Origin: a virus
Reading direction: 5' to 3' (one strand)
IMG/VR virus record: IMGVR_UViG_3300010885_078519
Coordinates: 1-42,276 of that record
Length of the DNA stretch: 42,276 nucleotides
The position numbers and the translations under genes were made by a program. Numbering within the stretch: the first letter of the stretch is position 1; each line of letters begins with the position of its first letter. Of this stretch, positions 1-42,276 are shown one piece after another. The notes below the pieces were generated by a model. The model was not told where the DNA came from and searched no databases. It saw only the letters and a program-made list of their open reading frames with translations.

Positions 1-4
1 CTCT

Positions 5-775
5 ATGGCAAACTATTGTGATAGCGCCGTTTTGGAGAAAACCTGGTACCTTTGGATACTGGGTTCGTCACACCCAGATCTTGAACAATACAGGGCCTAC
101 AATTTATTGTATACAAAACCCTGCTCGCCGGCAATGGTTGACGGGAGAATTCTTAAAAAACATGGGAAGGAATTGCTTGATCCTAGATCTGAGTATAAAA
201 TACATTGTTTAGCCCTTCCTATCCCCGTTTTTTTCAAATCCCGTAATAACATTGTAACAGGTCGATATCGTCTTTGCAATATCTCTTCTAAAACTCCTTT
301 CACACTAGATAGACGTTTGTTCACTATGGATAATATGTTTATGGGAAATGCGCTCAAAAACAACATGTTTAAGCAGAGGTTAGAAGTGATCCCTAAGCTT
401 TTAGAAGAAGGGTATATCAAAGAACAACCTACTTCGGCATCATGGCATGACCTTCTTGCTGATATTGGTAAGATGTGCACAGGGATTAGTATGCGTTTTA
501 ATCTCTTGAATGATGACGAATATAGTGATCTTTCTAATGATGCACTATTGCAAGTAATAAATAAATTGGTTAATAATAGGTTGGTATATACTCCCGGAAG
601 AGCACCGGTATTTAATTTGCTTACCACTACCATACATCGTTGCATGTTTAGTTTACTTAATAAGAAAAATAGTCAGAAAGCTGGTTTAAACAAATTATTG
701 TCAGATTCCCAATACAATCTCATACCAAAAATTAATAGGAGTCTTAAGACCCTGACACATAACCCGAGAAAATGA
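5..775 (+). CDS. T4 gp55-like late sigma factor candidate
   Basis: 256 aa if the ATG at 5 is the start; only four bases precede it, so it may be longer. Residues 150-222 resemble sigma region 2 as seen in T4 gp55: a GISMRFN stretch (gp55 has GLSKRFN), an acidic helix, then PGRAPVFN followed by an aromatic and basic helix ending LLNKKN. The first 60 residues (tryptophan-rich helix, then LYTKP) are not recognised. If correct, it would direct host RNA polymerase to late phage promoters. The long minus-strand frame beneath it is a shadow. The family call rests on remembered motif resemblance, so a different small DNA-binding protein is possible. Confidence 0.5.
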   Translation: MANYCDSAVLEKTWYLWILGSSHPDLEQYRAYNLLYTKPCSPAMVDGRILKKHGKELLDPRSEYKIHCLALPIPVFFKSRNNIVTGRYRLCNISSKTPFTLDRRLFTMDNMFMGNALKNNMFKQRLEVIPKLLEEGYIKEQPTSASWHDLLADIGKMCTGISMRFNLLNDDEYSDLSNDALLQVINKLVNNRLVYTPGRAPVFNLLTTTIHRCMFSLLNKKNSQKAGLNKLLSDSQYNLIPKINRSLKTLTHNPRK

Positions 776-776
776 C

Positions 777-1766
777 ATGAGATACAATAGGGCTATTTCG
801 CCTAATGCTGTACACAGTTCCCATCTACTGACTAGACTAAAAGCTCAGGCAGTTAAAGTATCGATAGTAAATGGTCCTCAACCAGGCGTGCGTCACCAGC
901 AGCGTTCTGCGCCTCTACCACCTAAGCCCGAAAAACCACCGACGAAAATTCAAGATAGTGCCAGAGTTGCGCCCAAGAAGGCAGGGGCGGTTGAAGTTCG
1001 CCAGCAGCAGGCGATGCAAAGACAGGATATAAAGAAAAAGCGGGAACCACGTGTTACTTATATTTCACGTACTGTAGACCCGATTTATTTAGAAAAGACT
1101 AGATCTTTGAAAGACACCGGCCGAGGGAAAACGCTTATCATCATAGGCAATGGCCCAACGCTGAATGAAGTCGATTTGAGAAGCCTCAAGCACAGGCCAG
1201 GAATAGAATTTTTATCTGTAAACTATCCTGACCCTAGGCTATGGCCTACTGATTACTGGGCTTTTTTTGATTCTTCCCAGATACAAAGGCACGCTGCTCT
1301 TTGGGATGAATTTAATGGGACAATTTTTAATTCATCGTCCATACAAAGACGAAAGACGGGCACTATTCAGTTTAGAAACATTGGCGTTAAATCTTTTAGC
1401 AAGGATTTAGTTGATGGTTTATGCATAGGCAGAAGTAGCGTATTCGCCAGCATGCAGATTGCGCTTTGGATGAATTTCGATAAGATTTACATCTTTGGCG
1501 TTGATATGAATCCATCGACGGATTTAAAGAAATTACATTTTTATGGAACAAATCCTGATGTATTGCCAGAAAACAGGGCGAAAAGATTCGAGAAGGAAGC
1601 AGAATATTATGTTACGGCTTTTGAATCGATGTCTGAGAAGGAAAGAGATAAATTCACCTTCTGTAGCTCTGTCAACCCATGGCCTTTTATGTCTATGTTC
1701 AACAAACTTGATCATAAGATGGCTGCGTCTGAAATTTTGCGTGATTATTTAAAACCCAAGGAGTAG
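777..1766 (+). CDS. MptE/DUF115-like Rossmann-fold protein, phage type
   Basis: 329 aa. Residues 1-100 are a Pro/Lys/Gln-rich, probably disordered leader. Residues 117-325 form the recognisable domain: the nucleotide-binding loop IIIGNGPTLNE (121-131), a strand IFGVDMNP (239-246) followed by LHFYG, and NPWPF near the C-terminus. This arrangement is seen in DUF115/MptE-like and sialyltransferase-like proteins found in many tailed phages. The substrate is unknown; sugar or nucleotide-sugar transfer is an inference. It starts one base after the stop of the upstream gene and is followed at 7 bases by the deoxyribosyltransferase-like gene, suggesting one transcript. Confidence 0.6.
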   Translation: MRYNRAISPNAVHSSHLLTRLKAQAVKVSIVNGPQPGVRHQQRSAPLPPKPEKPPTKIQDSARVAPKKAGAVEVRQQQAMQRQDIKKKREPRVTYISRTVDPIYLEKTRSLKDTGRGKTLIIIGNGPTLNEVDLRSLKHRPGIEFLSVNYPDPRLWPTDYWAFFDSSQIQRHAALWDEFNGTIFNSSSIQRRKTGTIQFRNIGVKSFSKDLVDGLCIGRSSVFASMQIALWMNFDKIYIFGVDMNPSTDLKKLHFYGTNPDVLPENRAKRFEKEAEYYVTAFESMSEKERDKFTFCSSVNPWPFMSMFNKLDHKMAASEILRDYLKPKE

Positions 1767-1773
1767 AAGGTTA

Positions 1774-2163
1774 ATGACTAAGATTTACGTTGCTTCTAGT
1801 TTATATAATAAAACCAATGTTAAAGCTTTATTTAAGTATCTTGCATATTTGCAATGCACTATTACTTATGATTGGACCACCCATGGTGGTGTAAACGATG
1901 AGGTTTCGCTTAAGGAGATCGGACTTAAAGAATATCAAGGTGTCGTCGATTGCGATGTTTTGGTTATGTTAATGCCAGCGAGGCTTGGTTCGCATGTCGA
2001 GCTTGGTATAGCTTTAGCGCTTTGTAAACCGGTCGTGATTATTACTAACGGTGAAGATTTCGAGAAGAAATCATTTTATTTCTTAGACCATGTAAATATT
2101 ATCAGAGATATTGATGCTCTAAAAGGCGCACTTGATAAAATCACGGAACAAGAAAATGACTAA
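1774..2163 (+). CDS. Nucleoside 2-deoxyribosyltransferase-like protein
   Basis: 129 aa, about the size of one deoxyribosyltransferase domain. It opens with KIYVASSLYN, has a central DCDVLVMLMPA strand, and then LGSHVELGIALALCKPVVII. In this family the glutamate of the G-x-x-x-E-x-G-x-A motif, here E76, is the nucleophile that attacks C1' of the deoxyribose. The family swaps bases on deoxynucleosides or hydrolyses deoxynucleotides; the exact substrate cannot be read from the sequence. The start has an AAGGAG site that overlaps the end of the previous gene. It overlaps the next gene by 8 bases and belongs to the purine/sugar cassette ending in the PurZ-like enzyme. Confidence 0.7.
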   Translation: MTKIYVASSLYNKTNVKALFKYLAYLQCTITYDWTTHGGVNDEVSLKEIGLKEYQGVVDCDVLVMLMPARLGSHVELGIALALCKPVVIITNGEDFEKKSFYFLDHVNIIRDIDALKGALDKITEQEND

Positions 2164-2833
2164 TGGCGAACTGCTCACGAGAATCGAAATAGATGTTTTC
2201 CAAGGCAATGAGATCTTAGAATCTTTCGAATTAGCTCACAAGTATCGTTTGCCTGCGATTATAGTACATCCTTCATTAAGCTCTGATGCTTTGGTTTGCA
2301 GAGGCAGATCGAAAGGGAAGTATAAGATCATTACGCCAGTAGATTGGCCTAAGGGTGAAGTCTTTTCTACAGACAAGTTCAAGGGCTTAAGCTTAGATTC
2401 TTTAGAAACAGATGGTTTTGAAATATACATATCGCCAAAAAAGCAAAAGGGTGATATTAGAAAAGAAATTATTTCATGCACTGAGTTTTTAAAGAAGTTT
2501 ATCGGTGAGCTTTGCGAGATAAGATTCGTTATAGGCACGAGGACTAAGGATGAAGCAGATCTAGCCAGTGCCTATGAAGCCTTTCGTGATCTAAAGACGC
2601 CGACTTTAATTCGAGATGATATCACCTTAAAGACTCAGAATTATAAAGCCAATCCAGCTATACACAGCGCTTTTATCACCAACATGTCGCAATTCTTAAA
2701 GTGCCCGATAAAAGTGAGTGGTAATCTCGACTGTATTGAAGATTTACTGGCTTGCGAACCTGCAAAAAGGTTCGGTGCCAGTCTTCAGCAGACCAAGGGC
2801 ATAATTAGAAGCATTAATACGGTGAAAAAATGA
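2156..2833 (+). CDS. DeoC-like (deoxyribose-phosphate aldolase family) TIM-barrel protein
   Basis: 225 aa from the ATG at 2156; an in-frame TTG at 2132 is possible but lies deeper in the upstream gene. The N-terminal part, LAHKYRLPAIIVHPS, and the C-terminal IKVSGN (185-190) followed by RFGASL (205-210) match the layout of DeoC-family aldolases, where the equivalent segments are KPAGG and RFGAS. The usual catalytic KTSTG segment is not evident; around 153-160 the sequence reads RDDITLKT. It may therefore be a divergent aldolase or an inactive relative. It sits directly after a deoxyribosyltransferase-like gene, consistent with handling a deoxyribose product. Confidence 0.5.
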   Translation: MTNGELLTRIEIDVFQGNEILESFELAHKYRLPAIIVHPSLSSDALVCRGRSKGKYKIITPVDWPKGEVFSTDKFKGLSLDSLETDGFEIYISPKKQKGDIRKEIISCTEFLKKFIGELCEIRFVIGTRTKDEADLASAYEAFRDLKTPTLIRDDITLKTQNYKANPAIHSAFITNMSQFLKCPIKVSGNLDCIEDLLACEPAKRFGASLQQTKGIIRSINTVKK

Positions 2834-2994
2834 ACATTATTGAAATATTAGACCAGCTTGATGATGATATCGGTCTTTTATTTAAGACCGAACAATGGTT
2901 ACATTCTGAAAAATCGCGTATGTCAGCTGAAGCTTCTGATATACTAAACAGATTAAAAGCAATTGACAATGCTATAAATTTAAAAAGGTATTAA
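2830..2994 (+). CDS. Small hypothetical protein, 54 aa, possible frameshifted N-terminal part
   Basis: The ATG overlaps the upstream stop (ATGA). The product is a mostly helical 54-residue protein (MNIIEILDQLDDDIGLLF...). No family recognised. Four codons before its stop lies TTTAAAA at 2979-2985 in the right phase for -1 slippage. After slippage the frame stays open to the TAA at 3123-3125 and adds a protein-like tail containing ALRHAYDEGFHGKENL. That tail has no ATG of its own until near its end. Either the gene uses a programmed -1 frameshift or it is a broken longer gene. Confidence 0.5.
   Translation: MNIIEILDQLDDDIGLLFKTEQWLHSEKSRMSAEASDILNRLKAIDNAINLKRY
2979..2985 (+). other. Candidate -1 ribosomal slippery site TTTAAAA
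   Basis: The heptamer fits X XXY YYZ with zero-frame codons AAT TTA AAA. Slipping back one base lets ribosomes read through the TAA at 2992-2994 and continue to 3125, overlapping the first codons of the PurZ-like gene. I could not identify a convincing downstream stem-loop by eye. Confidence 0.35.
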
Positions 2995-3111
2995 ATAATA
3001 TAGACATCGGGGCTTTAAGGCATGCTTACGATGAAGGCTTTCATGGTAAAGAGAATCTTATGCTTGAACTGATAAAATCTTATCTGAATAATTCTTCGGC
3101 GGAGGCTCAAG

Positions 3112-4311
3112 ATGCAACGCGGTAAGTTCAATGTGGTTACTGATGGTCAGTTCGGCAGCACTGGTAAAGGTCTGATAACTTCTTATCTCGCACAAAAATA
3201 CAGACCCGAATTTTTATCAAATACAAACATGGCTAATGCTGGTCATACAGCTGTTAACGTAGACGGTACTGCATATATTGCAAAAGCGATGCCATCGGCT
3301 GCGATCTTGAGGAAATGGCTACCAAATTACAATCCTTGGATAATCATGGGTTCTTCTTCTGCATTTACTTTACTACAGCTGATGAAAGAAGTAGAATTAA
3401 CAGGAAGTATAGATAGGCTTATTATTCACCAAAGAGCTATGGTAATCACGGAAGAGCACAGAGCAAGGGAAAATGAAGGCAAAGACAGCACTAAGCATCT
3501 AGCGAGCACAATGCAAGGTTGTGGTGCTGCCATAGCAGACAAGATACAAAGGCTGCCGGGGACGAAGCTAGCAGTGGATTATGAAGAGTTAAGCAGATTT
3601 GTATTTTGCAAAACGTGGACACGACCTTCTGCCATATTAGAGGACATGTCGCTTTTTGATCCATTTAATGTAATGTGTAAACACCATTGTGAAGCTCTTC
3701 ACGAATATATTGACTGTGTGCTTAGAGCTACGTTCACATTTTTACATGAAGGCGCACAAGGATTCTCACTTGACATCAACCACGGTCATTCATACCCCAC
3801 TTGCACTAGCCGTGGCACTTCTGCAGTTCAAAACTTAGCCGATATGGGGATTTCTCCAAAGTACCTTGGTGATGTTTACCTTGTACTTCGGCCTTATCCA
3901 ATCAGAGTCGGTAATGTGATTGAAGAAGGCGTTCAGAAGGGATATTCTGGCGGAGGGTATGACGATCAGGTCGAAATTGATTGGGAAGAAATAGCTAGAA
4001 AATCAGAGATGCCATTAGAATATGCAACTATCTTAAGAGAAAAAGAGAAAACGACAGTTACAAAGAGGGTCAGAAGAGTATTTTCTTTTTCTAAAAGACA
4101 ACTGCGTGAGGCTGTGATGGTTAATGGCGCTACCAAATTAGCTCTTAATTTTGCTAATTACATCGACTGGACTTGCTTTGCTTCATCATCAAGAGACAAA
4201 CTTACCCCGAAGATCCTTGATTTCATAAAGATGCTTGAGGATGTTGCCGGAATACCTGTAACGCTTGTTGGAACTGGCCCACAATATGACCACGTCATTG
4301 ACCTATCGTAA
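3112..4311 (+). CDS. purZ: PurZ-like adenylosuccinate synthetase (possible N6-succino-2-amino-dAMP synthase)
   Basis: 399 aa with a GGAGG site 9 bases upstream. The catalytic loop reads GQFGSTGKG (12-20), where bacterial PurA has GQWGDEGKG; Ser16 thus replaces the catalytic Asp. This substitution is the described hallmark of phage PurZ, which joins aspartate to dGMP for 2,6-diaminopurine (Z) DNA. Other blocks, NAGHT (42-46), HEGAQGFSL (212-220), PIRVG (263-267) and TTVTKRVRRVFSFS (314-327), agree from memory with PurZ of Vibrio phage PhiVC8. No DatZ, MazZ or DpoZ gene lies in the window, so Z-DNA is not shown. The alternative is an altered adenylosuccinate synthetase for host-type purine supply. 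Confidence 0.8.
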   Translation: MQRGKFNVVTDGQFGSTGKGLITSYLAQKYRPEFLSNTNMANAGHTAVNVDGTAYIAKAMPSAAILRKWLPNYNPWIIMGSSSAFTLLQLMKEVELTGSIDRLIIHQRAMVITEEHRARENEGKDSTKHLASTMQGCGAAIADKIQRLPGTKLAVDYEELSRFVFCKTWTRPSAILEDMSLFDPFNVMCKHHCEALHEYIDCVLRATFTFLHEGAQGFSLDINHGHSYPTCTSRGTSAVQNLADMGISPKYLGDVYLVLRPYPIRVGNVIEEGVQKGYSGGGYDDQVEIDWEEIARKSEMPLEYATILREKEKTTVTKRVRRVFSFSKRQLREAVMVNGATKLALNFANYIDWTCFASSSRDKLTPKILDFIKMLEDVAGIPVTLVGTGPQYDHVIDLS

Positions 4312-5077
4312 TAATTTAGAAGTCTCGGCCTGCATCGACGAACATCATGATAACATCGATGAATCTATAGATCTTATCAGAGACAGCGGATTCAAATCAG
4401 CATCTATACTTAATATAAATGGATTATCACTAACTTCTTTGCCGGACATTACCATAGAAAGAATTAAGAAAAAATTGGCAGATATGCCTATCAATATCGT
4501 AAGGATAGAATTGGGACATGGAAAAACAATAGTACAAAAGGATATAGATAGAGAACTTTCGATCGCATCATATTTTAAAGCCAAAGCTATTCAGATCGGA
4601 ATCGAAAAATCATCATTTATCGATATGACAAGTTTCAATGATTTCATTAGTAAACTATCGTCATTTGCTGTGTCGATGTCGCTTGTACCGGTGTTAGAAA
4701 TGACTGATACGATGTTACTAGATAACACAGAAAGTCTTCAGAAGTTTTTATCGTCACACAAAAGGTTTAAATTATCATATGATCCTTGCCGTTTTATGGA
4801 GAAAAGCAATAAGAATCCTCACGATCGTTGGTTTGAGCCTCTTAAAACTTGTGTTTATAGCATAATTGCTAGGGATTTTAAAACTGGTTCCGGTTTTTAT
4901 CCTGTCGGTCAAGGCGCTACAAATATTATTAAGGCTATAGATGAACATATTTTGAATGGTGGTAAATATGCTATATTTAGACCGTCGCTTGGAAGGCGTT
5001 TCGGCAGTACGATTGGAAAGAAAGAAACGTTTAAATTGGCTTTAGAAGTGTTTAATAATTTATTTAGGAGTATTTAG
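4286..5077 (+). CDS. Xylose-isomerase-like TIM-barrel protein (AP-endonuclease-2 family fold)
   Basis: 263 aa from the ATG at 4286, overlapping the PurZ-like gene by 26 bases; an in-frame TTG at 4265 is less likely. The pattern of a sugar-phosphate isomerase/epimerase barrel is visible: IRDSGFKSASIL early, VPVLEMTD in the middle, LSYDPCRFME, then ARDFKTGSGFYPVGQGATN near the end. The Glu and Asp residues at the strand ends are where this family binds its metal. The substrate is unknown; endonuclease IV-type activity is less likely because the usual set of histidines is not evident. Confidence 0.55.
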   Translation: MTTSLTYRNNLEVSACIDEHHDNIDESIDLIRDSGFKSASILNINGLSLTSLPDITIERIKKKLADMPINIVRIELGHGKTIVQKDIDRELSIASYFKAKAIQIGIEKSSFIDMTSFNDFISKLSSFAVSMSLVPVLEMTDTMLLDNTESLQKFLSSHKRFKLSYDPCRFMEKSNKNPHDRWFEPLKTCVYSIIARDFKTGSGFYPVGQGATNIIKAIDEHILNGGKYAIFRPSLGRRFGSTIGKKETFKLALEVFNNLFRSI

Positions 5078-5290
5078 ATGCTCAATGTCAATGAAGCAAT
5101 CCAGAAAATAAAGTCTATCGGCGCAAGCAACGTTAGAATAGTGCCTATGGCTGGACAACCGATTAATAATGGTGACCACCAGATCGAGATCAAAACCGGA
5201 GCCAGTTGGGAATCTATCGTTTCTGGCGTAAAAAAGAAAATGGCGGAAGACATAGTAAATCAAGCTATAAACAAGGTTATCCTTGGTTAA
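5078..5290 (+). CDS. Hypothetical protein, 70 aa
   Basis: It starts immediately after the isomerase-like gene's stop, with AGGAG about 6 bases upstream, and its TAA overlaps the ATG of the next gene. The protein has an N-terminal helix (NEAIQKIKSIGA), a short strand-rich middle and a C-terminal helix (KKKMAEDIVNQAINKV). No family recognised. Tight coupling on both sides supports it as a real gene of the same transcript. Confidence 0.6.
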   Translation: MLNVNEAIQKIKSIGASNVRIVPMAGQPINNGDHQIEIKTGASWESIVSGVKKKMAEDIVNQAINKVILG

Positions 5291-5733
5291 TGATCAAGAA
5301 AAAAATCAAATCTGTAATCGAATTATCTAAATATAAAATAGGAAATAAATTATATTTTATAGATTTATACACTAATTCCGATAAGGATCTAGTACCAAGC
5401 GAACTAAATTGGATGTTAGCTTGCCATCCAAAGATATTCTTCGTTAAAAAGATATATAAATACAATACAAAATCAAAATATATATGTCCTAGACTACCTA
5501 GCGCGGTTTTCAGCATATTATCATCACTTCTTGTCGGCCAATTCAATATAATATGTTTCGAAGTGTCGGCTATCAAACGCTGCGCTAATACCGGCGAATT
5601 CTATTATTTCGATGGTAGCGGAGATTGGCACCCAGAATCAATACTATTCACAACAGAGCGTAAAGCACTCAACGAGAAAAAACGGATATTATCGTTGGTT
5701 GATGATTGGGCATCGTACAATCGTGGCGATTAA
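5290..5733 (+). CDS. Hypothetical protein, 147 aa
   Basis: I chose the ATG at 5290, which overlaps the preceding TAA, over a start at 5206 that would lie inside the previous gene. The protein is rich in Lys, Ile and Tyr at the N-terminus, has a hydrophobic stretch (AVFSILSSLLVGQFNIICF) that could be buried or membrane-associated, and a C-terminal part with YYFDGSGDWHPES. No domain recognised. It is the last gene before the peptidase/giant-protein pair. Confidence 0.6.
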   Translation: MIKKKIKSVIELSKYKIGNKLYFIDLYTNSDKDLVPSELNWMLACHPKIFFVKKIYKYNTKSKYICPRLPSAVFSILSSLLVGQFNIICFEVSAIKRCANTGEFYYFDGSGDWHPESILFTTERKALNEKKRILSLVDDWASYNRGD

Positions 5734-5742
5734 ATATATTAT

Positions 5743-6270
5743 ATGAAGACTACGAAGGTTAATATATCATTGCCAAGGGTTGCTCAAAAGCACGACTATG
5801 ACTGCGGGGCGGCAGCTCTGAAGTCGATCTATGAATACGAACATCCCGAAGATAAAAACGACTTATCAAAATACACCAGGTTATTGGGTAGTACCAAAGG
5901 CAAAGGCACAAGCACACAAGAATTAGTTAGTGCTTGTAAATTACTAGGTCTTAATTTTCAAGAATACCACGGCATGTCTCTTTCTAGACTTCAAAAGGAA
6001 ATTAAAATCGGAAATCCGATACTTTGCCTGATAAGATCAAATGATCATGGTCACTTTGTAGTGGCTATGGGGTGCGACGAAGATAATATCTTTTTTGAAG
6101 ACCCATTCAAAAAGAAAAAAAATAATGGTTATTTGCCGAAAAAAGAATTTTTCAAAAGATGGACAGATGGCGATAATCATAGCGATTTAAAACGATTTGG
6201 ATTGATTTTTAAAGTAACGCGTCCGAAATCGGATAAGAAAATTACAGCCTATAAGATTCTAGGAAATTAA
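5743..6270 (+). CDS. Peptidase C39-like cysteine protease
   Basis: 175 aa. The N-terminal KHDYDCGAAALKSIYE has the family cysteine (C21) and an upstream glutamine (Q15) for the oxyanion hole. GHFVVAMG (H104) and FFEDP (D120) complete the Cys-His-Asp set of papain-like C39 enzymes. In bacteria C39 domains usually cut double-glycine leaders within ABC exporters; this one stands alone, with no transporter. It ends one base before the giant 1982-residue gene, so processing of that protein is a reasonable guess. There is no Shine-Dalgarno site; instead AAATATATT lies right before the ATG, as at 26151. Confidence 0.7.
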   Translation: MKTTKVNISLPRVAQKHDYDCGAAALKSIYEYEHPEDKNDLSKYTRLLGSTKGKGTSTQELVSACKLLGLNFQEYHGMSLSRLQKEIKIGNPILCLIRSNDHGHFVVAMGCDEDNIFFEDPFKKKKNNGYLPKKEFFKRWTDGDNHSDLKRFGLIFKVTRPKSDKKITAYKILGN

Positions 6271-6271
6271 T

Positions 6272-9200
6272 ATGGCAGATCAATCAGATATATCGAGATC
6301 CAATTATGTCGAATTAATCTCTGTAGATGTCGATTCATTACTAATGGTTTGTAATGATAAGTATAAAACTGTTGAAAGCAGTTTACCTAGGATTCTAAAT
6401 GGTATCGATTATCAAGCCTGCGACACGCCCGCTGCTACAGCACCGCCCACCAACAAGTTTATAACTAATGTAGAGAAAATCCCAGGTTCTTTAAGGGAAT
6501 TAATAAGACGACCGAATGTGATTTTGGCATCGTTTAATGCAGTGAGTTTCTTAGGGCAGGATATTAATTTAGACACAACAGCAAGTATACCAACTAACAC
6601 ATCGACTATCCCGAACCTACCTACAATAAATTTTCAAAAATTCGGTACGTCGGTTTCTTGTAGAAAGAATAGTGATAAGTGTTCTATCGACTTACATTTC
6701 ATAGATGCATCTAGTTTAAACACAGGAGTCGCTCCAGGAAGGGCTTTGCTACAAACCAACAAAGCTTTACTTAGTGGTGGGTACGATTATAGGTTAGCAA
6801 TATCGAAAGTCAGGGGTACGCCCGAATATATTGGGTTCTTTGCTGGTAAACAATATTATAAGCTTTCACTGAATACTTTAAAGGGATTTTGGGATAATTC
6901 TTGCGAAAACGATAGGATAATGGTTGATAAATATGCGGCCATGATTTCAGAGCCTGTCAATTCTTCGACTGTTAACATTATCGGTGTTTCGACTGCGAAT
7001 GCGTTTACTTATGGGTTTAATAATCAATCATATGGCAGTCTTAGCAATATAGCAGTTTCATCTATAGTTAGATCTGTCGGGTTTAGGATGGAATTAGCTC
7101 TAACAAGCTCCGGCAAGGCTTTAGATGGAAGTTGGCGGTTTGATTTAGTACCAGCTAGTGGTCTAATGCTTAACCAGATGTTTCGAACTAGTGGTCATAC
7201 TGGTCCTTTAAATTATCAGATATTAATCGATTCGACCAAGAATTTATCAGGTATGGCTGATAATGATTTTTCTTTAAACGGCGCTGACCTCAAGAAAGTA
7301 GAACCAGCTGATTATCTTAGATTTAGATCTTTAGCGACGAAGATTTTTTGCATTTATGTCGACCATCGTTCTACCGGATTGTCGTTAGACGATGATTTTA
7401 ATTATGTCGACTCTGCTGTGGGTGGCTCTGATCAATTCGAAGCATTTCGGCAAGCCATACAATGTGGGCATAAATTTTTGTTTATATTAAATGATGAGAC
7501 AATTAGCGCGTCTCAAGACTATTATAATTTCGTGGCATCGGTTGGTATCGCTAGTGCAGCGGTTGTGCTTATAGATAGCCAAACCGCAACCGGCGGTGAA
7601 TATTTTGACCAAATATCTAGTTCTATTAATACTTTATGTGGTTATGTGGGCGCTAATACGACACCAGGCGTATCTGCCTTTGGTTCAGTTAAAGAATTAT
7701 GGCAAGGTGGGTCTCTGTTTAAAGGTTCGAATTTAAAATCGCTGACCCATTTTAAGATAAACAGCAGTTACACATTACCAGACACATCCTCACGTGCACC
7801 AGAGATTTTAGCAAACAATGAATCTCTGATAAGTTATGATTCAGTGTTTGATAGAGTTTTTTATATAGAGCGGTCTGATGACGCTTCTTATAGGCTTTTT
7901 GCTATGAATATGAAAACGCGAGAGCGTTCTGCAATTGCTTTTTTACCTTTTTTATTTGATAATGTCATAGGATTCGACAATAATGCTCCTTCTGCTCAGG
8001 CGTATGATCCTGGGATGAGGTTATTGTTTATAGGCACGGGTTCTGGACATCTTTATTCTGTGGATGTGATTACAGGAAAATCATCAGAAATAGAAGTTAA
8101 TAGTATAGATATAGTACCTAGGACAGAACGGAGATATCCTTCTATTACTGGTATTGGTATAGGATATGTGCCGTCTTATGATTATAATGGCGTTACGGAA
8201 TTTGCCGGCCATCGCGCTCTATTCGTAGGGTTTAATGCGTCAGGCTCCCAAGACATTAAACGCTATAGTATCCTAAGATCTTATGTTTATGATGTGTCGA
8301 TCTTCAATAAAACAGGCATTGTGACTAAAATTACTCCTATAGTCAGTCTTGATTTACCTATGGCTGGGATGGCAAATCTGCGTAGCTTTAGCTTTATGTG
8401 TGCGCCGATATTTAACTATCTTATAAAGAACTTGCCTGCTACCCCAATTTCAGAATTTGTCGCTAACCAAAAATTGCCAGGGCTTTTGTTGTGCTACGAT
8501 ATTTTAGACACTAATCAGAATTTAATTACGCCAGAGTCAGGCCGATGTATCTCTATAAACCCTTTGATTCTAAATAAAGTGTTTGCGAGTCAGGCAGGGA
8601 TACAATATAATATGCTAGATACTTTTATTATACCAGCATATTATCCTGTCACCAATCGTGCAGACTGGGTAGCGATAGATGATTTTGGCGGTTCTGTTAT
8701 TTGGGCATCGCTTGACACTTCGCCAACCAAAATAATGCTTGATTATTATTATGTGCCCGTACCATCCGCTGGTGTCGATAATAAAGGTATCGAGTTTTTT
8801 CCTTCTATAGCTGTTTTATTAAATAGTTATGAGGTAAGCGGTAATGTGAGCAGTATTTTCTTTAGGGACTCTTTAGAATGTTCAGTCGGTGTCAAGGGTG
8901 TTGAGAGGCATGATTTTGGGCCAAAAAATATGAATTGTTGGGATCTTAATAACAGTTCTGTTGCTACTGTTTCTGATTCTTTTGTTGGTAATGAATTGGT
9001 TCTTAGATATGGCGAATCTGTCAGCAAGAACTATAATCTTGAAGCAGGAAAATATTTTTTAACCATAACCACATCTGATTATCGCACAGGTGCTGACGAT
9101 GCTGGGCAAAATCTTACTGGTTTGGTCGACATTATTACTTCTGGTGGTAGTAGGTTTCATTATTTGCCGGCGCGACTCGACTCGACACCATTAGAAAAAC

Positions 9201-12200
9201 TAAAAGTGCAATCGGTCCCATTCCAAGGCGTTAATCCGACAGCAATTACCACTGCAGGGTCATTGACCTACTTGTTTGACATGCCAGCAGCATTTAATAT
9301 TACGCTTAAGAATAATTTAAAACCTGGGGCGATTACTTCTGAATTTGATGGCTCTAAATTTATACCTAAGGGTGTTGGCGTTTATGGCATTAAGTTATGT
9401 AAGCTGTTGGATCAGACCGTGATTCTAGACGGTATTAAAGATGTAAAATTAAACATTTCTGTCACCGGTATCCCGCGCCAAGAAGTGAATATTTTTTCAG
9501 CTTTTGTTAAAGTAACTTATAGAGATTACGGCAGGCCTAATGTTAAGAAGATGGCTTATCGTCAAGTTATTACTGATGGGAGGTCATCGCCCTATGCTGG
9601 AAGTAATGTTCCAATTGACTGCGATTATAGTGATACATGCAATTATTGGAAGCAGAACGGTAATGGCGGCACTCCTTCTCAATATGTGCTAAACCAAATA
9701 AGGCAAAGTGATTCGCAGATGGAAGCTATCACCAATTTCAAAGTAACCGACGTTACATTATATAACAATTGTATTTGGTGTATACCTGCAGGTTCTAGCA
9801 GATATGACCAAGCTACAGGGAAATACGTTCCAACGGACATCGCAGATACCTATTCGATTTTCTTTGGTGATTTTAAAACAGACATGATTGTAGAATCGAT
9901 AGAATATTTCTTTTTAATGAACAAGATAATTGATCGTAACAACACACCACCAAGTTGTGTTGATAATAAATCAAATTGCAAACCAGATCCTGCTACTGAT
10001 ATCGTTGTTCATCTTGACTATACCAATTGTAATAAAGATACAAAGAGATTAACTCGAACCATTAATATAGGTTCTATATTAGAAGTACCGCAAGATCTTA
10101 GTAGAATATTTCCTAGCAGTAGATGGGACTATATTAGGCCACCAAGCGCAAACGGCACTGCTTTGGGGCCGCCAATCGGTAATGCGATAAACGGGCAAGT
10201 AGGCGTATGGCTATCCTTCAAGGAAATATTAGATAATACGTCGGGAACAGGTGCTGATCAATGCTCCGCGCCGATTTCTAGCCAATTAATATATAATGGT
10301 ACATCGTTAACTTCTGATCGTCCTTCTGGCTGCGATATCCCTAACCCAAAAATAGGAGCTATTAGTCTTTTTGCTAAGAAGGTAAAACCAAATTTTGTTA
10401 TAGCTGACATATCAGAGACTTCAATTACTAATGAAGTGCAGTATATAACTGTCCCGCTGGCGGATGGTGGTACTTATAAACTTACGTTTGCGAAAAGCGG
10501 CGTGACGCAGACTGTGACTGTTCCTTATAATGCAACTGCTGCAGCCTTAAAAACTATATTAGAATCTAATACGCTTATCGGACCAAACAATGTTCTGGTA
10601 ACAGCAGTCGAAACTAGAAGTTTTAGAATCGAGTTCGTCGGGTCATTGAAGGGTATGGCTATTCCTATCATGAAATCGGTTAGCAAAGGGCTTATTGGAA
10701 CTTACTTTGCTTTTACAAATCGTTCTGTGGTCGGTACAAAGAATGAAAGACAAACTATAAGCAATGTTTCTGCTTCTAATAGAGCTTTTACGATTTTTTT
10801 TGATGGCGAGCAAACAGTTACTATTCCTTATGATGCTAGTCTTAATACTGTTAGAGCTGCCTTATTTGCCTTACCGTCCATAGGTATTGGAAATGTAACT
10901 GTTTCGGGCCAGACTACGAATTATGATGGACCATATACTGGACCTTGGCACATAGATTTCGTTGGTTCTATGGCTGGAAAAAATGTATCAAGGCTATCGA
11001 CTTCCAATAAGGATTATGTGGTTTATGTCGATTGGATCGGCGGAATCGGCGTTAACGAAGTACAAAAATTTAGTTATAAAGCGAACTCAGGCAGGTATAC
11101 TCTTTCATTATACAGCCCAGCCGGTGCTTTTTGTACTACAGCACCTATCGAAGCAGCAGCTACGAATAGTGACATAGTGAAAAGTATTATTGATAATTGT
11201 GATTTTTATGCTGCTGAAGATATAGGATTAACATTAGTCCAAAACGGCAATGTTTATGATTGGACTTTGGAATATAAGGGTAAAATGACAGCTCAGCCTA
11301 TAAAGCAGTTGGGCATACAGTCGGTCGATCTAGTTGGCGATGAAGTCACGGTAGTTAGAATTCAAATAGGTGGAGGTAAGCCGCAAAAGATTAGATGGTC
11401 GTATAGTAATGCTACTGCAGGGTTTTATATATTAAAATTCGAATCTGTCGATAAAACCATTTACTTTTCAGATAGGATATATTATAACGCTTCAGCCGCA
11501 GATATACAGAGCGTCCTCGAAAGCATGACTTTATTTGCGCCCAATGATGTTGTAGTTGTTCAGAATGATATGGGTGTTGTGGGGTCGTATGAATACGTGC
11601 TTACTATTAAAAAGAGGATTAGTGCTCTTTTAGTAACAGCTATTTTTGAGACAACATTATTTGGTAGTCCAATTTCATATTATATCGTACCAGACGGGCC
11701 TTATCCATATCCATTACCATATTGTCCGACTCTGACACCCAAAATACATGGTGTAGATGGATTAGTCTGTGTACCATTTCCTCCAGAGGAAGGCGACCCG
11801 TTTGCTGGTGAGTTATGTTGCACCCCAGAGACTATCTCTATTGCTGCGAATAAATCGACATTTTTTAAGATCGAACGCGATTTATTTAGTCCAAGTTTTC
11901 AGATTAACGGCAAGTTGGCTACCGTCGGATCTTTGATGGCCGCCAGAAATTTCAAGAAAAGCATTTATAAACCATATTATTTGGTTTCAAACACCTGCGT
12001 AGATCTCGTTGAGGCTAATTATACCGATGAAATCAAGAGTCGCACTATTATAGTAATTATTAATAAAAAGGTAGATCTCGAAGTTCCTAAAATAAGGATA
12101 ATAAACCGCATCAAGAGTAATTATCCTAAACTTGATTATTGTAGAGCTTTGTCCTTTGAAAAGAATAAAGGCGGACAGGATTTTCCAGATATATTGCCAG

Positions 12201-12220
12201 ATAAAAACTACAATATATAA
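6272..12220 (+). CDS. Giant beta-rich virion or adhesin-type protein, 1982 aa
   Basis: This is the largest gene in the window. No signal peptide or membrane segment is visible. Residues about 510-700 look like beta-propeller blades (LFIGTGSGHLYSVDVITGK). Residues about 1385-1800 hold four diverged repeats of roughly 100 residues, each beginning with E-x-Q and containing a strand pair, a helix and an F-x-G step. The C-terminal 180 residues include a Pro/Cys-rich segment. Such repeats are common in phage tail and surface proteins, so a tail fibre, whisker or other host-contact role is inferred. It is paired with the C39-like peptidase gene and followed by a 74-aa gene. Confidence 0.6.
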   Translation: MADQSDISRSNYVELISVDVDSLLMVCNDKYKTVESSLPRILNGIDYQACDTPAATAPPTNKFITNVEKIPGSLRELIRRPNVILASFNAVSFLGQDINLDTTASIPTNTSTIPNLPTINFQKFGTSVSCRKNSDKCSIDLHFIDASSLNTGVAPGRALLQTNKALLSGGYDYRLAISKVRGTPEYIGFFAGKQYYKLSLNTLKGFWDNSCENDRIMVDKYAAMISEPVNSSTVNIIGVSTANAFTYGFNNQSYGSLSNIAVSSIVRSVGFRMELALTSSGKALDGSWRFDLVPASGLMLNQMFRTSGHTGPLNYQILIDSTKNLSGMADNDFSLNGADLKKVEPADYLRFRSLATKIFCIYVDHRSTGLSLDDDFNYVDSAVGGSDQFEAFRQAIQCGHKFLFILNDETISASQDYYNFVASVGIASAAVVLIDSQTATGGEYFDQISSSINTLCGYVGANTTPGVSAFGSVKELWQGGSLFKGSNLKSLTHFKINSSYTLPDTSSRAPEILANNESLISYDSVFDRVFYIERSDDASYRLFAMNMKTRERSAIAFLPFLFDNVIGFDNNAPSAQAYDPGMRLLFIGTGSGHLYSVDVITGKSSEIEVNSIDIVPRTERRYPSITGIGIGYVPSYDYNGVTEFAGHRALFVGFNASGSQDIKRYSILRSYVYDVSIFNKTGIVTKITPIVSLDLPMAGMANLRSFSFMCAPIFNYLIKNLPATPISEFVANQKLPGLLLCYDILDTNQNLITPESGRCISINPLILNKVFASQAGIQYNMLDTFIIPAYYPVTNRADWVAIDDFGGSVIWASLDTSPTKIMLDYYYVPVPSAGVDNKGIEFFPSIAVLLNSYEVSGNVSSIFFRDSLECSVGVKGVERHDFGPKNMNCWDLNNSSVATVSDSFVGNELVLRYGESVSKNYNLEAGKYFLTITTSDYRTGADDAGQNLTGLVDIITSGGSRFHYLPARLDSTPLEKLKVQSVPFQGVNPTAITTAGSLTYLFDMPAAFNITLKNNLKPGAITSEFDGSKFIPKGVGVYGIKLCKLLDQTVILDGIKDVKLNISVTGIPRQEVNIFSAFVKVTYRDYGRPNVKKMAYRQVITDGRSSPYAGSNVPIDCDYSDTCNYWKQNGNGGTPSQYVLNQIRQSDSQMEAITNFKVTDVTLYNNCIWCIPAGSSRYDQATGKYVPTDIADTYSIFFGDFKTDMIVESIEYFFLMNKIIDRNNTPPSCVDNKSNCKPDPATDIVVHLDYTNCNKDTKRLTRTINIGSILEVPQDLSRIFPSSRWDYIRPPSANGTALGPPIGNAINGQVGVWLSFKEILDNTSGTGADQCSAPISSQLIYNGTSLTSDRPSGCDIPNPKIGAISLFAKKVKPNFVIADISETSITNEVQYITVPLADGGTYKLTFAKSGVTQTVTVPYNATAAALKTILESNTLIGPNNVLVTAVETRSFRIEFVGSLKGMAIPIMKSVSKGLIGTYFAFTNRSVVGTKNERQTISNVSASNRAFTIFFDGEQTVTIPYDASLNTVRAALFALPSIGIGNVTVSGQTTNYDGPYTGPWHIDFVGSMAGKNVSRLSTSNKDYVVYVDWIGGIGVNEVQKFSYKANSGRYTLSLYSPAGAFCTTAPIEAAATNSDIVKSIIDNCDFYAAEDIGLTLVQNGNVYDWTLEYKGKMTAQPIKQLGIQSVDLVGDEVTVVRIQIGGGKPQKIRWSYSNATAGFYILKFESVDKTIYFSDRIYYNASAADIQSVLESMTLFAPNDVVVVQNDMGVVGSYEYVLTIKKRISALLVTAIFETTLFGSPISYYIVPDGPYPYPLPYCPTLTPKIHGVDGLVCVPFPPEEGDPFAGELCCTPETISIAANKSTFFKIERDLFSPSFQINGKLATVGSLMAARNFKKSIYKPYYLVSNTCVDLVEANYTDEIKSRTIIVIINKKVDLEVPKIRIINRIKSNYPKLDYCRALSFEKNKGGQDFPDILPDKNYNI
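10421..11665 (+). repeat. Four diverged in-frame domain repeats in the giant protein
   Basis: The units begin near 10421, 10735, 11050 and 11365, about 315 bases apart. The encoded cores include EVQYITVPL...VPYNATAAAL, ERQTISNV...IPYDASLNTV, EVQKFSYK...APIEAAATNS and PQKIRWSY...IYYNASAADI. The pattern E-x-Q, beta strands, Y-N/D-A and a following helix recurs. The similarity is at protein level only. Confidence 0.65.
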
Positions 12221-12236
12221 AATGGAGGACAGTGAT

Positions 12237-12461
12237 ATGTCTTTTGAAAGCATTAAGATTTACCGCGATTATCAGATCGTAAATGGTTTTGTCCAAGTAC
12301 CACCTAACCTTGAAAAAGATCGTACCACTTTTACCACCAGCCAGGTGTTATCTGATATTTCAGGATCTGAAATATATGAATTAAATTCGGTCGGTTCTGG
12401 CGCCACAACCGGCTCTGGCTTTGGCCGCCCAAGTACTATTAGATTCGAAGTAACCTTTTAG
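12237..12461 (+). CDS. Hypothetical protein, 74 aa, likely virion-associated
   Basis: The ATG at 12237 has a strong GGAGG site at 12224-12228; longer in-frame versions would lie inside the giant gene. The protein has SFESIKIYRDYQIVNGFVQVPP followed by a Gly/Ser-rich tail (VGSGATTGSGFGRPS) and a final beta strand. No family recognised. Its position just after the giant protein suggests a small partner, chaperone or head-fibre-like protein. It ends the + strand block: the next gene is convergent and overlaps it by 4 bases. Confidence 0.6.
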   Translation: MSFESIKIYRDYQIVNGFVQVPPNLEKDRTTFTTSQVLSDISGSEIYELNSVGSGATTGSGFGRPSTIRFEVTF

Positions 12462-13174
12462 GGAAATAATAATTTTTCTAATATCGGTCTATAATCCCTC
12501 GATTTAATTATTTTAGCAGACCCTGAACCAGGCAGATTTATCAATATACCATGGCTCAATTTGATGTTTAAATTGCGCTCCAATATTAGTCTATATAAAC
12601 TTAACTGTATACTATAATGGTTTAATGAACAGTCTTCAAGTCCGTTGAATGGGCTCTTCATCTTTTCATATTTATTATCTAATTTTACGGTGCCGGTCTT
12701 CCAGTCTAATAAAGAAGTTACTAATTTGCCATTATATTCTAATTGTATAAGAGCGTCTATTCTGCCAGCAACTTTTGCGGTAGTGTCTCCGATAACCCAT
12801 TCGGTTTTTAGAGTAGTAGCATTGTACTTCTGTTTTAAATCGTCCCAGAGTTTTTTGGCTACTTTAACTTCATGTGGTAAACCTGCGATGTCTATATCTT
12901 CGCCTTTTATTATCATTTCGGCGGCATTGTGGACTATAGTTCCTTTTTCTAAGCTTACTTTTCCTTTAGCATCCCAACGCTCTATGATCGTTTGTTGGCT
13001 TACGCCTTCTTTCTTTGCACTATGCTTGCTCCATCTGTCTGTATCGAAAGGTTGCTTGTATTTAGATAGATATTGAGTTACTGACACAAGTCTTTCGTCG
13101 CCGAACCAATAAGAATGATTCTCATCGATATATGTTATTTCGTCGAATTTAGTGGTTTCGAATATTTCTTTCAT
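12458..13174 (-). CDS. PD-(D/E)XK (RecB-like) nuclease
   Basis: 238 aa on the minus strand. Motifs in order: GTIVHNAAE (78-86) with H82 and E86, TEWVI, VAGRIDALI with D140, LLDWKTG with D157 and K159, and YSIQLSLYRLIL (187-198) with Q190 and Y194. This is the classic RecB-type nuclease arrangement, as in Cas4, AddB and phage exonucleases. It probably processes DNA ends in recombination, replication or packaging. It converges on the preceding gene with a 4-base overlap and diverges from a small + gene across a 27-base spacer carrying a GTATATAT motif. Confidence 0.75.
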   Translation of the reverse strand: MKEIFETTKFDEITYIDENHSYWFGDERLVSVTQYLSKYKQPFDTDRWSKHSAKKEGVSQQTIIERWDAKGKVSLEKGTIVHNAAEMIIKGEDIDIAGLPHEVKVAKKLWDDLKQKYNATTLKTEWVIGDTTAKVAGRIDALIQLEYNGKLVTSLLDWKTGTVKLDNKYEKMKSPFNGLEDCSLNHYSIQLSLYRLILERNLNIKLSHGILINLPGSGSAKIIKSRDYRPILEKLLFP

Positions 13175-13190
13175 TATTTTGATGCTCTAT

Positions 13191-13198
13191 GTATATAT
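13191..13198. promoter_or_regulatory. Candidate divergent promoter motif GTATATAT
   Basis: It lies in the 27-base spacer between the nuclease gene (minus) and a 45-aa gene (plus). Read on the minus strand it is ATATATACATAG, 16 bases before the nuclease ATG. Nearly the same element, ATATACCTAG, precedes the minus gene at 13694. The + strand gene starts only 3 bases away. Confidence 0.4.
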
Positions 13199-13201
13199 TG
13201 T

Positions 13202-13339
13202 ATGGAAGAAGAGATAGATCTAACTATTACTGATAGCGAACCGGCCAAGCAGGCCAAAAAGGTCAAAGAGGTACCGCTTTATTATGAGGATGCTGACGAA
13301 GATGCTGGCGGGTTTATACAGGATCTTGATTACAAGTAA
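13202..13339 (+). CDS. Small acidic hypothetical protein, 45 aa
   Basis: I chose the ATG at 13202; a longer frame from 13115 would run into the divergent nuclease gene. The protein is acidic (MEEEIDLTITDSEPAKQ... and DADEDAGGF) with a short lysine-rich centre, and is probably disordered. There is no Shine-Dalgarno site. It overlaps the end of the minus-strand gene 13314-13694 by 26 bases. Function unknown. Confidence 0.45.
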   Translation: MEEEIDLTITDSEPAKQAKKVKEVPLYYEDADEDAGGFIQDLDYK

Positions 13340-13694
13340 CCTCATTTTCTAATTTTTCTATATAATCCGTTATTACGTGTTCATCGTCTATCAGATTAAT
13401 ATTACCTTTTGTGTCGCCTGAAACGATGTTTGGATTTATTGTTACGTAAATTAGTTCTTGGTGCAGACTAGCTATTGTTTGAAGCATTTCTATAAGGTGT
13501 TTTTTATTTGTGCAGAGATTTGCATGGATGCTTAAATCATCCTTGTAAGTAGCTTCAATCGCTGACTGAAAAGCATTTGCCATTTCGCTGTCTGTATAAA
13601 TCGGAAGATAATATTTCGAATCTTTCTCATATGAAAAAATTTTATGGTACTTTTCAAATAATCCACAGCTGAATATTATGTAATATTCTTTCAT
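13314..13694 (-). CDS. Hypothetical protein, 126 aa
   Basis: A minus-strand gene with an AGGAG site 8 bases before its ATG and a GTATATAC motif 17 bases upstream, which support it as expressed. The protein begins MKEYYIIFSCGLFEKY, has a central helix and ends with an acidic segment (ITDYIEKLENEV). No domain recognised. It converges with the 45-aa + strand gene and diverges from the gene at 13743. Confidence 0.6.
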   Translation of the reverse strand: MKEYYIIFSCGLFEKYHKIFSYEKDSKYYLPIYTDSEMANAFQSAIEATYKDDLSIHANLCTNKKHLIEMLQTIASLHQELIYVTINPNIVSGDTKGNINLIDDEHVITDYIEKLENEVTCNQDPV

Positions 13695-13711
13695 TGGTCT
13701 ATCTCCTCTAG

Positions 13712-13719
13712 GTATATAC
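13712..13719. promoter_or_regulatory. Palindromic promoter-like motif GTATATAC between divergent genes
   Basis: A perfect 8-base palindrome in the 48-base spacer between divergent genes starting at 13694 (minus) and 13743 (plus). AGGAG sites follow on both sides at the proper distance from each ATG. A symmetric element could serve both directions as a late promoter -10 box or an operator. Confidence 0.45.
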
Positions 13720-13742
13720 TTTACGCTTAAAAGGAGTGCAAA

Positions 13743-14012
13743 ATGGATAAGAAAACACCATATCCCGGTTTTAACCCCAGTTTTAAAAATGTTAAGAAGA
13801 GAAATGGGAATTTTAGGACTGTGCTCGTGCTGGAAGTGCTAAGCAAGAAGCAATTAACACAGACCATTAAGGCATTGATCGGTGAGCAGGTTGAAGCCAA
13901 GCTAGAACAGCTGATGGGCCGGAATGGCCTAGTCGATTATGATGTGGTTTCTGATGATCGTTTTGATGTATTGTTGCAAGATGGATTGCGTATGGTTTCA
14001 GAAGGGTATTGA
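13743..14012 (+). CDS. Hypothetical protein, 89 aa
   Basis: It has AAGGAG 6 bases before the ATG. The protein has a basic N-terminus (DKKTPYPGFNPSFKNVKKRNG) and a helical middle (KKQLTQTIKALIGEQVEAKLEQLM), ending in an acidic stretch. No family recognised. It is the first gene of a + strand run that continues to 17683. Confidence 0.6.
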   Translation: MDKKTPYPGFNPSFKNVKKRNGNFRTVLVLEVLSKKQLTQTIKALIGEQVEAKLEQLMGRNGLVDYDVVSDDRFDVLLQDGLRMVSEGY

Positions 14013-14070
14013 CAGAGCCATTAGAGTTTGTTACAGGAGTATCAGACGCATTAAAATTACTGGAGGATAT

Positions 14071-14727
14071 ATGGAAGGTAGATACAGAATATTAAACATT
14101 GATGGTTCGATAAGTTCAAAGCTATATGATCTAATCGAGGAAACTTCGACCCAAAGGGCGACTTTGCGGTCGGTTGGTGAAAGCAAAGAGATCTTAGTCC
14201 ATAAAAATAGAATGATTCCAGTAGATAAAGTCGATAGTGCGGTGTGTATCGTGTCAGGCGGTGTTGAGTTAGCAATTTGCCCCAAATGTCTAACGATTAG
14301 CAAGAAGGCTCTTGGCCGCGACAATTTTTCATGTGAACGTGGGTGTGGTAATTATCCTTATCATAACCTAGGTTCCAATGGTCTAGCTTTAAGGAGTAGA
14401 AAGATAATGGAATTGAAGAATAAAAATGTTTTCAACATAGAAGATGTTAAAAAGTATCCTGATTTTCGTGTTTGGAGCAAATTGAACAAATTTAATCATC
14501 CAAACATCGATTCTAGATCTATTATAATCCTGCATTTTTCGGATAAGCCAAGAAAATTACAATTTAATACCTATAATGGCTCTCTAGGTAAAAAATCACC
14601 ACCATTGCCTTTAGAAGCTTTTGATAAAAATGACGCTCCTCAGGGAAAATGCCCTTGGTCGATTATCGCCAGTGTCGAAGCTGAAGAAAATCGATTAAAA
14701 GAGTCAGGTTATGAGCGCTCTATCTAG
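14071..14727 (+). CDS. Hypothetical zinc-ribbon-like protein, 218 aa
   Basis: The start at 14071 has GGAGG 5 bases upstream; the longer frame from 13939 overlaps the previous gene and lacks a good site. CPKC (about residues 71-74) and CERGCG about 20 residues later could bind one zinc ion. The rest shows no known domain. It ends with a TAG at 14725-14727, after which the same frame stays open for 98 codons. Confidence 0.6.
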   Translation: MEGRYRILNIDGSISSKLYDLIEETSTQRATLRSVGESKEILVHKNRMIPVDKVDSAVCIVSGGVELAICPKCLTISKKALGRDNFSCERGCGNYPYHNLGSNGLALRSRKIMELKNKNVFNIEDVKKYPDFRVWSKLNKFNHPNIDSRSIIILHFSDKPRKLQFNTYNGSLGKKSPPLPLEAFDKNDAPQGKCPWSIIASVEAEENRLKESGYERSI

Positions 14728-14736
14728 GAGATCGCA

Positions 14737-15021
14737 ATTTCTGAAGATGAATTATCAGAAATCAATAAGAAGTACACTGCTATCCTTGAAGACATAAAGA
14801 TGTTAGAGGAAATGATTGCTTTATTGCCTTCTAAGACAGCACTCGAACTTAGAAGTGTTTTTAGCAAAATTATGCGCGATATTGCCGTTTGCCATAAAGG
14901 TTTAGCGATACTTGCTAAAGAAAAAGTGGATTCATTAGTATCTGATTTGAATTATATGTCGTTTGATCTTGAAGCCACAAGGAGAGAGCGTGATGAATAT
15001 AAAAGAAAGCTTGGCGAATAA
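14737..15021 (+). CDS. Coiled-coil hypothetical protein with no ATG near its ribosome site
   Basis: The frame opens directly after the TAG of the upstream gene and runs to 15021. The protein looks real: ISEDELSEINKKYTAILEDI and MLEEMIALL form amphipathic helices, then RRERDEYKRKL. The first ATG, at 14800, has no Shine-Dalgarno. A TAGGAG at 14725-14730 sits 6 bases before an ATT codon at 14737, so an ATT start giving 94 aa is my preferred reading. Alternatives are the ATG at 14800 (73 aa) or partial readthrough of the TAG. It overlaps the epimerase gene by 29 bases. Confidence 0.45.
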   Translation: MSEDELSEINKKYTAILEDIKMLEEMIALLPSKTALELRSVFSKIMRDIAVCHKGLAILAKEKVDSLVSDLNYMSFDLEATRRERDEYKRKLGE

Positions 15022-16009
15022 TTTAAAGCGAGAATCGATTCTAATCACCGGTGGCGCCGGCTTTTTGGGCAATAAAGTTGCCCAATGCTTCATGGAAAAT
15101 GGCTTTGGCTCTGAGTTCGTTAGAGGACAAAAAGCTAAACCTAATAATGTCTACATTAATCGCTCAGTATTATTTGATCTTACGATTGAATCTCATGTTT
15201 CTGAATTATTTAGCAGATTGTCTCCGACTGTCGTTATTCATCTTGCCGCAGCTGTCGGCGGGATTGGTGCAAATCAAAAAACGCCTGGGTCTTTTTTTTA
15301 TAAAAATGCTATGATGGGCATACTGATGCAGGAGTATGCTAGAAGACATAATGTTAGAAAATTCGTTACTGTCGGCACTGTCTGCTCCTATCCTAAATTT
15401 ACAGCATCTCCATTTAAAGAATCAGATATTTGGAATGGCTATCCAGAAGAGACAAATGCGGCTTACGGTATTGCAAAAAAGGCTTTGCTTGTACAAAGCC
15501 AAGCCTATCGCCAAGAGTATGGTTTTAATGGAATACATTTGTTACCAGCTAATCTATATGGTCCACTTGATAATTTCGATGATAGCACGTCGCATGTTAT
15601 TCCAGCAATTATCAAAAAGGTTTATGAGGCTAAAATAAACAAAGCAGACCATGTCGTAGTATGGGGCGATGGCTCACCGACCAGAGAATTTTTATATGTG
15701 GATGATGCTGCAAAAGGCATAGTCCAAGCCACAGCGGTTTACGATGATCCAGAGCCGATAAATCTTGGGTCAGGAAAAGAAATAAGTATAAAAGATTTAA
15801 CGATCAAGATAGCACAATTAATGGAGTACGAAGGTCTAATAAAATATGATACTTCTAGGCCAAACGGACAGCCCCGAAGAAGCTTAGATAGTACCCAAGC
15901 GGCGCTAAAATTTAATTTCGAAGCGACCACTGACTTTGACTCAGGTCTCAAGATAACTATTGATTGGTATATCAACCACATTACATCTATTGGAGCAGAC
16001 AGAAAATAA
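14993..16009 (+). CDS. GDP-L-fucose-synthase-like NAD-dependent epimerase/reductase
   Basis: 338 aa from the ATG at 14993, preceded by AAGGAGAG. An extended SDR: GGAGFLG (20-26) binds the cofactor; AAAVGGIGANQKTPG (85-99) is typical of GDP-fucose synthases; the catalytic residues are in the VCSYP segment and in YGIAK with Y158 and K162. A C-terminal REFLYVDD segment is also present. GDP-fucose synthase converts GDP-4-keto-6-deoxymannose to GDP-L-fucose. No dehydratase gene (Gmd) is present here, so the phage may use a host intermediate or a related sugar, perhaps for surface or DNA glycosylation. The ThyX gene begins right after its stop. Confidence 0.75.
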   Translation: MNIKESLANNLKRESILITGGAGFLGNKVAQCFMENGFGSEFVRGQKAKPNNVYINRSVLFDLTIESHVSELFSRLSPTVVIHLAAAVGGIGANQKTPGSFFYKNAMMGILMQEYARRHNVRKFVTVGTVCSYPKFTASPFKESDIWNGYPEETNAAYGIAKKALLVQSQAYRQEYGFNGIHLLPANLYGPLDNFDDSTSHVIPAIIKKVYEAKINKADHVVVWGDGSPTREFLYVDDAAKGIVQATAVYDDPEPINLGSGKEISIKDLTIKIAQLMEYEGLIKYDTSRPNGQPRRSLDSTQAALKFNFEATTDFDSGLKITIDWYINHITSIGADRK

Positions 16010-16807
16010 ATGAATAGTCGAATCGAACGCGTGTTTCCGACCGCTTATCTTATAGGCCAAACTACATTGGACTTAGATCAATTGACAAAGTATTTAGAAG
16101 ATACTGATGCCAAGCCATTTGTTAGAGAGATCGAAGAAGCTAGATTTTCTGGTGTGTCTGATATGGAGATTATTTGTTCTGTATATGCTAAGTTATGTTA
16201 CAAGTCATTCGTTGTTGGGACAAATAAAAACATCACTAGAACAAGATCCATAAAGGATAATATTAAAGGCTGTTTTGATGTCAAGCATGGTAGTATCTTT
16301 GAACATGTATTCTTTAATTTTATTATTAGAGACTGTTCAAGGATTTTTACCCATGAACTTGTTAGGCACAGAGTCGGTACTGCGTTTAGTCAAAATTCTG
16401 GTCGTTACATCAGAGAGGATGTTATACGTGTTGTTCTTAGCCCAGATATAGAGCATTCAAAAAAGATCGACGCTATCTTAGAGAATATCTGCGCCGGTTA
16501 CGATGAATTAGATTATGAATTAGATATCGATTCTACTATAAGGTTCGACGAAAAGAAAAAATTAACCAGTTCTATCAGGCGAATCCTGCCTAATATGTGT
16601 GCTAATGACATAGGTTTTACTGTCAATGTCCGAGAATTAAGACACATACTTTTGATGCGTACTTCCCGCCATGCAGAATGGGAAATGCGGTATGTTTTTG
16701 ACAAGATTTATAAATTATTACTGCCAAAATATGGCGCTTTTTTCCATGGTTTACATGTAGGGCCACATGAGGGATATGTAGAGATTACTGAGGAGCCTTA
16801 TGTATAA
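16010..16807 (+). CDS. thyX: Flavin-dependent thymidylate synthase
   Basis: 265 aa. It makes dTMP from dUMP using FAD and methylene-tetrahydrofolate. The ThyX signature reads RHRVGTAFSQNSGRY (119-133), one residue longer than the usual RHR-x7-S spacing. KHGSIFEH (92-99) and ELRHILLMRTSRHAEWEMR near the C-terminus are the other family blocks. The gene overlaps the dUTPase start by 8 bases. Together they would convert dUTP to dUMP to dTMP. Confidence 0.93.
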   Translation: MNSRIERVFPTAYLIGQTTLDLDQLTKYLEDTDAKPFVREIEEARFSGVSDMEIICSVYAKLCYKSFVVGTNKNITRTRSIKDNIKGCFDVKHGSIFEHVFFNFIIRDCSRIFTHELVRHRVGTAFSQNSGRYIREDVIRVVLSPDIEHSKKIDAILENICAGYDELDYELDIDSTIRFDEKKKLTSSIRRILPNMCANDIGFTVNVRELRHILLMRTSRHAEWEMRYVFDKIYKLLLPKYGAFFHGLHVGPHEGYVEITEEPYV

Positions 16808-17360
16808 AATAACTTTAGAAAGGCTAAATGGTAACGATTTGCCGCTGCCGAAATTCGAGACAAGCGGCTCAGCGTGTTTTGACATATCAGCATGTTTAAC
16901 ACGCCGGATGTCTGAATGCTTACTAAATGGAAGAAAAAAGCATTTTTTATATAATGCATATGCTACAAATTTAAGGAAGTATATCGAAGCACTAGACGAT
17001 ATTACTTCTGAAGAATCAGAAATGTCTCGGTTATATATTCATCCCACCGAAACCATTTTGATACCGACTGGATATAAAGCATCATTTGCTTCAGATTTAG
17101 TGTTAAAATTATATATCAGATCTTCTATCGGTTTAAATGGTCTCAATCTAGCTAACCAAGTAGGGATCGTTGATTCTGATTATCGTGGTGAGATCTTTAT
17201 TTCTATAAAAAACAATTCCGATATCGCCCAAACTATAAACCACGGTGACCGTATCGCCCAAGCAATGCTCGAATGTATAGTTAAACCAGAGATCATTGCT
17301 GGTGTCGTTGATCACACAGCGCGCAATGATGGTGGTTTTGGCTCTACCGGAAGAAAATGA
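16800..17360 (+). CDS. dut: dUTPase (trimeric type) with an insertion
   Basis: 186 aa. All five dUTPase motifs are visible: SGSACFDIS (22-30), RSSIGLNGL (107-115), GIVDSDYRGE (122-131), HGDRIAQAMLE (148-158) and the glycine-rich RNDGGFGSTGRK (175-186). It hydrolyses dUTP to dUMP and pyrophosphate, supplying ThyX and keeping uracil out of DNA. About 45 residues (31-77) are inserted between motif 1 and the strand before motif 2, which the compact bacterial enzyme lacks. Confidence 0.93.
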   Translation: MYKITLERLNGNDLPLPKFETSGSACFDISACLTRRMSECLLNGRKKHFLYNAYATNLRKYIEALDDITSEESEMSRLYIHPTETILIPTGYKASFASDLVLKLYIRSSIGLNGLNLANQVGIVDSDYRGEIFISIKNNSDIAQTINHGDRIAQAMLECIVKPEIIAGVVDHTARNDGGFGSTGRK

Positions 17361-17683
17361 TAATGAGGGGCGCATATAAAATAGCAAAGCCGGCCTACAA
17401 TGCTCTACTTGAAGCAAACAATTTTACATTAAATCAATATTGTAATCTAAAACCCAAAAATATACAAGAGATCATAGAGAAAGTGCCTGGCACCGGCGAT
17501 CGTACCGTTAGGCATATGCTAAATGTCGGCCCACGTAATGCTACTGAAACCGATATATTAAATTATTATGTTTGGAATGTCGCTACACCAAGAATAAGAG
17601 CAGAGAATGATTTGGCGAAGTTACATAGCACTAAAAAGAATTCTGTTTTTAAGACAAGAGATGAAGAAATTGATTGCGATTAG
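17357..17683 (+). CDS. Hypothetical protein, 108 aa
   Basis: The ATG overlaps the dUTPase stop (ATGA), supporting coupled translation; a second ATG at 17363 is also possible. A mostly helical, basic protein. The segment NIQEIIEKVPGTGDRTVRHML resembles a helix-hairpin-helix-like turn, but this is weak. No family recognised. It converges with a small minus-strand candidate gene with a 4-base overlap. Confidence 0.55.
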   Translation: MIMRGAYKIAKPAYNALLEANNFTLNQYCNLKPKNIQEIIEKVPGTGDRTVRHMLNVGPRNATETDILNYYVWNVATPRIRAENDLAKLHSTKKNSVFKTRDEEIDCD

Positions 17684-17847
17684 GATTTTTTAGGGCGTTT
17701 TGGCTTGGTTTTTTTATTACCTCCGTTTCGATGCCATTCATATGGGTCACCAATACTACTAATATCGTACTCGCTAGGATTTTGCCGATCCAAGAACGTA
17801 GTCGGGGATTTATATTGGATTTCATTGATTATTTCTTTAATCTTCAT
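17680..17847 (-). CDS. Possible small basic minus-strand protein, 55 aa
   Basis: This fills an otherwise empty 176-base gap. From the ATG at 17847 the protein is MKIKEIINEIQYKSP..., with SSIGDPYEWHRNGG and a lysine-rich end (KKTKPKRPKKS). Its composition looks like a real protein, and the 4-base convergent overlap is typical of this genome. Against it, no Shine-Dalgarno precedes the ATG. The opposite frame in the same gap is hydrophobic and less convincing. Confidence 0.4.
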   Translation of the reverse strand: MKIKEIINEIQYKSPTTFLDRQNPSEYDISSIGDPYEWHRNGGNKKTKPKRPKKS

Positions 17848-17859
17848 GGAGTATTTTTG

Positions 17860-18087
17860 ATGATTGAAAATTTCGAAGCTTCTTTCTCCGTTTGGACACT
17901 GGATGGGAAAGACTATTTTGAGTTTAACAGCGATGGTATAATAATTCATAGATTGGATACTGAGCAGGCGGCTATTGATGTGGCTAAGGATAAAACAGCC
18001 CACCACTGGTTATTGCTAGATGATGATAAAGATAAATATACTGCAGGAGGCACCAATGACTCAAAAAAGATTTTCAAGCGTAGATGA
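17860..18087 (+). CDS. Hypothetical protein, 75 aa
   Basis: The ATG at 17860 has GGAG at 17848-17851; a longer frame from 17674 would start with TTG and lacks a site. The protein (FSVWTLDGKDYFEFNSDGIIIHRLDTEQAAIDVAK...) is acidic with a basic C-terminal tail. No domain recognised. It overlaps the next gene by 32 bases and opens the structural block. Confidence 0.5.
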   Translation: MIENFEASFSVWTLDGKDYFEFNSDGIIIHRLDTEQAAIDVAKDKTAHHWLLLDDDKDKYTAGGTNDSKKIFKRR

Positions 18088-18682
18088 TATCCCTGACTTT
18101 ATGACGGCGGCCAAGGATTTTAGGAGTGATATAGAACAAACCAATTCACCGCTTTCATTGTTTGACAATGAAGCGCCAGATTTAAAAATGGCAAGAAAAT
18201 TAGTCGATGAGAGCATAAATATAGTCGGCGCAGAAGTTAACATTTTTTTAAGAACAAATAATGATGACGTTAGTGAAGTGTGGGAAGAAGACGCCGACCC
18301 TACATATTGGAATCCATTTAAGATCAAAGCATTTTTTAAGCCTTCTCCGATAGAGTTAGAACTAAAAAAATCTGGTGTAGATGTAGAAAATAAAATGGAA
18401 ATATCTCTAAGCCACAGACAAATATATATGGTCTGCCGCGAAAGGATGTTGCGGGCTGGTGATGTGATTAGAATTCCTTACAATAGCGCTCAAGTAGACT
18501 TAGCACCTCGTTTCTTTAGAGTAACCAACGCTGCACCTTCCGGCAATTTCCGCTATAATTGGCTTTATCTTTCGTGTAAGTTAGAATCTATTACTGCTGA
18601 TATCACTGTAAGACCTATAAAAGATATAGTGGGCGATATAGAAATAATTAAGACCAATGGAGCTTACCGTGAGTCTCTCTGA
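18056..18682 (+). CDS. Candidate neck or head-tail connector protein
   Basis: 208 aa from the ATG at 18056, which has AGGAGG 5 bases upstream. The N-terminal 70 residues are helical and acidic. The C-terminal half (KPSPIELELKKSGVD, then RAGDVIRIPYN and PRFFRVTNAAPSGNFRYNW) is beta-rich and resembles connector or head-closure proteins in T4-like phages. Position agrees: it lies shortly before a gp15-like candidate and the sheath and tube genes. No catalytic motif is visible. The family call is by context and general pattern. Confidence 0.4.
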   Translation: MTQKRFSSVDDIPDFMTAAKDFRSDIEQTNSPLSLFDNEAPDLKMARKLVDESINIVGAEVNIFLRTNNDDVSEVWEEDADPTYWNPFKIKAFFKPSPIELELKKSGVDVENKMEISLSHRQIYMVCRERMLRAGDVIRIPYNSAQVDLAPRFFRVTNAAPSGNFRYNWLYLSCKLESITADITVRPIKDIVGDIEIIKTNGAYRESL

Positions 18683-18965
18683 TGATATAAGGAAAATGAA
18701 ATTATTGGCTATGGCTAAAATAAAAGAGATTATACCAGCTGTATCTGAAGGTATAAAGGACGAATTTAAATCCAAAATGGATATTCAAGTAGAAATTTCG
18801 GATTCTACAGATAATGCTGGTATAGTAGAAAAGGTGTTGGTTGGTAAAAAAGAATATCCGACGGTCGATGAGCTTAAAGCCCAAAAAACCGACACTGAAC
18901 ATTATATAAGAGATTTAGATGCCACCAAAATCACAGAAATGGTAAAAACCTATGGCGCTCTATGA
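18657..18965 (+). CDS. Hypothetical protein in the neck/tail region, 102 aa
   Basis: It overlaps the previous gene by 26 bases and the next by 14. A start at 18657 has no strong ribosome site; an ATG at 18696 preceded by AAGGA is an alternative. The protein is charged, with a helical N-terminus and a final helix ending KITEMVKTYGAL. No family recognised; tight packing between structural genes suggests a tail-joining or assembly role. Confidence 0.5.
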   Translation: MELTVSLSDDIRKMKLLAMAKIKEIIPAVSEGIKDEFKSKMDIQVEISDSTDNAGIVEKVLVGKKEYPTVDELKAQKTDTEHYIRDLDATKITEMVKTYGAL

Positions 18966-19728
18966 TTTTAATCATGATACCACTATAAATCCGCAAACGC
19001 TGCAAAATGTTCCCTTCGGGCTTCCAAGGGATGCAGCAGTGAGCCAGCTTAGCGACAGTCAGGGCGGCAGACTGACATTAACGGGCGATGAATATAAAAC
19101 TTATCCTCAATACGTTGAGGATTTTATTACGCCTGGGTTCAGGGCGCTTGACGAAGCAGTTAAGCAATATTGGACCGGTATAAGGGTTCCTACTAAAGAT
19201 GCCTACAGATTCATGAAGGTTAGGATAGCTGGCGGTAGCAAATCGATTTTAGTCTGGCGAGGAGATTTAAAAGACGGTAGAACCAAATTACCTGTCGCTG
19301 CTATTAGCCGGACGTCGCACGAATTTAATAAAGATAAATTTAGTCCTACTTATTTATCAATGGGTAATAGGTATTTAAACACCTCTGGTTCTATGGTGGC
19401 AAAGCTTTATCGTCCAGTTCCCTACAATGTTACCTATGAAATGGGTGTCTGGGCTGAACACAAGAGAGATGCAGAGTACATATTATATCAAGTTTTGACG
19501 CGTTTTAATCCATTGGCAGAGCTGCGAATGTTCGACGGGAAGCTTGTCGGAAATGTGCAGATGAAGTTAAACAGTGCCGCTGATAATAGTGATAAAGAAA
19601 TAGGCAATGATTCTATGGCCAAGGTTAAATATGATTTCAGTTTTACAGCGGAAGCTTGGTTGCCATTGCCTCAAGTGGTGGTACCAACCGTTGTCGGCCA
19701 AGTAACAGCATATTATACACCTACTTAA
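18952..19728 (+). CDS. Candidate tail terminator / sheath stabiliser (T4 gp15-like)
   Basis: 258 aa. The central segment KLYRPVPYNVTYEMGVWAEH, followed by ILYQVLTRFNPLAEL, matches the pattern of gp3/gp15-type tail completion proteins, where P-x-x-x-x-F/Y-E leads to a helix ending in LxxFxP. Downstream beta strands are consistent. In T4 gp15 caps the tail tube and sheath and binds the neck. It sits two genes before the sheath gene, which fits. Confidence 0.5.
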   Translation: MALYDFNHDTTINPQTLQNVPFGLPRDAAVSQLSDSQGGRLTLTGDEYKTYPQYVEDFITPGFRALDEAVKQYWTGIRVPTKDAYRFMKVRIAGGSKSILVWRGDLKDGRTKLPVAAISRTSHEFNKDKFSPTYLSMGNRYLNTSGSMVAKLYRPVPYNVTYEMGVWAEHKRDAEYILYQVLTRFNPLAELRMFDGKLVGNVQMKLNSAADNSDKEIGNDSMAKVKYDFSFTAEAWLPLPQVVVPTVVGQVTAYYTPT

Positions 19729-19739
19729 GAGAATAAATA

Positions 19740-20054
19740 ATGGAAGACAGAAAGAAAAAACAAAAATCTAATAAAATAGTTAGACGTCCTTCTGTACAGG
19801 ACGCTGTTATTGAGGACGTTAAATCTACAAGAATGGTTAGAGTTTTTAACAGTTGCAAACAGATGATTCCACTTCAAATGCGCCCCCCCGGCACGAGCTT
19901 TTATCGTTATGAACAACAAATTCGTCTAAATCCTGGACAGCATGCTTTATTGCCCCTCGACCATTTAAGAGAAGACCAGATGGAAAATCTTCAAAAAAAG
20001 GGATTTATTAAGATAATCTATGATTCTGGTTCGAAAAATTCTAAGCAAAATTAA
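19740..20054 (+). CDS. Hypothetical protein, 104 aa
   Basis: The N-terminus is strongly basic (MEDRKKKQKSNKIVRRPS), followed by a beta-rich part including RLNPGQHALLPLDHLRED. The phrase G-x-x-A-L-L-P and the following helix resemble small tail or head-joining proteins, but no family is assigned. It lies directly before the tail sheath gene, from which it is separated by 38 bases containing a GAGGAG ribosome site. Confidence 0.55.
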   Translation: MEDRKKKQKSNKIVRRPSVQDAVIEDVKSTRMVRVFNSCKQMIPLQMRPPGTSFYRYEQQIRLNPGQHALLPLDHLREDQMENLQKKGFIKIIYDSGSKNSKQN

Positions 20055-20092
20055 TGTAAGTTGGAACAGCATTAAAAAAAGAGGAGTTAAAT

Positions 20093-22984
20093 ATGGCAGT
20101 ATATCTATCACCTGGTGTATATCCTCGTGAAATAGACCTTTCGCTTGTAGCTTCTAACGCTGGGCCGCTTCGCCCCGCTTTCATCGGTACTGCTCAACGA
20201 GGACCAATAAATACCCCCACGTTTATTTCTGGCGCTGAATCTGCAATCAATACTTTCGGCACACCGTTTGTAGAAAGTTATCTCATGTATGCGGTTCTTG
20301 CATACATGGAAGATGGCGATTCTTGTTATATAATGAGAGTTGGTGTAGAATATTCTACCGCTTTACCAACAAGATTGATAGACATTAGCATCGATAACAC
20401 TCCTAACCGAACGTACGGCTGGGGTCGAATTCCAGTCTTCACTGGAATCGACTACGGTAGAATTAACTTACGTAGGCCAACAGTTGCTGATCCCGTTGTA
20501 TTTCATAATGCCAGCATATCGACACCAATATTCCAAAATGCTACCTCAGAGTCTACTTCTCCCACAACAGAAGCTAGTCTTTCAGTCTCTGGGACTTATG
20601 CCGGTGTCTTGTCAGCTACTTATGTTTTAGAAGTTACTAGTAACACAGATATAAACCCTGCGACCAATTCACATTATAAGATAAACGGTGCCGACTATCG
20701 TGTTGTTGACACTTCTTATGACAGCTCAGATCCGAGCTATCTAGTCGCCGAAGGTACTCTGGTTGATGGTTCGAACACCGGCACTTCTAGCTCTTTTGTG
20801 GTGCAGGGTGCTATACTTTCAGGTATCATCACAGTTAGCGCTGGTCGAATTAGTGCTGGTGATATGTTCCAATTCGAACTAACTCCTAATAATAGAAAAT
20901 TTAGGATCGCTGTCGAAGGCATAGCACATTCATATGATGATGTCATTGGTGCTGGGACTTATGATAATACTGCTGATCTAGTCGATGCTTTAAATAATGT
21001 GCTAGGTACCACTGGCGGCCACGACTTTGTGTTTGTTGCAGCGGTTGATGAATCGGGGGCAGTGGTGCCACAGATAAGATCGACAGCAAACGGCGATAGG
21101 ATTCAAATAGTCAATGGCGAAGCTTGGTCTTTAACGCTTGGAGTCTCGTTGTATCAATATGATATACCACGAGCGCGAGTGATTTCAACCAAGACTGATC
21201 CTTATGACATAACCACCGACAATAACCAATTGGTTTTAAAGATAGTATCTCCTTCTTCGAGCTTTACTATTACCGCAAATCTGGTAGCTGGTTTAGCTCA
21301 GACAGCCGATAACATTGCTGGCCAATTAAATGTCTTTGGTACGGTGGCTGGATTGGATTATTATGAATCCTTTGCTATTAATGTACCGAATTCTTCCGGT
21401 ATGGTAATTGTAATTGCTACTACGCCGAACAACGAATTAGATTCTTTGTTTTTACTAGCTAATTATACTAATATTAAATCTTTACGCTTTACTGAAGAAG
21501 TCGGTTTGCTTTACCCTTATGGTGGAGCATACCGCGGATTTTCAGACGAACGTGTTCTAATGCCTGTGGAAAGCGATGATCCTACAGTACCTCTATCATG
21601 TGTAACAGATCCTACTTCTGACGAATGTGCCCAAGATGCTGCGTATTATCAGAGCATTGTGGGTTGGTTTGTCGGTACTTCTGCTGGAACGTGGGTCGGA
21701 AAATATGACGCAGTTAGAGACACGTATTCTGGCTTTACGGTCGGTGTACAGCTTGTTAATACTAACAATGCTTCAACAAGCCAGAAATATATTATTACTG
21801 TTAAAGATTCGTCTGGTTATGCTGTCGATTCCATATCTGATGTTTCATTCGATCCTGCTGATGCTCGTTATATCGCCAATATCATTAACCCTGGTTCATC
21901 GATAGGTGGTAATAATGGCAATGGGACCATAAATTGGATCGAACGTCCTTCCTATGTTGGTGACGGCGAGATCAGGCAACCAGCCTCTTTTAGCAATAGA
22001 CAGTTTAGAGGCATGGCTAATGGTATTCCAACCGACCCAGCAGATTCAGCGACATACCTTGATGCTGCAGTCATTGGAAATCCCGCCACAAGTTCTGGAC
22101 TTTATGCTTTCCAAAACCCAGAAGCTTTTGATATTATGTTACTTGCTATTCCTGGGTTTAGCTCTGGTGCTGTGATCGGATCTGCGCTGCAGCTTTGCGA
22201 AAATCGAGGCGATGTTTTATTCTTAGTAGATCCTCCAATTGGACTAAGACCACAGCAGGCTATTGATTGGCATAATGGTCTTCTCTATGATGACCTTGAT
22301 CATGCAATTAATAGTTCGTATGGTGCTTTGTATTGGAGTTGGCTAAGAATCTTTGACCAATTCAGCGCTGAAGAACGCTGGGTACCTCCTTCTGGCCATG
22401 TCGCAGGTATTTTCTCAAGGACTGCCCAGAATACTGAAGTTTGGTTTGCACCAGCCGGTCTACGACGTGGTAGGATTCAAACAGCCCTTGCTGTTGAATA
22501 CAACCCCACCCAGTCCGAAAGGGATTTGTTATATGGATCTGGTAATAGTGTTAACCCAATTGTTAGCTTCGCTCAGGATGGCATAGTTGTCTGGGGCCAG
22601 CGAACACTTCAACGTTCACCAACTGCTCTCGATAGAGTTAATGTTAGAATGTTAATGATTTATATCAAGAAGAATTTGACCTCCATTTTACGACAGTTCA
22701 TTTTCGAACCTAATGACCGCACTCTTTGGGCGCAGGTTTTTAGTGTAGTAAACCCTTTCCTTTCGGAGATTGCTTCAAGAAGGGGTCTAACTGGCTATAA
22801 AGTGGTCGTTGATGCATCAAACAATACTCCTGAAAGGATTGACAGGAATGAACTGTGGGTTTCGGTGTTCTTACAACCTACCAAGTCCGTCGAATTTATT
22901 GTTCTAAACATGGCTGTATTGAAGACTGGTGCTTCTTTTGCAGCAGAAGAGTCTTTGGCTGCTGCTGGCCTTGTAACTATCTAA
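20093..22984 (+). CDS. Contractile tail sheath protein (gp18-like)
   Basis: 963 aa, against about 660 for T4 gp18. The N-terminus YLSPGVYPREIDLS, the IGTAQRGPINTP turn and the C-terminal part (RMLMIYIKKNLTSILRQFIFEPNDRTLW, then ELWVSVFLQPTKSVEFIVLNM) are standard sheath hallmarks. The C-terminal domain drives subunit linking and contraction. Additional beta-rich domains at about residues 160-480 probably decorate the outer surface. A GAGGAG site precedes the start. The three tail tube genes follow. Confidence 0.93.
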   Translation: MAVYLSPGVYPREIDLSLVASNAGPLRPAFIGTAQRGPINTPTFISGAESAINTFGTPFVESYLMYAVLAYMEDGDSCYIMRVGVEYSTALPTRLIDISIDNTPNRTYGWGRIPVFTGIDYGRINLRRPTVADPVVFHNASISTPIFQNATSESTSPTTEASLSVSGTYAGVLSATYVLEVTSNTDINPATNSHYKINGADYRVVDTSYDSSDPSYLVAEGTLVDGSNTGTSSSFVVQGAILSGIITVSAGRISAGDMFQFELTPNNRKFRIAVEGIAHSYDDVIGAGTYDNTADLVDALNNVLGTTGGHDFVFVAAVDESGAVVPQIRSTANGDRIQIVNGEAWSLTLGVSLYQYDIPRARVISTKTDPYDITTDNNQLVLKIVSPSSSFTITANLVAGLAQTADNIAGQLNVFGTVAGLDYYESFAINVPNSSGMVIVIATTPNNELDSLFLLANYTNIKSLRFTEEVGLLYPYGGAYRGFSDERVLMPVESDDPTVPLSCVTDPTSDECAQDAAYYQSIVGWFVGTSAGTWVGKYDAVRDTYSGFTVGVQLVNTNNASTSQKYIITVKDSSGYAVDSISDVSFDPADARYIANIINPGSSIGGNNGNGTINWIERPSYVGDGEIRQPASFSNRQFRGMANGIPTDPADSATYLDAAVIGNPATSSGLYAFQNPEAFDIMLLAIPGFSSGAVIGSALQLCENRGDVLFLVDPPIGLRPQQAIDWHNGLLYDDLDHAINSSYGALYWSWLRIFDQFSAEERWVPPSGHVAGIFSRTAQNTEVWFAPAGLRRGRIQTALAVEYNPTQSERDLLYGSGNSVNPIVSFAQDGIVVWGQRTLQRSPTALDRVNVRMLMIYIKKNLTSILRQFIFEPNDRTLWAQVFSVVNPFLSEIASRRGLTGYKVVVDASNNTPERIDRNELWVSVFLQPTKSVEFIVLNMAVLKTGASFAAEESLAAAGLVTI

Positions 22985-23007
22985 AAACATTCTAAAGGAG
23001 ATTCATA

Positions 23008-23598
23008 ATGCCAGGATTTAATATTGGACAGATCGGTGGTGGGATGTTTGGAGCAAATTCGCCTTCAAACGTCATGGAAACTAGAAGGACATACCGATGG
23101 TACTTCGAAACCATCGGCCGAGGCGGGTCAGCTTGGACTCCCAAGGAGCTGTTGGTATTACAAAAAGCCAAGAGACCAACATTTAAATTCTCTGAACTAG
23201 ACATGCAGCACCAACAGGAAAAGGCTTATTACGCTGGTAAGCAAGAATGGGAAGCATGTACTTTGACTTGGTATGATGTAGAACAAGATCCTAATATATC
23301 TCAGGGCTTGTATGTTTGGCTAGAGTCAGTTTGTCGCTTGGACACTATTGGCGTAAACCACCCTAAGAATTATAAAAAGACAGCAACCCTTAAATTGGTT
23401 GATGGGGCGGGTAATACCAATGAGCAATGGGATATGTATGGTACTTGGCCAACCAATTTTAATTGGCAAGAACTAGACTATACCGGCGATGCTATCTTGA
23501 CTTGCGATGCGACCATGCGATACGATAGAGCTATCCGCAAGTGCGCTAATCCTCAAATTCCTGGTCCTTTGGGCTCGAATTGCTCACAGCCTAGCTAA
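23008..23598 (+). CDS. Tail tube protein 1 (gp19-like)
   Basis: 196 aa, with AAGGAG before the ATG. MPGFNIG at the start, METRRTYRWYFETI, KRPTFKF, and LTWYDVEQD with a final LTCDATMRYDRA are typical of T4 gp19-like tube subunits. It is immediately after the sheath gene and has two diverged paralogues behind it. It is the best match to the family and therefore probably the main tube subunit. Confidence 0.9.
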   Translation: MPGFNIGQIGGGMFGANSPSNVMETRRTYRWYFETIGRGGSAWTPKELLVLQKAKRPTFKFSELDMQHQQEKAYYAGKQEWEACTLTWYDVEQDPNISQGLYVWLESVCRLDTIGVNHPKNYKKTATLKLVDGAGNTNEQWDMYGTWPTNFNWQELDYTGDAILTCDATMRYDRAIRKCANPQIPGPLGSNCSQPS

Positions 23599-23613
23599 AA
23601 GGCGTAATATTTT

Positions 23614-24252
23614 ATGCCAGGATTTTATATTCCGATTGAAAAATCGAAGTGTAATGCTGATAAAAGTAATAAAAGTATTGATTATGCAGTTACCAACACG
23701 CCTAATCACTTATTAGAAACAGCCAGAACTTATCGCTGGCTGTTTGAGTTATTACCTGCTCTTGATGCTCGGGCTTTCAATGGTGCTTTGTCTTCTGATG
23801 CACCAGGAAATCTCTTAATTTATTTAAAAAAGTGTGATAGGCCCACGATGGATTTTGAAGAAATTTCAATCCATAATGGGCCTCGTACTATGTATAGGCC
23901 TGGTAAATTTAAACACAACCCTATTAAACTAGAATTTAACGAAATATTGGGACCAATATCTTGGACTGACGGTCCTGCTGTTAGAATATATGAATGGATG
24001 AGAAAATTAGTCTTTAAGTCAGAGCAAAGCATTTATTCTAAATTTAAAGACTATTCATTTGATGCTAAACTAGCGCTATTAGACGGTAAAGGGCGATACA
24101 TACATATTTATGAGCTATTCCACTGCTTTCCTTTAAATGTGACACCATCAAATCTTGATTATGAAGCTGATTCTATAGGTAGCGTATCCGTTACTTTACG
24201 CTATTTAGATGTTAAAGAGACCAAAAGTCCAAATATGACAGGTTTTGATTAG
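23614..24252 (+). CDS. Tail tube protein paralogue 2
   Basis: 212 aa. It shares with the first tube protein the start MPGF-x-I, the segment LETARTYRWLFELL, DRPTMDFEEISI and a closing beta strand VSVTLRYLDV. An insertion after the first helix (ALDARAFNGALSSD) makes it longer. It may form a special ring of the tube or a baseplate-proximal part. It begins 15 bases after the first tube gene. Confidence 0.8.
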   Translation: MPGFYIPIEKSKCNADKSNKSIDYAVTNTPNHLLETARTYRWLFELLPALDARAFNGALSSDAPGNLLIYLKKCDRPTMDFEEISIHNGPRTMYRPGKFKHNPIKLEFNEILGPISWTDGPAVRIYEWMRKLVFKSEQSIYSKFKDYSFDAKLALLDGKGRYIHIYELFHCFPLNVTPSNLDYEADSIGSVSVTLRYLDVKETKSPNMTGFD

Positions 24253-24282
24253 CTAAAGCATGTTATCATAGGAGTAGTAAAA

Positions 24283-24825
24283 TTGCCAGGATTTATTATC
24301 GGCGACACAAAGCAAAATAAAGCTCCTGTTAACTTTAATTTAAACACTGTTACTGATGAGTATTATACAAATTTCTTTTGGGATGTGTCGAAAATATTGG
24401 ATCAGACATTAGAAAACAAGCCAGGCCCTAAATCTTTATTGGCACTTAAAGATTGCAAGCTACCTACGTTTACCGTAGAAGAAGAAAAGGTTTTAGGCTC
24501 TAGTGTCGAATATAAATTCGCCAAGAAAGTAAATTGGGACGATATTTCGATGACTTGGTATGATAACTTCGGCCTATTAAAGATAATGAAAATCTGGATG
24601 AATTCAGTCTTTACATTTAAATATGGTATGGCTTTGGCATCTTCTTACAAGAAGGAAAGTAAAATATTGGTTTATACGCCGTCTGTTTCTTCACGCCAGA
24701 CTTACACTTTAAACCAAAGTTGGCCAAAATCTATAAAATTCGGTGATCTATCATATACTAGCAGTGATATAAAAGTAGTAGAAGCTACCATATCTTACGA
24801 TTTTGCTCTTTATGCTGAAGATTAA
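24283..24825 (+). CDS. Tail tube protein paralogue 3, TTG start
   Basis: 180 aa. The start is a TTG, chosen because it restores the MPGF-x-I N-terminus shared by both upstream paralogues and has AGGAG 9 bases before it. The core, LPTFTVEEEKVL, WDDISMTWYDNF and VEATISYDFAL, aligns with the tube fold. The weaker start codon would reduce its output, fitting a minor tube component. It ends the sheath/tube set; a promoter-like spacer follows. Confidence 0.75.
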   Translation: MPGFIIGDTKQNKAPVNFNLNTVTDEYYTNFFWDVSKILDQTLENKPGPKSLLALKDCKLPTFTVEEEKVLGSSVEYKFAKKVNWDDISMTWYDNFGLLKIMKIWMNSVFTFKYGMALASSYKKESKILVYTPSVSSRQTYTLNQSWPKSIKFGDLSYTSSDIKVVEATISYDFALYAED

Positions 24826-24841
24826 CGAGACAATTCTAGAC

Positions 24842-24859
24842 TGTACATATAATAGTACA
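24842..24859 (+). promoter_or_regulatory. TATAAT box inside an inverted repeat
   Basis: TGTAC (24842-24846) and GTACA (24855-24859) form a perfect 5-base inverted repeat around ATATAATA, which contains TATAAT at 24848-24853. It lies in a 65-base spacer, 31 bases before the gp26-like gene. The same ATATAATA octamer occurs before the tape measure gene. No clear -35 box is visible. Confidence 0.4.
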
Positions 24860-24890
24860 AATAGTTCTATCTTATTTTAGGGAAACCGAC

Positions 24891-25898
24891 ATGGCACAAG
24901 AAGAGGATATTCCACTTAGCGGCAGCGCCAAAAGTAAACCAAAACCTGAAAGAGAAGAAGGCGATCAAGATGTAAGGATGGAAGCCCATAATCCAGATCT
25001 TCAAAACCTACTAGGTGGCGGCAGCAATGAAGAATTTTTACGACAATTAATCGCATTGCCAGAAGATAAGTTAATACCTTGGGAAGAATGTACACTGCCC
25101 AGCAAAGGGATTTATTATAATTGGCCAGATGGCGTCGTGATGGTTAAAGCCATGGGCCAGACGGCCGAAAAAGTGTTGGCTACGCAACGTTTAGCGCAGA
25201 GCGGCCAGTCTATCGATTACCTCTTTAGAGAATGCTGTAAATTTCCGAACGGTTTCGATCCGGCTGATTTATTGCTTGGTGATAGAGTATTTCTTCTCTA
25301 TTTCCTTAGAGGTATCACTCATGGTAATATGTATGAATTTATGATCGGTTGCCCTAGTTGCGATGCTTCATCAACGCATAAATATGACTTGAATGATTTA
25401 GCCAACACGATCGCTTGGGCTGATGCTTCTGTTGGCAGAGAGCCATTTAAGGTAATATTACCATACATGTCTAAAGTAACCAACCGAGAAGTATTCGTCG
25501 GCGTTAGGTTTTTAAGGGCATCCGATGCGAATGAAATTCTTTCGCAAAGAAAATTCAGAAAGCAGGCATATACTAAACCTGGTAATTCAGTTAGATCCGG
25601 AGGTACTCTACCTTCTCAGCGAAATAAACAGAAGATAGACAATAATAATCTTGACGATTCTATAACCGAAAATCTTGAAAAAATGATCACTAGTGTGATG
25701 GGCATCACAGATCAGATCGCAATTCGTTCTTTTGTACAAAAACTTCACTCTACAGACACGTCGACCATACGAGAATGGGTAAGAGAGCATTCACCCGGTA
25801 TAGACACTACCGTTATCATCACTTGTCCACATTGTGATCACGAGTTTAAAGCGGAACTACCGATATCTGAAAGCTTTTTTCGCCCAGTTAAAGCCTGA
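24891..25898 (+). CDS. T4 gp26-like baseplate hub / tail assembly protein
   Basis: 335 aa. The first 45 residues are charged and low-complexity. Then ECTLPSKGIYY (67-77), a middle helix with GQSIDYLFRECC, and LLLGDRVFLLYFLRGITHG match the T4 gp26 family. CPSC (154-157) and CPHC (312-315) could form zinc sites, and the chain ends ELPISESFF. These proteins act in assembling the hub around the tape measure. At 25875-25881 the TTTTTTC run allows a +1 shift into the following frame, which has no good start of its own. Confidence 0.7.
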   Translation: MAQEEDIPLSGSAKSKPKPEREEGDQDVRMEAHNPDLQNLLGGGSNEEFLRQLIALPEDKLIPWEECTLPSKGIYYNWPDGVVMVKAMGQTAEKVLATQRLAQSGQSIDYLFRECCKFPNGFDPADLLLGDRVFLLYFLRGITHGNMYEFMIGCPSCDASSTHKYDLNDLANTIAWADASVGREPFKVILPYMSKVTNREVFVGVRFLRASDANEILSQRKFRKQAYTKPGNSVRSGGTLPSQRNKQKIDNNNLDDSITENLEKMITSVMGITDQIAIRSFVQKLHSTDTSTIREWVREHSPGIDTTVIITCPHCDHEFKAELPISESFFRPVKA

Positions 25899-26133
25899 GG
25901 AATACGATAAACAATATAGCAACTTGATGGAGCAGCAGTTTATTCTTAAGAGATATGGGAAGCTAACGCTGTTCGAGCAGGCTGCTATGTCTTCTGAAGA
26001 TAGACATTGGTGGCTTAAAAGAATACAAGAAGAAAACGAAAAGCAAGCTGAAGCAGAGAAGAAGTCTTCTTCTGGCGCTTCTCGGCCTAGTATGCCATCT
26101 ATGCCTTCAATGCCAAGTATGCCAAGGCGTTAA
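25834..26133 (+). CDS. Second frame after the gp26-like gene, probably made by +1 frameshift
   Basis: This frame has only a GTG at 25834 without a ribosome site; the first ATG, at 25928, also lacks one. From 25882 it reads AQLKPEEYDKQYSNLMEQQF..., then FEQAAMSSEDRHWWLKRIQEENEKQAEAEK and a tail of four SMP repeats (26089-26124). Joined at TTT-TTC it would extend the gp26-like protein by 83 residues to about 413. Tail assembly chaperones of many phages are made as frameshift pairs, which is the model for this call. Reinitiation is the alternative. Confidence 0.6.
   Translation: MITSLKRNYRYLKAFFAQLKPEEYDKQYSNLMEQQFILKRYGKLTLFEQAAMSSEDRHWWLKRIQEENEKQAEAEKKSSSGASRPSMPSMPSMPSMPRR
25875..25881 (+). 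other. Candidate +1 frameshift site TTTTTTC
   Basis: Zero-frame codons are TTT TTT CGC. A Phe tRNA on the second TTT can move one base forward onto TTC, after which translation continues GCC CAG TTA in the downstream frame and avoids the TGA at 25896-25898. A six-T run could also be an indel artefact. Confidence 0.4.
26089..26124 (+). repeat. Four in-frame SMP tripeptide repeats
   Basis: Four 9-base units encode SMP-SMP-SMP-SMP at the C-terminus of the frame downstream of the gp26-like gene. Third positions vary (AGT, TCT, TCA and AGT for Ser), so the repeat is kept at protein level. Confidence 0.7.
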
Positions 26134-26150
26134 TCTATCAAATATATGAT

Positions 26151-26939
26151 ATGAGCTGCTCATCACTATCAACTGCGTTTCCTAGAATAGCCGGAAGGCT
26201 TGGCCAATACTTAGACCTGAATGTTCAGTTCTATAACTCCGGTCAGCCTACTGAGCCATATCAGATTTCTAAAATAGAAATCTATAAATCAGAGGTATTA
26301 ACTTCTAATCTAGCAGCAACAATAGATATTAGCCCAAGAGATTCGACCGAATATCCAGCTCCATTATGTGTTTCTACCGATGTTGTTGGAGAATACCATT
26401 ATCCATTTTTGGTACCGGCAGATTTTATCGCACCAGATGTTTATTTCGATGTATGGTATTATACTCCAATAGGAGAATCTGTCACAGCTGGCACAGATCC
26501 GATGCCATTATCGAACCTGAGCTGCTGCCATAGATTCTGGGTATTCCCTGACGCATGGTACTGCAATGATAAGTTACAGACGATAAGATTTGGATTTGAA
26601 CCCATAGACCAACAGTTCTATCAGCCAGAACTGCGTACTTTAGAAGTCGGATTGATGCCTCTGCCGTTATATGATTATAACTTTAATCTTGTAAATCCCT
26701 TAATGCCGTTTTTGAGTCCGACAATAACAATTCAGACTCAATTTTGTGAAACTCTGGTAGACAAAGCGGCTTGCCGGATAGGTTTAAGACAGGGAAGCTA
26801 TCGCTCTAACCCTTATGTCGTCCAGTATGACGTGAACACTGCTGACTTTCTAAAAGGCACATATCAGTACCAAATCACTTTAAATCTTCCCGATGGCTCC
26901 TCTAGAGTGAGCAGAAAATTCATCCTAGTGATAAATTAG
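26151..26939 (+). CDS. Hypothetical beta-rich tail protein, 262 aa
   Basis: No known family. The sequence is almost wholly beta-strand-like, with several cysteines (CCHRFWVFPDAWYC around 124-137) and aromatic residues, as in small virion or baseplate proteins. It lacks a Shine-Dalgarno; AAATATATGAT precedes the ATG, nearly identical to the bases before the C39-like gene. The neighbours are the gp26-like pair and a primase. Confidence 0.6.
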   Translation: MSCSSLSTAFPRIAGRLGQYLDLNVQFYNSGQPTEPYQISKIEIYKSEVLTSNLAATIDISPRDSTEYPAPLCVSTDVVGEYHYPFLVPADFIAPDVYFDVWYYTPIGESVTAGTDPMPLSNLSCCHRFWVFPDAWYCNDKLQTIRFGFEPIDQQFYQPELRTLEVGLMPLPLYDYNFNLVNPLMPFLSPTITIQTQFCETLVDKAACRIGLRQGSYRSNPYVVQYDVNTADFLKGTYQYQITLNLPDGSSRVSRKFILVIN

Positions 26940-26959
26940 TATTATTTATCGGGGTGAAT

Positions 26960-28003
26960 ATGAAAAAATGGGACCTTCCAGCTGAAAAGATTATAGAATA
27001 TATTAAAAAGAATCACGTCTATAAGGTAAGACGTGAAGGCGAAGAATATATAATATGCAATCCTCTGAACGATGATATCGGATTTCATTTTAACATAAAT
27101 CCGAAAAAAGGTATATGTCATGACTGGCGTGGAGATGAAACTTGGGCAGGCCAAGCTAATCCTAAAAGCGGTAAACGAAACGTTTCTTTTTTGAATTTTA
27201 TAAGACTTGTAAGACATTGCAGTTTTGAAGAAGCATATCGGCTGATTGCTGGGATTAGGCCCGGCTTATCAGTTGTAGAACCTTCTGGTCCTGAAATAAT
27301 AGAAGACCAGATTCAATTACCAACCGGTTCATCGATTATAAATGAGCACGGCTCTACATTAATGACATCTATCTTGATGTGGCTGATTAGAAGAGGGTAT
27401 AACCAAGAAGATGTCGAGCATCAAGCATTGCACCACTGCGGCAACGACGTGCTTTGGCCTTACTTCGAATTTGGCGAAATGGTATATTGGCAATCACGTT
27501 CCTTTATAAATAAAACATTTCGCTTCCCAGACCGCAATATTTATAAAGAAGGAAAAGTGGTCGGCGTTAATAATGTTTCAAAGGGTGATTTTCTTTTTGG
27601 TTTTGATGATGTGGCTCATAATGGTCGATGCTTTATCACTGAATCAATTTTTGATAAAAATAGTATCGGCCTTGGCGCTATTGCTAGCGGCGGGGCAGCA
27701 TTGACTGATAATCAATGCAAAAAGCTAAGGTTAACAGGGTCCAAGGAAGTAGTCTTGACGCCTGATAATGACAAGGCTGGCTTGCAAAGCATAATTCAGA
27801 ATTATAATAAAATAAGACCATATGTGAATGATATATATTATGTGGTGCCGCCCAAGAATAGTAATGGAAAAAATATTAAGGACTGGAACGAGTTAATTAC
27901 AGAGGCCGGTCTAGGGCGGGAAGACATTATAAAATATATTGACAATAATTTAGTGAAAATCGATGAAAACGCATTGATTAGACTAAAGATAAAGGCTCGA
28001 TAA
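26960..28003 (+). CDS. DnaG-type DNA primase (TOPRIM)
   Basis: 347 aa from the ATG at 26960, with GGGGTGA before it; a GTG at 26954 is the alternative. A reduced N-terminal zinc-type domain is suggested by YIICNP (C33) and GICHDW (C53). The TOPRIM core has ITES with E228, SGGAALTDNQ, and TPDNDKAG with D269 and D271, followed by KDWNEL. These are the metal-binding residues of DnaG/gp61 primases. It would make RNA primers for lagging-strand synthesis. Its place between tail genes is unusual. Confidence 0.8.
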   Translation: MKKWDLPAEKIIEYIKKNHVYKVRREGEEYIICNPLNDDIGFHFNINPKKGICHDWRGDETWAGQANPKSGKRNVSFLNFIRLVRHCSFEEAYRLIAGIRPGLSVVEPSGPEIIEDQIQLPTGSSIINEHGSTLMTSILMWLIRRGYNQEDVEHQALHHCGNDVLWPYFEFGEMVYWQSRSFINKTFRFPDRNIYKEGKVVGVNNVSKGDFLFGFDDVAHNGRCFITESIFDKNSIGLGAIASGGAALTDNQCKKLRLTGSKEVVLTPDNDKAGLQSIIQNYNKIRPYVNDIYYVVPPKNSNGKNIKDWNELITEAGLGREDIIKYIDNNLVKIDENALIRLKIKAR

Positions 28004-29346
28004 TGGCATTTACACCGAAGATGACCGGTATTATAGTCCTCGATTTGACTATACCACCTTATGTAAATGAAAATATAGGTCCTGGAGTTACAGAAATATT
28101 TTTTTCCGGCGCATATAATGGTGGTCTGCAATTACGATTTTCTATGTATGATACCAATCTAGAGCGTTGGGACGCTTTTTATAAAAATGTTTGGTATCCA
28201 AAAAAGCTAAAAGAAGAGATTAAAGTCCATTTTAAAATAGCATATGCAAAGGGTGTTTATCCCGAAACTTCGACTAGGAAGATTCAATTATTATTGACTA
28301 AAGCTAATGTTAGAGCGCGAGGTGGTTTTGGCGGCATTATCATTGATTTTGAAGCGATAACCACTGCTGATTATCAACTAGCTTATGCTGGCGCAAGTGG
28401 GAAAGCTTATAAGGGAAAGATATCAAAAGCAATAGAAAAAGTAATTGCAGAAAATACTTCAATACCATACAAAGTAACACCGACGCTTGATAACGATGAA
28501 AATTATTGGTATATGATGCGACAGCGCCCGACCCGATTCATCAGGCAGTTGATGGAGATGGGCACGATGTTTACAAAGTCCAAGACTCAGATGGTATATG
28601 GGGTTAAAGAATACGCGCCTGTTGAAGGCATACCACCTCTAATCAATATCTGTCCTCAAGGCGAATTTAAGCCAAAGCCTTTAGGAATTTATAAGAACGC
28701 TGATATCTTTGAGATATATGCTATTGGTAACGAAGATTTTATAGCGATGATTAATAAGTTAGCAAGTAGTGGCATAAGTACTACTACTGGAGAATACATA
28801 GACATAAAGAGTGATCCTAAGGAATTATATTGTATTGTCAAAGACATTAATACTTCATCCAAAATAACTGCCGGCTATCCCACCCCGCATGGGCCAATCA
28901 AGCAAAATGATGCGGTTGGATTTCTGAAGGGTACTTCAGCCAGCAGAACACCACCAGAACTTTATAACGATGGTTCGACTGGTTTTATGTATAGGGATTA
29001 TATAAGAAATAGAGCTACAAATCTTTACTTGAACGGTGCATATAATTTAATACACGCCAGATTTGATTTTCCCGGAGCAGGATTGATAGATAATACTATC
29101 GGCCTTGGCACTGATACCGTTTACATAGAATACGTGAGGCCAGCAAATTCTGCTGGCGTAGTACCAGCAGACCTTGTCTTAGATCAATCAGACGGTCCAG
29201 ATCAATTCCACAATTGGACTGGTAATTGGACACTAATGGGTTTTGAGCACCGTTGGAATATCGACACCAAAGAGTGGAGAACTATCTTTGATGTCTGTCG
29301 ATTCACCACAGACACGGCTTCAGTTAGATTCTCAGCTAAAGAATAA
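28003..29346 (+). CDS. Baseplate central hub protein (gp27/gpD-like)
   Basis: 447 aa, beginning at the stop of the primase gene. The C-terminal segment LMGFEHRWNIDTKEWRTIFDV fits the hub family, where a G-x-x-H-x-W strand precedes the final T-x-x-x-x strand. The N-terminal part is beta-rich with a GGFGGIIIDFEA strand. The hub links the tube to the spike and lies immediately upstream of the tape measure gene. No enzymatic motif is visible. Assignment to the exact family member is uncertain. Confidence 0.6.
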   Translation: MAFTPKMTGIIVLDLTIPPYVNENIGPGVTEIFFSGAYNGGLQLRFSMYDTNLERWDAFYKNVWYPKKLKEEIKVHFKIAYAKGVYPETSTRKIQLLLTKANVRARGGFGGIIIDFEAITTADYQLAYAGASGKAYKGKISKAIEKVIAENTSIPYKVTPTLDNDENYWYMMRQRPTRFIRQLMEMGTMFTKSKTQMVYGVKEYAPVEGIPPLINICPQGEFKPKPLGIYKNADIFEIYAIGNEDFIAMINKLASSGISTTTGEYIDIKSDPKELYCIVKDINTSSKITAGYPTPHGPIKQNDAVGFLKGTSASRTPPELYNDGSTGFMYRDYIRNRATNLYLNGAYNLIHARFDFPGAGLIDNTIGLGTDTVYIEYVRPANSAGVVPADLVLDQSDGPDQFHNWTGNWTLMGFEHRWNIDTKEWRTIFDVCRFTTDTASVRFSAKE

Positions 29347-29361
29347 TATTCCCCATCGAAT

Positions 29362-29370
29362 ATATAATAC
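29362..29370 (+). promoter_or_regulatory. ATATAATAC promoter-like motif before the tape measure gene
   Basis: It lies in the 45-base spacer between the hub and tape measure genes, 21 bases before the ATG, with CGGAGG between. The octamer ATATAATA is identical to the one at 24847-24854. A -10-type element for a late sigma factor is inferred. Confidence 0.4.
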
Positions 29371-29391
29371 ATCCGACCGGAGGCGTTATTA

Positions 29392-32300
29392 ATGGCTGTA
29401 GATCCAAATGTGCTAGGTTTAAGCATAGAATTACAGATGAATACTGTATTGGCAGAAAAGGCCTTAGGATCATTATCTAATGATGTTCTCCAGCTTTCTG
29501 GTGATATCGACAAAAAGCTGAATGCGGCCTTAAATAGCACCAAATCAGTATTTGATGCGATCAGTAGCAGTAGTGCCGTTATAAAATCTGATTTTAAAGA
29601 CATATTCACTAGTGCTCAGTCTTTCGCTGATGCTGTGGCGACCACTGCCGATAGTAATAAGGGGCTATCAGATACTTTTGATACCATCAATACTGCATAT
29701 AATGATATATCATCTAACATTGGCGAGATCAATTCATTAACTGAAACGATGAAGTCGTCATTAGGAAGTGCGCTTTTATCTTCTACAAAATTGTCAGAGG
29801 ATTTCGGTAATATCGAATCAAAATCCCAAAACCTAGGTAAAAATGTAGCTCTATTGTCTGATGCGTTGAATACGTCTATCGTCGGAAGTAAAGTTTTAGC
29901 TGACATAAATATAGCTTTCGATACTTTTATAAAAAATATTGATTCTATAAAAGAAAAATCAGATAAGATGTATACAGGGTTCGATGAATATTATATTAAA
30001 TTCGATAAGTATAACAAAGAATTTAAACTGTATGAAGAAGCTGTAACAAAGATCGAACTTGCTACTAAGACTTCTGCGGATTCTTTTAAGCTCATATCCA
30101 TAGCAATGGCGGCTATACAGAGACAATCTTTAAATATAAGAAATTCTACAAGCGCAACCGGACAGTATACTGAGGCTGAGTTGGGTCTCTTAGAAGACCA
30201 CTTAAAGATCGTAAATCAAATTACTACTGCTATAGATACAAAGAATGAATCACATGCTGCAGAAGCTGCTGCGGTTGAATCTGAGGGCGAGCTTGTAAAA
30301 CAGTTAAGAAGACAAGTAAAAGAACTTAACAAAGAGATCGAAGAGAACAAAACATCGACACAGATGTTAGCATACATCTGGGGGAAAGTAGTAAGCGAAG
30401 CCAAAAAGATAGATGGTATAGCAGACAATTTTAGAGAATCGACTTATCGTTCAGTGGGTTCGATGTATGAATTAGCAAATATATCAGCGCAAGTATCTTT
30501 ATCGAGCGGTATAGCTGCAGAAGAGTCTGCAAAGATGGTCAAAGAGCTTATAAATGTAAAGACTGGAAAGAAGGATTTAGTAGAGTTGGCTACCACCATG
30601 GTTCAGCTGGAAAAGATGACGGGTTTATCGGGTAAGTCTTTGGCTGGTGCTTCAAGAACATTAAAAAACATGGGTTATAATGTAAAAGAGACCAAGGAAA
30701 CAATGCTCGGACTTGCAGATTCGATGGCTAAGTTTGGCCTTGAAGGGCAAGACGTCCAAGTCATCGTCGATCTGATGCAGCAGAGATTTCTTCTGCTAGG
30801 CGATAAATTGAGTAAAGATGTTACAAACGCTGTTAATAAAACCACAGCTGCACAATTAGCTATGGCCAAATCTTTAGGCGTTAGCACTGACGCTGTAAAA
30901 AAGATGAATAGTACGACTTTTGAAGACCTTATAACGCTAGAAGCTTTATCTGGAATCGCTATCAGGACGCCTGAAGATATAGGCAAAGCGCATATATCGA
31001 TGGCAACGAAAGTAGCGAGCGCATTTAACAGTATTGGCGATGATTTGCAGGCCAATTCTATTCTTATGGCACAGTATAAGAGCCAAGGTTTTTCAGAAGA
31101 ACAAATAGCTATCTATAAGAAAATGGCCGACGAAATGAAGAAAGGAGGTATTGACCCGAATTCAATCGAAGCTGTAAAATTATTAAATAAAAGGATGGAA
31201 GATTCCAAATCGGTTGGCGACAAATTCAGTGCCTCTATGGGAACCTTGTCTAGTCAATTAAGCATACTAGCTAGTCGAGGCGGTGCATTGGTTATAATGT
31301 TTATAAAACCATTTTTCGAGTTCATAACTTGGTTAGTAGAGTGGCTTAATTATGCTATAGATAAAATTATAGAATTTGGAGGATGGATTGCTAAATGGTC
31401 TGATTATTTCGGAAGTGTTATACCTGGCTGGAATCTGCTTGTCTCGGGATTGCAGTGGGGCGCTTATATAATAAGCGTATTAGTAGTAGGCCTTATAATT
31501 TTAGGTGCTACTTTACTGGCTTTAATAGGCCCTATCGTTTCTATAGTCATCTGGCTATGGCAGGCCTTTACTGTAACTAACTTCTTTACCAATGCTGTGT
31601 CTGCGGCTGTCACTAGATTGACGACTGCTATTCAGAGCATGGTTGGTTCGATGGGTTCTATCTTGTCATCTTTGGCCACTAGCGTCGGCCAAGCCTTCAA
31701 TACTTTTATGGGGTATGTTTCAAGCGGCATTGATAAATTGGCTAGTGTCGCTAGAACAACAGCCGTTCCGATTCTTATCTTATCCGTCGCTTTGCTCATA
31801 ACAGCTGGAGCTATGTGGGTAATGGCTCAAGCTTTAGTCGTTGTTGCAAGTGTAGATTATGGCAAGATCGTGGCTGGTGGTTTATTCTTTGCTTTAATGT
31901 TAGGTGTTTTGGGGGCTGTCCTTTATTTTGTGATTCCGGCATTAACTGTGGGCGCCCCTGTGCTGCTTGCTTTCGCTGCGGTAGTTCTTGCTTTTGGTGT
32001 CGCTGCTTTATTGGCAGCTGTTGGGATTTACATTATGGCACAAGCGTTTTTGCTGGTGGCTTCTGTGTTGACACCGACTTTAGCTCTTAGTGTTGCTCTT
32101 TTAGCAGTTTCCTTGTATCTTTTGGCTACGGCGATGGTAGTATTTATACCAGCCGCCATCCCGTTTGGGGTGGCGATCGTCGCTCTATCAGCAGCGTTTT
32201 TCGTGTTTGCCGTGGCTTGCGTAGTATTAGCTGCGGCCACGATTTTATTGGCCTACGGGCTTTCAATGATAGCTTCGGCGATGCAACCAGGCCTCGCCGC

Positions 32301-34071
32301 TCAGATGCAGGAATTTGGCGTTGGACTAGCTGCTTTTGCTTGGGAGATCGGGTTTACAGGTGCTTTAAGATTAGCAGCAATAGGCGTTGCTTTGCTGCCG
32401 CTGGCGTTGGGAGTAATGATAATCGGCGCTGCTTTTGCTCTAGGCGGCGCCAACATGGGTGATAACTTCAAAGCGCTAGCAGCAGGCATAAGTTCATTGT
32501 CTACAATCGACCCTAAAGCGATTAGTATTTTAAGTCTCTTGGCCGGCCCTCTAGTCATGTTCTCTATGGGTGTTGCAGCTATTTCGCAGGCTCTTAGTGG
32601 TGCGGGGGCTGATTTTGCGACTAATTTTACAAGCGTTGCTACTGGAATATCAGCTTTACTTAAAGCTATGGGTGCGATCGATCCAGCTTCGATCGACTTG
32701 TTATCAACGATTTCCATTCCGCTTCAAGAATTTGGCGCTGGGGTAGCAGGTTTGGTGGCATCTATGGCTGGAATAGATCCGGCAGCTTTGGCTGTTTTTG
32801 CAGCGACAGCTACCACTATAGCTGCTGGCGTTAATGCACTGGCAAGTATCGATACAGCTAAGGTAGTTGAGCTTGGCGAAATAGCTGATCCATTAGATGC
32901 GTTCTCGCAGGCAATACAATCGCTTAGTGATACTTTTTTGAGTTTAGATTTAACCTTCTTGGATACAGCAAAAGCTGCTGTTATAGGTTTAAAAGAAGTT
33001 GCCGAGATTTTAGCTACGGCTTCGCAGCCGCTTGTAACTGGCGCTTTCGGTTTGCTTATTGGTGCTATGATTCTAAACTATGCTGTGATGGTGGTCACTG
33101 CTGGAATAGATGCATTATCGGCTGCTACTACTGCTTTAGCCAGTATCTCTCCCATTTTGCTTCAAGCTTCTGGCGAGATTCTTTCATCTGGTATGAATTT
33201 ATGGTATGGTGCTAATGCTTTACTACGTGGTGCTTATCTTCTTCTTGGCACAGCGCCTATCTTAATCTTCGCTTCTGCTCTGATCGCTGCATCCACAGGC
33301 GTTCTTCTTGCCGCATCATTTGTATTGGTCATATTCTCGACCGCTCTAATGTTTGCTGGGACAGCTGCTTTGATTGGGGCTACAGCCCTTTTGGCTGCAT
33401 CTAGCATGTTGTTAAATTCCGCTGTTCTATTGCTTATAACTGGTCCTTTATTGCTGGCTGCGATTTTGCAGCTATGGGTTACGGTGCCAATCATAACTTG
33501 GATAGCATATGGGATGCTGGCTGCCGGCGCGATATTATTTTCAGGCGCTATGAGCATTTATTTCGCTTCTATGTTTTTAGGTGTTGCTGTTAACAAGATA
33601 GCAGAATACGCTAATACTTTAAATGATTTTGCAGATCCGTTAGATAGACTTTCAGCATCGTTTAGTAGTTTGGCAGCTTCGATGATGCTAATAAAAGATG
33701 CAGTGACTGGTCTTTCGGCTTTACCACTTGCCGCCATTATCGAATCGTTTCAGAAGTTTTCGCCGACTGATGAAGCATTAGAAAAGGTTAAAAGCCTATC
33801 TCTTGCTTTAGAAAAGATCGGCATGGAATATTCTAAGGCTATTAGCGATGAGACCAAGATAGCTTCCGAATTGACTTCTGGAAAACCAACGACTTTAACT
33901 AATCCTGCTGTAAACAACGAGGAAGACCCAGTTATAAAGACTAATGAACTTTTGGGCGAATCAAAAGATACTTTAGATAAAATACTCGAAGCATTAAAAC
34001 CAGCTGACCAAAGAAACGCTACCAATTTCGGTCTTAGTCTCTTCGGTTCACCTAGAGGATTTGAAATATAA
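29392..34071 (+). CDS. Tape measure protein
   Basis: 1559 aa. The N-terminal 600 residues are coiled-coil rich; from about 640 to 1400 there are many long hydrophobic segments (for example WGAYIISVLVVGLIILGATL) separated by Ala/Ser-rich repeats; the end (EKVKSLSLALEKIG...) is helical again. This is the usual tape measure layout. Tape measures set tail length at about 0.15 nm per residue, giving roughly 230 nm. The membrane-like segments may help DNA entry. CGGAGG precedes the start. Several long minus-strand frames inside are shadows. Confidence 0.92.
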   Translation: MAVDPNVLGLSIELQMNTVLAEKALGSLSNDVLQLSGDIDKKLNAALNSTKSVFDAISSSSAVIKSDFKDIFTSAQSFADAVATTADSNKGLSDTFDTINTAYNDISSNIGEINSLTETMKSSLGSALLSSTKLSEDFGNIESKSQNLGKNVALLSDALNTSIVGSKVLADINIAFDTFIKNIDSIKEKSDKMYTGFDEYYIKFDKYNKEFKLYEEAVTKIELATKTSADSFKLISIAMAAIQRQSLNIRNSTSATGQYTEAELGLLEDHLKIVNQITTAIDTKNESHAAEAAAVESEGELVKQLRRQVKELNKEIEENKTSTQMLAYIWGKVVSEAKKIDGIADNFRESTYRSVGSMYELANISAQVSLSSGIAAEESAKMVKELINVKTGKKDLVELATTMVQLEKMTGLSGKSLAGASRTLKNMGYNVKETKETMLGLADSMAKFGLEGQDVQVIVDLMQQRFLLLGDKLSKDVTNAVNKTTAAQLAMAKSLGVSTDAVKKMNSTTFEDLITLEALSGIAIRTPEDIGKAHISMATKVASAFNSIGDDLQANSILMAQYKSQGFSEEQIAIYKKMADEMKKGGIDPNSIEAVKLLNKRMEDSKSVGDKFSASMGTLSSQLSILASRGGALVIMFIKPFFEFITWLVEWLNYAIDKIIEFGGWIAKWSDYFGSVIPGWNLLVSGLQWGAYIISVLVVGLIILGATLLALIGPIVSIVIWLWQAFTVTNFFTNAVSAAVTRLTTAIQSMVGSMGSILSSLATSVGQAFNTFMGYVSSGIDKLASVARTTAVPILILSVALLITAGAMWVMAQALVVVASVDYGKIVAGGLFFALMLGVLGAVLYFVIPALTVGAPVLLAFAAVVLAFGVAALLAAVGIYIMAQAFLLVASVLTPTLALSVALLAVSLYLLATAMVVFIPAAIPFGVAIVALSAAFFVFAVACVVLAAATILLAYGLSMIASAMQPGLAAQMQEFGVGLAAFAWEIGFTGALRLAAIGVALLPLALGVMIIGAAFALGGANMGDNFKALAAGISSLSTIDPKAISILSLLAGPLVMFSMGVAAISQALSGAGADFATNFTSVATGISALLKAMGAIDPASIDLLSTISIPLQEFGAGVAGLVASMAGIDPAALAVFAATATTIAAGVNALASIDTAKVVELGEIADPLDAFSQAIQSLSDTFLSLDLTFLDTAKAAVIGLKEVAEILATASQPLVTGAFGLLIGAMILNYAVMVVTAGIDALSAATTALASISPILLQASGEILSSGMNLWYGANALLRGAYLLLGTAPILIFASALIAASTGVLLAASFVLVIFSTALMFAGTAALIGATALLAASSMLLNSAVLLLITGPLLLAAILQLWVTVPIITWIAYGMLAAGAILFSGAMSIYFASMFLGVAVNKIAEYANTLNDFADPLDRLSASFSSLAASMMLIKDAVTGLSALPLAAIIESFQKFSPTDEALEKVKSLSLALEKIGMEYSKAISDETKIASELTSGKPTTLTNPAVNNEEDPVIKTNELLGESKDTLDKILEALKPADQRNATNFGLSLFGSPRGFEI

Positions 34072-34769
34072 TGGCATTTCAATTAACGGAATCAGATCAA
34101 ATAATAGCTGAATCGTGCTCTTTGGTATTTTACGGCAAGAGAACACTTGTGGGTGATGCGAAAGCGCAGAGGGCTGCCAATATGCAGCGCGTCGGCAAAT
34201 GCAGCGGGACGGCCGTAAATTTTCAATTTCCACCGCAGGTTACTTCTGACAATAAGTCTATGAACTGGGAATCTAAGGCTGTTGCGACATTACCGCCGAT
34301 CGCTTATGTTAAGAGCATAGATGCAAGAAAGATATCGTTAACTTGGACATATATAGTGACTGACGCGTTGGGTAAAGGTTTGTGGAATGTTGATAAAGTA
34401 GCGAGTGAAGTCAAGAAGATAAGAGGTTATATTAACTCTGGTGTTGGTATCGGCGCAGCTGGCGCTTCGACCACCGATCTCAAGAGTGAAGACTTCATAA
34501 TTTATTTTAAATATGGGTTATTTGGTGACACGGACGCAGCTTACGTCGGCAACCCAAATGGTGATTGTTACACCTTTTATTGTGCCGCTATTGATGTTAA
34601 GCATTCTGGGCCGATGATCTATGAAGGCAATGCCAGTAAAGTATTCCCGCTACGGTCAGACATTAGCTTGACACTTATCGAGTGGACAAATAATTTGACT
34701 GGAGATGCTACAGATGTTGCTGCGAATATTCCATTATTGGTAAAATATCCTACTAAAGGTTGGTTTTAG
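34071..34769 (+). CDS. Baseplate tail tube initiator/cap (gp48/gp54-like)
   Basis: 232 aa, overlapping the tape measure gene end by one base. The sequence FQFPPQVTSDNKSMNWESK, followed by ARKISLTWTYIVTD, VKKIRGYI and a final SLTLIEWT strand, matches tube-initiation proteins of T4-like baseplates, where such proteins share the tube fold. The segment SGPMIYEG before SDISLTL supports it. It would start tube polymerisation on the baseplate hub. Confidence 0.6.
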   Translation: MAFQLTESDQIIAESCSLVFYGKRTLVGDAKAQRAANMQRVGKCSGTAVNFQFPPQVTSDNKSMNWESKAVATLPPIAYVKSIDARKISLTWTYIVTDALGKGLWNVDKVASEVKKIRGYINSGVGIGAAGASTTDLKSEDFIIYFKYGLFGDTDAAYVGNPNGDCYTFYCAAIDVKHSGPMIYEGNASKVFPLRSDISLTLIEWTNNLTGDATDVAANIPLLVKYPTKGWF

Positions 34770-34781
34770 AAAGGGGTTAAG

Positions 34782-35099
34782 ATGGCATTTCCTTTAAGCC
34801 AAACTTCGAGATATATTCACACACCATTAATTTCTTTCGATGGAAAAGAAACATATGGAAGATGGGTAGAGATGGCCGTGTTTAAGACTAGGCCTCCGGC
34901 CGATCAAATAACTAAGTACCAAGTCCCTGCCAATTATGCAGGGAGGATAGATCTAGTCGCCTTAGATGTATATAATGATGTTAATCTTGGGTGGGTCTTA
35001 GTGGCTTTTAATAATGCTAGAAATGTGTTTGGATGGCCAAGCCCTTTAGATGTAATAGAATGCCCTAATTTATCAACTGTATTTAAGGAACTCCTGTGA
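34782..35099 (+). CDS. Baseplate wedge protein (gp53/LysM-like)
   Basis: 105 aa, with AAAGGGG 8 bases before the ATG. The core TKYQVPANYAGRIDLVALDVYND, followed by GWVLVAFNNARN and a closing segment with I-x-C-P, is the gp53/LysM-like pattern found in T4-like and other contractile baseplates. It overlaps the start of the spike gene by 4 bases, so the two are probably translated together. Confidence 0.65.
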   Translation: MAFPLSQTSRYIHTPLISFDGKETYGRWVEMAVFKTRPPADQITKYQVPANYAGRIDLVALDVYNDVNLGWVLVAFNNARNVFGWPSPLDVIECPNLSTVFKELL

Positions 35100-37294
35100 C
35101 GACCTATTTCGAAAGAATTTCTCAGGAGTTCGTGAAAGAAGATCAAATCGATCAAGAGCATCGTTTTGTCGGACCTCATCGTGCTTTAGTAGTCGATACA
35201 GATGACCCCTTGGCAATGGGAAGAATTAAGTTCAAATGCCCAGACATCCATGATTATACTTTATTGCCAGTAGAGGCACCGTGGGCTATACCTGCCAACT
35301 TTATAGGTGGAAAGTCTAGCGGGCATTTCGAAGTCCCTTGTATCGGCGATTTCGTCTGGATAGAATTCGAAAAGAGTAACCCATATGCCCCTATCTGGCG
35401 TGGTTATGCAGCTCCGACCCGATTAAATTATTACCCGATACCTTTTGTGGCCCAGCGGACACCGCCAGCTAATTTGGTAGAGAATATCGTTAACAAAAAA
35501 CCAAATACTGACAATAAGCTCCCAGACTTAATTGATTATGATATAAAATATCTGCCTAAAGACGGTCGCCCGATGTCCCAAGGTGTTCAATCAAGATATG
35601 GTAGTTTAAACATTGACAGCTCTGTCGGTTATTATCCTATTGAACATTTTATAGATCCAGCTCCCTTAGGTCTTGATCCGATTCAGCAAAGAAAATTTGA
35701 TGCTCAAAATGCTATGCCACTAGTTAATGAGCCGGACAAAAAGTTCGTTGCTAATATTACTAAATATGGCAATATGTTAATAATGAGTGATGTGGGCTAT
35801 TGGTGGAATAATGATCAGAAGATAATGCCGTACGTGTCAAGAGGGGCCACAGGAGAATTCAGTGGTGATTTTAAGCTCGATCGAAAGTATGAAGTAGAGC
35901 GCTGGTTATATAACCAGAAGCTAATAAATGAAGACAGACCAGTATCGTGGGGTAAGGGCGACAAAAATGTAGACTGGAACGCAGATTTTGGCGACACTAG
36001 GCGCATAGAAATGTTAACCAGATATGGTCACAAGATAGAAATGCGCGATGTTGGTTGGGCTCAGCCTGGTGAATTCGATGCACAACATAAATTCGCTAGG
36101 TCTTCAAAATCAAGACTCGGTGAATTTTCGAAGAATGAATCAGATAGACGCTTTTTGTCAGTCAGTAAATCATGGGATTTTAGATGGATTAAAATCAGAA
36201 CGAAAGGTGGCATGTTATTTCAAGCTTATGATCGTGGAAATGATCCAGAAAATGATAAATTCGTAAAGAGACCGTTATTAGAAGAAGCTGGGCATCGCAC
36301 AGAGCGTGAGGATCTGTGGTGGTGGGATCGAGACGCAAGATGGATGAGACTTGTTACAAGGCACGGTTTTAAAATAGTTCTCGATGATCGTGGTACTAGC
36401 GACACTGAAGCTGATAAGGTCGAATCGCCTAGAGGAAATGGGTTTTTAGTGAAGGGGAGAAGAACACCAGGTGCTAAAGGCAAAACGACAGAGAAGGATA
36501 ACCAGCGCGGCTTCAATTTTGAATTTAATGAAAATGATTTATTGAATAGAACTATGTGGGGATCCCCAGCCGGCCAAGTTATGGAAATTAATGATCGCTA
36601 TCAATATATCATGATGGCTTCGACACTAGGCTTAAACTTTCAAGAGAAGTATCGTGGTGTGGAAGAAAACGAATTTAATCGGAAGCCCATAGTTTTGGGT
36701 GATTCCGAGCTTCGCACACACCATCTGAAAATAGATTTAGAGAATGAGTATATTAGACTTAAGACTAGAGCTGGGAATGGCGAAGGCCCGATGTATTCTT
36801 CAGGGTCAGCGTCTGCAGGTAAACTTAATGCTGGTTTTGAAGCCAGAGACGGTAATTCTGGTGGCGATGGATCTTGGGTAGAACTTGTCGATTCTACTGA
36901 CCGTGGTCTATGGTTATCAGATAAAAACAAACTAGCAGCTTTGAGAGCCAGCCTCGGCGCCCCAATGTATCAGTACGTCGATCAAAAAAACAATGTGGTT
37001 GCAGTTTTTAATGGTCAAGCATCTGGTATAACTCAGGTCTATGCTAAGGGTAGTGTTAATATTATCTCTGATGGTGATATTAACCTTACATCGGCTGGTA
37101 GTATAAATCTGTGCGCCACTGGCACAGATAGTTTTATATATGTCAATAAAGCAATTAAAGTTAAGGCTGATCTACAGCCTAAGGCTAGAGCTGCCATGCC
37201 TGCTAAATTCGCACCGACTGATCGCGGTAAAACTTACAATGGGCCGTTTGAAGAGTGCCCCAAAAAGGAAGTGGAGCACACTTACACAAAATGA
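35096..37294 (+). CDS. Central baseplate spike (gp5/VgrG-like)
   Basis: 732 aa. An N-terminal OB-fold-type segment, HRALVVDTDDPLAMGRIKFKCPD and FVWIEFEKSNPYAPIWRGY, is shared with gp5 and VgrG. The middle contains many RYG and WD-rich strands. The C-terminal VYAKGSVNIISDGDINLTSAGSINL repeats fit the triple-stranded beta-helix needle. I see no lysozyme domain of the T4 gp5 type. It would pierce the outer envelope on contraction. It overlaps the next gene by 4 bases. Confidence 0.8.
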   Translation: MTTYFERISQEFVKEDQIDQEHRFVGPHRALVVDTDDPLAMGRIKFKCPDIHDYTLLPVEAPWAIPANFIGGKSSGHFEVPCIGDFVWIEFEKSNPYAPIWRGYAAPTRLNYYPIPFVAQRTPPANLVENIVNKKPNTDNKLPDLIDYDIKYLPKDGRPMSQGVQSRYGSLNIDSSVGYYPIEHFIDPAPLGLDPIQQRKFDAQNAMPLVNEPDKKFVANITKYGNMLIMSDVGYWWNNDQKIMPYVSRGATGEFSGDFKLDRKYEVERWLYNQKLINEDRPVSWGKGDKNVDWNADFGDTRRIEMLTRYGHKIEMRDVGWAQPGEFDAQHKFARSSKSRLGEFSKNESDRRFLSVSKSWDFRWIKIRTKGGMLFQAYDRGNDPENDKFVKRPLLEEAGHRTEREDLWWWDRDARWMRLVTRHGFKIVLDDRGTSDTEADKVESPRGNGFLVKGRRTPGAKGKTTEKDNQRGFNFEFNENDLLNRTMWGSPAGQVMEINDRYQYIMMASTLGLNFQEKYRGVEENEFNRKPIVLGDSELRTHHLKIDLENEYIRLKTRAGNGEGPMYSSGSASAGKLNAGFEARDGNSGGDGSWVELVDSTDRGLWLSDKNKLAALRASLGAPMYQYVDQKNNVVAVFNGQASGITQVYAKGSVNIISDGDINLTSAGSINLCATGTDSFIYVNKAIKVKADLQPKARAAMPAKFAPTDRGKTYNGPFEECPKKEVEHTYTK

Positions 37295-38016
37295 TTATAA
37301 GATTTCCAACAGGGTTTTACTCTAACGTACTACCAATTGATTTAGCGCAGCCCGGAAACATTACATTTACAGTTAGTGGTGGTAAACCGCCGCGTGCTAG
37401 TTTATTGTTTCCTCAAATTCCAACTGGTTTATTCTATAAAAAGAGAGCTGGGCTAAACACCAGAGACTATCTCACACAACCAGTTTATTTTGTAAGCACT
37501 GCAAATTCAGAAACGATTAACGACAATCGCTTGCAATACGAAATAGGTGAATATATTGAAGTAGGTGTGCCTATACCATTTGCTAGCGATGTTTCAGAGA
37601 TCGATTCAATTTATTCTAGCGTTCATAATCTAAATCTTTTTGACTATATGGAGATGGGTCTAAACAAAGCCGAGATTGATTCGATCAATGCTAACAGTAA
37701 GCAGATATATTTAACGTTAAATAATCAATTTAACGACTTTAAAGCTTTATTGATCACCCAAGATGTTGAGATAAACCGATATCAAAAGACCATCAATGAG
37801 ACAGAAAAAACGCTGTCTGCTGTCGAAACTATGATCAATAATTTATCGACTGGTTTTGCCAGAGATGAACTAATTAAAACCAAGGATAGTTTAATAAGTA
37901 GCCTTGACACTAATCGACAAGACCAAGAAAAAACGATTCTAGCTAGAGATGAGAATAGAAAAAACATGGGCACTATACTTGAAGAATTAAGAAACCTTGC
38001 TATGGTGGTTAAATAA
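37291..38016 (+). CDS. Hypothetical baseplate-region protein with coiled coil, 241 aa
   Basis: The ATG at 37291 overlaps the spike gene's stop (ATGA); a longer frame from 37255 is unlikely. The N-terminal half is beta-rich (MIIRFPTGFYSNVLPID, then NITFTVSGGKPP). The C-terminal half is a long coiled coil (EINRYQKTINETEKTL, then LARDENRKNMGTILEELRNLAM). No family recognised. It lies between spike and gp25 genes, so a wedge or spike-associated role is likely. Confidence 0.6.
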   Translation: MIIRFPTGFYSNVLPIDLAQPGNITFTVSGGKPPRASLLFPQIPTGLFYKKRAGLNTRDYLTQPVYFVSTANSETINDNRLQYEIGEYIEVGVPIPFASDVSEIDSIYSSVHNLNLFDYMEMGLNKAEIDSINANSKQIYLTLNNQFNDFKALLITQDVEINRYQKTINETEKTLSAVETMINNLSTGFARDELIKTKDSLISSLDTNRQDQEKTILARDENRKNMGTILEELRNLAMVVK

Positions 38017-38420
38017 TGGCTATTAACCCCAAGATTAATTATTATGGATATAATCCTCCGTTTATAGGTGGGCCTTCTGGGATATTATCAAGACAGGAAG
38101 ATGATAAATTAGTTAAAAATGATTTATTGCAATTATTGTTGACGCTCCCTGGCGAGCGGGTGATGATGCCTGATTTTGGCACTGACTTGAGAGCCACTAT
38201 TTTTGATCAGCTTGATGACTCTACTATTGAAATGCTTAAGCGCGACGTGTCTCAAGCTATAGCGCAATATGAGCCTAGGATAAGCGTAAAAAGCATTTAT
38301 TTTAGACCTGATTATGAACAACATGGTTTAGCTATCAGAATAGTATATGTTATGCTAACTGAGCCCGCTTTAATTCAAAATTTAGACACATTTATAAACA
38401 ACGGTGGTCAAAATGGATAG
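38016..38420 (+). CDS. Baseplate wedge protein gp25-like
   Basis: 134 aa, starting at the stop of the previous gene. The family core LLTLPGERVMMPDFGTDLR is clear, followed by a helix (STIEMLKRDVSQAIAQYEPRI) and a closing strand. GPW/gp25 proteins form the inner wedge and the starting ring of the sheath. It overlaps the wedge gene gp6-like by 8 bases. Confidence 0.85.
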   Translation: MAINPKINYYGYNPPFIGGPSGILSRQEDDKLVKNDLLQLLLTLPGERVMMPDFGTDLRATIFDQLDDSTIEMLKRDVSQAIAQYEPRISVKSIYFRPDYEQHGLAIRIVYVMLTEPALIQNLDTFINNGGQNG

Positions 38421-40032
38421 TAAGATCGAGACAACGATAGATTTACCGAATTCACCGCAACAAATAGGTGTGCTGCTAACTCCAGCTAACTTACGTAATA
38501 TAGATTTTAGTTCGTTGGATTTCAACACCGCTCGCAGAGCGATACTTGAATATATAAGAACATATTACCCGAATGATTTTAATGACTTTGTAGCGAGCAA
38601 TGGCGTCATCATGTTGACGGAAATAATAGCTTCAACGATTTCTAAATTATCGTTGCGAGCAGATTTGTTATCCAATGAAGCAACCTTGCCGACATGTAAA
38701 ACAATCGATGCTCTAATTAACCATCTTGCGTTAATTAACCAAAGAATGTTACCGCAAACGGCTTCTACGACCAATATTGAATTAACTTTAACAGGCGCAT
38801 CATTGGGGTTCGATCTAAGAGTACCTGCCGGACAGATTTTTAATGTAACCGGACCAGATAATGGTCAGGTATCATATGAGGTCTATAGATCACCTGACGA
38901 CCTATTAGGCGATATCATCATTCCTTCTGGCAAGAAAGGTATTATAGCATTTGGTATCGAAGGCACCACGGTTGTTAATGATTCTATTACTACTACTGGC
39001 GGTGCATCCCAGACCTATACGATTATAGATTCTAATGTTTTAGAGTCGCCTTTAAAAGTCATACTTAAAAGTGGAACGATAGAGGAGTACTACCAAACCA
39101 CGACCGAACCTATCGAATCATATGGTCCAAATGATAAGGTGGTCGAAGTTAGATTCTATTCTAGCTCTGTAGTCTTAAGATTCGGCGATAATATTAATGG
39201 TTTTCAGCCAAGCGCTGGGAGTGCGTTAACATTTATCTATAGAAAAGGTGGTGGCATTAGAGGAAGAATAGGTGCTAATATTATAGATCAGCTTCGGCCG
39301 ATTTCTAGTGACGCATATGCTGCGACAGCAGTAGTAAGATTCAGAAACATCGTGCCATCATCGGGGGGCACCGATAGAGAGACTTTAGATCAAGCCAAAA
39401 AAAGAGCGCCGAGAGAATACGCTGTTAGAAATAATATAGTAACAGCTGAAGATTATGCCCAAGCTGCTTTATCCTTTAAACACCCCACTTATGGTGCTAT
39501 CAAAAAAGCCGTTTCAGCTTTATATTCTAACATTAATGCTAATCAAGTTAGATTATATGTTTTAGCTGAAGGTGCGAGTTCTAAGCCTGTTACGGCAAGC
39601 TTAGGGTTAAAATTGGCTCTTAAATCATATATGGAACAATTTAATGTTTTAACAGACGAAGTAGTAATCGCTGATGGTGCCATAAAAACAGTCGATATTG
39701 AGCTAAATGTAGTAGTCAGTCGTGGCGCAGATGCTTCAGTGGTCAAAGAGAAAGTAGAAGCATTTATCACCGATTTTTTTAATATAGATAAATGGGATAT
39801 GGGTCAATCTTTGTTTATCAGTAATTTAGTCAAAGTGCTTGAAAACATTGATGGTGTAGCATATATTGATTTATTTAACCCTGTTAATAATATACTACCT
39901 AATAATCAAGTGATTGGTCATGACTCTACTGGCGGTATAGAAGGTATAGGGATTAATCAAGTAATAGCCGAAGGTAAAAGAATAACTGGCTACTATTATG
40001 AAAAGCTCGTGTCGACTCCTAATATCAGTTAA
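38413..40032 (+). CDS. Baseplate wedge protein gp6/J-like
   Basis: 539 aa from the ATG at 38413; the GTG at 38404 is less likely. LRVPAGQIFNVTG, the VVLRFGDNINGFQPSAGSALTFIYRKGGG segment and RAPREYAVRNNIVTAEDYAQAAL are standard for Baseplate_J/gp6 proteins. Dimers of this protein form the inner baseplate ring with gp25. It is the last structural gene on this stretch; the next gene is on the other strand and overlaps it by 4 bases. Confidence 0.85.
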   Translation: MDSKIETTIDLPNSPQQIGVLLTPANLRNIDFSSLDFNTARRAILEYIRTYYPNDFNDFVASNGVIMLTEIIASTISKLSLRADLLSNEATLPTCKTIDALINHLALINQRMLPQTASTTNIELTLTGASLGFDLRVPAGQIFNVTGPDNGQVSYEVYRSPDDLLGDIIIPSGKKGIIAFGIEGTTVVNDSITTTGGASQTYTIIDSNVLESPLKVILKSGTIEEYYQTTTEPIESYGPNDKVVEVRFYSSSVVLRFGDNINGFQPSAGSALTFIYRKGGGIRGRIGANIIDQLRPISSDAYAATAVVRFRNIVPSSGGTDRETLDQAKKRAPREYAVRNNIVTAEDYAQAALSFKHPTYGAIKKAVSALYSNINANQVRLYVLAEGASSKPVTASLGLKLALKSYMEQFNVLTDEVVIADGAIKTVDIELNVVVSRGADASVVKEKVEAFITDFFNIDKWDMGQSLFISNLVKVLENIDGVAYIDLFNPVNNILPNNQVIGHDSTGGIEGIGINQVIAEGKRITGYYYEKLVSTPNIS

Positions 40033-40301
40033 AAATTTCCGTTTAAATCTTCTATGATCTTATAACGCATCTGGTTTAATATCCTAGATGTGTGTTTAGT
40101 TATCTCAAACAATTCGCCTCGAAAAAACACTTTTGGCTTGAATTTATCGTTTTCATCAAAGAGAACACAGAATGCTTTATTAATTCCAGTCTGTTCTAAT
40201 GATGCACCAAATGATTCAATTACATGATTCGATTTCTCGTCAAAGATTCCTTGTGGTGCCTCGGAAGGCATGTCGAGTTCGGATTCGCTCGATAACGTCA
40301 T
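40029..40301 (-). CDS. Hypothetical protein, 90 aa
   Basis: A minus-strand gene with an AAGGAAAA ribosome site and a TATAAT-like box about 10 bases farther upstream. The protein has an acidic start (TLSSESELDMPSEAP), a beta-like middle (KAFCVLFDENDKFKPKVFF) and a helical end. No family recognised. It converges with the wedge gene by a 4-base overlap and diverges from the gene at 40340. Confidence 0.55.
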   Translation of the reverse strand: MTLSSESELDMPSEAPQGIFDEKSNHVIESFGASLEQTGINKAFCVLFDENDKFKPKVFFRGELFEITKHTSRILNQMRYKIIEDLNGNF

Positions 40302-40326
40302 ATGATTTTCCTTAATTATAAGCTAT

Positions 40327-40334
40327 GTATTAAC
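40327..40334. promoter_or_regulatory. GTATTAAC motif in divergent spacer
   Basis: It lies in the 38-base spacer between divergent genes at 40301 (minus) and 40340 (plus). On the minus strand it reads AATACATAGC, similar to the ATATACATAG element before 13174 and the ATATACCTAG element before 13694. This match is looser than the other two. Confidence 0.25.
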
Positions 40335-40339
40335 GCAGT

Positions 40340-40990
40340 ATGAACACAGATCTTAACACTCATGACCCAATGCAAGTATTCAGCATTTGCCAAGATATTT
40401 ACAAAAGCTTTGGTATTAATCTTAAGTTTCCCAAAGCTCGGGATATTACTAAGACCTATCAATATCGTTACCTAACCGCGATTTGCGATAAGTTTAAGCA
40501 GTGGGAACTTGATTTTAATGAAGTAAAAAGATTTTTAGTAATTGCGATTCTGAATTCATTTAAGCATAAAACGATTAATAAAGGGTTATCTGCTTTACAC
40601 CAAAAGAATCTTCTACAGATTTCTTATGAACAGCTGATCAGTAGTAACAATACCTTATCTCAGATAGATAAGACATCTCAATCGTCTTATCAATTTCTAG
40701 AGAAATTATGTGAAGGTAAATGCGCTTCGTTAGTATTAAGTAAGCGTGATGGACCACGATCTAATATGTTGTTAACTAATCTTTTTCAGGCCGGTAAAAT
40801 AAATATCGAGTTTTTAGCAATTAACAATATTTGTAGAAGAATTGCCATGGATGCGATTTCTAAAGATTTACAAGATGCAATGTTTTTACCGACTCTTGGA
40901 AAGCTCTATAAAGTTAATTTAGATCTTTCTGCGAACAAAGCTGATTTTACTAATTTTCAAACCATAAAGGAATGGGGTTCACTTACATGA
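40340..40990 (+). CDS. Hypothetical protein, 216 aa; possible gp59-like helicase loader
   Basis: A helical, basic protein starting with NTDLNTHDPMQVFSICQDIY. Its length equals that of T4 gp59 (217 aa). The segment KTYQYRYLTAICDKFKQWELDFNEVKRFLVIAILNSF and a later GPRSNMLLTNLFQAGKINIEFLAIN loosely follow the gp59 helix pattern. The match is not enough to assign it. No ribosome site is obvious before the ATG. Its TGA overlaps the reductase start (ATGA). Confidence 0.55.
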   Translation: MNTDLNTHDPMQVFSICQDIYKSFGINLKFPKARDITKTYQYRYLTAICDKFKQWELDFNEVKRFLVIAILNSFKHKTINKGLSALHQKNLLQISYEQLISSNNTLSQIDKTSQSSYQFLEKLCEGKCASLVLSKRDGPRSNMLLTNLFQAGKINIEFLAINNICRRIAMDAISKDLQDAMFLPTLGKLYKVNLDLSANKADFTNFQTIKEWGSLT

Positions 40991-42276
40991 CCAAATTGAC
41001 AACTGGCTTTAGAACTTATCTTAATGACGGCACAGCGAATGATACTGTTGGCCATTTTAAATTAAGTGCTGATTTTTTAAAGGGTTATGCTGGTACTAAA
41101 CCAAAATTTGGATTTAATGGCTTGGGAGAATTTGTCTTCTATAGGACGTATTCAAGAGTCAAGAATGATGGCTCGAAGGAGACGTTTTTAGATATGGCTA
41201 TAAGAGTCATAGAGGGATGTTATGAAATCCAGAGATTACATTGTAAAAAGTTTCATATCCCATTCGATCTAGATAAAGCACAGAAATCAGCACAAGAGAT
41301 GTTTCAGAGAATGTGGGATTTTAAATTTTTACCGCCAGGGCGAGGCCTCTGGATGATGGGTACTGATTTTATGTGGGAAAAAGGATCAGCATCATTAAAC
41401 AATTGTGGGTTTGTTTCTACGGATGACAAGGTTGAAGCTGATCCTGCTGAACCATTTTGCTTTTTAATGGACATGAGTCTTCTTGGTGTTGGTATCGGGT
41501 TTGACACTAAGGGAGCCGGCAAGGTTAAGATTAATAGGCCAAGTGATATTATTAAGCCATACTTGATATCAGATTCGAGAGAGGGGTGGGTTGATAGTGT
41601 AAGGTCATTGATTCATAGCTATACTACTACTAATAATGAAGGGTCGTTACAATTCGATTATTCCCTTATTAGACCAGTGAACGCTCCGATAAAAGGCTTT
41701 GGCGGTAAGGCCGCAGGCCCTGGGATATTACAAGAACTGCATGAACTTATTAGAAATCACTTAACTAGGCGAATTGGCAGCACTTTGTCTAGCGTTGATA
41801 TTACTGATATCATGAATTATATCGGAAGATGCGTAGTGGCAGGCAATGTAAGACGATGTTTACCTAAGGGTACGTTGGTCCATCTTAAACGCGGTTTAGT
41901 ACCTATCGAGCAAGTGCAGGTCGGTGATCTAGTTCTCACCGCTGACGGTTATTATCCCGTTGCTGAGAATGTAGCTCAAGGCATCCAAAGGGTTATTACT
42001 ATTAATAGCCAAACTGGGCCGTTCCGCTGCACCGATCGACACAGAATAGCTGTTATGACAGGTGTCGGTGTTTATGAGTGGAAACGAGCACATCAGCTTA
42101 AAGCCGGCGATCGGATGGTATTTGTAGATGCTATTATACCCGGCACGTCAACTGTCATGCCTGGATACAGTGATTTGTCGACACGTGGTAATAATTTAGT
42201 AGTGCCTGGTCTTACCGCAGAAGTAGCTTGGTTTCTAGGAGCGATTCAGGGTGATGGTTACGTTTATCTTGGTAGA
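40987..42276 (+). CDS. Adenosylcobalamin-dependent (class II) ribonucleotide reductase, intein-split, partial
   Basis: The first 430 aa are present; the gene runs off the window end. The N-terminal extein (1-290) has FLPPGRGLWMMGTDF (114-128), SLNNCGF with the redox cysteine C140, and GVGIGFD, as in the Lactobacillus-type B12-dependent triphosphate reductase. It makes dNTPs without oxygen-dependent cofactors but needs adenosylcobalamin from the host. The extein is interrupted after GNVRR by an intein starting at Cys291. It follows the 216-aa gene with an ATGA overlap. Confidence 0.88.
   Translation, partial: MTKLTTGFRTYLNDGTANDTVGHFKLSADFLKGYAGTKPKFGFNGLGEFVFYRTYSRVKNDGSKETFLDMAIRVIEGCYEIQRLHCKKFHIPFDLDKAQKSAQEMFQRMWDFKFLPPGRGLWMMGTDFMWEKGSASLNNCGFVSTDDKVEADPAEPFCFLMDMSLLGVGIGFDTKGAGKVKINRPSDIIKPYLISDSREGWVDSVRSLIHSYTTTNNEGSLQFDYSLIRPVNAPIKGFGGKAAGPGILQELHELIRNHLTRRIGSTLSSVDITDIMNYIGRCVVAGNVRRCLPKGTLVHLKRGLVPIEQVQVGDLVLTADGYYPVAENVAQGIQRVITINSQTGPFRCTDRHRIAVMTGVGVYEWKRAHQLKAGDRMVFVDAIIPGTSTVMPGYSDLSTRGNNLVVPGLTAEVAWFLGAIQGDGYVYLGR
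41857..42276 (+). mobile_element. Intein with LAGLIDADG homing endonuclease, partial
   Basis: It begins at Cys291 with block A (CLPKGTLVHL), followed by VQVGDLVLTADG, block B with TDRH (349-352) and the start of an endonuclease block, WFLGAIQGDGY (415-425), which matches the LAGLIDADG consensus. The reductase sequence would resume beyond the window, probably at a Ser that follows GNVRR in family members. The host site lies in a conserved, active-site-proximal segment. Confidence 0.9.

Follow-up and report, generated by a model that had tools for sequence, protein, structure and literature searches.

A PurZ-type synthetase of a new clade in large-to-jumbo myoviruses: possible Z-DNA synthesis with a split DnaE and no detected DatZ

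Does the synthetase gene at 3112-4311 (+ strand, 399 aa) of a 42,276-nucleotide stretch of viral DNA, here called the window, serve the synthesis of Z-DNA, or does it encode an ordinary adenylosuccinate synthetase (PurA)? Other phages use PurZ to put diaminopurine (Z) in place of adenine in their DNA. The initial annotation had called its product a PurZ-type synthetase on account of an Asp-to-Ser change in the catalytic loop GQFGSTGKG, and had placed it in a myovirus with a T4-like tail that might carry a Z genome. The change is borne out by alignment. In the P-loop, DGQFGSTGKG, Ser16 is aligned to the catalytic Asp13 of E. coli PurA. The ATG of the gene is preceded by GGAGG, and the dN/dS of purZ against the 84%-identical relative G003 is 0.020, which excludes a chance origin of the frame.

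The protein matched Pfam PF00709 (adenylosuccinate synthetases) with E = 2.3e-33 and PHROG 1211, "2-aminooxy adenylosuccinate synthetase", with 1.9e-63. Its top NCBIfam model is PurZ, NF038379 (228.8 bits, 7.9e-68), and the second is archaeal-type PurA, PRK04293 (211 bits). The score lies under the curated NF038379 cut-off of 300 bits, as do those of PurZ from L010, L011 and Flavobacterium phage MaF61; the cut-off is a naming threshold, not a biochemical feature. The similarity to phiVC8 PurZ is 35.5% over residues 7-351 (E = 2e-47). The best PDB sequence matches are 6fm1 and its kin (9.6e-44) and S-2L PurZ, 7odx (2.1e-37); 6fm1 is phiVC8 PurZ (PMC8342488). Among 50,697 phage records, 209 matched at 1e-5, none of them at least 60% identical, and the top-ranked, from Bacillus phage vB_BpsS-140 (annotated), is 36.7% identical. 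A contig scan with two patterns found no bacterial or archaeal relative. PurZ frames usually have about 370-400 aa; those at L168:6869-10507 and L169:8384-10639 have 1212 and 751 aa, respectively. The L168 match (contig G032) falls in three pieces within one frame, suggesting an intein.

To separate PurZ from PurA we used an alignment of 74 rows, comprising the window PurZ, 34 viral relatives, nine canonical PurZ, four PurZ0, vB_BpsS-140, MaF61, 22 archaeal PurA (of 80), E. coli PurA and the Asp-type PurA encoded by the 735-kb phage LR756501. Ser occupies the Asp13 site in all viral rows except the PurA of that 735-kb phage. In S-2L numbering, S23, T273 and Q308 (N297 in phiVC8) are among the PurZ-only residues described as contacting substrates (PMC8342488). 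The window enzyme carries the trio Ser/Thr/Asn at these sites, against Asp, Gly/Ala and Asp in the PurA rows; PurZ0 rows share the Ser and the Thr and have Asp at the third site. Sites 305, 306 and 308 spell N-F-N in both the window enzyme and phiVC8 PurZ; PurA has T or S at the first, any residue at the second and D at the third, and PurZ0 has T/S-M/F-D. Loop position 244 is occupied in the window as in most PurZ, unlike PurA and PurZ0. Some relatives vary: L011 and L014, which are members of the same clade, differ from the window in having Gly at K277, and the N-F-N site is T-F-N in L156, N-F-D in L160 and N-F-Q in L163.

The same 74 rows were used for a quick maximum-likelihood tree with SH-aLRT support only. 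The 24 PurA rows (22 archaeal and two other) split from the 50 viral rows with support 100. PurZ0 diverges first among the latter, and the other viral rows are united at 98. The window PurZ sits in a 24-row clade of its own (support 97); the fork joining this clade to the group with canonical PurZ has a support of only 89. Thus, in the phylogeny that the initial annotation had proposed as a check, the window protein clusters apart from PurA and among PurZ. Since it lies outside the canonical clade of nine references, we filed it as a new clade of PurZ type. Taken together, residues and tree make a strong case, from sequence, for a PurZ-type enzyme. PurZ0 and PurZ are both treated as dGMP enzymes in the available text of PMC12884076, and as these two groups bracket the window PurZ, dGMP is the favoured substrate.

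The phage itself is large. Contig G001 (274,625 bases) matches the window at 99.965% identity over 42,277 bases; to G003 the window is 84% identical along its whole length, and contigs of relatives measure up to 408 kb. The myovirus assignment stood up, as the window encodes, all on the + strand, a contractile tail sheath protein at 20093-22984 (PHROG 23, 1.8e-84), a tail tube protein at 23008-23598 (PHROG 4542, 1.1e-19), a baseplate hub-like protein at 35096-37294 (PHROG 430, 4.9e-7, residues 25-106) and two baseplate wedge proteins at 38016-38420 (PHROG 261, 9.4e-25) and 38404-40032 (PHROG 219, 1.2e-25). We take the wedge proteins to be gp25-like and gp6-like, respectively, in T4 terms. A C39-type cysteine peptidase gene (5743-6270, 4.1e-16) lies between purZ and a large late gene at 6272-12220. 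Nucleotide metabolism is represented, also on the + strand, by a flavin-dependent thymidylate synthase, ThyX, at 16010-16807 (PF02511, 3.9e-37), a dUTPase with the motif VDSDYRGE at 16800-17360 (PF00692, 2.4e-17) and the start of a class II-like ribonucleotide reductase at 40972-42276, which continues past the window. The G001 copy of the reductase, at 124976-128356, contains RNR_Alpha (7.8e-29), RNR-II insertion, LAGLIDADG_3 and Hom_end domains. G001 also has a second dUTPase homologue, g96 (82059-82487, motif IDATFTGE), adjoining a thymidylate kinase-like gene. IDAGY, the form in DutZ references, is also found in ordinary dUTPases, so the g96 motif cannot decide a DutZ identity.

How firmly purZ belongs to this lineage was judged with a neighbouring marker. 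Upstream of purZ on the + strand are g177 (5-775), which is syntenic and has no family match in Pfam, NCBIfam or PHROG, and g176 (777-1766), a syntenic MptE/DUF115-like gene (PF01973, 1.1e-5, below cut-off) that served as lineage marker. All 34 contigs found through g176 carry purZ. In 31 of them it falls inside the flanks that were fetched (E at most 1.8e-49), and in L013, L161 and L162 elsewhere on the contig. A readable GSxGK-type motif with Ser is present in 30 of the 31 flank copies; the pattern was unmatched in L200. The PurZ proteins of g176-bearing phages fall on three tree branches, the largest being the 24-row clade; L191, L195, L196, L199, L203 and L204 share a branch with MaF61, and L183 shares one with vB_BpsS-140. 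This spread may reflect gene replacement or long-branch error.

DnaE-C and terminase, markers distant from the locus, gave 22 contigs, picked from 20 and 80 loci. Nine have purZ, including all six longer than 150 kb (one copy is cut by the contig end). The other 13 have none, and seven of these measure 46-116 kb. As candidates for lineage members lacking purZ, six of the 13 (100-146 kb) were inspected. They lack any match to g176 or g177 and none covers the locus, although one of the six, G033, starts next to it, within g178. Thus a lineage member that has the locus and lacks purZ was not found among the contigs examined, which are possibly incomplete. The Moraphages were considered as the same lineage, and the available text of PMC12619734 contains no adenylosuccinate or deoxyribosyltransferase term.

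The usual partners of PurZ were a different matter. The initial annotation had proposed searching the genome for datZ, mazZ and dpoZ; none was detected in the 275-kb contig G001 (possibly incomplete), and nearly all relatives that were searched gave the same negative result. The search at E 0.1 used profiles of DatZ, of both MazZ types, of both DpoZ groups, and of DmtZ, DUF5664 and PrimPol. Across G000-G012 there was no match to any of them, save a DpoZ match of 0.098 to a PolA-like gene of G008; for DpoZ the contigs covered were G000-G014. The control was lenient, as each profile recovered the phages it was built from. In a wider search, over the 28 PurZ contigs, the DatZ profile recovered phiVC8, S-2L and SH-Ab; the MazZ-1 profile recovered S-2L and SH-Ab and missed phiVC8, whose MazZ is of type 2. 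Over these 28 contigs the DatZ profile gave one real candidate, in G026 (7.4e-9), and a match in G008 (0.0062) that contains stops. The G026 candidate is an HD-domain protein (L447:4462-5064) that also matches 5'-deoxynucleotidase at 1.5e-4. MazZ-1/DUF550 was found in none of the 28 contigs, and neither MazZ type in G000-G012. A canonical Z cluster, with DatZ, MazZ-1 or MazZ-2 and a DpoZ-type polymerase I, was thus looked for and not found in G001. The 43-kb contigs L014 (G013) and L015 (G014) contain PurZ-type genes together with a DNA polymerase A matching DpoZ profiles, and the PurZ of L014 groups with the large-phage clade. A Lyase_1 gene is present in six of the 28 contigs, none of them G001; five named genes match purB best, two of them above the curated cut-off, and the sixth contig is G027.

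This absence counts against a system in the style of phiVC8 or S-2L. It is not absolute for G001, which may be incomplete, and it is indecisive for Z-DNA as such for two further reasons. The available text of PMC12884076 describes PurZ0 phages as using DutZ, DmtZ and DUF5664 instead, and S-2L is described as having no PolA-type polymerase, which other Z phages have (PMC8342488).

G001 has a polymerase of another type. A split DnaE is encoded at G001:212351-217741 (L036). One piece, g209, comprises the PHP domain and the start of the palm, and the other, g213, about 1.27 kb away, supplies the remainder, with PDIDID. The break in the palm falls between the RFLAPSRGGY stretch and PDIDID, small frames intervene, and KWD stands at the third Asp site. 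A DnaE family member is present in 23 of the 28 PurZ contigs, each with a match ending at profile position 98-99, as in G001; the two parts are 57 kb apart in G005. The five contigs without DnaE are the two of 43 kb with DNA polymerase A and fragments of 98, 100 and 177 kb. DnaE is likely the replicase of G001, which also encodes a DnaB-type helicase, RecA, gp32 and an SbcC/SbcD-like pair (SMC_N and metallophosphatase matches). A 399-aa PolA-like protein (226486-227685) has IHDS at motif C and no exonuclease match, and its homologues occur in eight of eight distant relatives. Homologues of an actin-like volactin gene (G001:210134-211657, 7e-38) are likewise present in all eight. We know of no family C polymerase that makes Z-DNA. 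With the usual helpers missing and a polymerase of a different type, the altered alphabet may be written by a new route.

The genes beside purZ offer a hint of what such a route might contain. The gene at 1774-2163 (+ strand, 129 aa) encodes an enzyme of the nucleoside-deoxyribosyltransferase (NDT)/DNPH1 superfamily (PF05014, 1.7e-5, under cut-off) with profile matches to CMP N-glycosidases (5e-7) and NDTs (5e-4). Its AF2 model (pLDDT 94.3) retrieved NDT, DNPH1, BcmB and MilB in Foldseek (best E = 3.3e-5). Tyr5 and Glu76 are invariant and Asp61 nearly so (alignment A3, n = 11), which gives the protein both the superfamily fold and its catalytic Tyr, Asp/Asn and Glu. We propose that it is a deoxynucleoside-monophosphate N-glycosidase or transferase. 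The gene lies within the fetched flanks of 17 of the 34 g176 loci, and the NDT Pfam family was found at E 0.001 in 21 of the 28 PurZ contigs, nine above cut-off. The NDT-family enzyme DmtZ of PurZ0 phages is a dAMP hydrolase and transferase in the available text of PMC12884076. An identity with DmtZ was considered and found no support: there was no DmtZ profile match at E 0.1, and hhalign to three DmtZ sequences reached a probability of only 60.6%.

The next gene, at 2156-2833 (+ strand, 225 aa), has no Pfam match and encodes a TIM barrel of the deoxyribose-5-phosphate-aldolase (DERA) fold, found in the fetched flanks of 33 of the 34 g176 loci. Its AF2 model has a pLDDT of 87.9, and of the 50 listed Foldseek matches almost every one is a DERA (best E = 1.3e-10); the profile of alignment A2 gave only chance-level matches to PDB sequences. 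The residue register to DeoC comes from a weak hhalign to E. coli DeoC and the strand order of the model. In this register Arg153, invariant in 16 of 16 sequences (A2), stands at the strand-6 position of the Schiff-base Lys, Lys186 takes the place of DeoC Lys201 and, by eye, Glu89 that of Asp102. As the Schiff-base lysine is missing, a normal aldolase is probably not encoded, and the ordinary DERA reading was set aside. Against G003, the NDT-like gene has a dN/dS of 0.043 and the DERA-like gene one of 0.007. The pairing of an NMP N-glycosidase with a deoxyribose-phosphate fold hints at the removal of a dNMP, which by analogy with DmtZ would be dAMP. Between the DERA-like gene and purZ, a 98-aa frame, g173 (2830-3125), is open in G001 and G003 and closed in the window through a one-base length difference near 2981, which may be an assembly error. 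Directly after purZ comes a conserved, syntenic gene for a sugar-isomerase-like TIM-barrel protein (4286-5077, + strand, 263 aa), with profile matches to AsbF (1e-3) and a putative sugar isomerase (5e-3) and no NCBIfam match.

From these observations we consider it reasonably probable that the locus encodes a functional PurZ from a new clade, that the gene belongs to the core set of a lineage of large-to-jumbo myoviruses, and that the resulting dZTP enters DNA via DnaE while dATP is lowered without DatZ. We infer the substrate, the product, the nucleotide flow, DnaE as replicase and the presence of Z in the DNA as follows. The window PurZ would join Asp to dGMP with ATP, giving N6-succino-2-amino-dAMP. 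The host adenylosuccinate lyase (a phage PurB in some relatives) and host kinases would convert this product to dZTP. The split DnaE, perhaps with the small PolA-like enzyme, would insert dZTP opposite T, so that Z would replace part or all of dA. For the exclusion of dATP we offer a hypothesis only: the NDT-superfamily enzyme may remove or swap the base of dAMP, keeping dATP low without DatZ, and its DERA-fold neighbour may handle the sugar phosphate. Z-DNA in the window phage is, in our judgement, probable. That the whole, Z-DNA copied by a split DnaE with dAMP removed by an NDT-like and aldolase-fold pair, forms a third, independently assembled system is a more tentative proposal, and we lean somewhat against it.

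Other readings of the locus must be weighed against this one. The gene might encode an auxiliary PurA that makes adenylosuccinate from IMP and raises the adenine nucleotide pool during infection, since it belongs to the same superfamily, archaeal PurA is its second NCBIfam model and the 735-kb phage LR756501 does carry an Asp-type PurA. Against this stand the Ser for Asp in all aligned members of the clade, the PurZ-type Thr and N-F-N, and the position among PurZ; on residues and tree position PurA was rejected as the assignment of 3112-4311, and we consider the auxiliary role highly improbable. It is also conceivable that an active PurZ supplies dZ nucleotides that disturb the host's pools or inhibit its enzymes, the phage's own DNA keeping to A-T-G-C. 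In favour of this, DnaE is an ordinary replicase, and no Z-specific polymerase was detected. The occurrence of purZ in 34 of 34 marker contigs and the strong purifying selection on it fit a function in the genome better, and the chance we allow this reading is slim.

A closer rival keeps PurZ active and has dZTP only partly incorporated, or used as the precursor of another modified base on which the TIM-barrel and DUF115-like neighbours act further. Neither the dATP-removing DatZ nor the Z-selective DpoZ was detected, several conserved neighbours are without assigned function, and the profile match of the 4286-5077 product is sugar-isomerase-like, all of which speak for it; but some g176 loci lack the neighbour downstream of purZ, and some lack the NDT-like gene. 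We regard this reading as unlikely.

If PurZ does serve Z-DNA in this lineage, Z genomes would span a wider range of sizes, virion types and polymerases, myovirus contigs of 275-408 kb with a split DnaE being added. It would be the first Z-genome system with a cellular-type replicase, would raise the question of how a bacterial-type replicase copes with dZTP, and would add a dATP-draining route distinct from DatZ. Z-DNA has been described for phages of the Siphoviridae and Podoviridae in the available text of PMC8599892, and among the literature matches listed there is no report of PurZ in a jumbo phage or myovirus.

Compared with known systems, the window PurZ resembles those of Vibrio phage phiVC8, cyanophage S-2L and Acinetobacter phage SH-Ab 15497 in its Ser for Asp, its T273 and its filled loop (S-2L, SH-Ab), and it lies closer to them in the tree than to PurZ0. 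It shares the N-F-N site with phiVC8, whereas S-2L has Q. The differences are an identity of 33-36%, a separate clade, the records of 39-45 kb as against contigs that measure 275-408 kb and encode the tail of a myovirus, and the DatZ, MazZ and DpoZ that were not detected in the window phage. The PurZ0 phages (Gordonia phage Ghobes, Arthrobacter phage Wayne) have in common with it an NDT-superfamily enzyme and the dUTPase family, and PurB annotations occur both in Ghobes and in part of the window lineage. However, PurZ0 has T/S-M/F-D and no loop residue, and in the window phage the NDT-like gene does not match DmtZ and no DpoZ-1 was detected. DeoC shares its fold with the 2156-2833 product, in which invariant Arg153 replaces the Schiff-base Lys. 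The PurZ-like protein of vB_BpsS-140 is alike in its Ser, in a dUTPase annotated in that phage and in 36.7% identity; it differs in Ala at T273, Gly at K277 and a small tree branch of its own, and the whole record (L099) gave no DatZ or MazZ-1 match.

The cultured Flavobacterium phage MaF61 (PQ858689, 167,814 bp) has a Ser-type PurZ relative on another tree branch. It encodes PurB, a guanylate kinase, an HD_3 hydrolase, MazG and a family B polymerase, and its PurZ adjoins the terminase. The HD protein aligns poorly to DatZ beyond the HD motif (DatZ profile 2.2e-4). Membership of MaF61 in the window lineage was rejected, as searches at 1e-3 gave no match to DnaE, volactin or g176 and TerL and DnaB are only distantly similar. 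PMC13269007 describes MaF61 as having a contractile tail and myovirus morphology by TEM, and its main text does not mention "adenosuccinate", the name under which the synthetase is annotated. With this cultured phage the question of Z-DNA in myoviruses can be tested directly.
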